Below are positions 1-62,401 of a stretch of DNA of 62,401 bases, one piece after another. The notes beneath the pieces were generated by a model, which ran no database searches, was not told the origin of the DNA, and saw only the letters and a program-made list of their open reading frames with translations. Source of the stretch: a virus; the IMG/VR virus record IMGVR_UViG_3300042894_008338, positions 1-62,401 of that record; one strand, written 5' to 3'. The number at the start of each line of letters is the position of its first letter. Position 1 is the stretch's first letter. Made by a program: the position numbers and the translations under genes.

Positions 1-566
1 CCCCAGACTGTATTTTGTCCTTCCATGATATAATGTTGGCCGTTGGACAGTTTAATGTGTCCTTTGGCTAGGCATGTTTTATTTGGGCAGGCTTTGGACA
101 GTGGGTGGCGGAAGAATGATGCTATTGGGAATAGTTCCCATAGGGTTGATTCTGGCGTGATTTCGGGGAATGTTCCATATGGTCCTATTCGGTCGATGAA
201 TCCACCAGAGACGTATTCCCATCCATGTTTATCGCAGTCTTGGATTAGGTCTTCGATTGGTTCCCAATATAGTTGTAGTTCATCGTCATCAGCTATGATC
301 CACCAGTCTTTTGGGTAGATGTTTTTTATTTCGTTGTAGATGTTGGTAACTTGTTCCCAGTCGAATGGTCTATGAGTTCTGACTGTATGGATATTGAATC
401 CTGCTTCTTTGGCTATTTGTTCGACTTCATCTTTGGTTGATTTATTGGAATTTTCGTGTTCGTAAACGACTATGAAAGCATCTTTTACATCATTTTTATA
501 ATGATTGAGTTGATGTTTGAGTGTATTGGTTCTGTGACCTGTAACTGTTACGAGTATTGGTTTCAT
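1..566 (-). CDS. Glycosyltransferase (GT-A type), 3' end beyond window
   Basis: Reading frame open from ATG at 566 to the left edge of the window, about 188 codons, so the C-terminus is missing. The N-terminus (MKPILVTVTGHRTN) leads into a Rossmann-like half, and residues 88-97 (WWIIADDDEL) give an acidic DDD motif typical of the metal/sugar-nucleotide site of GT-A enzymes. The start overlaps the stop of the upstream glycosyltransferase as ATGA, so the two are translationally coupled and form an operon with the methyltransferase further upstream. The acceptor is unknown; a role in decorating a virion or host-surface glycan is inferred from the neighbours. Confidence 0.75.
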   Translation of the reverse strand, partial: MKPILVTVTGHRTNTLKHQLNHYKNDVKDAFIVVYEHENSNKSTKDEVEQIAKEAGFNIHTVRTHRPFDWEQVTNIYNEIKNIYPKDWWIIADDDELQLYWEPIEDLIQDCDKHGWEYVSGGFIDRIGPYGTFPEITPESTLWELFPIASFFRHPLSKACPNKTCLAKGHIKLSNGQHYIMEGQNTVW

Positions 567-1270
567 AATCTTATGAGTTCTATGTAGTTTGGTTCTTCTT
601 TAATGGTTGTGTATTTTGATATTTGTCCTACATCTTCTTCTTCGGAAATTATTTCGTTTTGTCTATTTGTTTTATGTTTTAATTGTTGATCTTCTGGGTA
701 GTTAGCTGTTCTTAGTGAATCATCGTGTGGTATGTGGTAGAGAAATTCTTCTATGTTCATGATTACGATTCTTTCGAGTCCTATTTTTTCTAATCTTCTG
801 TAAAAGTCTTCGTCGTCCCACCCCCATCCACGGAATTTTTCGTTATATCCATTAATTTTGATTGCATTTTCTTTTTTGAAGAATGAGAAGCCGTGAAAGT
901 CCCATTTATCTGGTATAGTTCCGCAGTAGAAGTGATTTCTGTCTTGTTCTCTTTGGAATATGTTGATTAGTTCTGGGTTTATGAGTTTGTAATCGATATC
1001 GCATTTTAGTATATGGTCATATTTGGCATGATTGAGTGCTACATTGAGAGAGAAGCTCATTGATATGAATGATTTTTCATTGTTTACTCTTACTATTTTT
1101 GTTTTATGGTGATTTGTTATTGAGGTTAGTTCTGGGTCTGTTTTGATTGGGTTAGTTGATGACCAGTCAACAATTAGTATTTCGTTTATTTGTGGGTGAT
1201 TGATCCAAGTTTCGAGACAATTTACGACTCGATCAGATCTATTCATAACTGGCACTATGAGGCTTATCAT
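563..1270 (-). CDS. Family 2-type glycosyltransferase with GT7 C-terminal motif
   Basis: 235 residues. The start MISLIVPVMNRSDRV is the usual GT2 first strand. Residues 91-93 (DID) are the DxD-type nucleotide-sugar motif. Residues 141-157 (GYNEKFRGWGWDDEDFY) match the C-terminal acceptor-side motif seen in galactosyltransferase-like GT7/GT2 enzymes. It overlaps the upstream methyltransferase gene as ATGA at 1267-1270 and the downstream gene in the same way, so three genes form a coupled leftward operon. Family call is good; sugar and acceptor cannot be told. Confidence 0.8.
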   Translation of the reverse strand: MISLIVPVMNRSDRVVNCLETWINHPQINEILIVDWSSTNPIKTDPELTSITNHHKTKIVRVNNEKSFISMSFSLNVALNHAKYDHILKCDIDYKLINPELINIFQREQDRNHFYCGTIPDKWDFHGFSFFKKENAIKINGYNEKFRGWGWDDEDFYRRLEKIGLERIVIMNIEEFLYHIPHDDSLRTANYPEDQQLKHKTNRQNEIISEEEDVGQISKYTTIKEEPNYIELIRL

Positions 1271-1839
1271 AATTTTGTTATTACCAATTGGTCTCCGACG
1301 TAGATTGTCTTTATATAGTGAGAGTAAGTTGTCATGAATGAGTTTATCCCCATTCGTGGTATTTCGTGAAATTCTTTATTGTTAATCCAATTATAGTCAT
1401 CGAATATCATGATTCCGTTTTGTTTTAGCATTTTGAAGGAAAGAACAGCATCTTCAAGGACATTTATTGCTTCGTGGCATCCATCTATGTAGATGAAGTC
1501 GAATTTTTGATTCATGCTGATCAAGTTCTGTAGTGCTGAGAAGCTTTCTTGGTGGATTAGTCGAATTTTTTCCTGATATGTTTTAGTGTTTTCTATAAAT
1601 TGTTGAATTAGTTTTTTTTGATTTTTTTCTTCATATTCATGATCGATGAATGAGTCGATGCAGGTTATTTTGCATGTGTTGTGTTTTATGATATTTTCCA
1701 GTAGCCATATTGTTGATCTACCTTCGTAGCTTCCTATTTCAAGGAAGTCTAAAAATGGCAGATCTTTCAGACCACTGAGCCACATTTCCCACATTGGTAT
1801 ATGGTGGGAAAACCAATCTGATGTAAATTTGGGTTCCAT
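1267..1839 (-). CDS. Class I SAM-dependent methyltransferase
   Basis: About 190 residues from the internal ATG at 1839 (MEPKFTSDWF); an upstream in-frame ATG at 1869 would overlap the divergent gene. The SAM-binding motif I is FLEIGSYEGRST, followed by an acidic strand end (ITCIDSF) and the FDFIYIDGCHE segment typical of the Methyltransf_24 type, which often acts on sugars or small molecules. First gene of the leftward glycosyltransferase operon. Only about 17 bases separate it from the divergent aminotransferase start, so the promoters must lie inside the coding regions or be shared. No clear Shine-Dalgarno sequence is seen. Confidence 0.75.
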   Translation of the reverse strand: MEPKFTSDWFSHHIPMWEMWLSGLKDLPFLDFLEIGSYEGRSTIWLLENIIKHNTCKITCIDSFIDHEYEEKNQKKLIQQFIENTKTYQEKIRLIHQESFSALQNLISMNQKFDFIYIDGCHEAINVLEDAVLSFKMLKQNGIMIFDDYNWINNKEFHEIPRMGINSFMTTYSHYIKTIYVGDQLVITKL

Positions 1840-1856
1840 GATGTTAATATAGTAAT

Positions 1857-2963
1857 ATGGACATACCATTATTCAAAGTTTTCATGTCACCATTTGTTGA
1901 TTCATCTTTGAGTTCTGTATTACATTCAGGATTTATAGGGCAAGGCAAAGTTGTTGACATTTTCGAGAGTGAGTTATCTTCTTTTTTCAATCATTACCGT
2001 GTTTTGTCGATGAATAGTTGTACTAGTTCTATTCATTTGGCTTTGCACATGATCCGTGGTTGTGGTCGTGACGAGGTTTTGACAGTTCCTGTGACATGTA
2101 CTGCTAGTAATTTGCCTATTTTGGCTAATGGTTTGCGTCCTGTATTTGTTGATACGGATGTGAGGAATTGCAACATTGATTTAGTTGATTTGGGTAGGAA
2201 GATTAATGAGAGAACTCTGGCAGTATTGATTGTTCATTGGGCTGGTTATCCTGTTGACATGCATGAGGTTGAGAGAATTTTGGATAATGCTGAAAGGGTT
2301 TATGGTTTTCGGCCATATTTGATTGAAGATTGCGCTCATGCATTTGGAAGCAAGTATATGGGTAGGAATGTAGGTACATGGGGATTTGGTTGTTATAGTT
2401 TTGGTCCTATCAAGCATTTGACATGTGGAGATGGAGGTGCATTGTTGTGTCCTTCTTCTGATTTTTATGATCGTGGTAAATTATTACGTTGGTATGGTTT
2501 AGACAGGAGTGGCAGGTCTGATTTCAGATGTGAGCAAGAAATTGTTGATTGGGGATATAAGTTTCATATGAATGATATCAGTGCTTGTATTGGTTTAGAG
2601 AATTTGAGGGTTATAAAGCCATATTTGGATCAGCAGAAGTTTAATGGTGAATTTTTGGATAAGACTTTGGATGGTTTTTCGGGTATTCATTTAGTTGAGC
2701 GTGTAACTGGTTATGATTCTGCTCATTGGGTTTACACTCTTTTGGTAGATGATCGTGATAGTTTTATATCTAAGATGAAATCTTGTGGTATAGGTTGTAG
2801 TCGTGTTCATGACAGGAATGATAAGCATCCATGTTTAGGTGGTTTAGGTAATTTGCAGGGAACTGATTATGTCGTTGAGAGGATGGTGTCGATACCATGT
2901 GGTTGGTGGGTTGGTCGTGAGGATTTAGAGTATATTGTCAGTTCTGTTCGTAGTGGTTGGTGA
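1857..2963 (+). CDS. DegT/DnrJ/EryC1/StrS family PLP aminotransferase
   Basis: 368 residues, the normal length for the family. The N-terminus IPLFKVFMSP, the glycine-rich SGFIGQG segment and LSMNSCTSSIHLAL match the family fold. D158 in LIEDCAHAFGS should bind the pyridine nitrogen and K186 in SFGPIKHLTCGDGGA is the Schiff-base lysine. Such enzymes transaminate keto-sugars on the way to amino-sugars of surface glycans. The divergent neighbours are glycosyltransferases and a methyltransferase, and a GNAT acetyltransferase lies downstream, fitting an N-acetylated amino-sugar pathway; that pathway is inferred. Sense-strand composition is unusually T/G rich. Confidence 0.88.
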   Translation: MDIPLFKVFMSPFVDSSLSSVLHSGFIGQGKVVDIFESELSSFFNHYRVLSMNSCTSSIHLALHMIRGCGRDEVLTVPVTCTASNLPILANGLRPVFVDTDVRNCNIDLVDLGRKINERTLAVLIVHWAGYPVDMHEVERILDNAERVYGFRPYLIEDCAHAFGSKYMGRNVGTWGFGCYSFGPIKHLTCGDGGALLCPSSDFYDRGKLLRWYGLDRSGRSDFRCEQEIVDWGYKFHMNDISACIGLENLRVIKPYLDQQKFNGEFLDKTLDGFSGIHLVERVTGYDSAHWVYTLLVDDRDSFISKMKSCGIGCSRVHDRNDKHPCLGGLGNLQGTDYVVERMVSIPCGWWVGREDLEYIVSSVRSGW

Positions 2964-3033
2964 TTTTGCTTTACAGTCAAGATTTTTCCTTATATATTGT
3001 TTGTAGTGATGTCATGGGTTAAGGGGTTTTGTT

Positions 3034-3873
3034 GTGAGCAAATACTTTGTTAATTTGAACAATGAGGTACATGGTCCGATGTCTGTTTCAGACATTGCCT
3101 CATTGATTCGCAAAAAGAAGTTGATGCTAGATGGGCAGGTTAAAATACAGGGAAGCAAGTCATGGGTTGACGCATTGAGCGTTCCAGAAATTATGGATGC
3201 AATTTCTAGTGTTGAAGTTTTAGAGGAATTTTCAGAAGATAAGCCTAAAAAGGTTAAGAAGAAGAAAAAGCAAAGTGACCCTTTGAGTGAATTTTTACCT
3301 GATTTGAATTTTATTCGCACTTATTTTATGGAAGGCAAATCGATTCAGTATGTTTTTGGTGTTATGTTGATTGTTTCTGGTATTATTTTAACTATTGGTT
3401 TAGGTCGTGCAGCATATAGTTCCATTGGCGTTGCTTATAATTCTAGTTTTATAAGTTTTTATATTCTATGTATTTGTTTGTTATACAGCATGTATCTTAC
3501 GATTGCAATTTGTGTGAGTGAATCTATCAGGATGTTTAGTTCTATTGATACTGAGTTTCCTGTTTATGGTATTGTTGTTCGTTTTATTGATATTTTTGCC
3601 GCTTTGGGTTTAGTTTTTGGGCTAATGATTTCTTTAGTTGCTTCTATTTTTGTTTTTGAGATGGATTTTATTTTGAGAAAGCCTCAAGCTGTTAATGGTC
3701 CATTTGGATTTCCTGAGCAACAAGATTTCCAATGGTATACGCCATTATTGGTTCCTGTTGTTGGTGTACTTGCAAGTTTTTCTTGGTATATTTGTGTTAA
3801 GTGGTTTAAGGAAGTTAATTTTTGCATCTTGTCAATTGCTGAAAATACCAGTCAGATTCGCAAGAATGGTTAA
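3034..3873 (+). CDS. GYF_2-domain multi-pass membrane protein
   Basis: 279 residues from a GTG start preceded by a good ribosome site (AAGGGG about 8 bases upstream). Residues 4-50 (YFVNLNNEVHGPMSV...SWVDAL) match the GYF_2 (DUF4339) module, which binds proline-rich peptides. A lysine-rich linker (70-80) precedes four likely membrane spans near 106-124, 138-160, 182-208 and 232-256. Planctomycetes carry many proteins of this build. The GYF module is expected to face the cytoplasm. Partner and role unknown. Confidence 0.75.
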   Translation: MSKYFVNLNNEVHGPMSVSDIASLIRKKKLMLDGQVKIQGSKSWVDALSVPEIMDAISSVEVLEEFSEDKPKKVKKKKKQSDPLSEFLPDLNFIRTYFMEGKSIQYVFGVMLIVSGIILTIGLGRAAYSSIGVAYNSSFISFYILCICLLYSMYLTIAICVSESIRMFSSIDTEFPVYGIVVRFIDIFAALGLVFGLMISLVASIFVFEMDFILRKPQAVNGPFGFPEQQDFQWYTPLLVPVVGVLASFSWYICVKWFKEVNFCILSIAENTSQIRKNG

Positions 3874-3897
3874 TTTTTCATCTATGGGAGCATGATG

Positions 3898-4479
3898 ATG
3901 TTAAATTCCAATGATCTTTGGAGGCCTGTATTTTTCATTGATATGGAGGGAACTATTCTTTCCACTGTTACTGATAATTTATTAGATCGTATGCAGCATG
4001 GTGATCGGAAAAATTTGAAGGATTTTTCTGATTATGTTAAGAGTAAGGGATTTCAGTTAAATGATAGGTATTTGGTATTGAGGCCGAAAATCAAGGTTTT
4101 GTTGCGTGGTTTGAGGGAATTGGGTAAGGTTGTTTTGTTCAGTGGTGCGAATCAATCTGAGGTTAATGAGAATGTGAAGGCTTGTGGACTGGAAGATTTG
4201 CTAGATGGCTGGTTTGGTTCTGGTTCTGGTTTAAGCTCTAATGGTTGGCCTTTGGTGGGAGATGGTGGTTTTTGTTTGATTGATGATACTTATAATGCTG
4301 GCAAGTTGAGTGTTATTTTGGACAGACTTTCAGATGAAACTGATATGGAGCGTCATTTAATTAAGGTTGATAGCTTTAATGGTGATGATTCAGACGTAGA
4401 GTGTCATCGAGTTTTGAAGATGGTTCAATCTCGATGTGCGAGTGGTCTTTATTATTATCCATTGAATAATAAAGGTTAG
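3898..4479 (+). CDS. HAD-superfamily (FCP1/NIF-like) phosphatase
   Basis: Three consecutive ATGs occur at 3892-3900; the third (3898) has ideal spacing from GGGAG, giving 193 residues. FFIDMEGT (about 12-19) is HAD motif I, LRPKIKVLLRGL resembles the NIF/FCP1 segment, LFSGANQ holds motif II Ser/Thr (S82), and CLIDDTYN (127-134) is motif IV. The second acid of the DxD pair is Glu instead of Asp (D15-x-E17), unusual for phosphatases, which may alter or weaken activity. Lies in the rightward run after the GYF_2 gene. Substrate unknown. Confidence 0.65.
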   Translation: MLNSNDLWRPVFFIDMEGTILSTVTDNLLDRMQHGDRKNLKDFSDYVKSKGFQLNDRYLVLRPKIKVLLRGLRELGKVVLFSGANQSEVNENVKACGLEDLLDGWFGSGSGLSSNGWPLVGDGGFCLIDDTYNAGKLSVILDRLSDETDMERHLIKVDSFNGDDSDVECHRVLKMVQSRCASGLYYYPLNNKG

Positions 4480-4526
4480 TTTGGTTCAAACTATAAAAAA
4501 TTAACTTGACTGGTTAATTCCTGTCA

Positions 4527-4718
4527 TTGTTTTTGAAAAATTCACTTATATCTTTTCTATTATACATTATTGGCTGGTCAGATAGTGGAGGTCGTTTTCA
4601 CACTTTCCTGACCCGGTATCTGTTTACGCAAAAGCGAAGATTAAGTGTTGTCAGCTATGCGACAGCCATATTTATTATTTTCAGTTTAATTGTGCCTAAT
4701 TTTTTTAGGGTTAATTAA
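4527..4718 (+). CDS. Possible small membrane protein
   Basis: 63 residues if read from TTG at 4527; no ATG start and no strong ribosome site. Two hydrophobic stretches (ISFLLYIIGW and SYATAIFIIFSLIVPNFF) are present. Its stop codon overlaps the next start as TAATG at 4716-4720, an arrangement repeated at 5479-5483 and suggestive of real coupled translation. Otherwise unrecognised. Confidence 0.35.
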   Translation: MFLKNSLISFLLYIIGWSDSGGRFHTFLTRYLFTQKRRLSVVSYATAIFIIFSLIVPNFFRVN

Positions 4719-5230
4719 TGTTTAATTACGATTTAGTTTTACGCAAGGCTGATAAGAGTGATTTGAAGGAAATGTATGATTTGAAGCAAGAGGTTTCTAA
4801 ATTTCATCATAGGGTAGCGATATTGAATGATGAAGACCAATTGAGATGGTTTGATGGTATTGATAAAGATGTTTACTATCCGAATAGTCTTGTTTTGATT
4901 GGTATAGATCCAGAAATGGATGAAAATGTTGGTGTTTTGTTTTTAACGAACATTAATTACGTCAATAGGACAGCTGACGTTGGTTGTGACATATACAAGA
5001 ATTATCGTAGTAAGGGTTTTGGCAATCGTTTGATGAAGTCTGGGGTTAAATTTTGTCGTGAAATTTTGAATCTTAGAAAATTGAGTTGTGAGGTATTGGA
5101 TTTCAACATAGCTAGTCAGAAGATGTGTGAGCGTTGTGGTTTTGTGCGTGAGGGAGTTCGTATTCAGCATGTTTATAAGGAAAATAAATATGTTGACAGT
5201 GTGATTTATGGTTGTTTTTTGAAAGATTAA
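4718..5230 (+). CDS. GNAT-family N-acetyltransferase (RimJ/RimL-like)
   Basis: 170 residues. The acetyl-CoA pyrophosphate loop is R97-x-x-G-x-G in YRSKGFGNRLMKSG, followed by LSCEVLDFNIASQKMCERCGF, the usual motif B with the conserved Asn and the CGF turn. The N-terminus LVLRKADKSDLKEMYDL is a typical GNAT start. Coupled by TAATG to the preceding small frame. Together with the upstream aminotransferase it could N-acetylate an amino-sugar, or act on a protein terminus; substrate not shown by sequence. Confidence 0.82.
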   Translation: MFNYDLVLRKADKSDLKEMYDLKQEVSKFHHRVAILNDEDQLRWFDGIDKDVYYPNSLVLIGIDPEMDENVGVLFLTNINYVNRTADVGCDIYKNYRSKGFGNRLMKSGVKFCREILNLRKLSCEVLDFNIASQKMCERCGFVREGVRIQHVYKENKYVDSVIYGCFLKD

Positions 5231-5232
5231 TT

Positions 5233-5481
5233 ATGACAAGTTTAGCGTTGCTTGTTTCGATGATTTTTTTATTGATAATTACATCTGGTCCGATAGTCTA
5301 CATTTTATCCTTTATTAATTTTATTCCTAACTGGTTGATTTTGAGTACAGGAATTATTGTTTTTTTATTGGGTGTTTATTGGTTTGCCATGATGCCAATT
5401 TGGCCGATTAATTTCTTAGGACTTATTCCCATGTTATTTTGCATATGGGCCATAGATAAAAGAAAGAAAAGGAGTGAATAA
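5233..5481 (+). CDS. Small multi-span membrane protein
   Basis: 82 residues from ATG at 5233, two bases after the acetyltransferase stop. Hydrophobic segments near 1-30 and 34-72 give two or three membrane spans; the tail (AIDKRKKRSE) is basic and probably cytoplasmic. The stop overlaps the next start as TAATG. Not recognised. Confidence 0.6.
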   Translation: MTSLALLVSMIFLLIITSGPIVYILSFINFIPNWLILSTGIIVFLLGVYWFAMMPIWPINFLGLIPMLFCIWAIDKRKKRSE

Positions 5482-5834
5482 TGTATGCATGGCTTAAGCT
5501 TTCTGGATTAAATGAATCAGCATCTGAAGAGATGAGTGATTTTGCGTTGAAGCGTCATGCTGGTGCAGAGAAGATTGTTGACAATGCAAAGGAGAAGGGC
5601 GGAGTTGCTCTTTTAACTTACAATCATTTCAAGGTTAAGTTACCTTATTATGCTTCAGTTGCTGACGGGAAGTTTGAATTTGATAAGTTAAAGAAAGAAT
5701 ATGTTTCTAAGTGTAGTGAATTACACAGTCACATGAATAAAATTGAAGAGATGGATCAAACTGGTTTTCAGAAATTGCTTGGTGAGTTAGAAGTTTTAGG
5801 TGAACTTTTAATTAAAGGGAAAAACGAAGGCTAA
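5481..5834 (+). CDS. Hypothetical helical protein
   Basis: 117 residues, ATG at 5481 coupled to the previous gene by TAATG. Starts MYAWLKLSGLNESASEE; the C-terminal half is helical and may be coiled (residues 80-117). No known motif. It is the last gene of the T/G-rich rightward block; base composition of the sense strand changes sharply with the next gene. Confidence 0.6.
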   Translation: MYAWLKLSGLNESASEEMSDFALKRHAGAEKIVDNAKEKGGVALLTYNHFKVKLPYYASVADGKFEFDKLKKEYVSKCSELHSHMNKIEEMDQTGFQKLLGELEVLGELLIKGKNEG

Positions 5835-5857
5835 AAAAATTAAATAAAGGTGAATTT

Positions 5858-7297
5858 ATGAGATTATCTGAACGTAGCAGCAAAATGCTTAGAGAAACCG
5901 TTGAGGACAAAAAGCTTCTTGTGGTGGAATTGGCAAAAGTTTGCAGTACCAAGCAAGAGTTTCTTGAAACGGTGATGCATGAATTTGGTCAAGATAAAGA
6001 TTTTAATGAGATTTATGATACGATCAAGAAGACTGCTACAAACCTTTATGACAAGTATGCGCCAAAAGAGATAAAAGACTTCGTTTCAAAAGCTGCGCCT
6101 TCGTATCAACAGTCATATGAAAAGTACAGCGATCCTAAGAACATTGATGAAATGGAAAGAGGCGTAAAAGAGTTTGCATCACAGTTGGGTGAAGGCCTAA
6201 AAAATGCTAATGCAATTTTCAATATGGTTGGTAAGCCGATAGGCATAGGCACAAAAGACCTTCCTTTTATACTTTCGATTATAATTGCTGGATCGACAGG
6301 TGGAATTGGTGCGATTCCTTATGCGCTTGTTCAGTATTTCGTTAGGAAGCAGATATATGGTGGTGCGGGAAAACTTTACGACAAAGTAGTTGGGACACAA
6401 CAAAATCCAGCTATGGAAAATATATTATCAAACAAGTACCTTAAGCGACTATGGGAAGCTAACGAATACAGAGATGATTTAAGAAGAAAAACGGCAGAGA
6501 GAGCGGGTTCTGTAGCTGGGGCAATATCAGGAAATGCAAAAATTGCCATGACTGCCATTAAAAAGTATATGCCACAGCTTGTTAATATGGCTAATGAAAA
6601 CAAAGTAGCGATAGGTAAAACCATATTCCTTTACGGAATTGGTGTTCTGATGGGAATGGGTGCAGCGAAGATACATGATTTAGCGTCAGGAAAACCTCAA
6701 CAAGATGCGCTTGATGGTCTTAAAATGATGGGTTATAATGATAAAGAGATAGCTGAACTTAAAGAAATGATACGTCTTACAGATAAAATGGGATCACCTA
6801 ACTGGGAGCCAAATCAAGAAGACAATGATAGATTATCTCAGATACTTAAAAATCAACAATTGGCTGATATTAGGACTAATATAGATCATAATGATCCTAA
6901 CATGAGAATGGCGGCTCATGCTGCATCGCAAGGTGATCTAGAAAAAGCGCATTTTTATCAGCAACAAGCAGCAGAAGAAAATATGAAAAAATTCATGGCT
7001 GGAAAATTTACTGATGTAAAAGGTCCACTGACATATGATGGCCCCAAATTTTCACCAGAACAATCAGCAAAATTCTTACAGAACCAACCAACACCAGAAC
7101 AAATTGACGCAGCAGTACCTATACCGTCTATTTATCGTGCTGCGGAAAAGGGGTCTGAAGAACTTAACAAGATTGGTGATGCGTTTAGTGACTACACAAA
7201 TAAAAATAGAAGCTTAGATAGTATACTTGGAGACTTTGAAACCAATCAAGATATAGTTGATCGAATTAATAAAACATTATCAAGAAGTGGTAAGTAA
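5858..7297 (+). CDS. Large hypothetical protein with two hydrophobic segments
   Basis: 479 residues with a good ribosome site (AAAGGTG) before ATG 5858. Helical N-terminal third, then two hydrophobic glycine-rich segments near 135-160 (FILSIIIAGSTGGIGAIPYALV) and 251-270 (IFLYGIGVLMGMGA), then a hydrophilic helical C-terminus rich in Gln and Asn. No family recognised. Sense strand is A-rich with ctt, ata and gca codons, unlike the ttg/gtt-rich genes just upstream, so it has a different compositional history. A virion or membrane-active role would fit the architecture but is not supported further. Confidence 0.65.
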   Translation: MRLSERSSKMLRETVEDKKLLVVELAKVCSTKQEFLETVMHEFGQDKDFNEIYDTIKKTATNLYDKYAPKEIKDFVSKAAPSYQQSYEKYSDPKNIDEMERGVKEFASQLGEGLKNANAIFNMVGKPIGIGTKDLPFILSIIIAGSTGGIGAIPYALVQYFVRKQIYGGAGKLYDKVVGTQQNPAMENILSNKYLKRLWEANEYRDDLRRKTAERAGSVAGAISGNAKIAMTAIKKYMPQLVNMANENKVAIGKTIFLYGIGVLMGMGAAKIHDLASGKPQQDALDGLKMMGYNDKEIAELKEMIRLTDKMGSPNWEPNQEDNDRLSQILKNQQLADIRTNIDHNDPNMRMAAHAASQGDLEKAHFYQQQAAEENMKKFMAGKFTDVKGPLTYDGPKFSPEQSAKFLQNQPTPEQIDAAVPIPSIYRAAEKGSEELNKIGDAFSDYTNKNRSLDSILGDFETNQDIVDRINKTLSRSGK

Positions 7298-7309
7298 ATT
7301 GGTAGAGTT

Positions 7310-7696
7310 CTAATTCTTTTTTAGAATTCTGGCTAGTTGTGTGGTTTTATTAACAAGATTATCGCTTGGTGCTATGAATGTGAAGATGATTTTTTCATCT
7401 TCTTCTTGATAAGCTGGTGTGTCGTAGATTTTTTTTAATTTTACCAAGCAATTATTATGTTCTCTGATATTTAAATTGATGATTAGTTTAGCTGTTATGA
7501 AGACGCTGGTGATAGTTGTGATGATGGAAACAAAAAAAACAGCGATGTACATTTCGTATAGGCAGAGAGATGTTATTGCACCCAAGCATACAAAAATTCT
7601 GAAGACATCGAAATAGTCAAAGAGTTCTGGTGGTTTGGGTATAATGATGAAATAATTTTTTTTCTTATCTTCTGGGTACATAAAATTTGTTATCAT
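7310..7696 (-). CDS. Hypothetical two-span membrane protein
   Basis: 128 residues. Residues about 31-75 hold two adjacent membrane spans (FVCLGAITSLCLYEMYIAVFF and SIITTITSVFITAKLII); both tails are charged and likely cytoplasmic. Ribosome site AAGGAA lies upstream of ATG 7696. Convergent with the preceding rightward gene, with only 12 bases between stops. Not recognised. Confidence 0.6.
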   Translation of the reverse strand: MITNFMYPEDKKKNYFIIIPKPPELFDYFDVFRIFVCLGAITSLCLYEMYIAVFFVSIITTITSVFITAKLIINLNIREHNNCLVKLKKIYDTPAYQEEDEKIIFTFIAPSDNLVNKTTQLARILKKN

Positions 7697-7752
7697 GAAA
7701 TTCCTTATTAAGTGAATTATCCATCATAATAATTAAAAATTTGATGAGATAC

Positions 7753-7784
7753 GGGCGGGAATGATCATAAGGTCATTCCCGCCC
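7753..7784. terminator. Strong hairpin, likely transcription terminator
   Basis: Perfect 12-bp stem GGGCGGGAATGA / TCATTCCCGCCC with an 8-base loop, far more GC-rich than its surroundings. It sits 3' of the leftward gene 7844-8137 and ahead of the leftward gene 7310-7696. No strong U-tract on either side, so it may act as a pause, a processing site or a factor-assisted terminator. Confidence 0.7.
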
Positions 7785-7843
7785 ATTTAATTTAGTGTTG
7801 TGGTGGTGTAAAAAGAGGCAAGTTATTTTACTTGTCTCGAATT

Positions 7844-8137
7844 TCAGTCCTGACAGCACTGTTCTGGCGGTGTGTCTTTGTGTCTAGGACAAACACCTTC
7901 TTTTTTGTGTTTTTCGTCACATTTGCTGTTGCTGCCACAGCATTTTTTTACTGGTTGTTGTTCGTATTCCTCCTGCATTTGATTGTCGAACATCATAGCC
8001 ATTGAAAGAGCCATTTGTTGGGCATCTGTCAAGTTTTCTGCTTCTTCTTGAATATTCTCTGGGAGTGGTGGATCTGATTCGACAGCCACAGTCACTCCTT
8101 CTTCCATATCTTCAAAAGTGATTGTTACTTTGGCCAT
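7844..8137 (-). CDS. Small acidic protein with cysteine-rich tail
   Basis: 97 residues. The N-terminal half starts MAKVTITFEDMEEGVTVAVE and is acidic; residues 64-95 hold seven cysteines (CCGSNSKC...CPRH...CC), a possible metal-binding or disulfide cluster. Lies 7 bases after the next gene upstream, so both are probably one transcript, ended by the hairpin at 7753-7784. Family not recognised. Confidence 0.65.
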   Translation of the reverse strand: MAKVTITFEDMEEGVTVAVESDPPLPENIQEEAENLTDAQQMALSMAMMFDNQMQEEYEQQPVKKCCGSNSKCDEKHKKEGVCPRHKDTPPEQCCQD

Positions 8138-8144
8138 GGTGGAC

Positions 8145-8741
8145 TCATTTCTTTTCAGTGGTTTTAGGTGCTTCTTTAGGGGCTTCTGGGGCCTTTGGCT
8201 CTAGTTTTGGGTTCTTGATCAACTCGATATTTTTGCGGCGCTGTTCGGCCTCATCGAGAGCCTTATTGAATTGTTGAGACTCCATATCAATCTGCTTATC
8301 TTGTTGATATTTGAAAGCAGCGTTTTCACGGGCACTGGCTGGACATCCCATGTCTTCTGTTGCTCTGTGGTATCCGCTGATGTATGCGGATTCTTCGACA
8401 ATTGCGAGTTGTCCCATTCCCCGATAATAGCCTTCGTGCCAGATTGCGCTTGTTTGGTTTTGTTCTGGTGGAATGTTCATACTAGCTGCGACCATTCCTT
8501 CGACACGACCAGTATTACGAGCAACTTCTGAGATATTGTCTCTGAGTTCGCTCATACGGGACATAATTACATCATTGAGACTATCGCTCATGATTGATTC
8601 TTTTTGCTTAACAAGTTCATTGATCGTCTTGATACGTTCGATCTGTTCTTGTTGTATGATATTGTAACCTATGCTGCCTGTTGCGGCGATGGCTATAAAA
8701 ACACCGATCCAGTTACCAGACCTAGAGAAGAAGCGGTTCAT
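8145..8741 (-). CDS. Membrane-anchored coiled-coil hypothetical protein
   Basis: 198 residues; ribosome site GAGGGAACAC precedes ATG 8741. One membrane span near 9-28 (WIGVFIAIAATGSIGYNII), then a long charged helical region (30-175) and a Lys/Pro/Glu-rich tail (PKAPEAPKEAPKTTEKK). Single-pass protein with a large soluble domain; side of membrane unclear. GC content is higher than most neighbours. A hairpin with an AUGGA loop lies just upstream (8762-8783). Confidence 0.65.
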   Translation of the reverse strand: MNRFFSRSGNWIGVFIAIAATGSIGYNIIQQEQIERIKTINELVKQKESIMSDSLNDVIMSRMSELRDNISEVARNTGRVEGMVAASMNIPPEQNQTSAIWHEGYYRGMGQLAIVEESAYISGYHRATEDMGCPASARENAAFKYQQDKQIDMESQQFNKALDEAEQRRKNIELIKNPKLEPKAPEAPKEAPKTTEKK

Positions 8742-8761
8742 GTGTTCCCTCGATTGAAGAG

Positions 8762-8783
8762 TAGGCGATTTCCATGTCGCCTA
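8762..8783 (-). promoter_or_regulatory. 5'-UTR hairpin with GGA in the loop (possible CsrA site)
   Basis: Seven-base-pair stem TAGGCGA / TCGCCTA on the leftward transcript with loop CATGGAAA, about 20 bases ahead of the start of the gene at 8741. A loop-exposed A(U)GGA is the core of known CsrA sites, and this window encodes a CsrA. The link is inference. Confidence 0.35.
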
Positions 8784-8834
8784 ATGCATGAAGTTACTTG
8801 TTTTTTTTAATATTGCAAGAAAAATTTTAAGTTT

Positions 8835-9257
8835 TTATTTTTTTTTAATTCTTGTTCTTCGTTTAAGTTGAGATTCTCCATGAGAGTCAATTTTTTTCTT
8901 ATCCATAAATTCGTCTGTATTTTCGAGTGCTGTTTCGGCTTGTTTTACATATTTAGTTTCGATTTCTGCTGTGAATATGGTTACTAGGCTACCGAGTGAG
9001 GGTAGTTCATCTTGATTGTTTACTAATTGTAGGACAACAGAGCCAGTATTTTTAAGTTCTTCTTCTAGTTGTTCTGATGTGTAATTGTGTAAATTATCAG
9101 GATAGAATTCATCTCTTCTCCATTGAATTTGCCAATTGCCAGAATATTGTTGCCCTTTTTCAGATTTTAGAGCGGATTCGGCTAAAACTATCGCACTTGC
9201 TGCGCTTTTACGTTCTTTAGGAACAGGATCAAAGCCCAGATGAACGAAGCAATTCAT
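8835..9257 (-). CDS. Hypothetical protein, basic C-terminus
   Basis: 140 residues from ATG 9257 (MNCFVHLGFDPVP), chosen because GGAGG lies 5-6 bases upstream; it overlaps the stop of the upstream gene. The C-terminus (SQLKRRTRIKKK) is strongly basic. No motif recognised. Translationally coupled with the cysteine-containing protein before it. Confidence 0.6.
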   Translation of the reverse strand: MNCFVHLGFDPVPKERKSAASAIVLAESALKSEKGQQYSGNWQIQWRRDEFYPDNLHNYTSEQLEEELKNTGSVVLQLVNNQDELPSLGSLVTIFTAEIETKYVKQAETALENTDEFMDKKKIDSHGESQLKRRTRIKKK

Positions 9258-9520
9258 TTTTCCTCCGTGTTTTGTGAACACATTATTTGTGCATCATGGC
9301 CGATATATTCCTTCATGTATTGTTGAATATCAACATTAACATCCTTATTTCGACAATCAGGGCATACAGCGCACTTATAGGTATATAGTGTTCTGTATGC
9401 AGGAGGCAAGTGAGTATTTTCAATCAATCTGAACAACTCACAAGAATCTTTCCATTTTAAACAAAAAATGCATTGTGTGAATCTTGGTTGTTTATTGAAT
9501 TGCAATTCTATGTTGAACAT
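9254..9520 (-). CDS. Small putative zinc-binding protein
   Basis: 88 residues. Two cysteine pairs, C-I-F-C (about 18-21) and C-A-V-C-P-D-C (about 50-56), plus C27, could hold zinc. Its stop overlaps the start of the downstream gene (ATGA). Ribosome site AAGGTG upstream of ATG 9520. No family recognised. Confidence 0.6.
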   Translation of the reverse strand: MFNIELQFNKQPRFTQCIFCLKWKDSCELFRLIENTHLPPAYRTLYTYKCAVCPDCRNKDVNVDIQQYMKEYIGHDAQIMCSQNTEEK

Positions 9521-9538
9521 TCAATCACCTTTTGAAAT

Positions 9539-9976
9539 TTAGTCTTGAGGCATTCCTTCCATCTTTATGTATAGCATATTAGGTGGCGCAAGGAAATAAC
9601 TGTTTAGATAAGGGCATATCCAAGCGGACTGCCCGGGAATTATTCCCTTCAGGTTTAGTTCAATGATCTTGTAGACCCATCCGTCAAATTTTTGTTCTAC
9701 ATATTCAAATTGAACATCAGCATTGGGAAAATAATTTTGTGAGAATAAAAGGTAGAAGCCTTTTTGGGGTTCTTTAATATTTTTTTGTTGACATCCGAGA
9801 TTAATTAATCTATCAGCGCCAACAATTAGTGGTCCGAGAACATATTCTGTGAAATTCGCTGGGGCCATATCGTATAATTTGCCATCTTTTTCAAATACCC
9901 AGCGTCCTTTTTCTTGTTTGCATTTGAGAACATTGACGCCGATCTTGTCAAAATCAGTCATGTCTGTCGTTGCCAT
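9539..9976 (-). CDS. Hypothetical protein
   Basis: 145 residues, starts MATTDMTDFDKIGVNVLKCK. Mixed alpha/beta composition with several aromatic residues; the C-terminal part (SAWICPYLNSYFLAPP) is distinctive. It has the look of small planctomycete families with a W/F-rich core, but I cannot name one. Follows in the leftward run of small genes, 19 bases before the next one. Confidence 0.6.
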   Translation of the reverse strand: MATTDMTDFDKIGVNVLKCKQEKGRWVFEKDGKLYDMAPANFTEYVLGPLIVGADRLINLGCQQKNIKEPQKGFYLLFSQNYFPNADVQFEYVEQKFDGWVYKIIELNLKGIIPGQSAWICPYLNSYFLAPPNMLYIKMEGMPQD

Positions 9977-10036
9977 TTGTGTTTATCCGTGTGTAACTCA
10001 GCATCAAAGCCTATTATGCAATAAAAATGTGGTCAG

Positions 10037-10501
10037 TCAAGAAAAATAATTGATGTCATGTTTGTTGTATACAAGAAATTCAATCTGTTTCTTTTTACTA
10101 TAAGCATGAATTTCCACATCAATATTTAAATTTATTTGTGAATTATATCTAATAAACCTTTTAGTTTCAAGCATAGCTTCGTAGAGATTTGGCGTAGAGA
10201 AGACAAATGGTTGTTTTTCGTATTCTTCCAAAACAATTCGTTCTGGGACAGATAGGTCCGCTCTATCTGCGTAGCGTTTTCCTGTAACGAAATAAATATT
10301 CCACTCTAACGGCATCAATGATTTAAGAGCTTTTTTAATATCGCTTATTATGTTTTTGTCTTTGTTTTCACCTTGTATTTCTTTTGTTATTTCCGCAGGA
10401 AATCTGAATTCACTGTCATCGTAGCAGTGTCTTTTAGCGTTGTAGGCAAAAATTTTTTTACCGTAAACATTTAATTTTTCTTCAACAAAAAAAATATTCA
10501 T
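10037..10501 (-). CDS. Hypothetical protein, member A of a triplicated family
   Basis: 154 residues. Residues around 80-100 (LMPLEWNIYFVTGKRYADR) align with the same region of the two upstream neighbours (HPILWKIKFLDSKRYAS and SIPLIWKIFFTIPNRI), each followed by an acidic D-x-S/D-I-D-like stretch, an E-x(6)-Q-Y/F-like helix and a proline near the end. The three are divergent tandem paralogues. Function unknown. Confidence 0.6.
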   Translation of the reverse strand: MNIFFVEEKLNVYGKKIFAYNAKRHCYDDSEFRFPAEITKEIQGENKDKNIISDIKKALKSLMPLEWNIYFVTGKRYADRADLSVPERIVLEEYEKQPFVFSTPNLYEAMLETKRFIRYNSQINLNIDVEIHAYSKKKQIEFLVYNKHDINYFS

Positions 10502-10526
10502 TATTTCTAAAGCCTTGAATTGATTG

Positions 10527-11180
10527 TCAAAATTTTTGATCAGTGTAAGGTTGTTTCATTTTTATTGAAATTAATTTAGGTATATTTTTGACAGTTGCCC
10601 AAGAAACCTTTTTCCCTTTGTATTGCATGGAATATTTATGACCTGATATTTCCATCTTTGGTGGATTAAGTGATATTGACGCATATTGTTGCCGAATTGT
10701 TTCTACTATTACACAAGCATCTGCGAAAGAAATAGTATTGATTATTTTATTAGAATCAAAGTTTATTTTATATTTTAAATTAATTGGCTTAACATCTATG
10801 TCATGCTCTGAAGCATACCTTTTGGAGTCAAGAAATTTAATTTTCCAAAGTATTGGATGCTGATCATATATTTGCTTATCTATTTCTGCGACGATAGACA
10901 AAAACATATACCTTTGAGAATCTTTGACGCTGAGTCCATCTTTTTTATTTTCTTTTATTAAAATGTATTCATTATATTCTGAATGATATTTTTTAACGAA
11001 ACAATCGACATCTTTAAGAATGCTGGAATTGTGTTTTGATGCTAAATTATTTTTATTTGAAACCCAGTTATCAGAATTGTCAATTATTATGTCTTCGCCA
11101 TTATTTTTGATAATTTTTTTGGCAAATTTTTTAATTTCATTTTCATACAATCTTGCTTGTTCATGTGGGTTCATTGTCAT
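10527..11180 (-). CDS. Hypothetical protein, member B of a triplicated family
   Basis: 217 residues from ATG 11180 (or ATG 11174, which has better spacing from GGTGA). Central motif HPILWKIKFLDSKRYASEHDID, quoted here in part, matches the neighbours' P-L-x-W-K/N-I-x-F core; the downstream helix IRQQYASISLNPPKMEI matches LKKQYEKIGLQLPEIIV of member C. Start overlaps the stop of member C by about 20 bases, so the two are co-translated. Function unknown. Confidence 0.6.
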   Translation of the reverse strand: MTMNPHEQARLYENEIKKFAKKIIKNNGEDIIIDNSDNWVSNKNNLASKHNSSILKDVDCFVKKYHSEYNEYILIKENKKDGLSVKDSQRYMFLSIVAEIDKQIYDQHPILWKIKFLDSKRYASEHDIDVKPINLKYKINFDSNKIINTISFADACVIVETIRQQYASISLNPPKMEISGHKYSMQYKGKKVSWATVKNIPKLISIKMKQPYTDQKF

Positions 11181-11847
11181 CTTTCACCATAAATTTTTCA
11201 ACAGTGATATAATCAGGAACAATATACCATCCAATTTCACGATTTTGCTTAAAGGATTTTACAATTATTTCTGGTAATTGTAAACCAATTTTTTCATATT
11301 GTTTTTTTAATTTTTCTTTAGCACTTATGGCCCTGATAGGAGAATTAAACAAAACCTCATCATTTTTATCAAAATCAATGAATTTTGGGTCAAAATCAAT
11401 GTCATCTTTGACAACAATTCTATTGGGAATGGTGAAAAATATTTTCCAAATTAAAGGAATGGATGAAATTAAATAATTAGATAAAGATTTACGAAAATCG
11501 TCTAGCATTCTATTTTCTGATCTTGTTTTGTCGTTAGTGGAAAAAATACGTTGACGATGAATGCTCGTAAAGCTTGAAAATTTTATTTCTGATTCTATAA
11601 AATCAATCATTTCTGGAGGGCAAAATCCCAAAATGTTTTCAAAAAAAATCATTTCATCTTCTGGAGATGTTTTTTTTAATCCAACTTCAAGATAGAATTT
11701 CCACAATTTTGTCTCGACATTATTAATTGAAATTTTTCTTTCCAAAAATGAAATGCAAAAAGATCGTAGATTCTTTTGCACCATAGATGCAATAAAGCCA
11801 TCGTACAAAGACTCAATGCTGTATTCTGTATTATATATTCTTTTCAT
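11161..11847 (-). CDS. Hypothetical protein, member C of a triplicated family
   Basis: 228 residues from ATG 11847; a GTG four codons upstream is possible. Shares the SIPLIWKIFFTIPNR core and the QYEKIGLQLPEI segment with the next two genes downstream. N-terminal 110 residues are helical and unmatched. Starts the three-gene leftward operon just 3' of a strong terminator (11874-11909) that isolates it from the gene further upstream. Function unknown. Confidence 0.6.
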   Translation of the reverse strand: MKRIYNTEYSIESLYDGFIASMVQKNLRSFCISFLERKISINNVETKLWKFYLEVGLKKTSPEDEMIFFENILGFCPPEMIDFIESEIKFSSFTSIHRQRIFSTNDKTRSENRMLDDFRKSLSNYLISSIPLIWKIFFTIPNRIVVKDDIDFDPKFIDFDKNDEVLFNSPIRAISAKEKLKKQYEKIGLQLPEIIVKSFKQNREIGWYIVPDYITVEKFMVKDDNEPT

Positions 11848-11873
11848 GGATTGAATCACCAGTCAAAAGAAAA

Positions 11874-11909
11874 AGGACAAGAATTACAGTTATAAGCAAT
11901 TCTTGTCCT
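11874..11909 (-). terminator. Rho-independent terminator
   Basis: Twelve-base-pair perfect stem AGGACAAGAATT / AATTCTTGTCCT, 12-base loop, followed on the leftward strand by TTTTCTTTT. Ends the transcript of the exported protein at 11917-12366. Confidence 0.85.
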
Positions 11910-11916
11910 CAATAAT

Positions 11917-12366
11917 TTACTTGAACTTAACAGCCATTTCCACAGGCTTGAGGTAGAATTGAACTATTGATGCTTCCTGAACTTCAAGGATTCTATCTAG
12001 ATTAACTTCGTTCTTGCTTGAGACTGTATGTGCTCTCAAAACATATCCTTCTGGTATTGGCATTTTAATGTCAATACTAGCAGATAGCCATTTATTGTCA
12101 TCTGTAAAAAATACACAAGATGCAATCCCTGCTTGATCAAAACGGGTTATTGTCTTGTTGTCTTTTTTTTCATATCGCACAATAAAAACTGGAGTTTCCT
12201 TGAATTCCTTCATGATCTTATCAGCAGCATTCCTTTTATAGAAAATCTTTTCCGATTCATTAATCGGACTCACTCCAATAGTCTCGATTTTCATAAATGG
12301 TAAGACTGCGCTTATCTTATCGGTTTTTACTTGTTGACTGAGGCATAAGAAAATCAAGAAAAACAT
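11917..12366 (-). CDS. Probable exported hypothetical protein
   Basis: 149 residues. A short hydrophobic start (MFFLIFLCLSQQV) looks like a signal peptide, followed by a soluble mixed domain with no cysteine pairs or known motif. Ribosome site AAGGAGAATTT precedes ATG 12366. Flanked by terminators on both sides (12387-12418 upstream, 11874-11909 downstream), so it is a single-gene transcript. Function unknown. Confidence 0.65.
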   Translation of the reverse strand: MFFLIFLCLSQQVKTDKISAVLPFMKIETIGVSPINESEKIFYKRNAADKIMKEFKETPVFIVRYEKKDNKTITRFDQAGIASCVFFTDDNKWLSASIDIKMPIPEGYVLRAHTVSSKNEVNLDRILEVQEASIVQFYLKPVEMAVKFK

Positions 12367-12386
12367 AAATTCTCCTTAAATAAAAA

Positions 12387-12418
12387 CTTTAGGCAGGCTT
12401 TTGAGGGCCTGCCTAAAG
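12387..12418 (-). terminator. Rho-independent terminator
   Basis: Twelve-base-pair stem CTTTAGGCAGGC / GCCTGCCTAAAG with an 8-base loop, followed on the leftward strand by TTTTTA. Ends the transcript of the gene 12432-12704. Confidence 0.88.
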
Positions 12419-12431
12419 CTTTTATGCTGTA

Positions 12432-12704
12432 TTACTTCTTTTCTTGAATTACTACAGAGGTGTTACGAGGTTTCCACTTTCCGAAAAGACCCCGCTTTTC
12501 TTCAACAACCAGAGTTGCTGGTGATGTGCTGGTCTTGGTCACTACTTCAGTCTTGAGAACTTCGACTGGACTTGTGACGATTCGATAACGGCTTGGTTTG
12601 GCTACGACGACAACTTCAGTTGTCTTAGCCGCCTGAGCCTTCTCGTCGCCAGCGAAGGCGACAGAAGCAGCGAGAATTCCGAAACCAGCAATAATCTTCT
12701 TCAT
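12432..12704 (-). CDS. Small exported valine/threonine-rich protein
   Basis: 90 residues from ATG 12704, chosen because GGAG lies 7 bases upstream (an in-frame TTG further up contains that site). Residues 1-18 (MKKIIAGFGILAASVAFA) are a clear Sec signal peptide with an AFA cleavage site. The mature part repeats Val/Thr/Lys strings (EVVVVAKP, EVVTKTST) and ends basic. Such short exported proteins are common in planctomycetes. It has its own sigma-70-type promoter (12760-12788) and terminator, pointing to strong independent expression. Relatively GC-rich. Function unknown. Confidence 0.75.
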   Translation of the reverse strand: MKKIIAGFGILAASVAFAGDEKAQAAKTTEVVVVAKPSRYRIVTSPVEVLKTEVVTKTSTSPATLVVEEKRGLFGKWKPRNTSVVIQEKK

Positions 12705-12759
12705 GAGAAACTCCAAATTGCGCCAAGTTCGTCAACCGTGACATTTATGGCACAGAATC

Positions 12760-12788
12760 AATATACCGTAATTTCAATCAAGTAGCAA
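12760..12788 (-). promoter_or_regulatory. Sigma-70-type promoter
   Basis: On the leftward strand, TTGCTA (-35) and TATATT (-10) with 17 bases between, about 56 bases upstream of the start at 12704. Confidence 0.55.
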
Positions 12789-13019
12789 CTACTTTTTTAA
12801 CTGTTCATCGATCTGATTCACGAGATCATTAAAACTAAGTATTTGACAATCTTCACGGAGCTTAACATTAAAATGGTCTTCGACACAGAATAATATATCC
12901 ATCATGTCTAAGCTATCAAGAGACTTGAAGTTTTCATCCCATTCTCTTATATCTTTGACTGGTCCAACACACAATCTATCGGTTAATAGCTTGGAAACAA
13001 TATCACTAGTATCATCCAT
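12789..13019 (-). CDS. acpP-like: Acyl carrier protein
   Basis: 76 residues from ATG 13019 (an in-frame TTG sits three codons upstream). Size, acidity and the D35-S36-L37-D38 motif in FKSLDSLDMMDILFCVEDHF (helix II of ACPs) identify it; S36 should receive the 4'-phosphopantetheine arm. It carries activated acyl or aminoacyl groups as thioesters in the cytoplasm. No fatty-acid or polyketide enzyme is nearby, but a PaaK/CapK-like adenylating enzyme lies 29 kb away (41675-42709) and could be a partner; this is inference. An ACP on a phage genome is rare. Confidence 0.82.
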   Translation of the reverse strand: MDDTSDIVSKLLTDRLCVGPVKDIREWDENFKSLDSLDMMDILFCVEDHFNVKLREDCQILSFNDLVNQIDEQLKK

Positions 13020-13110
13020 AATGTCCAAATCCTTAAAATAATTGTCAATACACTTGAGCGAAAAGATTTTTAATCGAAGCGACTTAATTTTACAACAAAA
13101 ATATTCATTA

Positions 13111-14013
13111 TTAATCTTTGTTGGTCAACTCAGAAATTAATTTGGCGATTGCAACTTCTTTCGCTTTTGCTTCGACTTCAACAGTTATTTTCTGTTCAAG
13201 CCAAAAACGAGGGAAATCACTAGCATTGATATAATCATGATGACTTCTTTCATCTAAATGATCATAACCGCTGATAGGACTCGAAATATGGAAAAGAGGT
13301 TCTCTATTCCATGTCTTGATAGCAAGATCAGTGGCCTCTGAACAAGAAAACTCATCTGGATTGCAACGATGATGGTGAACATCGTAAACAAGAGGAATTC
13401 CTATATTATCACAGAGAGGTAATAAATCACTTGGAGTATAACTGACATCATCATTCTCAACAGTGAGAAGTTTTCTCGCCCTATAACTTAGCTTACTGAA
13501 ATTATGGGCGAATAATTTCAAGGCTTCTTCCTTTCCATTGACGGCTGATCCTCCATGGATGTTAACGACATCTGCTCCGACCCATTCAGCAACTTCTGAC
13601 TGATATTCGATTTCTTTGATACTTGCTTCGTTTACATCAGGATAGATGGAATTTAGTAGCACAAACTGATCAGGATGAAATGTTGTCCTCACGTCATTAT
13701 CTTTTGCGTACTGACCAGCTTTGACGAAAGCTGAAATGATTTCCTTGTAGTCTGGTATTTCCTCAATCTTATATCCAGCCTGAGGATGTGTCTTGATTGG
13801 AAGGATTCGGCTATTGATTCGGAAGCATCCTATATTATTCTTTTTACAAAAAATTAAGGCTTCCATGAGTGACTTGGTATTTTCCAAGCAGAGAGACGAA
13901 ATCTTTTTAAGTGCTTCTTGTCGATCAAGCTTAAGAATGTGCGTGACCGTAGTGGTGCGGAATTTGATTGGTTCTTGGAAGAAAACGCAACAAAGGCCAA
14001 AGCGAATATTCAT
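13111..14013 (-). CDS. uvsE: UV damage endonuclease UvsE/UVDE
   Basis: 300 residues from ATG 14013 (MNIRFGLCC), with AGGA upstream; longer reading would run into the divergent gene. Family signatures: FGLCCVFF at the start, CFRINSRILPIKTHP, TTFHPDQFVLLNS, VVNIHGGSAVNGKEEAL, LTVENDDVSYTPSDLLPLC, VYDVHHHRCNP. The His, Glu and Asp residues in these blocks bind the metal cluster of the TIM barrel. The enzyme nicks DNA 5' of UV photoproducts and other lesions, starting excision repair. Length is close to bacterial UvsE (about 300-320). Divergent from a small membrane protein gene with about 27 bases between starts. Confidence 0.93.
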   Translation of the reverse strand: MNIRFGLCCVFFQEPIKFRTTTVTHILKLDRQEALKKISSLCLENTKSLMEALIFCKKNNIGCFRINSRILPIKTHPQAGYKIEEIPDYKEIISAFVKAGQYAKDNDVRTTFHPDQFVLLNSIYPDVNEASIKEIEYQSEVAEWVGADVVNIHGGSAVNGKEEALKLFAHNFSKLSYRARKLLTVENDDVSYTPSDLLPLCDNIGIPLVYDVHHHRCNPDEFSCSEATDLAIKTWNREPLFHISSPISGYDHLDERSHHDYINASDFPRFWLEQKITVEVEAKAKEVAIAKLISELTNKD

Positions 14014-14040
14014 GTTCATCCTAAATATAAGGGGGTGAAA

Positions 14041-14277
14041 ATGCGTGACACAATCTTTTTCATAGTTGGGTTGATCATTGTCTTTGCCATGGGTTTCGCA
14101 GGAATTTACGATTACTATTTGTTTGTAACAAATCAAACAACTTTTTCAACAGCAGTCCGTGAATATACAGCAATCAACGCCGACAGACCGTGCCTATTTG
14201 TTTTTATAGGCACAGTCATTGGATTAATTGTCGGTCTTATTTTAGGCTTCATACTTGGGCATTTATTCTGGACATGA
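14041..14277 (+). CDS. Small two-span membrane protein
   Basis: 78 residues from ATG 14041, preceded by a very strong ribosome site (AAGGGGGTGAAA). Longer in-frame starts upstream run antisense through uvsE and lack such a site. Two membrane spans (about 4-25 and 51-76), the second rich in glycine (GLIVGLILGFILGHLF). Its 3' end overlaps the convergent sigma-like gene by 29 bases. Not recognised; holin-like size but no further support. Confidence 0.65.
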   Translation: MRDTIFFIVGLIIVFAMGFAGIYDYYLFVTNQTTFSTAVREYTAINADRPCLFVFIGTVIGLIVGLILGFILGHLFWT

Positions 14278-15214
14278 CCGATGCAACCTTTCGTTTGGCA
14301 GATTCAAAAATTTGGGTAATCATTTGACGATGATATTTTTTCCCTGTTTTTTGTGAAAAATTATTTTTAGAGATATCAGTCTGCCAACCGTAATATGGAT
14401 TCATACTGGACTCAATGATTTCCCTTTCGATGGGACTTAAATTGCTCATGTCGAGAATTTCCTTGACGCTAATGTTCTGAACAAACAGTTCATTTTCATC
14501 AATTTCTCTAGACTCACTGCCATAGCAGCTATAATCGCTATTTTCATCATTGTCACCTCCGCTTGTTAAAACACTTGCATTAACTACTTTTCGTAAAATA
14601 TCACGAAGATGATTAGAATCATCTTCTGATAGGTTCATAGACTCAATGATTTCATCATTGGTTGCACTTTGATTGCAAATTTTCTTCTTCTGTTTGTTAA
14701 AAGCCCACATGAGCTTCTGCCCAGACTGCATGACATGGCTGAGATTGCAGCCTTGCTCATTGATCACCTTATTCATGTGACGTTTAAGCGACAAGAACAA
14801 AAGAGTTGTCAAGTTTCCCGATTCGGCATTCCACTGATACATAATTTCAAAGGTCTTGATGAAACATTCTTGGACCATATCCTGAAAAGTAAGTGAGGTT
14901 TTTTTGCAATAATTGCTCCACTCGTGAGCAATCTTACGAGCCATGGCGGAATAATTTTCCAGCACAACATGTTCAATGTTATGATTACCGAGAGCAGGAA
15001 TAGGCTGACGAAGCTGTGCTATCCTAGCAGCATCATCGATCAATTCCTGTTTACGGTCTTCATCTACGGGCAGTGAACTGACATCATTGAAAATCTTGGT
15101 GCGTAGTTCACGATGCTTCATTCCTTTGAACACATTGCTCCACTTTCTGATTAACACGTTGATTTCATTCAGGGTTGCATGAACGATGGCCTTCTGATTA
15201 TTGCTAAGACTCAT
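14249..15214 (-). CDS. Sigma-70-like RNA polymerase sigma factor
   Basis: 321 residues, ribosome site CAGGAG before ATG 15214. Residues about 85-150 (MARKIAHEWSNYC...FQDMVQECFIKTFEIMYQW...LTTLLFLSLKRHMNKVINEQG) follow sigma region 2 (2.1-2.4 pattern). A short acidic linker follows, then LSPIEREIIESSMNP and the terminal helices (about 255-315) as a degenerate region 4. No region 1.1. Would direct host or phage RNA polymerase to phage promoters; an anti-sigma or inactive role cannot be excluded. One of four sigma-like genes in the window. Confidence 0.7.
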   Translation of the reverse strand: MSLSNNQKAIVHATLNEINVLIRKWSNVFKGMKHRELRTKIFNDVSSLPVDEDRKQELIDDAARIAQLRQPIPALGNHNIEHVVLENYSAMARKIAHEWSNYCKKTSLTFQDMVQECFIKTFEIMYQWNAESGNLTTLLFLSLKRHMNKVINEQGCNLSHVMQSGQKLMWAFNKQKKKICNQSATNDEIIESMNLSEDDSNHLRDILRKVVNASVLTSGGDNDENSDYSCYGSESREIDENELFVQNISVKEILDMSNLSPIEREIIESSMNPYYGWQTDISKNNFSQKTGKKYHRQMITQIFESAKRKVASVMSRINAQV

Positions 15215-15326
15215 TGCACGGACTCCTGTGAGTTAGCGGAAATAAATCCGCCGATAAACGGCCCCAAATTACCAATCGTACAGGCAAGTACGAAGTTATA
15301 AGCAATTCCTAAGCCTCAAAAAAATC

Positions 15327-16097
15327 ATGAAAATCATACATATGCTCATGGGAAAACAACAACTACTACTACTGTCTATGCCAAACAATGGTTCGGATTG
15401 GTTGGCTGACACATTAATCAATTCGCAAGATGGTGTCAAATATTCGAGAGAATTTTTTAACCCCGCAACAAACCATGAATTTGCGGACAAACTAAACGAA
15501 GCATTCGGAAGTGAATATATCATAAGCTATAAAAATATAATGACATGTGATAATAATAAGTGTTTAGATGTTTTTGTTAATACTTGGAATAAAAAAAAAT
15601 ATAATTTTACCAAGGAAAATTATTCTTGTGCTAAGGTTTCATTTTTTAAAAATCATTTTAATTGTTTTGCTTTGGTTAGAAGTATTAAAGAATCTTTTCC
15701 TTGTAGCAGGAGGACTTCGGTAAATTATTGGTATCTTTCTATTTATCAATCTATAATTGACAACAAGGGTATTTTGCCGTATTTGATTCAATCAAAAATT
15801 GATCATTTTATTAGTAAAACTAAAAAAATTGAAGAAAAAGTTATATTTGCTTATTGCATTTACCGTGAAATATTTTTGTCGGAATGTCAAAAAAATTCAG
15901 TTCCAGTTTTGGATTATAAATTTTTAATGGAAAAAAATGAGTTGGAGATTTGTGATTACTTAAAAAAAATCAATATTCCGTTGAATTATGATGCATGGGC
16001 AAAAGAAGTGTTTGAAACAAGAAAGTATAACAAGCGTGACTTTAAAACATTGAAATGTGATTGGGTAATTGAAGATTATTGTTCAATTATGGTTTGA
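15327..16097 (+). CDS. Sulfotransferase-like protein
   Basis: 256 residues. LLLLSMPNNGSDWLADTL (near residues 13-30) resembles the PAPS 5'-phosphosulfate loop (S-x-P-R-S-G-S-T-W-L) of sulfotransferases, with Asn replacing the usual Arg and Asp replacing Thr, and FALVRSIKESFPCSRR resembles the 3'-phosphate-binding R-x(7)-S segment. The catalytic base is not obvious. The start is uncertain (ATG 15327 or 15348; no good ribosome site). If active it would sulfate a glycan or small molecule. Family call is moderate. Confidence 0.5.
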   Translation: MKIIHMLMGKQQLLLLSMPNNGSDWLADTLINSQDGVKYSREFFNPATNHEFADKLNEAFGSEYIISYKNIMTCDNNKCLDVFVNTWNKKKYNFTKENYSCAKVSFFKNHFNCFALVRSIKESFPCSRRTSVNYWYLSIYQSIIDNKGILPYLIQSKIDHFISKTKKIEEKVIFAYCIYREIFLSECQKNSVPVLDYKFLMEKNELEICDYLKKINIPLNYDAWAKEVFETRKYNKRDFKTLKCDWVIEDYCSIMV

Positions 16098-16099
16098 TA

Positions 16100-16882
16100 T
16101 CATTTTTTAAGAAAATAGTCATTAAATACTTGTGACATTTGCCATTCTGGGAATTGGCCTTTATATTTTTCTAATGGCAATCTAGCCATGATTTCAGGTT
16201 TTCTGAAGAATGGCTCTACTACTGTTTTAATTATTTCACTTTCAGTAATGGTTAAATTGACGATATTGAACCATTCTTTTTGTGTAATGATTGGGGTATA
16301 GTATTTAAAAGAGAATTCTGGATTGCAATCCATGGCCTTGAGTTCTTCTTCTGTAAAAACCAAATGAACCCATGCCTTGTTTATTGTTCTATAAGTGTGT
16401 CCACCATGGCGGCTCATCCAACTGTGGCAGCGAACGAATATTTTAGTTTCATTGTGAGAAATATCGAAAACATTTTTAAGAACATTAACTGGGTTAGTGG
16501 AGTGATCTAAAACATCATAAAGTATTACATAATCGTATGGTGCATGGGATTTAACCATATCTATATTTGTGGTCAATAGGTATTTTTCTTGGACTTCCCA
16601 AGGATGGATTCCCGTGACTTTCACATCATATCCAATAGATTTTGCTGCGACTTTTGAGGCTTCAATGGCTAAGTGTCCTTCGCCGCAACCAAAATCGCAA
16701 ATTTTCTTATCTTTTAAATCAAAAGAAACGTAATCGATAATTCCTTCTGCTCTTTCAAACTTATCTTCTTCGCTATCAGAGCAAATGAGGAATGGCGGAA
16801 CGGCTTCTGGCCATTCTGGACTCATTAGCATGTCTACTAAATGATGAATATTTTCTGGGAGCTTTGATTTATCAATTTGCAT
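16100..16882 (-). CDS. SAM-dependent methyltransferase, paralogue 1
   Basis: 260 residues. SAM motif I is KICDFGCGEGHLAIEA, motif II acidic end IGYDVK, and YDYVILYDVLDHSTNPVNVL is the post-motif II block. The C-terminal part holds RCHSWMSRHGGHT and NKAWVHLVFTEEEL, which recur nearly unchanged in the gene at 59944-60891, so the two are paralogues over the catalytic and C-terminal domains. Convergent with the sulfotransferase-like gene, stops 2 bases apart. Substrate unknown. Confidence 0.78.
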   Translation of the reverse strand: MQIDKSKLPENIHHLVDMLMSPEWPEAVPPFLICSDSEEDKFERAEGIIDYVSFDLKDKKICDFGCGEGHLAIEASKVAAKSIGYDVKVTGIHPWEVQEKYLLTTNIDMVKSHAPYDYVILYDVLDHSTNPVNVLKNVFDISHNETKIFVRCHSWMSRHGGHTYRTINKAWVHLVFTEEELKAMDCNPEFSFKYYTPIITQKEWFNIVNLTITESEIIKTVVEPFFRKPEIMARLPLEKYKGQFPEWQMSQVFNDYFLKK

Positions 16883-16893
16883 ATTAGTACTTT

Positions 16894-17166
16894 TTATTTT
16901 TTGCCTCTAGTTGTGGCCCAATTAAAAACTTCTTCCACATCATCTTTACTTGTAGATATATGATCACTGACCCAGTCATGACCACCATCAATCATTTTGT
17001 CAAGTTCATGTGGATTCATCCTAAGTAAAAAATCACACTTTTGCACAATAGTTTTCAAATTTGAAAAAAACATATAATGCTTAATTCCATCTGAATCTTT
17101 AGACTCATCCATCTGATTTTCAGAAATAACACCAGAAAGATAGAGAATTTCTTTTTTATTATTCAC
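16894..17166 (-). CDS. Hypothetical protein
   Basis: 90 residues from a GTG at 17166 with GAGG five bases upstream. Hydrophilic, no recognisable motif; contains FLLRMNPHELDKMIDGGHDWVSDH. Lies 10 bases after the tagged repeat protein and 11 bases before the methyltransferase, likely one transcript. Confidence 0.55.
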   Translation of the reverse strand: MNNKKEILYLSGVISENQMDESKDSDGIKHYMFFSNLKTIVQKCDFLLRMNPHELDKMIDGGHDWVSDHISTSKDDVEEVFNWATTRGKK

Positions 17167-17176
17167 TTTTACCTCA

Positions 17177-18223
17177 TTACATCATAGGGGGAGCGGGAGG
17201 AGTTCCTTGAGGAGGAGTTCTTTGACCTGCCATTCCAACTGGCGGCATCAAAGAATTTTGATCACTGGGTGTAGTAGTGTCGCCTCCCATTTGAGGGCTT
17301 GCTCCCATTTGAGGGCTTGCTCCCATTTGAGGGCTTGCTCCCATTTGAGGGCTTGCTCCCATTTGAGGGCTTGCTCCCATTTGAGGGCTTGCTCCCATTT
17401 GAGGGCTTGCTCCCATTTGAGGGTCACCTCCCATTTGAGGGCTTGCTCCCATTTGAGGGCTTGCTCCCATTGGATCGTCAGGCATCATTCCCATTTGATT
17501 TTGGCCACCTTGTCCAATTTGCGGAGGAGGTGGAGCAGCGTTCATATTATTTGCGTCTTGTGATTGGGGACCGCCAGCGTTTGCCATATTAAACTGGTCT
17601 GCCCCTTCTGGTGATTCTGGTTTATCTTTGTTATCATCTTCTTTATTATGATGACCGCCAAGTAAAATTCCTAGAACATCATCGGTAGCGTGTTTAATGT
17701 GGCTTACAACAAAATTAGCAAACTTCTTGCCAAGATCTCCGTGAGAATGATCTGTCTTGTGATGCATTGGATCTTTTTCAAGACTCAAGAGTTGATCATC
17801 GAAATCGGAGTTGACAATCATATTCAATGCGTGAAGAGAATCAATATTAGTCAAATGTTTAATCAGGCTTTCGTGAGAGAACACATGCTGTAAGTCCTTC
17901 AAATTTTTAAATTCATGATTATAGACTTGACGAAGATTGCTGCGAATTCCCTCTTTGGTTTTAGCGTGATTAACTAATGCTGCGGCTATAAATTTCAGAC
18001 TCTTAGTTCCCTTGCGATGAGAGTCTACCCATCCTTCAATTTTCTTCTTAATGTTTGCAAGATACCTAATAGAACGAGCTTTTTCTTCAAGTTCGTCTTC
18101 TTCCTTGGCCTGACGGTGAGCCGCTTTCAGGGCATCCATATCATCGTCTGACATATTCTCTCTAGACATTGTTTCGTAAAGATTACGATCACGACCAAAT
18201 AACCAATTATCAAAATTTCTCAT
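17177..18223 (-). CDS. N-terminally tagged protein with MGASPQ repeats (possible internal virion protein)
   Basis: 348 residues from ATG 18223, chosen because GGGGAG is 5 bases upstream. Begins MRNFDNWLFGRDRN, matching a short N-terminal peptide shared by other genes here. Residues about 10-200 are charged and helical, then a His/Asp-rich link, and a Pro/Gln/Met/Gly-rich tail containing ten hexapeptides (MGASPQ, one MGGDPQ) encoded by an 18-bp tandem repeat. Codon-level repeat identity is almost perfect, implying recent expansion. A T4-late-like motif lies just upstream (18241-18251). Role unknown; packaging into the virion is inferred. Confidence 0.7.
   Translation of the reverse strand: MRNFDNWLFGRDRNLYETMSRENMSDDDMDALKAAHRQAKEEDELEEKARSIRYLANIKKKIEGWVDSHRKGTKSLKFIAAALVNHAKTKEGIRSNLRQVYNHEFKNLKDLQHVFSHESLIKHLTNIDSLHALNMIVNSDFDDQLLSLEKDPMHHKTDHSHGDLGKKFANFVVSHIKHATDDVLGILLGGHHNKEDDNKDKPESPEGADQFNMANAGGPQSQDANNMNAAPPPPQIGQGGQNQMGMMPDDPMGASPQMGASPQMGGDPQMGASPQMGASPQMGASPQMGASPQMGASPQMGASPQMGASPQMGGDTTTPSDQNSLMPPVGMAGQRTPPQGTPPAPPMM
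17286..17465 (-). repeat. 18-bp tandem repeat, ten units
   Basis: Ten head-to-tail copies of CCCATTTGAGGGCTTGCT (plus strand), the eighth with the variant end GTCACCT, then a decayed eleventh. It encodes the MGASPQ hexapeptides of the leftward gene 17177-18223. No spacers, so not CRISPR. Copy number is likely to vary between isolates. Confidence 0.97.
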
Positions 18224-18240
18224 AGTTCTCCCCATTGCTT

Positions 18241-18251
18241 AAATTATTTAG
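18241..18251 (-). promoter_or_regulatory. T4-late-like promoter motif
   Basis: CTAAATAATTT on the leftward strand, 17 bases upstream of the start at 18223. Resembles the TATAAATA/CTAAATA late promoters of T4-like phages. Confidence 0.4.
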
Positions 18252-18257
18252 ATTGTT

Positions 18258-18611
18258 TTACAAATTTTTCTCATCATTTATTTGTGTTTCAAGGGAGTTA
18301 TCATATTTATTTTGACACATATAGCACATTATGTGGCCAAAATCATATTTACTAGCCTTTAAAATTTCATTTTTACAGTTAATTTCAATGCATAATCCAA
18401 GTTTATTTTTCTCTAATTTCATTTTGTCTTCGATTTCACGTTCCAGAAAATAACGGTATCCTTTTTCAAACATAGGCATCATAGTATGGATGCCTTTGAT
18501 CTCATTGCAAATAATAATCTCTGGGGCATTCAGATTGGCCAAAGCGATGATTCTTTTGCATTTTTTAATCAAATTGTTTCTTGCTTTTTCGTAACATTCC
18601 TTTTCTGACAT
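18258..18611 (-). CDS. Hypothetical protein with cysteine pairs
   Basis: 117 residues, ribosome site GGCGGAAG before ATG 18611. Helical N-terminus; the C-terminal third has C-I-E-I-N-C and C-Y-M-C pairs that could bind zinc. Divergent from the operon at 18734; a 17-bp palindrome lies between them. Not recognised. Confidence 0.6.
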   Translation of the reverse strand: MSEKECYEKARNNLIKKCKRIIALANLNAPEIIICNEIKGIHTMMPMFEKGYRYFLEREIEDKMKLEKNKLGLCIEINCKNEILKASKYDFGHIMCYMCQNKYDNSLETQINDEKNL

Positions 18612-18643
18612 GACTTCCGCCTTTTAAGAAAATTCAGCATGTG

Positions 18644-18660
18644 GACAAAACAATTTTGTC
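18644..18660. promoter_or_regulatory. 17-bp palindrome in a divergent intergenic region
   Basis: GACAAAA-CAA-TTTTGTC, perfect 7-bp arms around 3 bases, between divergent genes 18611 and 18734. Operator-like. A 17-bp palindrome with the same GAC...GTC ends lies at 56371-56387. Confidence 0.4.
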
Positions 18661-18733
18661 AACACCTCTATTTTACATTAGAAAATGGTAATGGTAAAAA
18701 TCTTTACAGTTTTTTGTTCCAAAGGAGAAAAGA

Positions 18734-19015
18734 ATGGAAAAGTTCATCACATGTAAGTGTGGAAGCCCAGATCACATTGTCAGACTGTCGATGAACAAAT
18801 GGGAAAAAGATGGTAAGATTTGCGATCTAGATGTTTCAATAGATATCTATTTAAATCCAGAGAGATCATTTTTTAGAAGAATATGGATTGCAATTAAATA
18901 TATCTTTGGTCATCAGGTCTTTTCTTATGACGAAATTTTGCTTGATGGTGAAAAATCTAAAACAATAATTAATTTTTTGCAAGAATCAGAATTATTGAGA
19001 GAAAGTCTTGATTAG
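18734..19015 (+). CDS. Conserved phage protein with CxC start motif
   Basis: 93 residues, ribosome site AAAGGAG before ATG 18734. Begins MEKFITCKCGSPDHIVRLS and contains SFFRRIWIAIKYIFGH followed by DEILLD, an arrangement I know from small proteins of many large myoviruses. The C-K-C and C-D pair may bind metal. Biochemical role unknown. First gene of a rightward operon that ends with two sigma-like factors. Confidence 0.7.
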   Translation: MEKFITCKCGSPDHIVRLSMNKWEKDGKICDLDVSIDIYLNPERSFFRRIWIAIKYIFGHQVFSYDEILLDGEKSKTIINFLQESELLRESLD

Positions 19016-19029
19016 ATATTGGAGAAAAA

Positions 19030-19212
19030 ATGAGTGAAGTTTCAGATTTTCATGAAAATAATCAACATCTTTTTGACGATGCTATAAAAATGCGTGAATC
19101 AGGTAATGAAAAAGAAGCGAATTTAATTTTTTATCTATTGCATCAGATTGTTGATAAATGTAAAATAATTGACGAGTTGAGAAATGAAACAAAGTATCGT
19201 TGGAGCAAGTAA
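19030..19212 (+). CDS. Small helical protein
   Basis: 60 residues, ribosome site GGAGAAAAA before ATG 19030. Almost entirely helical and charged. Its stop overlaps the next start as TAATG at 19210-19214. No motif. Second gene of the operon. Confidence 0.6.
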   Translation: MSEVSDFHENNQHLFDDAIKMRESGNEKEANLIFYLLHQIVDKCKIIDELRNETKYRWSK

Positions 19213-19640
19213 TGTCAACGAAATGCAGTATGTATTGGGACGGGGTGGTCCATATTTATCAAGAATGTTTTGACGAAAAAAATATCATAATAGAAAGATC
19301 TGATCCCAAAGTTTTAATTAAAATGGAGTTGAATCTCAAACAAGTAATCAGTCTGACTCGTTGCTTCGATTATGAGTCAATGAAAAAACAAGCATATCTT
19401 ACAGATGAATATATCACGAATCATGTTACATCAACAGTTGATTCAAGAAATAGAGATCCGATAGGTATGATTTCTGAGATGTTAGTTTATGGAGATGTTG
19501 ATGGACCAAGAGAAGATCAGATAAATAATGGAATTAAACATTACACTGACAAAAGAAACTTCTTGAAAAAAATTGTAGATGAAATAGAATCAACAAACAG
19601 ACATTGGAATTTTAATTTCGGATTGGAAGAAATAATATAA
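19212..19640 (+). CDS. Hypothetical protein
   Basis: 142 residues from ATG 19212 (GGAG 8 bases upstream), coupled to the previous gene. Begins MSTKCSMYWDGVVHIYQECF. Mixed fold, no recognised motif. Third gene of the operon leading to the sigma-like pair. Confidence 0.6.
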   Translation: MSTKCSMYWDGVVHIYQECFDEKNIIIERSDPKVLIKMELNLKQVISLTRCFDYESMKKQAYLTDEYITNHVTSTVDSRNRDPIGMISEMLVYGDVDGPREDQINNGIKHYTDKRNFLKKIVDEIESTNRHWNFNFGLEEII

Positions 19641-19654
19641 ATAAGGAAGTTATC

Positions 19655-20497
19655 ATGATCAGCAAGATGCATGACGATATAAAAAAACTTGTGGATTTTG
19701 AAAAACTTAAAAAATGCAATGACATTTGTCATAAATGGTCAACAAGATTTGGTATTGGCAAAAGAGAATACATGAGATTCATGTATAATATCTTTAAAAA
19801 TCCAGAATCAGTTAAAAAACAACTTGAAGTAAAATACAGGTCACAGTTTACAAAAGACTGTAAGGTGATGTTTTACGCAGCAGAAGTTGAAAATGTTCTT
19901 ATCAAGCAATATCACGCCATGATATTCAACATTATGAAGAAATTCAGGATTGATCAGAATGATTTCGATGAATATGTCACAGACGGTTTCATGGCAATTC
20001 GTGCTGCTACTTGGCAGTACAGAACATATAAAGTGAAAGCATCATTCACAACTTATGCCCATAGGGCAATATTCATGAGAATTAAAGGTAAGCTTTGCAA
20101 AGAGAAAGAAAAAAGAGATCGTCGTCATAATTTGAGGATAAGTTTTGAAAGTGATTACGACGAAGGATCTTTCAACATTAACAATCATGTTAATTGCAAA
20201 CAATATTCTGATTCTGAACGAGAACTTGAGTCAGACATAGAAAATGTTATTATTCAAAATAAATTAAATGATCAGGAAGCGATGATGCTTCGTAGTTTTG
20301 CAAATCATAAGATGGATAATGGAAGATGGTATGATGAATATAGAAAAAAATATATAAATGAAAAAATAGGCCTGCCCTATAGTCGTCAGGCAATTTACAA
20401 TCAACTTGAGATTCTTCATAAAAAACTTCTAAAGTTCTTTGAAAAAAATGATATGTTACCAAAAAATTTCGATATTAGCAGAAAGATAAAGACATGA
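19655..20497 (+). CDS. Sigma-70-like factor, tandem copy 1
   Basis: 280 residues. Residues about 70-150 (VMFYAAEVENVLIKQYHAMIF...FDEYVTDGFMAIRAATWQYRTYKVKASFTTYAHRAIFMRIKG, quoted in parts) follow sigma regions 2.1-2.4: the DxxD-like helix, the aromatic-rich W-Q-Y-R melting segment and the F-T-T-Y-A-H-R-A recognition helix. LNDQEAMMLRSF and YSRQAIYNQLEIL near 210-265 make a region 4-like HTH. TATAAATA lies 11 bases upstream of ATG 19655. The next gene is a clear paralogue with ATGA overlap, about half the residues matching by eye. Confidence 0.75.
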   Translation: MISKMHDDIKKLVDFEKLKKCNDICHKWSTRFGIGKREYMRFMYNIFKNPESVKKQLEVKYRSQFTKDCKVMFYAAEVENVLIKQYHAMIFNIMKKFRIDQNDFDEYVTDGFMAIRAATWQYRTYKVKASFTTYAHRAIFMRIKGKLCKEKEKRDRRHNLRISFESDYDEGSFNINNHVNCKQYSDSERELESDIENVIIQNKLNDQEAMMLRSFANHKMDNGRWYDEYRKKYINEKIGLPYSRQAIYNQLEILHKKLLKFFEKNDMLPKNFDISRKIKT

Positions 20498-21342
20498 TCA
20501 GCAAGATGCGTAATAACATTAACGAGCTAGTTGATTTTCAAAAACTAAAAACAGCCAATGATCTTGGCTATAAGTGGTCAAGATATTTCAACATTAAAAA
20601 ACGTGATTACATGAAGTTCATTCAAATTCTCAGGAGAGATTCCAGCCATTACAAAAGCATTACAGAAAAAAACTTTAGGTCTCAATTATCAAAAGATCTC
20701 AAGGTGATGTTTTATGCGGCTGAAATTGAAAATATATTATTAGAACAATATAGCGCCATGATTTTCAACATCATGCGTAAATTTAATTTAACCATAGATC
20801 AATATGATCAATATGTAACTGATGGTTATTTAGCTATTCGCTCTGCCACTTGGCAATATCGAACATATAAAATTGAAGCTAAATTCACAACATTTGTTCA
20901 CAAAGCAATCTTTATGAGAATTCGTGGGAAAATGCATAAAGAGCGATTGAAAATTGCAAGACGCTCAAAAATCAACATTTATAATGAATCAGACTACAAA
21001 GAAAATAAATTTGATCTGACTGTTTTCCCAAAAAACTATTCGGAAGATTACTCAAATTTTGAAAATGATATTCAGTGTGTTATTAAGGAATGTCGTCTTA
21101 GCGAACAAGAATCATTTATGTTAATTAGTTATATCAACAGAGGTCTTGAGGATGGATCTAATTGGTATGATGAATACAGAAGAATTTATAAAAGTCCCAA
21201 AGTTGACACGCCATTAAGTAGACAAACAATTTATAATCAGCTTAATTACATTCAAAACAAGATTGCAAAATATTTACGCAGAAACAATATTGTTCCTCAT
21301 GATTTTGTTGTGTGTAAAACACGACAAGGAGATTTGCGTTAG
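20494..21342 (+). CDS. Sigma-70-like factor, tandem copy 2
   Basis: 282 residues, ATG overlapping the stop of copy 1. Same layout: MISKMRNNINELVDFQKLK start, YDQYVTDGYLAIRSATWQYR and FTTFVHKAIFMRIRGK in region 2, LSEQESFMLISYI and LSRQTIYNQLNYI in region 4. A recent-to-intermediate gene duplication with both copies intact, suggesting distinct promoter classes or timing. Convergent with the glycosyltransferase at 21339, overlapping by 4 bases. Confidence 0.75.
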   Translation: MISKMRNNINELVDFQKLKTANDLGYKWSRYFNIKKRDYMKFIQILRRDSSHYKSITEKNFRSQLSKDLKVMFYAAEIENILLEQYSAMIFNIMRKFNLTIDQYDQYVTDGYLAIRSATWQYRTYKIEAKFTTFVHKAIFMRIRGKMHKERLKIARRSKINIYNESDYKENKFDLTVFPKNYSEDYSNFENDIQCVIKECRLSEQESFMLISYINRGLEDGSNWYDEYRRIYKSPKVDTPLSRQTIYNQLNYIQNKIAKYLRRNNIVPHDFVVCKTRQGDLR

Positions 21343-22181
21343 CGGTTGAAAAACTTGCATTTAATCTTCTTTGGCCCATGCCATTTTCCTGCTCTATGAA
21401 ATTTTAGCCATGTTGCATACCAGTTTGGAGTTATTGTGTGAAATATTTTAGTTGGACCATTTAATTTATACGTTTGCACTTCTGTCGAATCAAAATATGT
21501 GCTTTTAAAATTATTTTCAATAACAAATGTGGTGAAAGCTAATTCTTCTCTAAACCCCATACACTTAACAACACTTTCGTTTATTTTATTTGCCAAATTT
21601 GAAAAATACTTACCAACAGAATGATTTTCTCTCTTTATATTGACGCATAAATCATAAACCTTTCTTCCATACTCTTGGAATGTTCCATTGCGAAACAAAA
21701 TTACTCCAGAATTAAAAGGATAGAAATGTTTTTCACAAATTGGTAAATTAACACCATTCTTTTTCATATTGTTTTTATCGCCAACAATGTCATAGTTTTT
21801 GTACGAATCAAACAATGATGTAATATCAGCAAAAATAAATGTATCTGCGTCCAACAAAAGAATATTTTCACCGTCCACTCTTACAAATTCTTTTCTCTGA
21901 ATTGGAGTAAATCCTTGTTCCTCGCCCATGTCTAAATCTTCAACTATATTGAAAATTACATTCATTTTGCTGCATTCATGAACAAATTGACTAAAATTAA
22001 ACCATGGAACACCAAGTTTTTTTTCTTTGTAACCAGAAATTTGACGGCTATGTTGATTTTTATCACGAATGCATAGAATTTCCACTGGAATTTTAGGATT
22101 ATATCGCCTCAAAGAAATAAGGCTAAAATAAACTAAAACCATGTAAAATGGAGACTCATTAACAATGTAGACAACTTTCAT
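21339..22181 (-). CDS. Glycosyltransferase, GT8-like
   Basis: 280 residues from ATG 22181 (a TTG one codon earlier is less likely). MKVVYIVNESPFYMVLVYFSL start, DAD at 111-113 in ENILLLDADTFIFADI is the DxD metal site, FYPFNSGVILFRNG is the acceptor-side segment typical of GT8 and related nucleotide-diphospho-sugar transferases, and a late His in IFHTITPNW could ligate the metal. Has no ribosome site: the bases just before ATG form a short GC hairpin plus T-run. Acceptor unknown. Confidence 0.75.
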   Translation of the reverse strand: MKVVYIVNESPFYMVLVYFSLISLRRYNPKIPVEILCIRDKNQHSRQISGYKEKKLGVPWFNFSQFVHECSKMNVIFNIVEDLDMGEEQGFTPIQRKEFVRVDGENILLLDADTFIFADITSLFDSYKNYDIVGDKNNMKKNGVNLPICEKHFYPFNSGVILFRNGTFQEYGRKVYDLCVNIKRENHSVGKYFSNLANKINESVVKCMGFREELAFTTFVIENNFKSTYFDSTEVQTYKLNGPTKIFHTITPNWYATWLKFHRAGKWHGPKKIKCKFFNR

Positions 22182-22182
22182 C

Positions 22183-22203
22183 AAAAACGGAGCAAAAACT
22201 CCG
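22183..22203 (-). terminator. Short rho-independent terminator abutting a start codon
   Basis: On the leftward strand, CGGAG-TTTTTG-CTCCG followed by TTTTTG, directly before the ATG at 22181. Five GC-rich pairs plus a T-run. It would end the transcript of 22261-22986, or regulate entry into the glycosyltransferase gene. Confidence 0.5.
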
Positions 22204-22238
22204 ACCTCTCTATGACCACAGCTTAATTATAGTGCGCT

Positions 22239-22257
22239 TTATTCAGTTGCTGAATAA
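22239..22257. repeat. Inverted repeat
   Basis: TTATTCAG-TTG-CTGAATAA, 8-bp arms with a 3-base loop, 3 bases past the stop of gene 22261-22986. AT-rich hairpin, possible transcript end or operator. Confidence 0.4.
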
Positions 22258-22260
22258 TTA

Positions 22261-22986
22261 TTAGTCTAAACCTAGTTCATGATCTTCAATATTTTTGATG
22301 TAATTTGAGAACTTGTCAATAAGTCCTCTGTTTCTGAGTTCTTTGAAAGCTAAGTTTTCTAAACTGAATTCTCCTCCCTTTTGAAGAGCTATTCCACGAA
22401 GTGAACGAATTCTTTCCTTGTAAGCTTTCATCTGTGCAACTTTATTGCCTTTATGCTTCATGAACTTTTCCATGTTGCTTGCTATTTCCTTAATCTTTTT
22501 CTGAAGATAAGGATCTTTGTAATCAACTTTTACTTTCTTTGGGTCTTTGATCCATTTATTTTGCATTAAACTGAAAACACCTTGATCGCTACTTGACTTG
22601 TCATCAGTTCCTTGAGCGTAAAGTTCAACAGGATAACCCTTAACCTTAATATCATGAGTTAAAGAGCAAAGTGCCTTCTTGTTAGAAAGGTAATCATCCA
22701 TTATTTCTGGACTACAAACTTTAAGTTTTTTCTTATCAATTATCAAATGCACGTCAATATCAGATAATTCCGTGTAATTAAAATTTGCATTTCCACCCGT
22801 GAAAATAATATCTTTGATGGCTTCTTTGGGAATTTTCGCAAAATCACGGAAAAATTCAGCTATTTTCAAAAGATGTTTTCTTACTTCCTGATCCAAATTA
22901 TTGTTCTTCCACAATTTGGGGTTCAACTCGTCATGATATTGAAGAGTTGTCTCCCGCTCGACTAAAAATGAAAAAAAACTTTGCAT
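22261..22986 (-). CDS. Phage nucleotidyltransferase-fold protein with N-terminal tag
   Basis: 241 residues. After the tag MQSFFSFLVERE come HDELNPKLWKNNNLDQEVR, then IIFTGGNANFNYTELSDIDVHLIID (about 60-84, given in two parts as GGNANFN and SDIDVHLIID), the Gly-Gly and DxD signature of polymerase-beta-type nucleotidyltransferases. D76 and D78 should bind metal. I know this same layout (tag, H-x-x-L-N-P-K-L-W, T-G-S/G-N-A-N) from T4-like cyanophages and jumbo phages. Substrate unknown. A TATAAATA motif sits one base from the ATG and no ribosome site is present, suggesting a nearly leaderless late message. Confidence 0.78.
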   Translation of the reverse strand: MQSFFSFLVERETTLQYHDELNPKLWKNNNLDQEVRKHLLKIAEFFRDFAKIPKEAIKDIIFTGGNANFNYTELSDIDVHLIIDKKKLKVCSPEIMDDYLSNKKALCSLTHDIKVKGYPVELYAQGTDDKSSSDQGVFSLMQNKWIKDPKKVKVDYKDPYLQKKIKEIASNMEKFMKHKGNKVAQMKAYKERIRSLRGIALQKGGEFSLENLAFKELRNRGLIDKFSNYIKNIEDHELGLD

Positions 22987-22987
22987 A

Positions 22988-23000
22988 ATAATTATTTATA
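22988..23000 (-). promoter_or_regulatory. T4-late-like promoter motif
   Basis: TATAAATAATTAT on the leftward strand, one base upstream of the ATG at 22986. Confidence 0.35.
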
Positions 23001-23109
23001 GCTTTCGTGACAGAATCATTATGAAGTTGTATTGCTAAATTCATTTTTTAATGATAATTATTTAAAAAAAATGAATAAATAAAGCAAGTAATTATTTTAT
23101 GAGGTAAAT

Positions 23110-24321
23110 ATGCGAAGTTATTTTGAATTCATTGAACATAAAAATAAATTTTCATTAATCAATAATAGTTCAATGATTAATGAAAATGTGTTTGATGAAG
23201 AGGAATTTAATAGAATAGACGAACTGTGGGGCTTTGGTAAAAGAGTTCCAACTCCAGACTATGATTTAGAGTTAATTTCCAAAGATGTTGGATCAAGATC
23301 AGCAGGGTACGATAGTTCTTCTAATCCTTTTAAAGATAAGCCATATGAACCAAGACCTAAACCAAAACCAAGTTATGATTTGAACGCAATTGCATCAGAC
23401 ATTCAAGCACGAGAAAAACAAAAAGAACTCTCTGCCAAGCCAAATACAAATAACATTCAAAAGCAAATAGAAATTTTGCGTGATCATCTTAGGAAAAATG
23501 GGATAAATGATTCCAAATACAGTGATGAGACGATGAAAAGAACAGTATTTAAAATATTAAGTTTTCCAAAAAATATACAAAAAGAAAAAGTCAAAGAAAT
23601 GATTGCTATGCTAAAATCAAAATCTCTTGGACAACCAGTATCTCGTGGACAAGTAGGACTTGGACAAGTAGGCAGCACAGGAACAAAACTCGATTCTGGA
23701 GGAGATCAATCTGGCTCTGTAGGCTTACAACAAAGAGGAAAGCCAACTTATATGGCAGGCAAAGGTCAATCTGGAGGAGATTACAATTTTTCTTCTACCC
23801 CATCAGACACAAGTAAAATGTTGTCAATGGGATCTGGATTCAACACTGATGGTGCAGGTGGATCATTAATGGGTAATACTAGAACTGGACTTAGCCCAGA
23901 ACAAATAGCAGCTTATCAACAAAGAATGAGCGGTAAAGGAAAGATTGCACCAGTAGCCGATACAGGATCAGGAACAGGATCAACTATGAGTTTTGGCAAT
24001 GACAAAATGTCATACAATCCAGAAATAGGTTCATCTTCAAATCAATTAACTAGTTTTAATTCACCATCTGAAGCAACACCACGCAGTCTTGATGGAATTG
24101 AAAGACAAACCGCTTCTAGTCCTTCTAGTGGTTCTGGTCTTAGCCCAGAACAAAAAGCAGCTTATTACAAACGAGTTGGTCTAAATCCAGATGGAAATGC
24201 TAATAGGCCAATGCCTGTTGCAGATACTGTTCCCCCAGAACAAAACATCATCAGGTCAACTGATAATCCATTTGCCGCAAACGTGACATATGCTAGAAGA
24301 GCAGCAATGCGAAAATGGTAA
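23110..24321 (+). CDS. Tagged low-complexity protein (possible internal virion protein)
   Basis: 403 residues, ribosome site GAGGTAAAT before ATG 23110. Begins MRSYFEFIEHKNK, the closest match in the window to the T4 capsid-targeting peptide. Residues 80-190 contain a short helical domain, the rest is Gly/Ser/Gln/Pro-rich and includes two imperfect copies of GLSPEQxAAYxxR (about 258-271 and 343-356). No enzyme motif. Precedes the tRNA gene. A structural or packaged role is inferred from the tag and composition. Confidence 0.65.
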   Translation: MRSYFEFIEHKNKFSLINNSSMINENVFDEEEFNRIDELWGFGKRVPTPDYDLELISKDVGSRSAGYDSSSNPFKDKPYEPRPKPKPSYDLNAIASDIQAREKQKELSAKPNTNNIQKQIEILRDHLRKNGINDSKYSDETMKRTVFKILSFPKNIQKEKVKEMIAMLKSKSLGQPVSRGQVGLGQVGSTGTKLDSGGDQSGSVGLQQRGKPTYMAGKGQSGGDYNFSSTPSDTSKMLSMGSGFNTDGAGGSLMGNTRTGLSPEQIAAYQQRMSGKGKIAPVADTGSGTGSTMSFGNDKMSYNPEIGSSSNQLTSFNSPSEATPRSLDGIERQTASSPSSGSGLSPEQKAAYYKRVGLNPDGNANRPMPVADTVPPEQNIIRSTDNPFAANVTYARRAAMRKW

Positions 24322-24348
24322 AACAATAGAAATCATATGATTTTTTTA

Positions 24349-24420
24349 TCGAGCCGTTTGGAGTCGAACCAAACTGTACAACTGTATAAGAATTGGTGCA
24401 TCACCGGATGCGTCGGCTCG
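24349..24420 (-). tRNA. tRNA-Ile (anticodon UAU)
   Basis: Folds as a complete cloverleaf on the minus strand: acceptor CGAGCCG/CGGCTCG (7 bp), D stem GCAT/ATGC with a short CCGGTG loop, anticodon stem CAATT/AGTTG with loop CTTATAC (anticodon TAT), variable TACAG, T stem TTTGG/CCAAA with loop TTCGACT, discriminator A. No encoded CCA. Reads AUA isoleucine codons, which AT-rich phage genes use often and GC-richer hosts avoid. The short D loop is mildly unusual. Confidence 0.9.
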
Positions 24421-24468
24421 TTAAATCAATTTTAGTGTTTACATTACAAATTTTCAAGTCATAAAATA

Positions 24469-25404
24469 ATGAAATTTTTTATTTATCCAGTAGAATCTTT
24501 TGTTGAAATAACAGGAAAAGAATGGTCGATCACACCGATGACAGATTTCTTCGACAAGTCGAAGCCTGTTATGAACAATGCATTTCATGTGATAGGTGAT
24601 TATGATTCAATTCCAACCATAAATTCTTGGTTGGAATGTGATTTTTTAATTGTGCCACTTTTGATAAGACACACTCATCGGTTTGTTGATCAATTGGAAT
24701 TACAACAAGTAATAAAAGAAATATTACCATATTATGAAAAAAACAAAGGAAAGCATATTTTCTTTATTGGATCTGACACTGATGTAGAAATCAATTTCCT
24801 TGTGTCTGAATCAATTGTTTTTTCTTTTTCTGTTAAAAAAAGCAGCAACATGTTTTGCATGGCTTATCAACCGATTGTATCACCTCCAGAGACAGTGACG
24901 CCAATAGATCTTGCTTTGTATGATTATTCATTTATGGGCTACGCATGTAATGATATTAGAAAAAAAATGGTCAAAAGGATGACTTGTACTGAAATGAAAT
25001 TTGTCATTATTAATATTAGATTTTGGCTAGAGCGTTATTTTGAAAGAGACACAAGTTCTTTGGAGTCATATTATTCTGGCTTGATGAACATGTCAAAATT
25101 TATTTTATGTCCACAAGGCTTTGGTGTTTCATCGATAAGATTATTTGAGGCAATGTCATTTGGTAGAATACCAATAGTTATTTCTGATGAGGCAAAACTA
25201 CCGTTAGAAGATGAGATAGATTATAATTTTTTGATTAGAATTGAAGAAGACAATATAGAATCAATCGAAAAAAGAATAAAAGATTACAAGCAAGAATACA
25301 ATCTTTCTGAAATGTCAGTTAAAGCTAGATCGGTTTGGGAAAATTGGTTTGCTCCGAAAAAAATAGGTAAATTTTTAATTAAAACGCTAAATAAAATATG
25401 TTAA
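24469..25404 (+). CDS. Exostosin-like (GT47-type) glycosyltransferase
   Basis: 311 residues from ATG 24469. FILCPQGFGVSSIRLFEAM and SFGRIPIVISDEAKLPLED near 214-250 are the exostosin/GT47 donor-binding signature (GT-B fold). The N-terminal half is divergent. Stop overlaps the start of the next gene by 7 bases. Transfers an unknown sugar to an unknown acceptor; one of at least six glycosyltransferases in the window. Confidence 0.75.
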   Translation: MKFFIYPVESFVEITGKEWSITPMTDFFDKSKPVMNNAFHVIGDYDSIPTINSWLECDFLIVPLLIRHTHRFVDQLELQQVIKEILPYYEKNKGKHIFFIGSDTDVEINFLVSESIVFSFSVKKSSNMFCMAYQPIVSPPETVTPIDLALYDYSFMGYACNDIRKKMVKRMTCTEMKFVIINIRFWLERYFERDTSSLESYYSGLMNMSKFILCPQGFGVSSIRLFEAMSFGRIPIVISDEAKLPLEDEIDYNFLIRIEEDNIESIEKRIKDYKQEYNLSEMSVKARSVWENWFAPKKIGKFLIKTLNKIC

Positions 25405-27329
25405 ATTCATTTTCTGATTGGCTATATTTAAAAGAAGCATTTCAAAGTTATTTTTTATTTGGACTATGCACACGTCCACTAAACGAAAACACAGATGCTA
25501 ATCCATCTAGTGGAGAAGTATGTGTTAAAACTCCAATCAGTGCTTATCTTCGTGAAATAGAATTTATCAAAGCTTTTGCTCAAACAAATGCCGACCAAAT
25601 GGCACAAGTTCTTATGTTTAGTCCACTTACTGCGAATGTAAGTTTTAGTGCTCATTGGGACAATTTCCCGATTATAATGAATATTTTAAAAACATTATTT
25701 CCTGATAAAATCTCAAAAGAAAATATCATGAAAACATCTCTTAAAAACATACCACTAGACATAAAGGGAACAGGAGATGACAGTAGAAAAACAATTTATG
25801 ACGAGTGGCCAAATGATCCTGCTGAAATACTTTCAGCAATATTCCACACTTTAAATGTTGAAGACGCAAAGGTTCTTGAGACTGTCGCTGGATGGAAATA
25901 TGATACTATTGTTCATATTTGGAACAATAGACACGAACTATATGAAAGATTAATGGCTGCTAAGAATGATGATGATGAAACATTGATTCGTATATTAGCC
26001 ATGATACCCGGAGCAGGGCCAGTTAAGGCTGGTTTTATGGCACAACTAATATTCGGTAGAATTGGTTGTATAGATACTCATAATGTTGATATATATAGAA
26101 AAGTTTTTCCAGACTTAGTCAGTGAAATAGACCCAGAACTATGGAACATTGATAAAAAATTTACAAAAAAAGATATAAAAATGGGACTGGATGTTCCAAG
26201 CAAAGCAGTAAAGCCAATAAGAGATTATCTTGGAACAATTAATAAATTAGCAAAAAGAAATATTGGTAGCCAACAATTATGGGATGTTTGGGTTGATTTC
26301 GTGGCTAATTTTTACAAAATGAATGCTTCTGTAAATAAACCCGGTGGACCTTACGCTCAAATGGGAGCGGCTCTTGACCCCAATAGTCCTGAATATGCAA
26401 TGATGCAAGGCATGAAAATCCCCAAAACCCAGAAAAACAGAAAATGGGAGGTTCCTTTGGCTGTAGGATCTCCAGAGGGAGGAGGAGCAAGTCTTACTCA
26501 CATATTAGCGGCAAAAAAACCAGAAGAAATGCTCAGACAATTACAAAGACATGTTGATCCATCTACAAAAGAACCAGAAGATTGGGCGAGATCGGTAAAT
26601 CTCAGAGGAGACTTGCCAAGAGCAGTAAAATATGGATTCACAACGGCACTTTCACCAGAAGGAATTAATACAGATAAATTCCAAGACATTATCGGACACC
26701 ATGTTCGTAGAGCCAGTGGCGTTAAAGTAGATCCACAAATTAGAAGAGAAATTGATGCTATTTATCAATTGCCAAAACCAAGAAGCTTAAAACGCAACAA
26801 AATAATTTCTTTGCCTGAATCTTACAGCGAAATAAGTCGCAAAGCGTCAAATATGGATGTAATAAAAAAATTAAAAGAAAACTTTTTAGTGAATTCTAAG
26901 ATGTCAAACATTTATCTGAACGCAACTGAAAATCCATCCATTAGAAAAGAACTTAAAAGTGATAGCTTTTTTTCTGGCTATGAGAAAATGATTACACTTA
27001 TAGGATCAGACGCAGCAACCAGCTTGGCCTTATTTGAATTTTTACATGAGCTTTCCAATGACAGGGAAGAATGTAAACTCAGAAGATTAAAGGAAATTAT
27101 TGAAAATCTTTTGACAATTTCTAAAGAATCATTCAAAAGCTCATTGGACAAAAAGATTTCTTTTAGCTCAACTCATGATGATTGGATCAAATACGCCAGA
27201 GACAATAAGTTTAAATCATTAATATATTTTTACTTGTCACAAATTTCAGATGCCCTTGTCGAAAATGAACATGCTAAAAAGATATCTGAAGATATAAAAG
27301 TTAAATTAAAAATACTTTTAGAAATTTGA
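25398..27329 (+). CDS. Tagged protein with HhH-GPD-like helix-hairpin-helix domain
   Basis: 643 residues. Tag MLNSFSDWLYLKEA at the start. Residues 199-231 (ILAMIPGAGPVKAGF then GRIGCIDTHNVDIY) match the helix-hairpin-helix plus catalytic-Asp loop of HhH-GPD DNA glycosylases (LPGVGxKTA ... xVDTHV), with D226 at the catalytic position. The C-terminal 350 residues are unmatched, basic and helical. Could be a virion-carried DNA-binding or base-excision protein; a purely structural DNA-binding use is equally possible. Overlaps the glycosyltransferase gene by 7 bases. Confidence 0.65.
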   Translation: MLNSFSDWLYLKEAFQSYFLFGLCTRPLNENTDANPSSGEVCVKTPISAYLREIEFIKAFAQTNADQMAQVLMFSPLTANVSFSAHWDNFPIIMNILKTLFPDKISKENIMKTSLKNIPLDIKGTGDDSRKTIYDEWPNDPAEILSAIFHTLNVEDAKVLETVAGWKYDTIVHIWNNRHELYERLMAAKNDDDETLIRILAMIPGAGPVKAGFMAQLIFGRIGCIDTHNVDIYRKVFPDLVSEIDPELWNIDKKFTKKDIKMGLDVPSKAVKPIRDYLGTINKLAKRNIGSQQLWDVWVDFVANFYKMNASVNKPGGPYAQMGAALDPNSPEYAMMQGMKIPKTQKNRKWEVPLAVGSPEGGGASLTHILAAKKPEEMLRQLQRHVDPSTKEPEDWARSVNLRGDLPRAVKYGFTTALSPEGINTDKFQDIIGHHVRRASGVKVDPQIRREIDAIYQLPKPRSLKRNKIISLPESYSEISRKASNMDVIKKLKENFLVNSKMSNIYLNATENPSIRKELKSDSFFSGYEKMITLIGSDAATSLALFEFLHELSNDREECKLRRLKEIIENLLTISKESFKSSLDKKISFSSTHDDWIKYARDNKFKSLIYFYLSQISDALVENEHAKKISEDIKVKLKILLEI

Positions 27330-27351
27330 GAAAAACAATCCTGATTTTTTC

Positions 27352-27380
27352 TTTACAACAATGGATTGGTTGTCTATATT
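27352..27380 (+). promoter_or_regulatory. Sigma-70-type promoter
   Basis: TTTACA (-35) and TATATT (-10) with 17-base spacing, 42 bases upstream of the start at 27423. A close match to the bacterial consensus. Confidence 0.65.
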
Positions 27381-27422
27381 AACAAGTGTGTCAACTTTTC
27401 TAATATAGGATGGAAGCAAAAA

Positions 27423-28106
27423 ATGCTCACTATGATTGTTTTACTTACATTCAGCCAAAATGGGCTGGAGTCGATGTGTCAAGCTGTTGGTTGTGGCCAT
27501 GGATCTAATTGCTCTCCAACTCGCAGCAGTTACCTAAATACACCCGCCAGTATCGTCCAGATGAGGCTTCACGCCACTAATTTAGCTCGTAACCTAAACA
27601 CGAACAGCGATATGATTGCACCAGCTATTGTGTCGAGCGATCCAACTTACCGTGTTGCAGCAGCTTTCGCTTCTGGAATGAGCTATAAGCCTAATGAGTC
27701 GTTGTATATGTTGCTTGATGATCCTGAGCCTTTGGTATCACAAGCTGCTAGGGAGGCATTAACTCATATCGCCATGGTCCAACTGAACAGGCGAGTTGAT
27801 TTTGGCCCATTCCCAAATTCAGATCCAGCGCACAGAGCCGATGCTGCTAATCTTTGGCGTATATTTTACGCAAAAAATCGCATCCCTGACAATTCTTCTG
27901 AAAAAGTGAGTCCAGATGAATCTGTTTCTCGCAAAAGAAACCCTCGTGAAAGCAGCAACAATCTTATGGAGGTCAAAGCGGTAATTCCACCGAAAAAGCC
28001 ACCTGTGCGGACAAGGCAGATTTTAGTTGAAACTGAAGATGATTCAATTCCCGGCTTCAAGATAAAAAGAATTAATACAGTAACTGTACCTGATGAAACA
28101 AACTAA
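27423..28106 (+). CDS. Exported HEAT-repeat-like protein
   Basis: 227 residues from ATG 27423 (GGATGGAAG upstream); longer frames have no ribosome site. Hydrophobic start MLTMIVLLTFSQNG looks like a signal peptide, followed by a cysteine-containing mature N-terminus (CQAVGCGHGSNC). Residues about 65-125 (DPTYRVAAAFASG, LLDDPEPLVSQAAREAL) resemble HEAT-type helical repeats. Pro/Lys-rich C-terminus. Single-gene unit with its own promoter and a strong terminator. Composition is richer in GC and reminiscent of planctomycete proteins, so possibly host-derived. Confidence 0.7.
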   Translation: MLTMIVLLTFSQNGLESMCQAVGCGHGSNCSPTRSSYLNTPASIVQMRLHATNLARNLNTNSDMIAPAIVSSDPTYRVAAAFASGMSYKPNESLYMLLDDPEPLVSQAAREALTHIAMVQLNRRVDFGPFPNSDPAHRADAANLWRIFYAKNRIPDNSSEKVSPDESVSRKRNPRESSNNLMEVKAVIPPKKPPVRTRQILVETEDDSIPGFKIKRINTVTVPDETN

Positions 28107-28124
28107 TTAATTTGAAAACCCATT

Positions 28125-28166
28125 AAATTTTAAAGCCTCGTCATTTATGGCGAGGCTTTAAAATTT
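28125..28166. terminator. Strong bidirectional terminator
   Basis: Perfect 16-bp stem AAATTTTAAAGCCTCG / CGAGGCTTTAAAATTT with a 10-base loop. Serves the rightward gene ending at 28106 and probably the small leftward gene 28172-28267, with AT-rich outer pairs acting as A/T tracts. Confidence 0.88.
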
Positions 28167-28171
28167 GATTT

Positions 28172-28267
28172 CTATGTTTCTGTTAGATCGTACCAAACTT
28201 TAACAATTATAAAAACAGTGATCATTATAAAACCCATTATCAACGCCAACACACCAGCTTCACTCAT
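28172..28267 (-). CDS. 31-residue single-span membrane peptide
   Basis: ATG 28267 with AGAGGT seven bases upstream; 31 residues beginning MSEAGVLALIMGFIMITVF and ending in a short charged tail. One membrane span covers most of the peptide. Sits against the strong terminator at 28125-28166 and between two clearly separate genes. Too short for routine gene calling but start signal, stop and topology agree. Confidence 0.6.
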   Translation of the reverse strand: MSEAGVLALIMGFIMITVFIIVKVWYDLTET

Positions 28268-28388
28268 TGTCAAACCTCTAAGATTACTTCATGTTTCTAA
28301 AATTGATTGTAACTTACAAAAAATGAAAATCACTATTGTTTTTTCATTTTTTTAAGTTATTGTATGTTTTAATCAAGGGGGAAAGACC

Positions 28389-28646
28389 ATGTACGAAGAG
28401 ATTAAAATTCAACTTGCTGATGAGAATCCTGATGCTCTTTTTGCTGATGGATTTGAGGAAGCTTTGATTGGTGTTGCCAGAAGATGTAGCCAACCTTCTC
28501 TAGCAATTTATGATCGTGAAAAATGTATTAAAATACTTGCCAAAGATATGAGTTATGAAGAAGCAGAAGAATATTTTGAATTCAATGTAAGCGGTGCTTG
28601 GATGGGTCCAAATACACCGCTATTTCTTTATCGCATCACAGAATAA
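28389..28646 (+). CDS. Conserved small phage protein
   Basis: 85 residues, strong ribosome site GGGGAAAG before ATG 28389. LFADGFEEALIGVARRC, YDREKCIKILAKDMSYEEA and EYFEFNVSGAWMGPNTP are a pattern I know from many phage genomes and a few bacteria. No biochemical function is known to me. Convergent with the small membrane protein that follows, stops touching. Confidence 0.75.
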   Translation: MYEEIKIQLADENPDALFADGFEEALIGVARRCSQPSLAIYDREKCIKILAKDMSYEEAEEYFEFNVSGAWMGPNTPLFLYRITE

Positions 28647-28814
28647 TCATTTTTTCCTAATCATTCTTTTTAATAGGTGAATATAAAATTCATGAACTTC
28701 TCGGATCATGTAATCATGATTATCATCAGTGATTATTTTGATTAATAAAAAAATTAACACTAAAAAACAAACATGAACAGCAATAATATTAATGATTAAT
28801 AGATAAATCCACAT
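28647..28814 (-). CDS. Small membrane protein
   Basis: 55 residues from ATG 28814, chosen for AAGGAGG directly upstream. One long hydrophobic stretch (about 2-28, WIYLLIINIIAVHVCFLVLI) and a charged helical tail. A CAATAAATA late-like motif lies 24 bases upstream. Not recognised. Confidence 0.6.
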   Translation of the reverse strand: MWIYLLIINIIAVHVCFLVLIFLLIKIITDDNHDYMIREVHEFYIHLLKRMIRKK

Positions 28815-28838
28815 AAGCCTCCTTACTTGATGTGACAA

Positions 28839-28850
28839 GTATATTTATTG
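28839..28850 (-). promoter_or_regulatory. T4-late-like promoter motif
   Basis: CAATAAATATAC on the leftward strand, 24 bases upstream of the start at 28814. Confidence 0.35.
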
Positions 28851-28919
28851 ATTTGAAGATTAAAAAATTGACTGATCAATAATTTTGTGTTACAATTTTG
28901 TTTTAATTGAGGCATCGCA

Positions 28920-29129
28920 ATGAGAAGAAAAATAATTTTCTTGTATCCCGGTCACATAACCAAAGGTCTTAACGGAAGAATTTTATGGCATCCAAGATTG
29001 CCAGAATTTGATTTAAAACAAAATGATTGGCCATCAACAGGTTCGGTTGAAATAACAAGTTGTATTCACGATCCTTGGCCATTTGGAGAAGGTGGCAAAG
29101 AATTCATAATGGAAGTGGAAACGCAATAA
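28920..29129 (+). CDS. Small hypothetical protein
   Basis: 69 residues, GAGG eight bases before ATG 28920. Contains two W-P turns (NDWPSTGS and DPWPFGEGG). No family recognised. Convergent with the HNH-like gene. Confidence 0.5.
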   Translation: MRRKIIFLYPGHITKGLNGRILWHPRLPEFDLKQNDWPSTGSVEITSCIHDPWPFGEGGKEFIMEVETQ

Positions 29130-29145
29130 ATCACAAAAGATATTT

Positions 29146-29550
29146 TTAAAATAACTTATTGAATCCATCCATGTCTGGATTAATTCCTTTATTTTTCAAA
29201 GCAACAATTATCTTGGCAAATTTGGAAGCTTCGCAACTTCCTCTTGCCAAATTTGCGAAACGAGTGCAAATGACAATGTTTTCATATGTATATTCTTGTA
29301 GATTATCAATTCTATCGACACTAGGAGCCATAGGGAACCAAGACTTAAATATCCAATTTGGATCAATTGGCACACCTAGCCAGAAACACTTATTTTTTTG
29401 TTCAGCGAATTTTTTCTGTAAGTCCTGCCAAGTTATAGATATTTTATGCAATGAATTTCTTTCCTCATTGCCATGTAAAGCAGCATAGGCCAAGCCGACA
29501 CGACCAGATATTTTTACGTTTGAAATAAGTTTCTTCCATGGATTTTTCAT
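29146..29550 (-). CDS. HNH-like endonuclease
   Basis: 134 residues. The block LQKKFAEQKNKCFWLGVPI, then PSVDRIDNLQEYTYENIVIC and N-L-A-R-G follows small phage HNH nucleases in which S-x-D-R-I-D-N-x-x-G-Y-T precedes N-V; the usual first His is not evident and Gly in the G-Y-T turn is Glu here, so activity is uncertain. Such proteins home into phage genomes or nick DNA. Stand-alone gene. Confidence 0.6.
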   Translation of the reverse strand: MKNPWKKLISNVKISGRVGLAYAALHGNEERNSLHKISITWQDLQKKFAEQKNKCFWLGVPIDPNWIFKSWFPMAPSVDRIDNLQEYTYENIVICTRFANLARGSCEASKFAKIIVALKNKGINPDMDGFNKLF

Positions 29551-29625
29551 AATTTTTATATTATAGTTAATCCAAAAATTAATTCTGGCGGCACTTTATT
29601 GAAGTAATTTGCTTCTAAAAAATCT

Positions 29626-30717
29626 ATGCAATTGACGTTTGGCAAAATGAATTTAAGTCTTTTACCTGTTCAAATCATATATAATGATATGAGAAATTTC
29701 AGGTTAATTGTTTTGGCCACTATTTCTCTGCTCTTCGTGGCAGACGTAATTCTTTTATATAAAAAAAATATATTGCAAAAATTTGCCATAAGTGTGGTTA
29801 AACACGAAACTAAAGATTATGTTAAAAATAAAATAGAAAAAATTACAAACAAAATTATTGATAAATATTTGCCAAAAAAAGTTTCAGATAAATCTTTTCA
29901 AGTAAGCAATGTGGCCTTAAATTATAAAAAACAAAGTGATATAATTGACCAGCTTGAGAAGTGGAACAAAGAAGCACCAGATTTCACTGACATTGCAACA
30001 TATGGTAAAACTGCCAATGGAACAGAATGTCATTATTTTAGGATAGGAACAAAAGACAAACCAAAGGTTCTTATCAACGCAGGTTTATATGGTGATGAAG
30101 AGTATGCGATACTTGCTACGATGCACACAATAGAAAAGCTTTTGAATGGTTATGGAAAAAACGATGACATAACATGGATTCTTAATAATCGTGATATTTA
30201 TTTCATTCCAACAATGTCGCCAGATACATATTTGAAATCTGACAAGATTGAGGGTTACAATCCTTCGATTAGTTTCCCTTACCCTAAAAGACCCAACAAT
30301 CCTTCTCCTTCACCAATTAAGCTTGTAATGTGTCTAATGAATCACATGAAGTTCAAAGCTGTTATGAACATGCACACATTTGGAGAATCAATTTATGCTC
30401 CTGAGATTTGTCAAAAAGAAGATGGCGACAAGATAAATAATCTTATTGCTAAGATGATTGGGATAAATGGTTATAAAACTGAAAGACTTGAAAATGCTCA
30501 AGGTTCTGGAACAGATGTTGACTGGTTCTATTCTGCTGGATCAGCAAGTATCAAGATGATGTGGGGCAAGAAAAGCCGCCAATTTGTCGAATACACAGAA
30601 GTTGGACCATCTGTAGAAAAAAGCTTGCCTGCTATTGTTTTATTCATCAAAGAGGCAGCAGATTTAAACTTGTGTCCAACACCTCTTCATACAGTTTATT
30701 ATTACGAAGCCGAATGA
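29626..30717 (+). CDS. M14 zinc carboxypeptidase-like protein, membrane anchored
   Basis: 363 residues if read from ATG 29626; ATG 29689 (MRNFRLIVL) is an alternative start just before the membrane span (about 26-46). The peptidase-like domain runs from about 95: LINAGLYGDEEYA (149-161) holds the H-x-x-E metal site but with Tyr155 in place of His, E158 kept; MNMHTFGESIYAP keeps the third ligand H250; EYTEVGPSVEKS is near the catalytic Glu. The His-to-Tyr change could abolish zinc binding or reflect an unusual site. Membrane-tethered, likely facing the periplasm; may act on peptidoglycan peptides. Confidence 0.65.
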   Translation: MQLTFGKMNLSLLPVQIIYNDMRNFRLIVLATISLLFVADVILLYKKNILQKFAISVVKHETKDYVKNKIEKITNKIIDKYLPKKVSDKSFQVSNVALNYKKQSDIIDQLEKWNKEAPDFTDIATYGKTANGTECHYFRIGTKDKPKVLINAGLYGDEEYAILATMHTIEKLLNGYGKNDDITWILNNRDIYFIPTMSPDTYLKSDKIEGYNPSISFPYPKRPNNPSPSPIKLVMCLMNHMKFKAVMNMHTFGESIYAPEICQKEDGDKINNLIAKMIGINGYKTERLENAQGSGTDVDWFYSAGSASIKMMWGKKSRQFVEYTEVGPSVEKSLPAIVLFIKEAADLNLCPTPLHTVYYYEAE

Positions 30718-30718
30718 T

Positions 30719-31135
30719 TTACTTAAGATTCTTAAGCTTATAAATTAGATGATAAACTTCGGTAGAAATTTCATCTAATTGATTATGAATAAATGTATCT
30801 TTTTTATCAATCGTGTTATGAAAGCCTTCTACAAATTTAGCGAATGATTCAAAATAAGATATTACATCCTGATTGGCTGGCACAGAATTCATTTTGAATG
30901 AAACAAGTCCATATTTCCCAGAATATGTTTCAAAAATTGTGTCGGCAAGATCAACAATTGATTCATAAAAGCCGCCGAGTGCTTTGTGCTGGCTATAAGA
31001 CTTTGATTGCAAATGTGCATAATGAGCAAAATCACGAGATTCAAAGAGTTTGCTGAAAAGAATTGATATTGATTTTTCACCCGATGATGCTGCTTCGTTA
31101 TATCCGATAGGTGGCATCAGGTTGTTATTGCTCAT
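30719..31135 (-). CDS. Conserved phage helical protein (DUF5856-like)
   Basis: 138 residues from ATG 31135 (GGAG eight bases upstream). LFESRDFAHYAHLQSKSYSQHKALGGFYE, here in part as AHLQSKSYSQHKALGGFYE, and VDLADTIFETYSGKYG match a four-helix family frequent in T4-like and other large phages and reminiscent of ferritin/Dps folds; His and Glu residues could bind metal but this is unproven. A CTAAATAATTTAG late-like motif lies 20 bases upstream. Convergent with the peptidase-like gene. Confidence 0.72.
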   Translation of the reverse strand: MSNNNLMPPIGYNEAASSGEKSISILFSKLFESRDFAHYAHLQSKSYSQHKALGGFYESIVDLADTIFETYSGKYGLVSFKMNSVPANQDVISYFESFAKFVEGFHNTIDKKDTFIHNQLDEISTEVYHLIYKLKNLK

Positions 31136-31155
31136 TTTTTTCTCCATTTTTGAAT

Positions 31156-31168
31156 CTAAATTATTTAG
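31156..31168 (-). promoter_or_regulatory. T4-late-like promoter motif
   Basis: CTAAATAATTTAG on the leftward strand, 20 bases upstream of the start at 31135; also nearly palindromic. Confidence 0.4.
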
Positions 31169-31334
31169 GTAAATTGTGTGAGTTTTTCTTGCGATTTGGC
31201 TTAATTTTTTTAATATTGGTTGTAATTCCCATTTTATTCAATTTACAGCAAACATCGAAAATAGCCTCAAGATACAAATTTACTTCCTCGAAATTTTTTG
31301 ATGATAAGTCCAAATGAAATTTATTATACTTAAT
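31161..31334 (-). CDS. Small protein with possible ATT start
   Basis: 57 codons if initiated at ATT 31334, which is six bases after a near-perfect AAGGAGGTGG ribosome site; the same frame has a GTG at 31361 but that start has no ribosome site and would place the site inside the gene. Peptide is basic, with KYNKFHLDLSSKNFEEVNLY at the start and a KKIKPNRKK tail. No family recognised. Confidence 0.45.
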   Translation of the reverse strand: MKYNKFHLDLSSKNFEEVNLYLEAIFDVCCKLNKMGITTNIKKIKPNRKKNSHNLPK

Positions 31335-31398
31335 CGTCCACCTCCTTAAATTTAGGCCCACTTGTTAGGCATAGATACTATTTACTATTTTATGAAAA

Positions 31399-31436
31399 TT
31401 ATTCAATTAAAAATGTCGTGATTTTCTATTGAATAA
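31399..31436. repeat. Inverted repeat upstream of a rightward gene
   Basis: TTATTCAAT and ATTGAATAA (9-bp perfect arms) separated by 20 bases, ending 14 bases before the start at 31451. Possible operator or hairpin leader. Confidence 0.35.
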
Positions 31437-31450
31437 TATATAATATAAAC

Positions 31451-32143
31451 ATGGAAAGAGTAAGCATTATTGAAGGCAAGATTCCTGTAATCATTGTAGC
31501 CCCACATGGCTATAGTGGAGACGATGAAAATACTGACATAATGGCTGATCATATTGCCAAGTCAATTGATGCCTATGCAGTTATTAATAAAGGATGGGAA
31601 AGAAGCGAAACCGTTGACTTCATGAGAGACAAGGCCGACTGCAATAATGTCTACCATTGTTTAGAAGATGTTGTCCGTGAAGAATTTCTAGACCCAATCA
31701 TTCGCTTTAAAAATAAAATACTGAAAACAAATCCAATTGTCTACATCTTTTATTTACATGGAATGAGCAATCGCCACAGGAAAATAGCCCAAGATCCTCT
31801 TCTCGATGTTGTTGTCGGCTATGGCGCAGGAAAGCCAAATAGTTTATCTTGTGATATTTGGCAAAAGAACCTTTTTTTAAATTATTTAAATTTAAATGGA
31901 ATCACATCGTATGAAGGAAAAGCTGGTGGTCAGATGAGTGGTTGGTCTAAAAATAACTTAAATCAATATTTTCGCAAATGGGATTATGATCCAAATGTCT
32001 CATCGATGCAAATAGAAGTTATTTATGAATTAAGACAAGATAAAGACTTAGCAATAATTACTGCTGATTATATGGCCACAGTAATAAACGACACAAGTGT
32101 TGCAAGTGGTTATACAGGAAATGATGCTTTTAAATTATACTAA
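31451..32143 (+). CDS. N-formylglutamate amidohydrolase-like protein
   Basis: 230 residues. PVIIVAPHGYSGDDENTD (12-29) resembles the first metal/substrate block of the FGase family (H-G-G-x-x-x-D), and YIFYLHGMSN about residue 100 and SMQIEVIYELR near 195 fit the later LHG and E-rich blocks. The family hydrolyses N-acyl amino acids; some members act on other amides. No histidine-utilisation genes are near, so the substrate is open. Convergent with the next gene with a 4-base overlap. Confidence 0.6.
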   Translation: MERVSIIEGKIPVIIVAPHGYSGDDENTDIMADHIAKSIDAYAVINKGWERSETVDFMRDKADCNNVYHCLEDVVREEFLDPIIRFKNKILKTNPIVYIFYLHGMSNRHRKIAQDPLLDVVVGYGAGKPNSLSCDIWQKNLFLNYLNLNGITSYEGKAGGQMSGWSKNNLNQYFRKWDYDPNVSSMQIEVIYELRQDKDLAIITADYMATVINDTSVASGYTGNDAFKLY

Positions 32144-32727
32144 TTGGGCCTAACAAACTTTTTCAAATATTCCTTGTCATCTTCTGTGAGTTCAATATAT
32201 TTGGGCATTCTATCAAGAGTCCAATCACGATTGAAGAAAATAAAGTCACTTGCATCAGCACCTTTCATAATCATTGAAAAGTTTTCATTCAATAACAATC
32301 CCATCAGACCAATTTTAGAAGAATTAACATTTAATTTTGCATTAATTGCATCCAATGAAGATTTGTTTTCTAATTTAAATTTATCTATATCGCTTTTCAA
32401 TTTAACAAGTTCAGGGTCAAAGGTTTCTTCTTTTACGACTGAAACAGATTGTTTAGTTTGAAAACTGGAAAAAATCCAATTTTTAAAATGATTACCAGTT
32501 TTATTATCATAAACTAAAATTGTAGCCAAGCCAATTATTACAAGAAGCACAAAAAAAACAAAAGTGCTACTGTCTTTATTTTCTGTGACGGGAACGATAA
32601 CGGGAGAAGGGACTTCAATTTTATTTTTTTGTTGTGGAACTGAATCAACATATTTTTCTGATGCTGATTTTTCTTCAGTTTCTTCAAATTGTTTTCTTAA
32701 TTCATTTTCCCAATCTTCTAGTGCCAT
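32140..32727 (-). CDS. Single-span membrane protein with coiled coil
   Basis: 195 residues, GAGGAGACAA before ATG 32727. Acidic cytoplasmic N-terminus (MALEDWENELRKQFEETEE), membrane span at about 56-73 (TFVFFVLLVIIGLATILV), then a predicted coiled coil (105-150) and a charged C-terminus. A GATAAATAAT late-like motif lies 23 bases upstream. Not recognised. Confidence 0.62.
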   Translation of the reverse strand: MALEDWENELRKQFEETEEKSASEKYVDSVPQQKNKIEVPSPVIVPVTENKDSSTFVFFVLLVIIGLATILVYDNKTGNHFKNWIFSSFQTKQSVSVVKEETFDPELVKLKSDIDKFKLENKSSLDAINAKLNVNSSKIGLMGLLLNENFSMIMKGADASDFIFFNRDWTLDRMPKYIELTEDDKEYLKKFVRPN

Positions 32728-32750
32728 TTGTCTCCTCTGTTCTACTTTAT

Positions 32751-32760
32751 ATTATTTATC
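32751..32760 (-). promoter_or_regulatory. T4-late-like promoter motif
   Basis: GATAAATAAT on the leftward strand, 23 bases upstream of the start at 32727. Confidence 0.35.
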
Positions 32761-32769
32761 ATTATTTTT

Positions 32770-33669
32770 TCATTTTACAACATCTCCTTTGTATATTAAT
32801 ATTGTTTTTCCATTAGGTAAATTGCAAGCGACATCATCATTTATTTCAAGTATTTCTTCTAAGTAAGTTCCTTTTTCAATAAATCCCTTACTTATTAGCG
32901 TTTCTTTTAAGTTTTGAGCATGGATGCAAACTAAGTTTCCATCTTTCTCTATGATGACTAAATCAACTAAACATTGAACAGCATTATTTGGTTTGTATGT
33001 TGATTTAATGATTAGGTGTGGCCAAGGCTGTTCAATTCTTGATCTTTCTTTTTCAATTAGATCGTGAAGTTTTTTCTTTCCTAGTTTTCTTTTATTGTTG
33101 TTATATAATTTTCTTAATTTACAAACTGATTCTAAAGTTAAATTACTGTGTGCTTTCAAATTGTTACAAATACAGCACATGGTTTGATAATTGTCTAATT
33201 GATCTTCGCCGCCAAATGCTTTCGCCTTTATGTGGTCTTTAGTGAAAAGAATCATTTTCTTATCTTCTTCGCCATAAAAATTAAAATGTGGCACCATATC
33301 AGATGGATGACATTCTAGTAAAATTTTTGTAGCTTTCAGCCCACATGAAACACAAGCAATATTATCTCTAAACACATGATACCTGTCAGTGTTCATCTTT
33401 ACTTGATAGATGTCATTGTTATTCTTGTATTCACGCTTAATTGGATCGTGAGTGATATAGGGCATTACTTCTTCAAAAAGAAATTCTCCTAAATTAATCT
33501 TTTCTACTTTTTCCTTCATTTTGTCCAAAGAAAGAATTGTGCGAATATCCTCCACACCTTCTTTTATTGGAATTTCTTCCAAATATTTTTTAGCTAATTC
33601 CATAGATTTTTCATATGGCAAATTAGATTCAAAATTAAAAATTATAGTGCAAGTTGCACGATACTTCAT
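32770..33669 (-). CDS. HNH endonuclease
   Basis: 299 residues. The HNH core lies near 110-175: a first cysteine pair (C-V-S-C), LFTKDHIKAKAFGGEDQLDN with the catalytic D-H and the N of HNH, then C-C-I-C-N-N-L-K, the second zinc-ribbon pair and final motif residues. Flanking regions are unique, with an N-terminal domain of about 100 residues and a basic helical stretch after the nuclease. Probably cuts DNA; free-standing homing-type or host-DNA nuclease. Confidence 0.8.
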   Translation of the reverse strand: MKYRATCTIIFNFESNLPYEKSMELAKKYLEEIPIKEGVEDIRTILSLDKMKEKVEKINLGEFLFEEVMPYITHDPIKREYKNNNDIYQVKMNTDRYHVFRDNIACVSCGLKATKILLECHPSDMVPHFNFYGEEDKKMILFTKDHIKAKAFGGEDQLDNYQTMCCICNNLKAHSNLTLESVCKLRKLYNNNKRKLGKKKLHDLIEKERSRIEQPWPHLIIKSTYKPNNAVQCLVDLVIIEKDGNLVCIHAQNLKETLISKGFIEKGTYLEEILEINDDVACNLPNGKTILIYKGDVVK

Positions 33670-33726
33670 GATATTGTGGCGTAATGTACCTTGACCTTTT
33701 TAGGGTCGAGCAGGAATGCCCCCTCC

Positions 33727-34155
33727 TTAGAAAACTGTTTTTTTCTCTTCATCTTTTCTTTCTTCATCTTGCGGCTTTTCTAAAATTTGTTTAATGAGTT
33801 GAATTTCTTGTTCTAACTTTTTATTTGTCTCAAGAACTTCATGCTCTAAACTCAAATCAATTTCCACTAATTCTTTGATTTCCCTGAAAAGAGTCCTATA
33901 AATGGCGTCTTGTTTTACTTCAACTCTTTTCTGTGCCATTAGAATAAATGGCGCTTGAAAAGCTGCTATGAGAGAAAGAAATAAATTTAACAAAATAAAT
34001 GGATATTCATCCCAGTGAGGAAGAAAATAAATATTGTTAATTATGCCCCATGCTAAAATAATAGCAAAACCAGAAAGGATAAAGTTCCAAGAACCTCCAA
34101 ATCTAGCAACTGAATCACTTACCTTTTCACCCAAGGTGCGACAATCTTTTTCCAT
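33727..34155 (-). CDS. DUF1003 family membrane protein
   Basis: 142 residues from ATG 34155 (second of two ATGs, better spaced from AAGGAG). FGGSWNFILSGFAIILAWGI, YPFILLNLFLSLIAAFQAP and LMAQKR are the DUF1003 signature with two membrane spans. The C-terminus is a long acidic coiled coil (about 85-142). Function of the family is unknown. A CTAAATAAGTTAA late-like motif lies 24 bases upstream. Confidence 0.85.
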   Translation of the reverse strand: MEKDCRTLGEKVSDSVARFGGSWNFILSGFAIILAWGIINNIYFLPHWDEYPFILLNLFLSLIAAFQAPFILMAQKRVEVKQDAIYRTLFREIKELVEIDLSLEHEVLETNKKLEQEIQLIKQILEKPQDEERKDEEKKTVF

Positions 34156-34179
34156 CATGCTCCTTGGTTATGAGTCATT

Positions 34180-34192
34180 TTAACTTATTTAG
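34180..34192 (-). promoter_or_regulatory. T4-late-like promoter motif
   Basis: CTAAATAAGTTAA on the leftward strand, 24 bases upstream of the start at 34155. Confidence 0.4.
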
Positions 34193-34229
34193 ACAATCAA
34201 TAAGCAAAAATGACCCACAACCAAGAATT

Positions 34230-34487
34230 TCACAAAAGTTCATTCATCATGTCAGCCTCGTCTTGACTCTCAAGGAGACGATAAACAATCAGAGCACAGG
34301 CCATAGCGCCAAATCTGTCTTTGGTCTTCTTGGCCCATGCATTAATCCAAGTTGCAATAACAGGGTTTTTCTTCTTTACTTGTTTATACAATTTTTTAAC
34401 AAGATCAATATCATTGACATTCATGCATTCTTTTTCAATAGAAAAACATGTCTCAGGCTGGACTAAAGGCAACATAGGCTCAAACAT
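34230..34487 (-). CDS. Small hypothetical protein
   Basis: 85 residues from ATG 34487 (GAGG eight bases upstream); the frame extends further upstream but overlaps the previous gene. Helical, with KKLYKQVKKKNPVIATWINA and DRFGAMACALIVYRLLESQ. No motif. Follows the 34498 gene by 10 bases, probably co-transcribed. Confidence 0.55.
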   Translation of the reverse strand: MFEPMLPLVQPETCFSIEKECMNVNDIDLVKKLYKQVKKKNPVIATWINAWAKKTKDRFGAMACALIVYRLLESQDEADMMNELL

Positions 34488-34497
34488 GCGAATGTCC

Positions 34498-34929
34498 TCA
34501 ACAACAGTTAGAATTACAACAATTAGTTTTTGGCTTGCATTGATCTTCAGCAAGACACTTAGCAACAATCCGACCCAAATTAAAGATCAAGTGATCAGAA
34601 CTATATTGTGCCTCACAAATATCATAAAAAACTAAAGTTTTTTCTTCATATTCAATTTTTACAGGCAAACATTCATTGCCCTTATCAATCGTTGATAATA
34701 ATTTACGCATTTTTTCAGATGTCAATTGATGATCTGTATCATCTGATACCCAAATCTGTAAGCTAATATATTTTTCTTGATGCTTATTACCACCACAGTC
34801 CGTGAATTTTTTCTCCACAACAGCAGCTTCTGTTATGTGGAAATGACGTGGAACATAATTATGACATGGCAAACGAAAACAAATAGAATAATCTTTATCA
34901 AGACATTTATTCAAAAAGGATAAGTCCAT
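34498..34929 (-). CDS. DUF6428-like protein
   Basis: 143 residues. VPRHFHITEAAVV, FTDCGGN, SLQIWVSDDTDHQLTSEKM and the C-terminal TNCCNSNCC resemble the DUF6428 family (His in a HFH-x-T-E box and a D-C-G-G turn), found in diverse bacteria beside arsenic- or metal-related genes. The final cysteine cluster suggests metal binding. Family assignment is from memory of the motif and only moderate. Confidence 0.6.
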   Translation of the reverse strand: MDLSFLNKCLDKDYSICFRLPCHNYVPRHFHITEAAVVEKKFTDCGGNKHQEKYISLQIWVSDDTDHQLTSEKMRKLLSTIDKGNECLPVKIEYEEKTLVFYDICEAQYSSDHLIFNLGRIVAKCLAEDQCKPKTNCCNSNCC

Positions 34930-34994
34930 GAAAATTGCCTCCTAGATAATTTTAAGGAAGCAAAAAATATAAAACAAATGAATCAAAATTTCTT

Positions 34995-35672
34995 TTAATT
35001 AAGACTTGGCGCTATCATAGAAAAAAAATCTGGCCGCTTTTGATTTAAAGAAGCAAGATTTTCACATTTAGATTCACTAAAAAAATATTCTTCATCAGCG
35101 TCAATAACTGACCAATAACCTGCCTGAATCTCTGATTCAAGTTGGCCAGAAACCCAAGACTGCTGACCAAAATAAAAACGAAACCTATTTACATCAATTT
35201 TTTCTGACTCGACAATTTCAGCAAAAGTGAAAGGAGTGCCGAAATAAACTCCTTCTCTCAGTTTATTCTTATTTTTCTCTTCACCAATAACCGAATTTAA
35301 CGTAATTTTTTCTTTGTTTTCATGTGAATCAATTATTTGACTGTATTCTGGATAGGAATGAATAAAATAAATTCCCTTGGTCGTTTCATTACCGCCAAGG
35401 AAAAGAGGGATATCAGACAAATTGCCATTAATCAACATGTCCTTAAATTTTTCATATTTTCCTTCCTTAGTATTGAATATGTCCTTCAACTGATTGCTAG
35501 TAATGTTTCCGATCTTTCCGCCATTAAGCAAAAGACCAATTGCACCTTTTGAATTATGCTGAAAAATATATATTATATGATTTGAATAAGACCCAGCAAA
35601 ACATCCAGCAAGATGGCGATTTACAATAATTTTATCAGTGCAATAATACATGAAAATATAATAGCTTTCCAC
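34995..35672 (-). CDS. YqgE/AlgH-like protein
   Basis: 225 residues from GTG 35672; ATG 35651 is the alternative start. HIIYIFQHNSKGAIGLLLNG, PLFLGGNETTKGIYFIH and FYFGQQSWVSGQLESEIQAG match the AlgH/DUF179 fold (GA-x-G-L-x-x-N, G-G and G-x-x-W-x-x-G-Q-L-x-x-E). The family is of unknown biochemical role, linked to transcriptional control in some bacteria. Rare on phages. Has a long insertion before residue 130 compared with the usual about 190 residues. Confidence 0.75.
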   Translation of the reverse strand: MESYYIFMYYCTDKIIVNRHLAGCFAGSYSNHIIYIFQHNSKGAIGLLLNGGKIGNITSNQLKDIFNTKEGKYEKFKDMLINGNLSDIPLFLGGNETTKGIYFIHSYPEYSQIIDSHENKEKITLNSVIGEEKNKNKLREGVYFGTPFTFAEIVESEKIDVNRFRFYFGQQSWVSGQLESEIQAGYWSVIDADEEYFFSESKCENLASLNQKRPDFFSMIAPSLN

Positions 35673-35696
35673 TCATGATTCTAGATTTAGAAAATA

Positions 35697-35882
35697 TCAA
35701 GAAATGTTGAGCAAAATTCTATTTTTAACAAAACAAACATTTTCTATAGAATGTTTGTTTTCCTCAATTTTAACTTGAGTTAAAATTTTAATTTCCTTGT
35801 AAATATTTCTGTAAGACAAAAGAATGGATTTCCCATCATCAAAATAATCCAAAATATCATCTTTGTTAATTTCAATTTCCAT
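35697..35882 (-). CDS. Possible small protein
   Basis: 61 residues, weak ribosome site (GGAA) before ATG 35882. Begins MEIEINKDDILDYFDDGKS. No motif. A 12-bp hairpin (35730-35761) lies within its 3' part, which argues slightly against the frame being real. Confidence 0.4.
   Translation of the reverse strand: MEIEINKDDILDYFDDGKSILLSYRNIYKEIKILTQVKIEENKHSIENVCFVKNRILLNIS
35730..35761. repeat. Hairpin inside or at the end of a small gene
   Basis: AAAACAAACATT / AATGTTTGTTTT, 12-bp perfect stem, 8-base loop. AT-rich with T-runs on both sides; could end transcripts of neighbouring genes. Confidence 0.45.
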
Positions 35883-35973
35883 TATGAAATTCCATTGACA
35901 ACAAAATAAACACCACTGACAGTTAATATATTTCTAAGAAAAAATGAAAACAATTCTACCTATCAAGTTATAT

Positions 35974-36555
35974 TTATTTTCCATTACTTATTGTTTGCCT
36001 TTTTATTGCAGCAATCAAATCTTCATAATTAATTGCTGGCCCTATGCAATTGGCATTCGTAGCATCAAAACCCATCTGATCATTTAAATGATACCCAATC
36101 CAAACTGTGTCTGAAATAGAAGAATCAAATAATTTATAAAAATCACTGGGAACCTGACGCTTAACTACAACCCAACCATATCCAACTTCATGCGCTGCAT
36201 CAGGATAATTCCTCCCAAGAAATATCCAAGTTGGTGTGCCAATTTTCCACCCCTCATGAATAATCCTTACAGGACTGCTAGGAACATTCGGAAATGCAGG
36301 AACCTCTGAACCATCAGCCATTTCATGGCTACGAATTAATTCTGCACAAATAGAATAATCTTTTTTGTCTATTTTGTCATCAATATATTCTTGCAATAAT
36401 TCGTAAGCACGATGAATCCATCTTGGCTCTAATGATCCATTGATACGCCTTGAATTGTAAAAATCAATAATCAAACATGCTTTTTGCTTAACTGATTTAC
36501 ACAAACTTAATGATTCAGTTAACTTGTAACTATTTTCTGAAAAATCAATTGTCAT
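35974..36555 (-). CDS. Hypothetical protein
   Basis: 193 residues. Helical first third (SLCKSVKQKACLIIDFYNSR) and a beta-rich remainder with WKIGTPTWIFLGRNYPD and YGWVVVKRQVP. No family recognised. Preceded by the hairpin at 36571-36605. Confidence 0.6.
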   Translation of the reverse strand: MTIDFSENSYKLTESLSLCKSVKQKACLIIDFYNSRRINGSLEPRWIHRAYELLQEYIDDKIDKKDYSICAELIRSHEMADGSEVPAFPNVPSSPVRIIHEGWKIGTPTWIFLGRNYPDAAHEVGYGWVVVKRQVPSDFYKLFDSSISDTVWIGYHLNDQMGFDATNANCIGPAINYEDLIAAIKRQTISNGK

Positions 36556-36570
36556 AATTCACCAGCAAAT

Positions 36571-36605
36571 TATAAGGGGGAAAGCATTGAGCCTTCCCCC
36601 TTATA
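36571..36605 (-). terminator. Hairpin terminator
   Basis: TATAAGGGGGAA / TTCCCCCTTATA, 12-bp stem with an 11-base loop, between leftward genes 36625-37518 and 35974-36555. GC-rich core, no long U-tract. Confidence 0.65.
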
Positions 36606-36624
36606 TTAACAACTTTAGGTTTTA

Positions 36625-37518
36625 TTATCCACCTAAAATTTCCGCAGCAGCCGTGATTTTTCGCTGTGCCTGCACTGTCACAGAATCATTCGTGGCAAAC
36701 TTAGCATACGCTGGATAGACTACAGGTTGGATCAAGCCTAAAACTGCCACAACCTGATCCACAGAACGGCAATAGGTTGAGAGACGATCAAAGAACCCAG
36801 CCCTGATTTTCACGGAAGCTGAACTCACAACCACCAAAGCCTTCTCTTCATCGGTCAAAGCAGCAGGAGCTTTACCTTGTCCATTCCACAAGACAAGGGC
36901 AGTCATTTTTTCACCTGCCAACTTTTCTGCTGGAGTGGATTCGACCCATTCCCTGTTCTCGCCGTAACGACCCGAAGTCAATTCTTTGGGACTGCGGAAT
37001 TCAATGCTTGGCGAAAGATCGAGTTCGCTTTCAACCAAATTGTTAGCATCGTGAGGATGCAAACCCAAATCAGAAAAGATGGTAGCGTAAAATTCTGCTA
37101 CATCCTGATCAACTGGAGCTTCAGGCAGCTTCACTTTGAACTTGTCTGTCATCAAAAACTGAAAAGTGCTATCGATGCTCCCATCCTCTTTGCGGATGAC
37201 AACAACTGGGTTGGAGGGTTTGCTCTTGCTGTCGAAAAGCTTCTGGGCCATCACACCCATGGCATATTGGACGAATTCGTCCTTGCTGTTCTCGACACGA
37301 GCCATCACAGGCTCAAGGACGCTTTTGGCGGCGATCCATCGTTGAGCCTGCAATTGAGACTCAGGAGTCAAAGGCATTTCCCATTTCTGGGGCTTGTTGT
37401 TTGACGACGATGACTTACTGGCAATATTGGCAAGACCAGCCAGACCAGTTTTTTTGACACCCACAGAGGCAACAGTAGAGGAAATCTGTTGCGAAGAAAC
37501 AGCACGCTTAGTTGACAT
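36625..37518 (-). CDS. Hypothetical protein, GC-rich gene
   Basis: 297 residues from ATG 37518 (MSTKRAVSSQQISS). Ser/Lys-rich disordered first 45 residues, then a helical domain (WEMPLTPESQLQAQRWIAAKSV..., in part) and further alpha/beta regions. Clearly more GC-rich than its neighbours, with cct/ctg/gcc-type codons. Own sigma-70-type promoter and a terminator, so it is a single-gene unit, likely well expressed. Not recognised. Confidence 0.65.
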   Translation of the reverse strand: MSTKRAVSSQQISSTVASVGVKKTGLAGLANIASKSSSSNNKPQKWEMPLTPESQLQAQRWIAAKSVLEPVMARVENSKDEFVQYAMGVMAQKLFDSKSKPSNPVVVIRKEDGSIDSTFQFLMTDKFKVKLPEAPVDQDVAEFYATIFSDLGLHPHDANNLVESELDLSPSIEFRSPKELTSGRYGENREWVESTPAEKLAGEKMTALVLWNGQGKAPAALTDEEKALVVVSSASVKIRAGFFDRLSTYCRSVDQVVAVLGLIQPVVYPAYAKFATNDSVTVQAQRKITAAAEILGG

Positions 37519-37613
37519 GTCATCTAACCCTTTGCTGACACATACTTTGCGAAGGTTGACCTGACTTACCACACATTGTGAGTCAGGACCACATCGTTTG
37601 CGTCAACAAAATC

Positions 37614-37642
37614 AGTATACTCGTCTTTTTATTGAATGTAAA
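37614..37642 (-). promoter_or_regulatory. Sigma-70-type promoter
   Basis: On the leftward strand TTTACA (-35) and TATACT (-10), 17-base spacing, about 96 bases upstream of the start at 37518. Near-consensus. Confidence 0.65.
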
Positions 37643-37650
37643 GCAAAAAT

Positions 37651-38553
37651 CTAATCATCAATAGAAAGTCCTAATTCCAGCACCTTTTCCCTAATCCATT
37701 CTAAGCCTTTTTCTTTTAACTGTCGGACTCTTTCTTTCGTGACTCCTACTTCTTCGCTGATTTGTTCAAGCGTCATTTTATCACGACCGTTAACCCCGAA
37801 GTATTTTTCAAGCACATATGCCTGTCTCACTCTGTCTGTGCCAATATTCTCACGAACCAGCATTCCAATCAGTCGTTTAATTAGACATTGTCTCGACTCA
37901 TGGTTCTTTTCATCAGCTTCTCCAGTTCCTCTGTCCTCGATCATTTCCGCACGGGAATCATCGAGGTAGGCAACTTTTTCAGCCTGATTCATTTTGGTCT
38001 TAGCGTCTCGAAAGAAATTCTTTTTCACTACCCAAGTAGCATATGTTGAAAACCTGTGGCCAAGTGTCCAGTTGAAGTAATCAACAGCTTTCAAAACATC
38101 GAAATAAGCATCACTTAGCATTTGTTCAGTGCTGTTGCCATCTTGCATTGCATTTTTATGTTTCATGATTTGCGTTGCTAAACGGAAATTGCATTCAGCA
38201 ATTTGGTTTCTGACTTCGAGAGATTTTCGATGAATATGATTTGCAAGTTTTTTTTTCGCTTCTGGGTATTTTACGTCTGTATTAGCAAATAAATTCTTTG
38301 CACGATATTTCAAAAAATTAAGTTTTCTGAAAAGATGTTGTTCTTGTGGGAAGTTGAGGAGAGCAGATTGATAACATGGAAGCATTTCTGGGTTTATTTT
38401 ATCAGTCTTGATTTTTTGAACTTTGTTTAGACTTTTCTGGAATTCTTTGTGTTCGGGAATTATTCCCATTATTTTCATACGTTGATTAATGTCATCAAAA
38501 CTAACATGATGAAAGAATTTAATTTTTTCGTGAGAAAAATCAGACTTATTCAT
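37651..38553 (-). CDS. RNA polymerase sigma-70 factor (planctomycete style)
   Basis: 300 residues. FPQEQHLFRKLNFLKYRAKNL near 70-90 is the E-x-x-L-F-R-K-x-N-x-L-K-Y-R-A segment characteristic of planctomycete sigma factors. Region 2 follows: EQMLSDAYFDVLKAVDYFNW, FSTYATWVVKKNFFRD. Region 4: DKMTLEQISEEVGVTKERV with RQLKEKGLEWIR, the -35 recognition HTH. All key regions are intact, so it should bind core RNA polymerase and recognise a -10/-35 promoter. It is the most canonical of the four sigma-like proteins here and the best clue to the host group. Confidence 0.92.
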   Translation of the reverse strand: MNKSDFSHEKIKFFHHVSFDDINQRMKIMGIIPEHKEFQKSLNKVQKIKTDKINPEMLPCYQSALLNFPQEQHLFRKLNFLKYRAKNLFANTDVKYPEAKKKLANHIHRKSLEVRNQIAECNFRLATQIMKHKNAMQDGNSTEQMLSDAYFDVLKAVDYFNWTLGHRFSTYATWVVKKNFFRDAKTKMNQAEKVAYLDDSRAEMIEDRGTGEADEKNHESRQCLIKRLIGMLVRENIGTDRVRQAYVLEKYFGVNGRDKMTLEQISEEVGVTKERVRQLKEKGLEWIREKVLELGLSIDD

Positions 38554-38709
38554 AGATGCCTCTGATCAAAAATAAATAGCCATATACATAAAATATTACC
38601 AATAAAGTCTGTTGTCAAATTAAATCTGAAGAAAATTTTATAAATACATAGGTGATTTTTTATGCATTTAGGATAAAGAAGTGAATTAAAACTTATTTTA
38701 AGGAATATT

Positions 38710-39288
38710 ATGGATAGAAATAAAACACATCAATATATTGGAATAACGAAAAACAATCGTTATCCTGATTTGTTTGATTACTGTTCAAAATTAAAAACAG
38801 GAAAAATCCGAATTATGTCTTTCGGATGTTCAATTGGATTAGAATGCAAAACATTAAAAAATTACTTCCCAGAATCGGAAATTGTTGGAGTTGATATTAA
38901 TAAAAGACTTATAAAAGTTGCTAATAGAATGAAAAATAGTGATAAAATATCTTATGATACAACGGTTGAAGGTCATGGTACATTTGATTTTATTTTTGCA
39001 TTATCTGTTTTCTGTCGATATCCACAATTGGAAAATAAAGAAGATTGCAGTGAAATTTATCCTTTCTCTAAATTTGAGAAAGCTGTTATTGAATTGTCCA
39101 ATAAGCTCAACAAGGATGGTTATTTTGTAATTTATAATTCAAATTTCAAGATGACAGATACAAGTATTGCTGATTCATTTGAACCATTATCAGTGAAAAA
39201 TGATAGCGGCACATTTGTAAAATTTGGAAAAGATAACAAGAAATATAATGAAAATTATCCATATTCTGTTTTCAAGAAAATAAAGTAA
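38710..39288 (+). CDS. Class I SAM-dependent methyltransferase
   Basis: 192 residues, AAGGAATATT before ATG 38710. Motif I is IRIMSFGCSIGLECKTL, motif II EIVGVDINK, and GTFDFIFALSVFCRYPQ is the motif-IV region, close to CheR-type and small-molecule methyltransferases. Ends 9 bases before the RCC1 gene, likely same transcript. A TATAAATA motif lies 63 bases upstream. Substrate unknown. Confidence 0.75.
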   Translation: MDRNKTHQYIGITKNNRYPDLFDYCSKLKTGKIRIMSFGCSIGLECKTLKNYFPESEIVGVDINKRLIKVANRMKNSDKISYDTTVEGHGTFDFIFALSVFCRYPQLENKEDCSEIYPFSKFEKAVIELSNKLNKDGYFVIYNSNFKMTDTSIADSFEPLSVKNDSGTFVKFGKDNKKYNENYPYSVFKKIK

Positions 39289-39297
39289 AGGAGCATT

Positions 39298-40614
39298 ATG
39301 GCTGGCAATGAGCTTTGGGCGTGGGGGATTAACAATTCTGGTGTATTAGGAGATGGAACTGTTATTAACAGATCTTCTCCAGTTCAAAACATACTATCTG
39401 GAGGCGTTTGGGCAAAAGTTTCTACCAGTTCCACTCATACTCTTGGCATTAAAACAAATGGAACACTTTGGTCTTGGGGCGAAGGCTCAGGAGGATCAAT
39501 TGGAAATAACGAAAACATTAGTTATTCATCTCCAGTTCAAATAGGAAGTTTTTCATGGAAAGAAATTTCAGCAGGATTTTTCAATAATTCTGCTATTAGA
39601 TCAGATGGCACTTTGTGGACATGGGGAGTTAATTATTCTGGTATTCTTGGATTAAATGATACCGATGCTAGATCATCTCCTGTGCAGGTTGGAAGTGATT
39701 CTAATTGGGATCAAATTTCAAATACAGGTGCCCATGCATTAGCAATCAAAACAGATGGAACTCTTTGGGGATGGGGAGAAGGTAGTAGTGGACAATTGGG
39801 TCAAAATGACACATTTACATATTCTTCCCCAGTTCAAATAACAACAGATAATGATTGGAAGCAAATTTCTGCTTCAGCTTTATCTTCTTTTGCCATAAAA
39901 AACAATGGAACTCTTTGGTCTTGGGGAGAAGGAAATTTTGGAATTTTGGGAAACGGCGATACCATTAGTTTGTCTTCGCCTGCTCAAGTTGGAAGTCTAA
40001 GTAATTGGTCAAGTGTTTCTGTCAGTTTATATAATGCAGTAGCACTGAAAGAAAATGGCACTCTCTGGGCATGGGGCGAGGGAGACAGCGGAGCATTAGG
40101 GAACGGATATACAGCAATAGTATCGTCTCCAGTTCAAGTCGGAAATGCTTCTAATTGGGCAAGTGCTTCTGCTGGAACCAGTAGTGTTGTCGCATTAAAG
40201 TCTAATGGTACTTTATGGGTATGGGGAGACAACTACAGCGGTAAATTAGGAAACGGAACTGAAAATGACAGTTCTTCACCAATTCAAATTGCTTCAGACA
40301 AAAATTGGAAATTCGTTTCAGCCGGAGGCTACGGCAGTACTATGGCCATAACGGATGATACAAGTACAAATTATCCATTACCAGCTTACACATTTAGAGT
40401 TAATGTTATAGATTACACGGCTATAGTCAGTCAGAATCTTCCAGATAGAATAGAACATATTGTTCTTAATCTTGAAAATCAAACTGTTTATGTTTCTTAT
40501 GTTGATAAACCTTTGAAGCATGGCGATACATTTACCTTGTATGGACAAAAAGCAATTAAGTGTTATCAGCAGTATATTGGCAAGTTACCGAAAATACTAG
40601 AGCTAGTTAACTAA
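39298..40614 (+). CDS. RCC1-repeat beta-propeller protein with shared C-terminal domain
   Basis: 438 residues, AAAGGAGC before ATG 39298. Seven RCC1 blades of about 50 residues, each with TLWxWGxGxxGxLG and SSPVQ (first ELWAWGINNSGVLG, last TLWVWGDNYSGKLG), forming a complete seven-bladed propeller (residues 1-360). Residues about 362-438 (TFRVNVIDYTAIVSQNLPD ... PLKHGDTFTLYGQKAIKC ... LPKILELVN) are a separate domain found also in the next two rightward genes. Likely a virion surface or adhesion protein with an interchangeable end domain; function inferred. Confidence 0.85.
   Translation: MAGNELWAWGINNSGVLGDGTVINRSSPVQNILSGGVWAKVSTSSTHTLGIKTNGTLWSWGEGSGGSIGNNENISYSSPVQIGSFSWKEISAGFFNNSAIRSDGTLWTWGVNYSGILGLNDTDARSSPVQVGSDSNWDQISNTGAHALAIKTDGTLWGWGEGSSGQLGQNDTFTYSSPVQITTDNDWKQISASALSSFAIKNNGTLWSWGEGNFGILGNGDTISLSSPAQVGSLSNWSSVSVSLYNAVALKENGTLWAWGEGDSGALGNGYTAIVSSPVQVGNASNWASASAGTSSVVALKSNGTLWVWGDNYSGKLGNGTENDSSSPIQIASDKNWKFVSAGGYGSTMAITDDTSTNYPLPAYTFRVNVIDYTAIVSQNLPDRIEHIVLNLENQTVYVSYVDKPLKHGDTFTLYGQKAIKCYQQYIGKLPKILELVN
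40390..40614 (+). repeat. 225-bp direct repeat, copy 1 (shared C-terminal domain)
   Basis: Nearly identical to 41468-41692 at DNA level; both copies end exactly at the stop codon of their genes. Encodes the shared C-terminal domain. Confidence 0.93.
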
Positions 40615-40687
40615 GCTGATGAATTATTAATCATTGCAAAAAATATTGAGACAGTGAATTTGTAAATCACATTGAAAAAGGAATATT

Positions 40688-41692
40688 ATGGGTATTGAAG
40701 CAGTTTTGACAAGATTGAATCTTGGATATCAAACAATCACTGAAAACATTATCAATCCATATTATTTCAGCGACGAACCAGAAGATGATGGAGTTAACAC
40801 CAACATTTCTGATGGTGGCGGTGACATGTATGATGATGCAAATTGCCTAAATACAAATCTAACTCAGCTTTATGCCAATATGGATAATGATGGTGTAGAT
40901 AATGATACTGCCCGTGCTAATTCCATTCCATACACTCATACTGTTGCAGTTGCAGAAGGAAGTGGAGATTACACTGATCCTCCCATGGATGGAATAATTG
41001 CCGATGGCAGTTCATATTTTGGTGCTGGGAGCCAATATTTTACAAATATGTATCCAGACATGTTTGTGATGGCGGCAACTGGTATTGATATTGAAGAATT
41101 TTCAATCACAGGAGATATTGGCGCTGATGGCAATGGTGATTATGAAGTTAATGTGTTTACTTTGACAAGTAAAGGTCGCCAATTTACATGTTTTAATAAG
41201 CAAGTTTATGACTCTAACGATCCATCTATCAATCATTTTATTTTTGTACCCGGAAACGGAAGTGGAATTGTTCATCTTTATGATGCCGACAATGAGCATG
41301 ATGATCATTGTTTGCAAAATTTAACTGGAATTGATGAAATTTATTTTCTACTAATTGCAAAAGACGAAAACGAATACATGGACAATTCTGAGCGGCAAAT
41401 TATTGCTCAGGCTTTTTTAGACCTTATTGTTGAACCAAGCAGGCTAACCTATCTTAATCCAACAATTACATTTAGAGTTAATGTTATAGATTACACGGCT
41501 ATAGTCAGTCAAAATCTTCCAGACAGTTTAGAACATATTATTCTTAATCTTGAAAATCAAAGTGTTTATGTTCCTTATGTCGATAAGCCTTTGAAGCATG
41601 GTGATACATTTACTTTGTATGGTCAAAAAGCAATTAAGTGCAGTCAGCAATATATTGGTAAATTGCCAAAAATATTAGAGATAGTTGACTAA
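40688..41692 (+). CDS. Probable virion/tail-associated protein with shared C-terminal domain
   Basis: 334 residues, AAAGGAAT before ATG 40688. Residues 30-240 (DGGGDMYDDANCLNTNLTQ, GSSYFGAGSQYFTNMYPDMF, FVPGNGSGIVHLYDAD) have the Gly/Asp/Asn-rich beta look of phage receptor-binding or tail appendage domains. Residues 258-334 repeat the C-terminal domain of the RCC1 protein with only a handful of changes. Two N-termini on one C-terminal domain suggests the end domain docks both to one structure. Convergent overlap of 18 bases with the adenylating enzyme gene. Confidence 0.7.
   Translation: MGIEAVLTRLNLGYQTITENIINPYYFSDEPEDDGVNTNISDGGGDMYDDANCLNTNLTQLYANMDNDGVDNDTARANSIPYTHTVAVAEGSGDYTDPPMDGIIADGSSYFGAGSQYFTNMYPDMFVMAATGIDIEEFSITGDIGADGNGDYEVNVFTLTSKGRQFTCFNKQVYDSNDPSINHFIFVPGNGSGIVHLYDADNEHDDHCLQNLTGIDEIYFLLIAKDENEYMDNSERQIIAQAFLDLIVEPSRLTYLNPTITFRVNVIDYTAIVSQNLPDSLEHIILNLENQSVYVPYVDKPLKHGDTFTLYGQKAIKCSQQYIGKLPKILEIVD
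41468..41692 (+). repeat. 225-bp direct repeat, copy 2
   Basis: Partner of 40390-40614; offset 1078 bp. A more diverged protein-level copy is the whole gene at 43256-43510. Confidence 0.93.
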
Positions 41693-42709
41693 GCTGATGA
41701 ATTCTTCATGCTTATAATTAGGGAATGATTCAACATATTTAATTGTCACATTTACTTCTGCTTCAAGCCATTTTTTAACAACGGCTTGAAGCTCTTTTTC
41801 TCTTTCTCCAAGATTTTCCGCAATAATATGAAGCTCTAATTCTTCGATTGATTTTTGAATTACTTTATACCTTTTAATGCCAAATTGTTCATAATAGACT
41901 TTACTTCCAATCAATGGCCACTTTTTGTCACCATTTGGCAGAACGAACATATTTCTTACACGACCATTTATTTTTTTGATTGTTTGTAATTTTCTACCAC
42001 AATTACATTCTCCAAGCTCAATGCAATCGCCATTTTTATATCTTTTGACGTATTTGTTTGTCATAGTCGTAATGATCATGTTTCCAGATTCGTCTACTTC
42101 GACGATTTGGTTTTCCATCACATGATGGACGGAAGGATTGTCAGGACATTGAATTGAAATCGTTCCGCACTCTTCGCTGCTGAACATTGTCCCACCGAGT
42201 TCACCTGTGCTTTTAACATCAATAAGGTTTGGTATTTTAGTCAAATCTAGTTCAGCAAGAATAGATGGCCTACTGTGAATGTAGTGAGGATTCTTTTCCT
42301 CAAGCCAAGATTGGATTTGAGAAATAGGTGCAAAATTTATTTGATATGTATTCCCTTGTATTGGAGCAATGTTTTGTGGAATGCCCCACCCACTCAAGTC
42401 TCTTATTTTTGAATCAGGCCTTATCACGGCAATATTCTTTGTGAAATCCCATTTCCTCCAGATCATTTCCCTTACGTTCGTAGCCGTGTACCAGACATAA
42501 TCTGCATAACTTTTTTGTACTTTAAGAGATTCGCCTGTTGAGCCTGAAGTGCTACATTCAAACATGCCTTTTTCCATTGGCATATTTCTTAATTCTTCTC
42601 TCGTAATAACAGGGAAATGTTTAATTGAATCAAAATTGGGGCTGTAAATCCATTGGCTTTTTTCAAATTTGTCTATTATATTCTTAACATCAACATTCGG
42701 ATTATGCAT
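41675..42709 (-). CDS. PaaK/CapK-like adenylate-forming enzyme
   Basis: 344 residues from ATG 42709 (GGAG seven bases upstream, TGATG overlap with the upstream gene). C-S-T-S-G-S-T-G-E-S-L-K (52-63) is the AMP-binding P-loop; RPSILAELDL, IVEVDESGNMIITTM and NGDCIELGECNCGRKLQTI with GRVRNMFVLPNG follow phenylacetate-CoA ligase/CapK proteins, including the cysteine pair and the G-R turn. It should activate a carboxylate as acyl-AMP and pass it to a thiol or amine. Shorter than PaaK (about 430). A partner ACP exists at 12789-13019; the pairing is inferred. Confidence 0.78.
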   Translation of the reverse strand: MHNPNVDVKNIIDKFEKSQWIYSPNFDSIKHFPVITREELRNMPMEKGMFECSTSGSTGESLKVQKSYADYVWYTATNVREMIWRKWDFTKNIAVIRPDSKIRDLSGWGIPQNIAPIQGNTYQINFAPISQIQSWLEEKNPHYIHSRPSILAELDLTKIPNLIDVKSTGELGGTMFSSEECGTISIQCPDNPSVHHVMENQIVEVDESGNMIITTMTNKYVKRYKNGDCIELGECNCGRKLQTIKKINGRVRNMFVLPNGDKKWPLIGSKVYYEQFGIKRYKVIQKSIEELELHIIAENLGEREKELQAVVKKWLEAEVNVTIKYVESFPNYKHEEFISLVNYL

Positions 42710-43158
42710 CAAAATCTCCAAACATAAAAATTATAATCAATTAGTTGTCTTGAGATATATGGAGTTATCTTAAAATCTTTAGCTTCGGGAAAATAATCTG
42801 CAACTCTCATCCAAGATTCTTTTCTTTTGAAGCTTCTGACGACTAAGTTTTTAGAATGTTTTTTTGCCATTTTCAAAAGACCATTTGCTAAATCTTTGGT
42901 GAGATTCATAACTCCATCGCCGATAATATTGACAAAATCTTGATTGTTCTCTATCCAATCGCCCTTTATGACATTTGGACCTTTGAGCCAAGGATCTAAA
43001 TCCATCTGATAATCTGATATGGAAACCAGCTTTTTTGTGCATCCAAGAAGCAATGTAGATCCATCAAGCATATATTCTTTATATATTTTTGCATCATTCG
43101 TATTAGGATTAAGTGGATGAGGTTGTGGGCTACGCCAATACTCTTGATTTGCTTTCAT
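42709..43158 (-). CDS. Truncated methyltransferase-like partner of the adenylating enzyme
   Basis: 149 residues. STLLLGCTKKLVSISDYQMD, then VNIIGDGVMNLTKDLANGLL and NLVVRSFKRKESW look like a reduced Rossmann methyltransferase (motif I, acidic end, motif IV, strand 5) but lack a clean G-x-G-x-G. Its stop overlaps the start of the adenylating enzyme as TGATG, so the two are made together, presumably at a fixed ratio. Could be a pseudo-enzyme subunit. Confidence 0.5.
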   Translation of the reverse strand: MKANQEYWRSPQPHPLNPNTNDAKIYKEYMLDGSTLLLGCTKKLVSISDYQMDLDPWLKGPNVIKGDWIENNQDFVNIIGDGVMNLTKDLANGLLKMAKKHSKNLVVRSFKRKESWMRVADYFPEAKDFKITPYISRQLIDYNFYVWRF

Positions 43159-43255
43159 TTTTGACCAAAATATTTTTGTTGTGATACATAATATTGTATT
43201 GTGAAGCTAGTAAAAAAAATAATTTTTTAAAACAAATTGTGTTTCAAGGTTTTTA

Positions 43256-43510
43256 ATGATTAAAAATATGGATAATTTTCCTGAATACACTTTTCGTGTC
43301 AATACTATTGATCCTGTTGCTTTGGCGAGTCAAACATTGCCGAACAGCATGGAGAATATTATTTTGGGATTAAAAAATGCTGAAGTTCTTATTCCTTATT
43401 GGAACAAACCATTAAAACATGGTGATGTATTCACCCTTAATGGAAGTAAGGCAATAAGATGTTATGAAACTTATATTGGCAAAGAACCAAAAGTTCTTGA
43501 ATTAATTTGA
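43256..43510 (+). CDS. Stand-alone copy of the shared C-terminal domain
   Basis: 84 residues, AAGG before ATG 43256. YTFRVNTIDPVALASQTLPN, NIILGLKNAEVLIPYWNKP and LKHGDVFTLNGSKAIRCYE align end to end with the C-terminal domains of the RCC1 protein and of 40688-41692, about half the residues identical. Immediately followed by a tagged duplicated protein. As a free domain it may be a cap, decoy or adaptor. Confidence 0.75.
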   Translation: MIKNMDNFPEYTFRVNTIDPVALASQTLPNSMENIILGLKNAEVLIPYWNKPLKHGDVFTLNGSKAIRCYETYIGKEPKVLELI

Positions 43511-43517
43511 GGTAAAT

Positions 43518-45131
43518 ATGAATAATCTATCTTTTTATAAATGGTTTGATCTAAGAGAAGCTGATGAGTATTCCCCTGATATAAAAAATGGTTTAGAAAT
43601 ATTCATGAAGCCAGATGACAATGTTATGATTTCAGCCGCTTCGATTATAGATGGAAATCTTACAGATACCCATGTTCCATTTATTTATCTAGAATCTACA
43701 GACACGATTTATTCGGGCATAACTGAAGGTTATCATGATAATTTAATTTATGCAAAAATTCGAGAAGACGCAAATATAGGTCTACAACTTAGAAAAGCTT
43801 ATGATGGAATTTACCAAACACGTCCTGATGTGGTTGCTGCTGTTGGCAGGATAGGTTATAGGATTAATTTTGATAAATTAAAAAGAAGGCTTCCAAATGA
43901 TAATATCAAAAGATTTTTATATGGAGAGGATCAGACAAATTGGCCTGAACGTGTGAATTTAGACGCTATAGGCGATTCATTCAAAAGAATATTCAATCAA
44001 ATTGATTTAATAGCAATTTATGCTACCTCTAGACACCCTACCATCTCAGTTGGTGCAGCAGCATGTAAAAAATTAGAACAAGATGGTAAAATTATTGATC
44101 CATTAAAAACCATTGTTGTTTTTGGTAATAAAGCATACATATTCAGTGAATTTATTTCTTATTATGTGCCTCCTTATAAACCAGAACCTGTAATTAATGT
44201 TGAACCACCTAAAGATATTAAAAAACCTATGAGTCTTTATCCGAAGGATTTCAAGCCAGAAACATGGCCACAAGCCAAAAAATGGGTAGGTCTTCCACCC
44301 ACAATAGGTGATTGGAACACAAACCATCAGAAATGGTTTAATTTGCGAGAAGCTGATGAATATTTTCCTACTATAGAAAATGGTTTAGAAATATTCAAAA
44401 AACCAGACGAAATCATTGATATTTCAGCTGCTGAAATTATAGATGGGGAGCTTACAGCGGCTCATAAACCATTTATTTATCTTGAATCCACAGACACAAA
44501 TTACTTAGGAGAAAATAAAACATATCACAGACAATTAATTGACAATGAAACCCGTAAAGACGAAAATATAGGAAGAAAACTTATCAAAGCTTATAATGGA
44601 ATTTATTCTAGATTTGGCGATGTTGTTTCTGCTGTTGGCAGGATAGGCTATAGGACTGATTTTGATCAATTAAAATTCACAGTTACAGAAAATAATTTAA
44701 AAAAGTTTTTATATGGAGATGATCAGACAAATTGGCCTGAAACTATAAATTTTTACGCTATTTCCAATAAGGTCAAAAGAATTTTCGATCAAATTGATTT
44801 AATATCAATTTATCAGGGGCCTCAAACACCCATATCAGTTGCAGCAGCAGCTTGCAAAAAATTAAAAGAAGATGGAGAACTTCGTGACCCATTAAAAACT
44901 ATTGTGTTTTTTAACAACAAAATATACATGTTTGACGAATTTATTCCTCATGCAGAGTACTTCCAAAGCATTGTTGAACCTGAACCTGTAATTCAGCGTG
45001 AACCATCTAAAGATACGAAAAAAGAACCAGCCAGCTTTTTCCCTAAAGATTTCAAACCCAAAACATGGAAGGATGCTCGCAAATGGGCTGGTCTTCCACC
45101 CACAATAGGCGATTGGAATACGAACAGGTGA
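43518..45131 (+). CDS. Tagged protein built of two tandem copies of one domain
   Basis: 537 residues, GAGG before ATG 43518. Starts with tag-like LSFYKWFDLREADEY, and a second copy begins at about 271 with HQKWFNLREADEY. Each copy has FIYLESTDT, VxAVGRIGYR, RFLYG/KFLYG-x-DQTNWPE, a helix F-x-QIDLIxIY and ends with KWVGLPP/KWAGLPP-TIGDWNTN. Copies are about 60 percent identical by eye over about 260 residues. No enzyme motif recognised; V-A-A-A-C-K-K-L recurs. Possibly a structural or virion protein. The tag is duplicated with the domain. Confidence 0.7.
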   Translation: MNNLSFYKWFDLREADEYSPDIKNGLEIFMKPDDNVMISAASIIDGNLTDTHVPFIYLESTDTIYSGITEGYHDNLIYAKIREDANIGLQLRKAYDGIYQTRPDVVAAVGRIGYRINFDKLKRRLPNDNIKRFLYGEDQTNWPERVNLDAIGDSFKRIFNQIDLIAIYATSRHPTISVGAAACKKLEQDGKIIDPLKTIVVFGNKAYIFSEFISYYVPPYKPEPVINVEPPKDIKKPMSLYPKDFKPETWPQAKKWVGLPPTIGDWNTNHQKWFNLREADEYFPTIENGLEIFKKPDEIIDISAAEIIDGELTAAHKPFIYLESTDTNYLGENKTYHRQLIDNETRKDENIGRKLIKAYNGIYSRFGDVVSAVGRIGYRTDFDQLKFTVTENNLKKFLYGDDQTNWPETINFYAISNKVKRIFDQIDLISIYQGPQTPISVAAAACKKLKEDGELRDPLKTIVFFNNKIYMFDEFIPHAEYFQSIVEPEPVIQREPSKDTKKEPASFFPKDFKPKTWKDARKWAGLPPTIGDWNTNR

Positions 45132-45156
45132 GGACGTATTTCTTTACTAGCCGCTG

Positions 45157-46173
45157 TTAGTTGCCGCCAAAATCGAATTCTGGCTTGAGATTAATTTCAA
45201 CAATATCTTTGGAGGTACTCCATCTCCAAAAAGCGTAGCCAAAGCTACCGTCATGGCTACGCCAGCGAAGATAATACTTAATTGCGCCACTTGGATAAAT
45301 GCAATAGTTTTCTAGGCCACAATCTCTAACTAAACCAGTTTTAATGCTTTTGATTTTTGCAGCGCCAATCAAATCTTCTTCATTCAACCTCGAAGAAAAT
45401 ACTTCAACATTCTTCGCCCAAACACATTCGGGGTTATATGTGTATGGCCTTTTATTGATAATAAAGTTATCTGCAATAGGCAAATTATCAAAAAGCTGCT
45501 TTTGAACAACTGCTTTTTCTGTTGTTTCTAATTCATTGTTGCCTTTAACAGAAAACCAATGACGAACAACAGACTTGCAACCTTTTGCAGTTCTCTTCTC
45601 AACTGCCTTCATAAAAATCAAATTTTTATTTTCGAGAAAACTGATACAGTCCTGAAGTATTTTTCCAGTTGCGTGTCCACCTAGCACAATATGCATTTCT
45701 CCTTTTGACAAACCATCTTTGTTTCCAGAAATTGCTCTCAATAACTTCATACGATATTTTTTCCTATTTGCTTTGTAGGCCGCTATAAATCTATTATGAT
45801 TTTCGCTAAAACTTTTTTCTACATCTTTTTTAATGGTAATTTTTGGAACTGTAATTTTTGGAACTGGAACAGAAGGAATGCCTTCTTTAATGGCTCTAAG
45901 CTGATGAGACAATTCAAGCATTTGTTTTTCTAATTCTTCGACCTTGTTCTGTCTAATTTGATCAACAAATATTTTGTTAAAAAGACCATGCTTGCGAATA
46001 ATATTCAAATCAGATGCAAACAAATTATTGCAATTTTTACGAATATTTTTAATCCACTGCAATGCAGCGTGTTCCAAAGATCCAATATCACCAGAGGAAG
46101 GAATGCCAGAAGTTTGCAAAAACTTGCAAAAAATCATTGTTCGATCATTGCCTTGCTTTTCGTCTTGCGTCAT
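45157..46173 (-). CDS. Putative winged-helix DNA-binding protein
   Basis: 338 residues, GAGG eight bases before ATG 46173. Coiled coil at about 70-95, then a basic segment (ENHNRFIAAYKANRKKYRM) and a winged-helix-like unit MKLLRAISGNKDGLSKGEMH...HATGKILQDCISFLENKNLI with a wing (KRTAKGCKSVVRHWFSV). The C-terminus (about 260-338) is a separate beta-rich domain ending FRWSTS-like WRWSTSKDIVEIN. Resembles in layout the AT-hook/winged-helix protein at 53479. Probably regulates phage genes; target unknown. Confidence 0.55.
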   Translation of the reverse strand: MTQDEKQGNDRTMIFCKFLQTSGIPSSGDIGSLEHAALQWIKNIRKNCNNLFASDLNIIRKHGLFNKIFVDQIRQNKVEELEKQMLELSHQLRAIKEGIPSVPVPKITVPKITIKKDVEKSFSENHNRFIAAYKANRKKYRMKLLRAISGNKDGLSKGEMHIVLGGHATGKILQDCISFLENKNLIFMKAVEKRTAKGCKSVVRHWFSVKGNNELETTEKAVVQKQLFDNLPIADNFIINKRPYTYNPECVWAKNVEVFSSRLNEEDLIGAAKIKSIKTGLVRDCGLENYCIYPSGAIKYYLRWRSHDGSFGYAFWRWSTSKDIVEINLKPEFDFGGN

Positions 46174-46368
46174 GACTCTAACCTCATCTTGTGTCTGTCG
46201 GAGCTAAAGCTCAACAATAAGATAATATGGTATTAAGATCCAGTTGTAAAGCAATTTTCCAAGCAACTGCCACAAATTTAAGCCAAAATGTTATGTTTTT
46301 GTCAGTCAAAAGCATAAATATCATGGTTGAATGGAATTTTTCGCCCAGTGTCCATAACAAGGAGGTAT

Positions 46369-46707
46369 ATGGAATGTTTACTTTTATTTCTAGCTAGCAT
46401 TGTATATTTTTCTTATGCATACATAGCATTTAATGATTTTTTTGATAAAAACAGTTATAATTATTTTACGATTTGCATGATCATAGGTTTTTTTTACAGT
46501 CTACTTTGGTATTGGTCCACCAAAATTGTTGACAATAAAGAAGAATTCTTCATATTTGTTTTAATGTGGGACTTGGTTTATATAGCGGTTTTTTACTTTA
46601 CCCCTTTAATTTTCTTCAACGTAAAACTAGACTATTGGGGAATTTTTGGAATGATAACAATGTTTATAGGCTTAATAATCATGAAAATTGGCCACATGAT
46701 TAACTAA
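46369..46707 (+). CDS. Small four-span membrane protein
   Basis: 112 residues from ATG 46369, chosen for AAGGAGG directly upstream; an in-frame TTG is 42 bases earlier. Four hydrophobic segments with short loops (near 3-22, 33-50, 60-80, 88-110). Size and topology recall small multidrug-resistance/DMT transporters (GIFGMITMFIGLIIMKIG at the end), but no residue-level signature is present. Ends at a strong bidirectional terminator. Confidence 0.65.
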   Translation: MECLLLFLASIVYFSYAYIAFNDFFDKNSYNYFTICMIIGFFYSLLWYWSTKIVDNKEEFFIFVLMWDLVYIAVFYFTPLIFFNVKLDYWGIFGMITMFIGLIIMKIGHMIN

Positions 46708-46729
46708 TGGAAATTTTTAGAGTGAATAA

Positions 46730-46757
46730 AAAAGGCCAGCTTTTTAGCTGGCCTTTT
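46730..46757. terminator. Bidirectional rho-independent terminator
   Basis: AAAAGGCCAGCT-TTTT-AGCTGGCCTTTT, 12-bp perfect stem with A/T tracts both sides, between convergent genes ending at 46707 and 46763. Confidence 0.92.
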
Positions 46758-46762
46758 CATTA

Positions 46763-47551
46763 TCACTCGACAATTCCGGGTACAGGTCCAATATTCTCTA
46801 AAATCCACTCTTTACCCTTTACCTTACAGAGCATCATAAAAAGTATATATTCAAAAAAATTATCACTTTCTAGATAAATCTTTCTCTTCTTAGGTGACAT
46901 AAAAGCCAACTTCTTAGCAAGTTCTAAAGCTTTCCTGTACTCATCTCTAGCCCTTTTTCTTTCATCACGAAGAATGATCTTTTTCTTCTCGATTTTTATG
47001 TCTTTCCATTCTGGAAATCTTCGATCAATCACCAATGTTGCTAATTCCTTAGAATAATTGTGGAATTTTACGAGGTTATAAATATACATCTTCCTCCTTT
47101 CCACTTTGATCTCATTTGAGAAATTCAATTTATGGCCACTGCTGATAGAAGCATTCTCTTCAGCGAGATAAGCAGGCTGTCCCGAAAGAGTGTTTTGCAA
47201 CTTCCCAAGAATAAAATTAGCAAACTGTAAATCATCGGGAACATCATATAAGTCAAAAAAACCAAACCGACAGACAGCAGCATGATGCTTTTCTGTCAAA
47301 TATTCATGCCTTTCGGCATTATATCGCTTGCTTCCTGAGTGGAAATGACCCAGAAACTTTTTGTTTTCAACGAGCTTCTCGATGACCCAAGAGGATGGGT
47401 CTTTACCCATATCACTGCACAACAGGATGCACTTGTCACCTTCGACAGTAGGCTTGATGAACGGATACTTCCTGAGAATTATGCTAGCCACATGTGCGGT
47501 CTTGGCGGCATCGAAACGATGGATGTAAAACCAAACTTTCTTGACGTTCAT
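46763..47551 (-). CDS. Hypothetical protein
   Basis: 262 residues from ATG 47551 (GGAG eight bases upstream). VWFYIHRFDAAKTAHVASIILR at the start and KHHAAVCRFGFFDLYDVP follow a mixed alpha/beta first half; the second half is a long basic coiled-coil (KKKIILRDERKRARDEYRKAL). Not recognised. Likely cytoplasmic. Confidence 0.6.
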   Translation of the reverse strand: MNVKKVWFYIHRFDAAKTAHVASIILRKYPFIKPTVEGDKCILLCSDMGKDPSSWVIEKLVENKKFLGHFHSGSKRYNAERHEYLTEKHHAAVCRFGFFDLYDVPDDLQFANFILGKLQNTLSGQPAYLAEENASISSGHKLNFSNEIKVERRKMYIYNLVKFHNYSKELATLVIDRRFPEWKDIKIEKKKIILRDERKRARDEYRKALELAKKLAFMSPKKRKIYLESDNFFEYILFMMLCKVKGKEWILENIGPVPGIVE

Positions 47552-47637
47552 TTCCAGTTCTCCGTCTGTTACCCTGATCTCCACATCTCTTATTCGGATT
47601 GAATCTCAGTTATTTCATAAAATTCTTCTGCTAAAAA

Positions 47638-47907
47638 TCAAACTTTTCTCAAGCATACTATTGGTTTATTGCTATTACGATGAACGACAAATATGTCATT
47701 CTTGGAAATATAGGCAATATGCTTCTTCCTGCAAAGTTTAACCTTGCTGCATATTTCTTCTTGACTTGGACTTGAAATTTGCAAGATTGAATCAGTGTCG
47801 GAAATCTTGTCTATCATCCATTCATCGACTTCCTTGTCATAGGTGCTGTCAACCAAGCATAATCTCAGATCGACATTTTTGCCTAATGGGTTTTTCATTT
47901 TATCCAT
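47638..47907 (-). CDS. Small hypothetical protein
   Basis: 89 residues from ATG 47907, or 86 from ATG 47898, which has better spacing from AAGGGA. Mixed composition, no motif; contains ICSKVKLCRKKHIAYISKND. Separate from the gene to its left by about 85 bases. Confidence 0.5.
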   Translation of the reverse strand: MDKMKNPLGKNVDLRLCLVDSTYDKEVDEWMIDKISDTDSILQISSPSQEEICSKVKLCRKKHIAYISKNDIFVVHRNSNKPIVCLRKV

Positions 47908-47985
47908 TCCCTTCGATAGTTTGTTTTATCCCCTATTAACTTATAGAATTTAAGGTAATTTGTAAACAGAAAATGAAAAAAAATT

Positions 47986-48459
47986 ATGATATATTGTGAT
48001 TTAGATGGTGTTCTTGTTGATTTAGTTGGAAAGCTAAGTGAGATATATGGATTTAAACTTAACAATGGAGAAACATTTATAGATTATTTTAACAATTATA
48101 TTGACAAGCTTACAAGCAAAGAAAAAATTGATTTTTGGGCAAATTTACCTGAAACAAAAGACTGTCAAATTCTATGGAATTATATAAAAAAATATAAACC
48201 TTATATCCTGACATCATGTTCGGAATCAAAGGAAGCATGTGATGGGAAAAACATATGGTGCCAGAATCATATTGGTGTTTCTGGTAAAAGAATCATCTGT
48301 GTCGAGAAAAGCAAGGTGAAAAAATATTACGCTAGTGCAGGGAAAATACTAATAGATGATCTTCACATCAACATTCAAGAATGGCGTGATTGGGGTGGGA
48401 ATGGAATATTGCATGTTAATGCAGAAAGCACTATCAAAGCATTAACATCAATTCGGTAA
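47986..48459 (+). CDS. HAD-like 5'-nucleotidase / deoxyribonucleotidase
   Basis: 157 residues. MIYCDLDGVLVDL (D5-x-D7-G) is HAD motif I with the nucleophile D5; YILTSCSESKEACDGKNIW gives motif II; KSKVKKYYAS motif III; ILIDDLHINIQEW motif IV. Length and sequence match small phage 5'(3')-deoxyribonucleotidase-like proteins that trim nucleotide pools. Start has no strong ribosome site. Overlaps the convergent tagged gene by 12 bases. Confidence 0.78.
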   Translation: MIYCDLDGVLVDLVGKLSEIYGFKLNNGETFIDYFNNYIDKLTSKEKIDFWANLPETKDCQILWNYIKKYKPYILTSCSESKEACDGKNIWCQNHIGVSGKRIICVEKSKVKKYYASAGKILIDDLHINIQEWRDWGGNGILHVNAESTIKALTSIR

Positions 48460-49008
48460 TTGAGTCTTAGGCATTAAAATTTTTAATTTGTCTTTTAATG
48501 ATTCGGCAATTTTCTGAACATAGTCTAATTTGCTAGTTTGCATGATCTTCAGAATGCTTTCTAAGTAAAAATAAACAGACGATGCTAATTTGGCAACTAG
48601 CAATATGGCTTCTTGATTTGCCGCAAAACCTGTCAAATGCGCTATTCCAATTGCTGCTGGTCCCGCAATTAATGGATTAATTGCTGCCAATTTGACTAAT
48701 TCAATAAGTTGATCTTTCAATTCAATCCAATTTGAAATTTTTTTCGGTTCATTTAATATCTTTGACAAAGAAATTCCACTGCTAACCAAAACATGTGTTG
48801 TGGGACCCAAAAGAAAAAACATCTTCTTCATCCCTATAAATTTATCTAATTTTTCTGCTATTTTTAAAGTTTTTTCGCCGTAACTCAATGCCTTTTTAAT
48901 ATGCTTTTCTGCTGCCAATTCTTCCCAAGCATCCAATATGTTATTGGACCCCATATGTAAACCCATATCAGTATACGATTCAATATATTTTCTAAAACTA
49001 ATTTCCAT
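48448..49008 (-). CDS. Tagged helical protein
   Basis: 186 residues starting MEISFRKYIESY, a tag-like N-terminus. The rest is helical, with a hydrophobic alanine-rich segment (LAAINPLIAGPAAIGIAHLTG, near 108-128) that may sit in or on a membrane. No enzyme motif. CAATAAAT lies upstream of ATG 49008. Confidence 0.55.
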   Translation of the reverse strand: MEISFRKYIESYTDMGLHMGSNNILDAWEELAAEKHIKKALSYGEKTLKIAEKLDKFIGMKKMFFLLGPTTHVLVSSGISLSKILNEPKKISNWIELKDQLIELVKLAAINPLIAGPAAIGIAHLTGFAANQEAILLVAKLASSVYFYLESILKIMQTSKLDYVQKIAESLKDKLKILMPKTQLPN

Positions 49009-49075
49009 ACAATTATCTATAATGATTTATTGTTTTTTAGACAATAGCATCATTAGTAAAAAATTCAACGATTTG

Positions 49076-50209
49076 TCAAGTAGCTGTAGAAATATTATTG
49101 AATATGCAAGAGATATTATGAAGGTATTTCACATATTCTCCTGTGTCATAATATGCTTCATTATTGATGAAGAAGCAAAATTTTGGAAATGGATTTTTTC
49201 TTAATGGATCAACGAGTTTTGCTGTCGTATTAAGAAATCCAATTTTTTGCCCATGATCGGAATAAATTTGTGCAATTTCAAGAAGATGTTCATTTCTTTC
49301 GGGGCAAAAAGGCTCTGCTTGCATCAAAGACAAAAGAGCCGATTCATCATCCCCCAGTTTTCTTTGGCACTCAGAAATGAAAACCAAGACCATGTAGCCC
49401 ATTTCATCTAAGCGATCTGCTTTTGATGTGTTGTTGAAATTGTGAACAATATTAAGATATTGTTGGAAAAAGAAAATAGCTCTTCTGGCACATTCTTTCA
49501 TGTGTGAGTCACCAAATGGCCATATGCTTTTTTTATCAACAACTGCATCTCGGTAACTTTTGGCAATATAAAACAAATGATATATGTCAATATTCATTTT
49601 ATTTTCTAGCAAAAGATCTTTTTCAATTTCTAGAGCATCACTATAAAATTTATAAGGACTAAACCAAGTTTTGCCATCTCCATAAATAACATGTCTAAAT
49701 TTTGATGAAAGACTGTTCCTGACAAAATCTTCTCCAACTTCTTCCATGTAAATGGTTTCATGTCGTTTATCGTGTTTAAATTTCCATGGTAATTTAGAAT
49801 TCCATAGCCAACATCTATAATAAACGCAATTGTTTTGTTGTGCAGTAATATTAAAGCTTTGATTTGATGTATCGTTGATTGGTGTCCAATCGAAATCATC
49901 ATCAACTAGAATAATTTCGTCGGCATCTATTCTTAAAATCCAATCGCAATTATGTGAGGCCTGTAAAGCTTTTTGTAGAGCATGATCACGATTGTAGCCG
50001 GGATATTGCCAAGGAATTTCATAAATGAACCCGGGTATATTTTTCTCTTTAAAAAAATTACGAATTATATCTTGAGTGCCATCATTAGATCCATTATCTT
50101 GAATGACCCAATAATCAATAAACTTGTAACAAGATTCTAGCATTCTGTGAATAACATGTGCCTCGTTGGCAACCATTGTATTCAAACAGATTTTTACTTT
50201 CTTGAGCAT
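49076..50209 (-). CDS. Family 2 glycosyltransferase with helical C-terminal domain
   Basis: 377 residues from ATG 50209 (AAGGA eight bases upstream). MLKKVKICLNTMVANEAHVI start, WVIQDNGSNDGTQDII (sugar-nucleotide turn) and WILRIDADEIILVDDD (DxD) identify a GT2 of the N-glycan/LPS type acting with W-x-x-P-x-x-R chemistry unknown. The C-terminal 150 residues form TPR-like helices (ARRAIFFFQQYLNIVHNF, DDESALLSLMQAEPFCPER). A 27-bp repeated element lies 17 bases upstream. Confidence 0.85.
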   Translation of the reverse strand: MLKKVKICLNTMVANEAHVIHRMLESCYKFIDYWVIQDNGSNDGTQDIIRNFFKEKNIPGFIYEIPWQYPGYNRDHALQKALQASHNCDWILRIDADEIILVDDDFDWTPINDTSNQSFNITAQQNNCVYYRCWLWNSKLPWKFKHDKRHETIYMEEVGEDFVRNSLSSKFRHVIYGDGKTWFSPYKFYSDALEIEKDLLLENKMNIDIYHLFYIAKSYRDAVVDKKSIWPFGDSHMKECARRAIFFFQQYLNIVHNFNNTSKADRLDEMGYMVLVFISECQRKLGDDESALLSLMQAEPFCPERNEHLLEIAQIYSDHGQKIGFLNTTAKLVDPLRKNPFPKFCFFINNEAYYDTGEYVKYLHNISCIFNNISTAT

Positions 50210-50226
50210 TATACAATCCTTATTCG

Positions 50227-50253
50227 CCGTCAACGGATGACGGATTTCTTTCC
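50227..50253. repeat. 27-bp repeated intergenic element, copy 1
   Basis: Differs at one base from 56065-56091. On the leftward strand it carries GAAATCCGTC, a short hairpin CCGTCA/TGACGG and TTGAC. Lies 17 bases upstream of the leftward glycosyltransferase start at 50209. Confidence 0.85.
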
Positions 50254-50274
50254 CAAAGAAATAAACTTTGAATG

Positions 50275-50643
50275 TCAATCTTCGTCAATAATAGATGGCA
50301 GTTCAGGTAAAGACATACCTTTATTTTTCATTTGACGAAAAATAAGACTGGTAGCCAAGTGTAATAATCCTACACTATCATAAGGTGTGAATCTATTTAA
50401 TTCTATTTTTATTCCTTGTTCATCTTTATTAGACATTGGCAACAAAAGAATGTAAGAATTATTGGGACGTTTGCGGAATTCATTAAGAAGCTGTTCTTTC
50501 GTTGCTAATTCCAAATCATCCAAAACAGCTTGTGACTGTAATGATTCAATTTTACGCAGCATAATAGAACGATATATCAATAAAAAAATTGTTAATACCG
50601 ACACACCTAAAATAAAACCAGATAATAAATAATTCATATTCAT
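50275..50643 (-). CDS. Single-span membrane protein
   Basis: 122 residues from ATG 50643 (AAAGG upstream, 8 bases after the previous stop). Membrane span near 5-25 (YLLSGFILGVSVLTIFLLIY), then a helical stretch and an alpha/beta region (YILLLPMSNKDEQGIKIEL). Last gene of a leftward operon 51808-50275. Not recognised. Confidence 0.58.
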   Translation of the reverse strand: MNMNYLLSGFILGVSVLTIFLLIYRSIMLRKIESLQSQAVLDDLELATKEQLLNEFRKRPNNSYILLLPMSNKDEQGIKIELNRFTPYDSVGLLHLATSLIFRQMKNKGMSLPELPSIIDED

Positions 50644-50650
50644 TATTTCA

Positions 50651-51079
50651 CTACCTTTTATGCCAAAAGGAACCACAGATAGCAGCACCATATATATTCT
50701 GTTTGTAAATATAAGATAATGCTATTTTATCTTCTATTGAACGCCATACAGATTTATCAAGAGGCAATCTTGAAAGCGTAAACTCATCAATATTTATTGC
50801 TTTCCTTTCAAACAAATCAATATCTGTGCTTTCTATTTTATCGATTTTAGTAATTGCTTCTTCGTCTACCTCCCAAATTTCACCAAATACAGAAGTAGAA
50901 ACTTGAAGTTTATTTTTTTCAGCCATTCTTTGATCAACCAAAGCTGGATAACCATTTAGTGCATACATGCTGTATTCGGGCTTTGTTTTAGCAGTACCCA
51001 AATAAATCTGTCCATTCAAAGCGTAGTTTCTAGAGAACCCCATTTTTAGAGTTCCATAAACAAAAAGCAATATGTTCAT
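50651..51079 (-). CDS. Gamma-glutamylcyclotransferase-like protein
   Basis: 142 residues. LLFVYGTLKMGFSRNYAL at the start is the Y-G-T/S-L loop of the GGCT/AIG2 fold; YPALVDQ and VFGEIWEVDEEAITKIDKIES match the V-x-G-E-x-W/Y and D-x-x-E parts with the catalytic Glu (E73-like position). The family cleaves gamma-glutamyl amides to give 5-oxoproline, or is repurposed in small-molecule pathways. ATGA overlap with the small membrane protein gene upstream. Confidence 0.8.
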   Translation of the reverse strand: MNILLFVYGTLKMGFSRNYALNGQIYLGTAKTKPEYSMYALNGYPALVDQRMAEKNKLQVSTSVFGEIWEVDEEAITKIDKIESTDIDLFERKAINIDEFTLSRLPLDKSVWRSIEDKIALSYIYKQNIYGAAICGSFWHKR

Positions 51080-51207
51080 TCATCTTCCTTAATTCTTGTT
51101 GTTTCTTCTTTATTAGTTCTTGTAAGAGCAACCATGAAAGCACAAATTACAAACATGCTTAACATGAAAAACATAAAAGAACCAAAGTGATAGAGTATTA
51201 ATTCCAT
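51076..51207 (-). CDS. 43-residue single-span membrane protein
   Basis: ATG 51207, 4 bases after the upstream stop, AAAGGA 14 bases before; stop overlaps the next gene as ATGA. Peptide has one membrane span (about 8-27, FGSFMFFMLSMFVICAFMVA) and a charged KEETTRIKEDE tail. Both overlaps indicate a true coupled gene in the operon although it is under the usual length limit. Confidence 0.65.
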   Translation of the reverse strand: MELILYHFGSFMFFMLSMFVICAFMVALTRTNKEETTRIKEDE

Positions 51208-51211
51208 AGTT

Positions 51212-51808
51212 TCAACAATAGTCCTTTATTTCTACTGAAAAAGAATGTGCGAATGCAACAAAAAAGTTTAAAACGAGATCGTCGTCTTCTGAATTTTCAA
51301 CCAAATAACCTCGTTCGTGCAAATAAGACTTACAACCAAAAAAACCGTTCCAAAAATCTGTCGTTCCCAACATATAATTGGCAGACAAATACTTATTATG
51401 AACTGACTCAATGTGTTGAGACAACGATTCTATCATCGCCGCTCTGTCATAGAGATTGATAACAGAACTGACTATTTTACTTATAGGGGAATCAGAAAGA
51501 CCACATATCAAATCTGCTTCTCCTATAATACCAGCTTTTGGTAAAATTTCAGGTTTTGTCCACAAACATCTACTATTTTTTGGTAGATTGCATACCAGTG
51601 TGTGCATTGCATTGCAATTTTTTTTAAATTTGTCTAAAACAGGAAAATAAAGAAAATTTAATTCTGCGATTTTTGCAATTGCGTCTTCTGGCAGATCCTT
51701 ACCTATAATTATAGCGTCGAGTGATGCGGATTTAGCATTGCGAACCCAATTCAAACCGAACTTATTCCAATCTTCCTCATCAAAAAAAGTAGAGACAATA
51801 TAATTCAT
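51212..51808 (-). CDS. Hypothetical protein, possibly glycosyltransferase-like
   Basis: 198 residues. MNYIVSTFFDEEDWNKFGLNW start and DAIIIGKDLPEDAIAKIAEL recall the first strands of GT-A nucleotide-diphospho-sugar transferases, and ESVHNKYLSANYMLGTTDFW with EDDDLVLNFF could be the later part, but no clear D-x-D sits in the expected place. First gene of the leftward operon. Part of a repeated element (51834-51850) lies upstream. Confidence 0.5.
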   Translation of the reverse strand: MNYIVSTFFDEEDWNKFGLNWVRNAKSASLDAIIIGKDLPEDAIAKIAELNFLYFPVLDKFKKNCNAMHTLVCNLPKNSRCLWTKPEILPKAGIIGEADLICGLSDSPISKIVSSVINLYDRAAMIESLSQHIESVHNKYLSANYMLGTTDFWNGFFGCKSYLHERGYLVENSEDDDLVLNFFVAFAHSFSVEIKDYC

Positions 51809-51833
51809 GTAAAAATACCTCTTCCGTTTGTCA

Positions 51834-51850
51834 ACGGATTATAAAAGTCA
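51834..51850. repeat. Partial copy of the repeated intergenic element
   Basis: CCGTTTGTCAACGGATT; shares GTCAACGGA with the 27-bp copies at 50227 and 56065 and forms a CCGTT/AACGG hairpin on the leftward strand, 25 bases upstream of the start at 51808. Confidence 0.45.
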
Positions 51851-51919
51851 TAATCATTCAAGTCTAACTATAATTAACATAATTTACAATAATAAATTTA
51901 AGAAAATTAGAAGAAAAAT

Positions 51920-51978
51920 TGGTCAACTACCTGACCGTCAACTTCTCAAGTATTGTGCGCCAGTAAGGTAGTTGACCA
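51920..51978. repeat. Long inverted repeat downstream of clpX
   Basis: TGGTCAACTACCT and AGGTAGTTGACCA, perfect 13-bp arms separated by 33 bases, in the 3' region of the leftward clpX gene. Could be a terminator stem, a small structured RNA or a protein-binding site. Confidence 0.5.
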
Positions 51979-51991
51979 GTATCCATACAGA

Positions 51992-53266
51992 CTAGGCTGC
52001 AAACTTCTTGTTAAAAACAGCAGGCTGTCCAAGAACCACATCCTTAGTCACAGTGATCTCTTCGCCACTATGATCCGTTAGATTGTACATAATGTCAATC
52101 ATGAATCCTTCTATGACTGTTCTAAGTCCACGAGCGCCTGTACCCTTTTCCATTGCCTTGCTTGCAATTTGAACCAACGCTTCATTGGTGAACAGTAACT
52201 TAACATTGTCTTGCCAACACATCTTCTGGTACTGCTTCACCAAAGCATCTTTTGGTTCGGTCAAAATCTTAAGCAATGCTTCTTGGTCAAGTCCTTTTAA
52301 TGGCGTAATTACTGGCAGGCGACCAACAATTTCTGGAATCATACCAAATTCAATCAAGTCGTCATGGGTAATGTGTTCTAAAATCCATTCATCGTCATCT
52401 TGCTTGCTGTTAACACCACCAAAACCCATGACATTCTTACCAATTCGACGCTTAATTATTTCTTCCAAACCAACAAATGCACCGCCACAAATAAATAGAA
52501 CATTAGTTGTGTCAACCTGAACAAATTGCTGTTCTGGATGCTTTCTTCCACCGCCGGGAGGCACATTGCATATCGTGCCTTCAATCATCTTAAGCAGAGC
52601 CTGTTGAACACCTTCGCCGCTGACATCACGGGTGATGCTTACATTCTGACTTGTCTTGCCAATCTTATCTATTTCATCAAGAAAAATAATTCCTGTCTGA
52701 GCCGCTTCGACTTCAAAGCTAGCTTCACGGAGCAATTTAAGGATCAAATTCTCAACATCTTCACCAACATAACCAGCTTCCGTCAAAGTCGTAGCATCGC
52801 CAATTGCAAATGGCACTTGAAGCATTTTAGCAAGTGTTCGAGCCAATGAAGTTTTACCAGAACCAGTTGGACCTATCAGCAAAATATTAGATTTCTCAAT
52901 ATTAACATCAGAAAATGGATTGTCATCAGATTTAATTGTGTTTTGCATCAAACGCTTATAATGGTTCGTAATAGCAACAGCAAGGGTGCGCTTGGCCTTA
53001 TCTTGACCGATGATGCTTTTGTCCAGATGCTCAACAAGTTGCTTTGGCGTTGGAATCCCTTTGGCAAGATTTACTAGTGATGGAGATTTTGTTTGCTTAT
53101 CAACCATTGATTTGCAAAGGTTAATACATTCAGAGCAGATATAAACTCTGCTGCCCACAGGCCTGCCATTTTGCTCATGTTCAGTAACTGGTCCTTCGAC
53201 CAGAACATTTACTTCTGCGCTGCTTTTACCACAATAATCACAACAGGTCTGCTTACGCTTGGCCAT
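51992..53266 (-). CDS. clpX: ATP-dependent Clp protease ATP-binding subunit ClpX
   Basis: 424 residues, CAAGGAG before ATG 53266. Zinc-binding domain C9-x2-C12 and C44-x2-C47, with an extra loop of about 11 residues between the pairs. Walker A GPTGSGKT (132-139), Walker B IIFLDEID (193-200), pore loop GYVG (165-168), RKH loop (241-243), sensor 2 GARGLR (377-382). The ClpP-docking IGF loop is M280-G281-F282. Unfolds tagged proteins and feeds them to ClpP. No clpP is in the window, so it would use host ClpP or act as an unfoldase. Higher GC than neighbours suggests host origin. Confidence 0.96.
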
Positions 53267-53424
53267 GACAATCTCCTTGATGTGGATGACTCGTCTAACT
53301 CTAGTTTACATTAAAAAACAGCTTTTATAAAATAATTTCCAAAATTTATTCTCGAAATGAATATTAAAAAATACAACTGTCGAAAAAAATGTGTGTCATA
53401 TATCTATCGATAACTGTAAAAATA

Positions 53425-53464
53425 TTTACCAACAACCCTTTGTTAAGAAAGGGTTGTTGGTAAA
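53425..53464. terminator. Strong terminator hairpin
   Basis: TTTACCAACAACCCTTT / AAAGGGTTGTTGGTAAA, 17-bp stem with a 6-base loop, U-rich on the leftward side. Ends the transcript of 53479-53958 ahead of clpX. Confidence 0.88.
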
Positions 53465-53478
53465 AAATTAAATCGACA

Positions 53479-53958
53479 TCAATCATTATTACCAGCGTAA
53501 TGATACTCTTGAGTTTCTGGATTCCTGACGAACACACCCTTCTTGCACAACTTTTGGAGGCACTGATAAACCATGTTGTTAAAATCTTTACTATTGGTCT
53601 TATAGCCAGAAGATTTTACCAATATGGCCAAATCATCATACCTCATCGATTTGCCATGTTGTTGACCAATTGTTTCAAGCAAATTTGGAAGCTTGAGTGA
53701 TTTCACGGCAACTTCATCCGATGGATTTTTGCGAGGACGACCACGACGACGAGGTTCGCTACCATCATTATTTGCAACAATTCGAGGATTATTTTCATGC
53801 CTATGTGAAGTCGATTGATTTTCATTTGATGTGGGAGCATCAAATGCATGTTCGTTTTCTAATTCAATAAGATCTTCCAGCAACGAAATCTTCTTGGAAA
53901 TCTTGGAATGTTCGGCTCGAAGGTTATTCAGTTCAACAGACCATACATTAATCTTCAT
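53479..53958 (-). CDS. AT-hook and winged-helix-like DNA-binding protein
   Basis: 159 residues from ATG 53958 (AGGAG seven bases upstream). Coiled coil near 8-35, then RRRGRPRKNP (about 70-79), an AT-hook R-G-R-P core that binds the minor groove of AT-rich DNA, then a C-terminal winged-helix-like region (LETIGQQHGKSMRYDDLAIL...FNNMVYQCLQKLCKKGVFVRN). Predicted transcription factor or nucleoid protein. Planctomycete-like layout. Divergent from csrA. Confidence 0.75.
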   Translation of the reverse strand: MKINVWSVELNNLRAEHSKISKKISLLEDLIELENEHAFDAPTSNENQSTSHRHENNPRIVANNDGSEPRRRGRPRKNPSDEVAVKSLKLPNLLETIGQQHGKSMRYDDLAILVKSSGYKTNSKDFNNMVYQCLQKLCKKGVFVRNPETQEYHYAGNND

Positions 53959-54032
53959 CACTCTGCTCCTGTTAAAGCTGGCGTTGTTAATTTTTAATGC
54001 CAGTAAGTAATTAATATATAAATCCTTTTTGG

Positions 54033-54061
54033 TTGTAAAGCCCTATTTTGGGAAATATTTT
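54033..54061 (+). promoter_or_regulatory. Sigma-70-type promoter for csrA
   Basis: TTGTAA (-35) and TATTTT (-10), 17-base spacing, about 80 bases upstream of the csrA start at 54143. Confidence 0.5.
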
Positions 54062-54142
54062 AAAAAGAACAAAAAATTTCAAAAGATCGACTCAATTAAT
54101 ATGGTCTACGACAACACATGGAAAGCAACGAAAGGACGTAAA

Positions 54143-54388
54143 ATGCTAGTGCTAAGTCGAAAGAAGGACGAAGAAATCATCCTAAAAGTTCCGGGTCTAA
54201 AAGAAGACATAAGGATCACGGTTGTAAGAATTGACAACAGGAACAAAGTCAGATTGGGTATTCAGGCTCAGAAAGAGGTAACTGTACTTCGTTCTGAACT
54301 GGAAACAAATGTCGTAGAGATTGATTCTCGTGCGCCAACTGGCCAAATTTCAGCAATTACATCTGATGATGATGATCAATCAAATTGA
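54143..54388 (+). CDS. csrA: Carbon storage regulator CsrA
   Basis: 81 residues from the internal ATG 54143 (AAAGGA seven to nine bases upstream); the frame open from 54029 would add 38 unrelated residues. MLVLSRKKDEEIIL start, then IRITVVRI, KVRLGIQAQKEVTVLRSEL match the CsrA fold. R50 is the key RNA-binding arginine (R44 of E. coli), while the usual A-P-K is A-Q-K. Acidic disordered tail (SDDDDQSN). Dimer that binds GGA hairpins in mRNA leaders and blocks or stabilises translation. CsrA on a phage implies direct control of host or phage mRNAs. Confidence 0.95.
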   Translation: MLVLSRKKDEEIILKVPGLKEDIRITVVRIDNRNKVRLGIQAQKEVTVLRSELETNVVEIDSRAPTGQISAITSDDDDQSN

Positions 54389-54697
54389 TTATTTTTCGTA
54401 ATTAATGTAACATTTGTTTGCGACACCTAGTTTTGTCAAGATTGTAAAAAATTCTTGATGAGAGTAGTCATTGTCTAATACATATGCAAAAACTAATATT
54501 GCCATATCATCTTCTATTTTAGTGTGCCATTTCAATTGCTCAAGATTATAGTGATGCTTTCGTATTAGCCATCCTGCCGAAAGAAGTTGATTTAAATCGC
54601 TAGAATCAAAAAATTGATGACATTTATCACAGTTAGATAAACCGTCATTAAGCTTTTCGTGTAAATCATGACCACAATGTGGACAAGCGATAATCAT
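54389..54697 (-). CDS. Phage zinc-ribbon protein
   Basis: 102 residues. N-terminal zinc ribbon C5-P-H-C8-G-H ... C-D-K-C (about 23-26), then FFDSSDLNQLLSAGWLIRKHHYNLEQLKWHT and ILVFAYVLDNDYSHQEFF, read here in part (SAGWLIRKHHYNLEQL). I know this layout from T4-like and jumbo phages. Function unknown. Convergent with csrA, stops adjacent. ATAAATAT lies just before ATG 54697. Confidence 0.72.
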   Translation of the reverse strand: MIIACPHCGHDLHEKLNDGLSNCDKCHQFFDSSDLNQLLSAGWLIRKHHYNLEQLKWHTKIEDDMAILVFAYVLDNDYSHQEFFTILTKLGVANKCYINYEK

Positions 54698-54722
54698 TGA
54701 TATATTTATGCAATAAAAAAAT

Positions 54723-54760
54723 AAAACAACACTGCTTTTTAAAAAAAGCAGTGTTGTTTT
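54723..54760. terminator. Strong bidirectional terminator
   Basis: AAAACAACACTGCTTTTT / AAAAAGCAGTGTTGTTTT, 18-bp stem with A/T tracts on both sides, just 3' of the leftward ParB-like gene. Confidence 0.92.
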
Positions 54761-54776
54761 TGTTAAAAGCTATGTT

Positions 54777-56006
54777 TTAAGCAGAATAATGCTTTCTAAT
54801 TGTTGCAGCCCAATCAGGATTATTGTTTAAAATATTGTCGTTTATGACCTTGATTAACAATTTGAGTGATTCAACACTGGCTGTAAAAGAACCATCAGGT
54901 GCTTCGCCATTGTTTTTCAAAAGCTCAACAAAAAGATCACGACCCTCTTTAATCTTGATTTCTCTCATGCGACGAGGACCACCCTTAGGGCCTCGTTTTC
55001 CTACAGGGCGAGGTCTTGTGCCAGCAATTTGATTACTGGCATCAATAACCGCTCTCGAAGTCGTGACAGGCCTAGTTTCATCTCGTTGTCGAGCAATGGC
55101 CCGACTTTGCGCTTCTGTCTGATCAATCCGCTCTTGTGCCTCTTGCTTTTCTTCAGATGTTTCAGAAAAAACAAGATCACCCTTTGCCTTTTCGTTCTCC
55201 TCAACAACTTGGGTGATTCTCCGCTGCAAACGATAAATCTTACGACCCCATGTCTCTGTCGAGGATTCATTGGCAGCAATTCTTACCTTGTCCCTAATCT
55301 CTATATCATTGATTGCTGCAAGTTCAATCGCTGCATTTCGATCAAGCCTACCCTCGATGAGATCGGCCAAACTACTGTGATCAAGAGAGCCGATTAACCG
55401 ATCAGTATCGGCCAACCATTTCTGATCTCGCTGAAGAATGTTCATAATATCAGCATCTTTAGCGCCTACATCACGAAGCTTAATAACTTCAGCAATCTCA
55501 TGTCCTTCCGTCAAATTTACACGATTTTTATTATCTGCCCAAGCTAGTGCCAAAGCCTCTAAATCGTTGTTGCAGAAAAATACTTGACACGGAACAAACT
55601 CGTAAGCTTCGTTGGCTGGGACCATACTTCGATGCCATTGTCCATTTTCATCCACCTTGATGTTGCGAGGATCAACAACAATTTCCTTGCGACGGATCAA
55701 ATAATCTAACGAACGATATCGACGATCACCGCCTTCGACAATCGGAAACAAATTACCGTTTTCGTCTTTAGTCCAACGACAAACCAAAGGATTGAGCAGT
55801 GTATTATTCTTAATGCTTTCTCGAAGCTCATTCGCCAACTGCTTATCAATGATGTTGGCAAGACCACTCTCTGTCAAAAGTCTAGGGTTCCCTTCTGGTG
55901 CCCTAATACTGGAAAACGGAACCATGAAAAGATTCCCAGTCAGATGCTGACTACCTTCTGGCAAAGGTAAATTGCTCACAGATAAATCTTCCTTGATCTT
56001 CGACAT
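54777..56006 (-). CDS. ParB-like nuclease-domain protein
   Basis: 409 residues from ATG 56006 (GCGAGG upstream). ParB N-terminal signature: VPFSSIRAPEGNPRLLTE (29-46), a helix ANELRESIKNNTLLNPLVC and EGGDRRYRSLDYL (91-103, the G-E/D-R-R-x-R-A box that binds CTP in ParB). The middle region has HTH-like helices (VGAKDADIMNILQRDQ, with DLIEGRLDRNAAIELA), then a coiled coil and a GC-rich basic GKRGPKGGPRRMRE segment. Could partition a plasmid-like prophage, or load onto DNA as a clamp for transcription or packaging. No parA is nearby. Confidence 0.8.
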   Translation of the reverse strand: MSKIKEDLSVSNLPLPEGSQHLTGNLFMVPFSSIRAPEGNPRLLTESGLANIIDKQLANELRESIKNNTLLNPLVCRWTKDENGNLFPIVEGGDRRYRSLDYLIRRKEIVVDPRNIKVDENGQWHRSMVPANEAYEFVPCQVFFCNNDLEALALAWADNKNRVNLTEGHEIAEVIKLRDVGAKDADIMNILQRDQKWLADTDRLIGSLDHSSLADLIEGRLDRNAAIELAAINDIEIRDKVRIAANESSTETWGRKIYRLQRRITQVVEENEKAKGDLVFSETSEEKQEAQERIDQTEAQSRAIARQRDETRPVTTSRAVIDASNQIAGTRPRPVGKRGPKGGPRRMREIKIKEGRDLFVELLKNNGEAPDGSFTASVESLKLLIKVINDNILNNNPDWAATIRKHYSA

Positions 56007-56064
56007 GATAAAACCTCGCTGTAAAGGAAACAAACCATAACGATCCGTCTATGCGTCCGTCCGT

Positions 56065-56091
56065 CCGTCAACGGAAGACGGATTTCTTTCC
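56065..56091. repeat. 27-bp repeated intergenic element, copy 2
   Basis: 26 of 27 bases match 50227-50253. Here it is preceded by three tandem CCGT units (56055-56068 region). Lies about 58 bases upstream of the ParB-like start on the leftward strand. Confidence 0.85.
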
Positions 56092-56186
56092 TATGAGTCC
56101 CGTCAATGGCTTCATAGTGGCTTTGCCAAAACATTCAAGAAGATTGCCCGAACACCTTGGCGAAAAACCATGTGTTTGTTGTATAC

Positions 56187-56282
56187 TCAAAACTTCCTCA
56201 AAGCTAGTCCCAAACGACAAAAAAAATCGTCCAAAGAAATAATATTTTGGGAAACTTTTGATATAAACCCATATACAAACAT
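56187..56282 (-). CDS. 31-residue peptide with perfect ribosome site
   Basis: ATG 56282 preceded by GAGGAGGT; peptide MFVYGFISKVSQNIISLDDF... of 31 residues, ending basic (LRKF). One amphipathic helix is plausible. Its position in the leader of the ParB-like gene, about 180 bases upstream, also allows a regulatory upstream-ORF role. Confidence 0.5.
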   Translation of the reverse strand: MFVYGFISKVSQNIISLDDFFCRLGLALRKF

Positions 56283-56370
56283 ATGTCTTACCTCCTCAGA
56301 TTGGTCGATCATTTTCTTCTAGACACTATATGTGATTTGGTTTGAGAAAATTTTAAAATTTTTTAATGGC

Positions 56371-56387
56371 GACTAATTTAATTAGTC
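56371..56387. promoter_or_regulatory. 17-bp palindrome (operator-like)
   Basis: GACTAATT-T-AATTAGTC, perfect, 60 bases upstream of the MscL-like gene. Same GAC...GTC ends and length as the palindrome at 18644-18660. Confidence 0.4.
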
Positions 56388-56447
56388 AAGACAACCATTT
56401 GCCAATATTTCGCAAAATAAAAATAGATAAAATTTTAAGGATATTCC

Positions 56448-56855
56448 ATGAAAGAATGTGAATTGGATCAGAAAAATTTTATAAAAAGCGAACAAATCCA
56501 ACAAGAATTTAAAGATTATAAGAAATTTGCTTACAAGAAGAACTTTTTTGTAATGGCTTTAGCACTAATACTTGCTACTCAAACACAAAAGTTTGCATCT
56601 TGTATCACAGAATCATTACTTATGCCTATTATCAATTACACGCTATCTGCTACGAATGGCAATTGGCGCAGCTTAATTTTTATTCCTTTGGAAGGCATGG
56701 AAATAGAAATAGGAAAAATTCTCAATTCATTTCTTGAATTCACAATCATCACAATATTGCTATATTTAGTTTTTCAGAAAATAATCAAAAGAATCGATCC
56801 AGAAGCAGAATTGGAATTGCCTCATGCTAATCATCAAGCGGGGAAACACAAGTAA
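56448..56855 (+). CDS. MscL-like mechanosensitive channel protein
   Basis: 135 residues, AAGGATATT before ATG 56448. KDYKKFAYKKNFFVMALALILATQTQKFASCITESLLMPII (in parts here: FAYKKNFFVMALALILATQ and ITESLLMPIINY) follows the MscL pattern F-x-x-F-x-x-K-x-N-V...V-x-x-x-I-M-P, and the second span LEFTIITILLYLVFQKIIKRI matches MscL TM2. Pore glycines and alanines are reduced, so gating may differ. Two spans, both tails cytoplasmic. Would act as an osmotic valve or a lysis/permeability factor; that use is inferred. Confidence 0.6.
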   Translation: MKECELDQKNFIKSEQIQQEFKDYKKFAYKKNFFVMALALILATQTQKFASCITESLLMPIINYTLSATNGNWRSLIFIPLEGMEIEIGKILNSFLEFTIITILLYLVFQKIIKRIDPEAELELPHANHQAGKHK

Positions 56856-57465
56856 ATTTACTTTTGCATCGCTCACATGTAATCTCTGGAGCATTATTAC
56901 CGTCTGGCCTTCTCCCAGAACGAATACTGTTGAAAGGAGCGGGACAACGACATTCGTACTTTAAAAAGAAAACCTTTGAAGGCTTCAAGGAAGCAATTGA
57001 TTCACGCATAGCATTATAATCAAGAGACAATTTGTGTGTATCAATATTAATCTTTTCTATATAATTAATAAGTTCTTTATTCTTGGCAGTATCAATCTTA
57101 ACATCTTTATCATTAGATTGATCGAGCGTAGTAATTGACCATCCTTGGTTTTTATCTTTAAATATTCCCAATCCCAAATTTATAGCCATATTCATAAATT
57201 TTTTGTTATGATATTGATTTTCGTTAACATCTTGAATGCGAAGTGAATAATTATACATGTGAATCATTTCGTGCAACATAGCCACACAAATTTCACGCTT
57301 ATTCATGTCAATTGACGCTGAACCAATACATAAAACTTCATCATCACTAATCCAACGAAAATTAAATTTTCTCACAACGTCCAATTGAAATTCAGGCATT
57401 ATAATTTTATTTGAAAAACAAAATTGATTTAGATCGGCAAAAATTTTCTTAATCAGGTCAATCAC
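56827..57465 (-). CDS. SprT-like zinc metalloprotease-domain protein
   Basis: 212 residues from GTG 57465, chosen because CGGAGAAGACTT sits just upstream; an ATG 54 bases earlier lacks a site. H-E-M-I-H (about 65-69) in AMLHEMIHMYN is the HExxH zinc site, followed by the helix and strand of SprT-like proteins, and a C-terminal zinc ribbon (C-R-C ... C-E-R-C). SprT/Spartan proteins cleave DNA-bound or crosslinked proteins. Convergent 3' overlap of 29 bases with the MscL-like gene. Confidence 0.78.
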   Translation of the reverse strand: MIDLIKKIFADLNQFCFSNKIIMPEFQLDVVRKFNFRWISDDEVLCIGSASIDMNKREICVAMLHEMIHMYNYSLRIQDVNENQYHNKKFMNMAINLGLGIFKDKNQGWSITTLDQSNDKDVKIDTAKNKELINYIEKINIDTHKLSLDYNAMRESIASLKPSKVFFLKYECRCPAPFNSIRSGRRPDGNNAPEITCERCKSKFTCVSPLDD

Positions 57466-57530
57466 AAGTCTTCTCCGTGTTGATTTTTTTATATTACAAA
57501 TATTTAAATTAATTGTCAAGACAAAAAAAA

Positions 57531-57553
57531 ATGACTGGCATAAAGCCAGTCAT
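57531..57553 (-). terminator. Rho-independent terminator
   Basis: ATGACTGGC-ATAAA-GCCAGTCAT, 9-bp stem, followed on the leftward strand by TTTTTTTTGTC. Ends the transcript of the small gene 57580-57735. Confidence 0.85.
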
Positions 57554-57579
57554 CGTTTAAAAAATTATTTTAAAATCAA

Positions 57580-57735
57580 TCAAAAAAGCCTTAAGCTACA
57601 GACGACGGTCGCTGCAACCCATGCGCCAGAAACTCCTGAACAAATGCCAAGAGCCTGTTGATTTCTAGTACACTGAGCAGTGTAGTATTTCCAAGTCGTA
57701 GTGGTATAAGTGTTGTCTTCTTTTTTGCAACGCAT
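57580..57735 (-). CDS. 51-residue cysteine-containing peptide
   Basis: ATG 57735 with AGGAGG five bases upstream, and its own terminator at 57531-57553. Peptide MRCKKEDNTYTTTTWKYY... has four cysteines spread through the chain (positions 3, 22, 32, 46) and a hydrophobic last third (VSGAWVAATVVCSLRLF). Below common gene-calling limits, but start and stop signals are strong. Not recognised. Confidence 0.62.
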   Translation of the reverse strand: MRCKKEDNTYTTTTWKYYTAQCTRNQQALGICSGVSGAWVAATVVCSLRLF

Positions 57736-57758
57736 GAAAACCTCCTATGTAAGATACA

Positions 57759-58544
57759 TTATATATTATTATCGTTTGTGTTTTTGTGTGTCAGCAAATA
57801 CTCTTCATATGTATTTCGCAATATTTTGTTAACTTTCTTATCATTTTCATATTGTTTCAATGTTGCGCCGCCAATGTGATGAACCCAACTACTGCCGCAA
57901 ACTCCTTGTTTAAACCCCTTGGATCGCATTCTGTAGGCAAATTCTTCTGCTTCTGTTCCAGCATATGGAAATTCTTTTAGAAAACCGATTCTGTTAAATA
58001 ATTCTCTATTTGCAATAACACAATACATAGGCAAATAACCATTTGACAAAACAACATCATTTTTCACAACACCTTTTTCGCCACATAACGCTGCGACATC
58101 AGCCATAGGATTATCTGTCAAAGATGAAATCATTTTCACGCCGTTATTTTTCATTGAAACAAGTGTTTGGCCAAGATTAAACAACCAGTTGTTATCTTTG
58201 ACTCTAACGTCAGAATGCATAATAACAACAAAGGGAATGTTTTTATTGTGAGGATTTCTCAAAGCAGTATTTACAGATGCTCCAAAACCCTTGCATTTAT
58301 CATGACTCAAAAAACGAAGACCCTCAACCTTTTTTTCTCGCAATTGTTTTAAAAAATTCTTATTATCCGAACCATCATCAACAAGCGTAATAACATACAT
58401 GTTCTTTTGCACAGTAATAAATATATCATTAATAAGGTCAATTACTTTTGATTGCTCATTGTGAAAAGGAATAATTATTTCAACTGGCGACATGTAAAAC
58501 GGTTTATTTTCAATCGGCTTACCAACAAAAATTTTATCTACCAC
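57759..58544 (-). CDS. Family 2 glycosyltransferase
   Basis: 261 residues from GTG 58544, which directly follows the stop of the vWA-like gene (TAAGTG) with GGGAG five bases before. VEIIIPFHNEQSKVIDLIND start, ITLVDDGSDNKNFL (nucleotide-binding DDGS), GFGASVNTALRN and VVIMHSDVRV (HSD as DxD equivalent) are clear GT2 motifs; the end HHIGGATLKQY is the usual acceptor-side His. Last gene of a four-gene operon with the vWA, SET and small proteins. Confidence 0.88.
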   Translation of the reverse strand: MVDKIFVGKPIENKPFYMSPVEIIIPFHNEQSKVIDLINDIFITVQKNMYVITLVDDGSDNKNFLKQLREKKVEGLRFLSHDKCKGFGASVNTALRNPHNKNIPFVVIMHSDVRVKDNNWLFNLGQTLVSMKNNGVKMISSLTDNPMADVAALCGEKGVVKNDVVLSNGYLPMYCVIANRELFNRIGFLKEFPYAGTEAEEFAYRMRSKGFKQGVCGSSWVHHIGGATLKQYENDKKVNKILRNTYEEYLLTHKNTNDNNI

Positions 58545-59066
58545 TTAAACTCCCATCTTTTCAAAAATAAAAGACAAATCTTCTGCTAAATCAATATGTT
58601 GAAAATTTCCTTCACATTCTAATACTAATGATTCTAAAATTGAACGGTCATAGTTTTTACCAAAACCGACAAATGAAATGGTAAAATCATAATTTTTATA
58701 TTTCTTCAAATTAAAAATTGACTTGTAGTGACCTTTGAATTTATCCTTAAATCGATCAGTAATAAATAAAACATACTTTTCTTTATCTTCAGATGTTTCT
58801 CCAATAATTTTAGTTATTTTCTTAACAGTTTCACCAATATTAAAATCAATTGGATCTTGATATGAAGCAACTTCTTGAACACTTTCCCCACAATGTTTTG
58901 GTATTTTATTCAAAAAAAATAAAACCTCTTCATTGCTTTTTGATATTTTTTTAACAATTTGACTTTTGATTCCATCGATAATTCTTCGCCCTTTTTTATC
59001 ATGAGCTATAGATAAATCAAAAACCAAAGCAATAAGCTTTGTTTTCCCAAAATCAAATGTTTCCAT
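58545..59066 (-). CDS. von Willebrand factor A-like domain protein
   Basis: 173 residues. KLIALVFDLSIAHDKKGRRI has a first strand and a D-x-S-x-(H)-like partial MIDAS motif; later EKYVLFITDRFKDKF and FTISFVGFGKNYDR, then LECEGNFQHIDLAEDLSFIF follow the vWA Rossmann order (D at the strand-4 end). MIDAS is incomplete. Co-translated with the glycosyltransferase downstream. Usually binds a partner protein via metal. Family call moderate. Confidence 0.55.
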   Translation of the reverse strand: METFDFGKTKLIALVFDLSIAHDKKGRRIIDGIKSQIVKKISKSNEEVLFFLNKIPKHCGESVQEVASYQDPIDFNIGETVKKITKIIGETSEDKEKYVLFITDRFKDKFKGHYKSIFNLKKYKNYDFTISFVGFGKNYDRSILESLVLECEGNFQHIDLAEDLSFIFEKMGV

Positions 59067-59081
59067 AAATTTTGCCTTAAG

Positions 59082-59615
59082 CTAAATTAATTCTTTCATA
59101 TTGTACAAATCAAAATCTAAAAATTCTTGCCAAGACTTTTTAGCATAGCCAGTTTTATTGTGAACTTCATTAACCCAATCTAAAACATTATTCCATCCTT
59201 GTCCATAATTACCAAATATTTCCTCATCCTTTTCAATGTCTCGTAAAAACCAATAAACAGCTTTGCCAGCATGTGGAGTTTTCTGCGGATATTGATCACC
59301 ACAATAACGAATTTCAACACCTTGTAATGTTAAACTGTCAATATGATTGACAATTCCAGCATAGCCAAGAGGAACAATAACATATTCTCCAATATCAACC
59401 AAATCACCTTTTTTCTTCATATTAGCTGCGAATTTATATGAATTGAAAAAATATGTGCATTCATCAGCAATAGAATTTCTTTTGACCATAATGCCACTAA
59501 TTGGCAAATATTCATCTTTTTCAATTTTTCTTTTAGCAAAAAGACCTTTCCCCGCCGTCTTTATGGTTGATTCCTTGATGTAAAATCTATCGTCATTTTC
59601 TTCAAAAATAATCAT
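59082..59615 (-). CDS. SET-domain methyltransferase
   Basis: 177 residues. STIKTAGKGLFAKRKIEKDE (16-35) is SET motif I, GIVNHIDSL (88-95, motif III N-H), RDIEKDEEIFGNYGQGW (125-141, motif IV with the catalytic Tyr in N-Y-G). Length matches a minimal SET domain without pre- or post-SET zinc clusters. Transfers methyl to lysines of host or phage proteins (for instance ribosomal or polymerase subunits). Start overlaps the previous stop as TAATG. Confidence 0.85.
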   Translation of the reverse strand: MIIFEENDDRFYIKESTIKTAGKGLFAKRKIEKDEYLPISGIMVKRNSIADECTYFFNSYKFAANMKKKGDLVDIGEYVIVPLGYAGIVNHIDSLTLQGVEIRYCGDQYPQKTPHAGKAVYWFLRDIEKDEEIFGNYGQGWNNVLDWVNEVHNKTGYAKKSWQEFLDFDLYNMKELI

Positions 59616-59881
59616 TATAATTTTCCCTCTCTCACAGCATTATTGAATTCTTCAAGATTTATATCTCTTCCAATAAATTCTGAAAAACATTCAAGAAAAT
59701 GATCTATCATAGATAAAACTATAGACTCAGATAATTCATTATGATTAGAAATAGTTGCTTTCGCTTGAACTAATGCATTAGGGTCTATACCCCAATCAAA
59801 AACCTCTCCATCAACAGAAACCATTGTGACTTCTTTTTGAAAATCTTCACTATAAATTTTCATTAATTCAATTTTTTTCAT
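59615..59881 (-). CDS. Small hypothetical protein
   Basis: 88 residues, first gene of the leftward operon with SET, vWA-like and GT2 genes, coupled to SET by TAATG. Starts MKKIELMKIYSEDFQKEVTM; acidic, mixed fold. No motif. Divergent from the methyltransferase at 59944. Confidence 0.6.
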   Translation of the reverse strand: MKKIELMKIYSEDFQKEVTMVSVDGEVFDWGIDPNALVQAKATISNHNELSESIVLSMIDHFLECFSEFIGRDINLEEFNNAVREGKL

Positions 59882-59943
59882 GATTTGCCAATTATAAAAT
59901 ATTATATAAAATTAATTATATCACTTCTATATGAGTGTAAATC

Positions 59944-60891
59944 ATGAAAAATAATCCAACAAATCAAAAGGTATCAATGGAAATAAAAAATGTTAAGCAA
60001 TTCATAAGCACACTTGAAAATATGTTGGTTTTTATGAATCGATTTCTTGAACAAGAAAATGCTTTGATCGCCGAACCAGAATCGAATGATGAAAAACTTC
60101 GAGAATTAACAGAACTGAGAATTTTATCAAAAACTGGCGCATGGCCCGAAGCAATTGATGAATCAGAAATTGTTGGAGACAATGATGAAGAAAAATTACA
60201 CAAGGCAGCAGCAATATTAAACTCATTAGTCACAACTGACATAACAGATAAAAAAGTTTTAGATTTTGGCTGCGGAGAAGGCCATCTCTGTTATGTTGCT
60301 AATAATCTATTCGGAACTAAAAAAGTTGTTGGATATGATATTGAAGAAAAAAAATGGACCAATTTTAAAAAAGACCCCAATCTAATCTATACAACCAAAT
60401 GGTCAGAAATTATAGAAAATGGTCCATATGACGTGATTGTGATAAATGATGTTTTAGATCATGCACAAGATTTTGAAAATTCACTCAAAAAAATAAATGA
60501 AATAAAATCAGAGGCTGGTCGAATATTCATCCGCTGCCATCCATGGACGAGCAGACATGGATGCCACACTCACACAACACTAAACAAAGCATTTATACAT
60601 CTCGTTTTTACAGAAAATGAATTATACGAAATGGGAATAAAATCATTGAAAACACAAGCATTTCTAAATCCAATAAAAAGTTATAAAAAAATGTTTCAAA
60701 GCGTTGGCCTAACAATCATGCGTGAAAATATCATCAAACATGATGTGGAATTATTCTTCGCACATAACCCAAGAATTCTTCGCCGCATTAAAGAAAAATG
60801 GCAAAAAAGTGATGATCAAGATTTAGCAAACGGTAAGAAATTTCCAAGAGAAATAATGGAAATAGAATATGTAGATTTTACTTTGATGTGA
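59944..60891 (+). CDS. SAM-dependent methyltransferase, paralogue 2
   Basis: 315 residues. KVLDFGCGEGHLCYVANNLF is motif I and VVGYDIEEKKW motif II; YDVIVINDVLDHAQDFENSL follows. RCHPWTSRHGCHTHTTLNKA and FIHLVFTENELYEMG match the same C-terminal region of 16100-16882 (RCHSWMSRHGGHTYRTINKA), so both are paralogues. An extra helical N-terminus (about 75 residues) is present only here. The late histidine/arginine cluster may be the active site for its substrate, unknown. Confidence 0.8.
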   Translation: MKNNPTNQKVSMEIKNVKQFISTLENMLVFMNRFLEQENALIAEPESNDEKLRELTELRILSKTGAWPEAIDESEIVGDNDEEKLHKAAAILNSLVTTDITDKKVLDFGCGEGHLCYVANNLFGTKKVVGYDIEEKKWTNFKKDPNLIYTTKWSEIIENGPYDVIVINDVLDHAQDFENSLKKINEIKSEAGRIFIRCHPWTSRHGCHTHTTLNKAFIHLVFTENELYEMGIKSLKTQAFLNPIKSYKKMFQSVGLTIMRENIIKHDVELFFAHNPRILRRIKEKWQKSDDQDLANGKKFPREIMEIEYVDFTLM

Positions 60892-62056
60892 TTATATTCT
60901 CGGCAGCAAACCAATCTTCTCTGTCGTTTCCGGGCAAATTAAACGCCATTCTACGCCGATAAATGTTTTCAGCAATTCTATTGATTTGCGTACAATCAAT
61001 ATTTTTTCCTAATTTCAGCATAACTTCTTTGAAAGTCAGTCCTTGATCTTGGTATTCCTTAATCCGATAGATTTGATCCAAATTCATTCCTGCTGTCAAA
61101 TCAGCCCAATCTCTTCCCAATATCCTGTCCCTAGCCTCAAAAGATGGATTGTCAAAATGCTTGACGAATTTGAAACGACTCGGTCTATTCTTCAAAGCAT
61201 CATCAACCTTATCGATATCATTAACAGTCATAATGAAAACGACTTTATCATAAGTGTTATAAACGCCATCTAAACCATTAAGAATTATATCAAAAGTAAA
61301 TTTAATATAATTCCTGTCATTACCCATAGTGCATTGTCTTTTATTAAAATAATTATCAAAATCTTCCATAAGAACTATGCATTTTGATGGAATGTTTGAA
61401 AACATAAACAAAAGGTCATGGTTGTTCCACTCTGGATTCAAAGTAAAAATCATAATTGGCAAATCATATTTCGTTGACAAATATTTGACTAAAGATGTTT
61501 TACCAGTTCCCGGCAAACCATGAAGAAGTGCGCTTGTCTTCATCCTCTTGCCAGCAAGCATTTCACCAACTTCATTGTCGAAGTCCCGCCATAAAACAGG
61601 ATCTATCATTGGTTCATTCATTCTTATTTTCAGAGAACCAATCTTATCAGTTCCAAAAGGCAACAACAATCGAATTGGAACACCACTTATTTTGAAGCTG
61701 GCATCTTTCAAACCAACATTTAAAAAATTCTTGAATCTATTATAATCCCACCTTAAACAAGTGATCACCGTTAAATAGTCTTTGCTCTGCCAACCTGCTT
61801 GAAATAGACGCTCATTACGAGTCAAGAAAAAAAATGGAACTGACTTGGGCAAACAGAAAACAGAATAGAAAACAGGATATTGTGCTTCTGAAGTAAATTC
61901 CTCATACAAAACAAATTTATTTTCATCCTTAAAATAATCATAAAGAGTCTTGAACGTGTTACCGTCTACTCTCATTTCAATGAAAACAACATACTTACAG
62001 AAAGCCCATATTCCTAAAAAAGATGCAGCCAAAGTTAAAATAGTGGAAAACATCAT
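60878..62056 (-). CDS. BCS1-like membrane-anchored AAA ATPase
   Basis: 392 residues. N-terminal membrane span (about 2-27, FSTILTLAASFLGIWAFCKY), a BCS1-like middle region (30-160), then AAA core: Walker A G180-LPGTGKTS-188, Walker B CIVLMEDFD (226-234), and sensor/arginine region (VIFIMTVNDIDKVDDALKNRPSRFKFVKHFD, in part as DALKNRPSRFKFV). The C-terminal lid follows. In mitochondria BCS1 moves folded proteins across membranes; bacterial and phage versions have unknown clients. Overlaps the convergent methyltransferase gene by 14 bases. Confidence 0.82.
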   Translation of the reverse strand: MMFSTILTLAASFLGIWAFCKYVVFIEMRVDGNTFKTLYDYFKDENKFVLYEEFTSEAQYPVFYSVFCLPKSVPFFFLTRNERLFQAGWQSKDYLTVITCLRWDYNRFKNFLNVGLKDASFKISGVPIRLLLPFGTDKIGSLKIRMNEPMIDPVLWRDFDNEVGEMLAGKRMKTSALLHGLPGTGKTSLVKYLSTKYDLPIMIFTLNPEWNNHDLLFMFSNIPSKCIVLMEDFDNYFNKRQCTMGNDRNYIKFTFDIILNGLDGVYNTYDKVVFIMTVNDIDKVDDALKNRPSRFKFVKHFDNPSFEARDRILGRDWADLTAGMNLDQIYRIKEYQDQGLTFKEVMLKLGKNIDCTQINRIAENIYRRRMAFNLPGNDREDWFAAENIITSK

Positions 62057-62067
62057 GCTTTCTAAAA

Positions 62068-62084
62068 CCCATGAAAATCATGGG
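62068..62084 (-). terminator. Terminator of the DNA methyltransferase transcript
   Basis: CCCATG-ATTTT-CATGGG followed on the leftward strand by TTTTAG. Six-bp stem with a T-run, 3' of the gene ending at 62190. Confidence 0.6.
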
Positions 62085-62189
62085 ACTCCAAAATCGCCCT
62101 CTTTCAAGGGCTACAAACCTAAGTTTTGCTCCCTGCGAGCAGTTCTTGCAGGAAGGCTTCACCCCAAATCTCGCCGTGAATGACCTGTA

Positions 62190-62401
62190 TCATACAGCCT
62201 CTTCCAAATGCTTGATCGCCATATCGCAATACTCTTTGGAAATATCCATGCCGATGTATTGCCTGTTCATCTTTTTGCAAGCCAAAGCAGTCGTCCCCAC
62301 ACCCAAAAACGGATCAAGGACTACATCTTCAATGAAACTCCAACCCTCAATACAACGAAGTGGTAGTTCCATCGGAAACTGTGCGGGATGGCCCTTACTT
62401 C
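62190..62401 (-). CDS. DNA N4/N6 methyltransferase, C-terminal part (gene continues past window)
   Basis: Open from the right edge to the stop at 62190, about 70 codons. The window holds S-K-G-H-P-A-Q-F-P-M-E-L-P-L-R-C-I, the class-beta motif (usually K-G-H-P-A-P-F-P), VVLDPFLGVGTTALACKK (D-P-F-x-G-x-G-T-T motif I) and YIGMDISKEYCDMAIKHL (motif II). The N-terminal catalytic D/N-P-P-Y/W motif lies outside. Methylates adenine or cytosine in a short DNA site, most likely as an orphan protective enzyme. An overlapping 24-codon frame (ATGA at 62190) follows but is doubtful. Confidence 0.9.
   Translation of the reverse strand, partial: SKGHPAQFPMELPLRCIEGWSFIEDVVLDPFLGVGTTALACKKMNRQYIGMDISKEYCDMAIKHLEEAV

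Follow-up and report, generated by a model that had tools for sequence, protein, structure and literature searches.

Three adjacent genes of a huge phage, here called A, B and C, are old and strongly diverged true paralogues that constitute a new, unnamed family. As a set of phage accessory genes they are of an ordinary kind, best classed as a lineage-specific tandem family of probable host-interaction proteins. The DNA analysed, referred to throughout as the window, is a single IMG/VR virus record (IMGVR_UViG_3300042894_008338) of 62,401 bases. The initial annotation had placed the three genes head to tail, and all of them are indeed found as minus-strand ORFs at the following positions:

11161..11847, minus strand: gene C, an ORF of 228 aa, paralogous with B
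10527..11180, minus strand: gene B, an ORF of 217 aa; B and gene X of another huge-phage record (G015) are each other's best match
10037..10501, minus strand: gene A, an ORF of 154 aa, the shortest of the three

In order of transcription, C (11847 to 11161) is followed by B (11180 to 10527) and A (10501 to 10037); the stop of C and the start of B overlap over 20 nt, a gap of 25 nt separates B from A, and a GTG at 11859 is a possible alternative start for C. Being adjacent and on the same strand, the genes constitute a tandem set. For each of them the annotated frame has the best codon usage of all six, and a stop-free run of more than 150 codons arose in none of 500 shuffles of the region's DNA, indicating that A, B and C are real genes.

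The description of the three as tandem divergent paralogues of an unnamed family holds, with BLASTP, phmmer and shuffle scores above chance in pairwise comparison. By BLASTP, B and C match at E 5e-7 over 91 aa, A and B at E 6e-6 over 36 aa, and A and C at E 0.002 over 37 aa. When each gene was searched with phmmer against the 537 ORFs of the window, the other two were the top non-self matches, with C to A marginal (E 0.012, beside an unrelated ORF at 0.013) and A-C at E 0.017. The observed score was reached by 0/5,000 shuffles for B-C, 0/5,000 for A-B and 3/5,000 for A-C. This comparison was run as a refutation check, and the scores of the three pairs exceed noise; a chance or compositional likeness in AT-rich sequence is ruled out by the shuffle and ORF-rank tests. 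Identity in the domain alignment is 26% for B vs C and 23% for B vs A, and the columns invariant across all three proteins are P, W, I, F, R, D, P, A, I and L.

The motifs proposed earlier were recovered in large part. A core is common to A, B and C in the form P-[LI]-x-W-[KN]-I-x-F, and even a loose version of it occurs in none of the remaining ORFs of the window (537 window ORFs). The segment Q-Y-x-x-I-x-L-x-x-P is present in two genes, B and C, as had been claimed, and gene A carries a weak form of it (RYNSQINLN). The acidic stretch said to accompany them is clear in C only, being moderate in B and not clear in A.

Shuffle tests with truncated proteins limit the homology to the C-terminal ~110 aa, so that each product is divided into a shared and an individual part:

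11164-11514, gene C: shared domain (C-terminal ~117 aa), with a unique N-terminal part of ~111 aa
10530-10913, gene B: shared domain, with an N-terminal half predicted to be helical
10040-10369, gene A: shared domain, with a short N-terminal part

The relatedness of the N-terminal halves is at or near noise and not measurable, shuffles equalling or exceeding the observed score in 170/5,000 cases for A-B, 3,093/5,000 for B-C and 1,054/5,000 for A-C. Past the core, the remainder of the domain scores significantly in B-C (12/5,000 shuffles) and not in the pairs that include A (1,358/5,000 and 3,548/5,000). The shared domain contains no CxxC motifs in any of the three. Two structure models were considered, of B (mean pLDDT 53.9) and of the C domain (51.1), both of low confidence. 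The B model places helices at residues 5-27, 52-76, 85-107 and 152-168 and strands at 145-149, 177-187 and 190-200. Both models show the same order of elements, a helix and then helix-strand-strand, and they differ at the core strand, where the B model has a short helix. With pairwise scores that exceed noise, and low-confidence models that agree on the order of elements except at the core strand, paralogy is not refuted. Three Foldseek searches with these two weak models returned no match at E <= 0.001; rows for the RuBisCO small subunit and EsaG were not significant.

Searches with A, B and C in Pfam, PHROGs and NCBIfam found no family above chance, and profile searches of PDB sequences gave no significant match. 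An HPF/YhbH-type ribosome hibernation factor was considered and rejected (one chain, E 0.048 and 0.077; no Pfam match to a family of that type). No confirmed close relative was detected in the viral contig collection (queried with A, B, C or the domain profile A2) or in the genome contig collection (A2 or C), and tblastn against 50,697 phage records, with X as a query besides the three genes, yielded no confirmed relative; a single match of B in a Listeria phage among those records, and two matches of B to plasmids, were at chance level. With the ClpX-like protein of the window (51992-53266) as bait, 14 related loci were collected and 13 records then searched one by one with A, B and C, giving 0/13 for each. 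The bait itself is a ClpX-like ATPase with a C4 zinc finger, matched in 123 of the 50,697 phage records at E <= 1e-10. Of 16 related records or fragments from huge phages, 15 had no detectable copy of the family, an absence that is weak evidence because most of the related records are fragments. General literature searches found no published account of the family.

The window holds no further copies. Profile A1, applied to 18 records including the window, recovered only the window's A, B and C and a compositional match at 29797-29994, which is also present in two near-identical records. This match (profile E 4.2e-4) was rejected as an extra copy: it falls within a 363-aa ORF, in the K/N/I-rich beginning of this ORF, which appears peptidase-like to judge from its letters alone, and the match has no meaningful score with A2. 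Matches of a further profile, A5, in two records (G003 and G004) were attributed to chance, since each contains three TGA codons and the G003 match is antisense to ORFs listed there. The two near-identical records, seemingly the same virus in two other assemblies, are 100% identical to the window and break at an 18-base tandem repeat (MGASPQ repeats; window 17276-17474, in ORF 17177-18235); they end within it at about window 17297, so that genes A, B and C are not reached. Elsewhere the window encodes an RCC1-like repeat protein (39298-40614; strong Pfam match, E 1e-64) and an Exostosin GT47-like domain (24469-25404; E 2e-15).

Sequence comparison points to one probable homologue, in the 532-kb huge-phage record G015 (IMGVR_UViG_3300049215_000771):

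G015, about 180254-180886 (L038:2254-2886): gene X, 211 aa

Among the 574 ORFs of a 40-kb stretch of G015, the best match of B is X (phmmer E 0.0058), and among the 537 window ORFs the best match of X is B (E 0.0033); A2 matches X at E 0.028, and profile A1 alone does not report it at E <= 10. Shuffles reached the B-X score in 0/5,000 cases with B as query and 1/5,000 with X as query. The BLASTP matches are short (25 and 71 aa), and the two matched segments are collinear and lie at both ends of the 217-aa and 211-aa proteins, which are of similar length; the segments are an N-terminal HE...Y...AKKI...GED and a C-terminal FxxxxRxxxxxDxD...A...QxYxxxxxxPPxxExxGY. Unlike B, X is without the core P and W, and the two are about 19% identical. 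Comparisons of X with A and with C are at noise (451/5,000 and 942/5,000 shuffles), with A-X at 9/2,000 shuffles under another score. No second copy was found in G015 with a profile including X, and X has chance-level matches only in PHROGs. In contrast to the window family, X was found as a single copy and sits in a stretch of 53-55% GC.

Like B, X lies upstream of a conserved gene set, which in the window is small (9976 to 7844) and begins 60 nt past A:

9539..9976, minus strand: weakly DUF6717-like protein of 145 aa, the first gene downstream of A
9254..9520, minus strand: small CxxC...CxxC protein of 88 aa, BLASTP E 9e-6 with L038:9958-10257 of G015
8835..9281, minus strand: next gene of the set, 34% over 112 aa to L038:10254-10568 (E 1.6e-13)
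7844..8137, minus strand: acidic protein of 97 aa beginning MAKVTIT, with a G015 counterpart (BLASTP E 3e-5)

The first of these matches Pfam PF20475 at E 1.6e-5 and 25.7 bits, just missing the curated cut-off of 27, and no mention of DUF6717 was found in the literature searched; its counterpart is present in one of 16 records, G015, at 54% identity. There, the DUF6717-like gene is followed in the same order by counterparts of 9254-9520, 8835-9281 and 7844-8137, with other ORFs intervening between the last two, and X sits about 7 kb upstream of the set. Two DUF6717-like copies occur in G015, at L038 9546-9962 (54%) and 18657-19052 (34% identical to the window's). Given that X and B are reciprocal best matches and that X, too, has this conserved set in its vicinity, the ancestral form is probably that of B, A and C being duplicates probably added in the lineage of the window virus.

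A, B and C have the lowest GC among 15 genes measured locally (0.277-0.303, with 0.281 in C and 0.303 in A, vs 0.313-0.470 in the other 12); acquisition of the three together, as one block, would explain these values equally well. Next to C lies one further element:

11873..11910, minus strand: terminator-like hairpin (15 pairs, T tail), between C and the upstream gene 11917-12366

Terminator-like sites in 7200-15400 number 15, vs a mean of 4.9 in shuffles. The window also carries DegT aminotransferase, GNAT and UvdE genes (1857-5230 and 13111-14136), which stand together in locus L024, with UvdE apart here. Three sigma-factor-like proteins (14249-15214, 19655-20497 and 37651-38553) are encoded within the 62-kb fragment; the first has a very weak Pfam match (E 0.21) and relatives in 3/16 huge-phage records.

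Starting from the observed paralogy, its C-terminal confinement and the gene order, we tentatively propose tandem duplication, N-terminal divergence and a host-interaction role as the whole explanation, giving it somewhat less than an even chance. The family would predate the triplication, as is suggested by the single probable homologue X, found in a second huge phage in the corresponding neighbourhood; one gene would then have been duplicated in tandem to give A, B and C, with B retaining the original form, and this direction, from B to A and C, is probable. After duplication, the C-terminal alpha/beta domain would have been kept, and the N-terminal halves would have been replaced or have diverged past recognition. 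The products would be three small, probably soluble proteins, expected from one transcript starting after the hairpin at 11873-11910; co-transcription and solubility are what we infer, as are a binding role and the host as target. Most likely, the shared domain would serve for binding or as a scaffold, and each protein would owe a separate target in the infected cell to its own N-terminal part, making the set host-interaction (host-takeover type) accessory proteins. A bolder version, a new family in which a conserved C-terminal recognition module bears exchangeable N-terminal parts that each disarm a different host target, with B/X as the ancestral type retained in distant huge phages, is improbable.

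It is unlikely that A, B and C are phage regulatory or nucleic-acid-binding proteins: B is strongly basic (net charge about +10) and its low-confidence model has a helical N-terminal half, but A (+1) and C (-1) are near neutral and no DNA- or RNA-binding family was matched above chance. Decidedly unlikely is a counter-defence function, one form that the host-interaction reading could take, in which each copy would block a different host defence variant and an arms race would drive divergence. The initial annotation had remarked that arrays of this kind often encode such effectors or variant binding proteins. A tandem, diverged, low-GC accessory set with no detectable copy in most of the related records examined would suit such a function; however, these features suit any accessory phage gene, the adjoining gene set has no known defence link, no named family was matched, and no PADLOC family was matched at E <= 10 by any of the three, anti-defence proteins being outside the scope of PADLOC. 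That the genes are decaying or functionless duplicates, merely carried along, is very improbable, for although divergence is very high and GC low, the three frames are intact without a stop, in-frame codon use is coding-like and the core residues are preserved in all of them. A virion role in the tail tube or baseplate, suggested by the likeness of the P-x-W core to the C-terminal part of the T4-type gp48 tail-tube cap, is scarcely credible: of the three PDB sequences that profile A1 reports at E <= 10, two are related tail-tube cap chains, with P-x-W and FDK positions aligned, but their E-values (0.12 and 0.43) are at chance, A2 does not pick them, no structural family appears in Pfam or PHROGs at E <= 1, and the neighbouring genes that were searched included none recognised as coding for a virion structural protein.

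Read as a tandem-duplicated accessory set, A, B and C offer a shared domain with defined limits, a distant homologue that is probable, and a single- vs three-copy contrast between two viruses; screens for host interaction could sensibly include tandem diverged sets that adjoin conserved genes. Huge phages carry many small families without relatives. With the T4-type gp48 tail-tube cap the family has in common a short resemblance around P-x-W, but the match is not significant and there is no family match in common. Lineage-specific expansions in jumbo phages have been published, an example being the zinc ribbon that Bacillus phage G carries in about 35 copies (PMC7824862). Unlike the zinc ribbons of that phage, which have far more copies, the set analysed here is a different protein in three tandem genes; like them, it is one small protein of uncertain role multiplied by one phage lineage.
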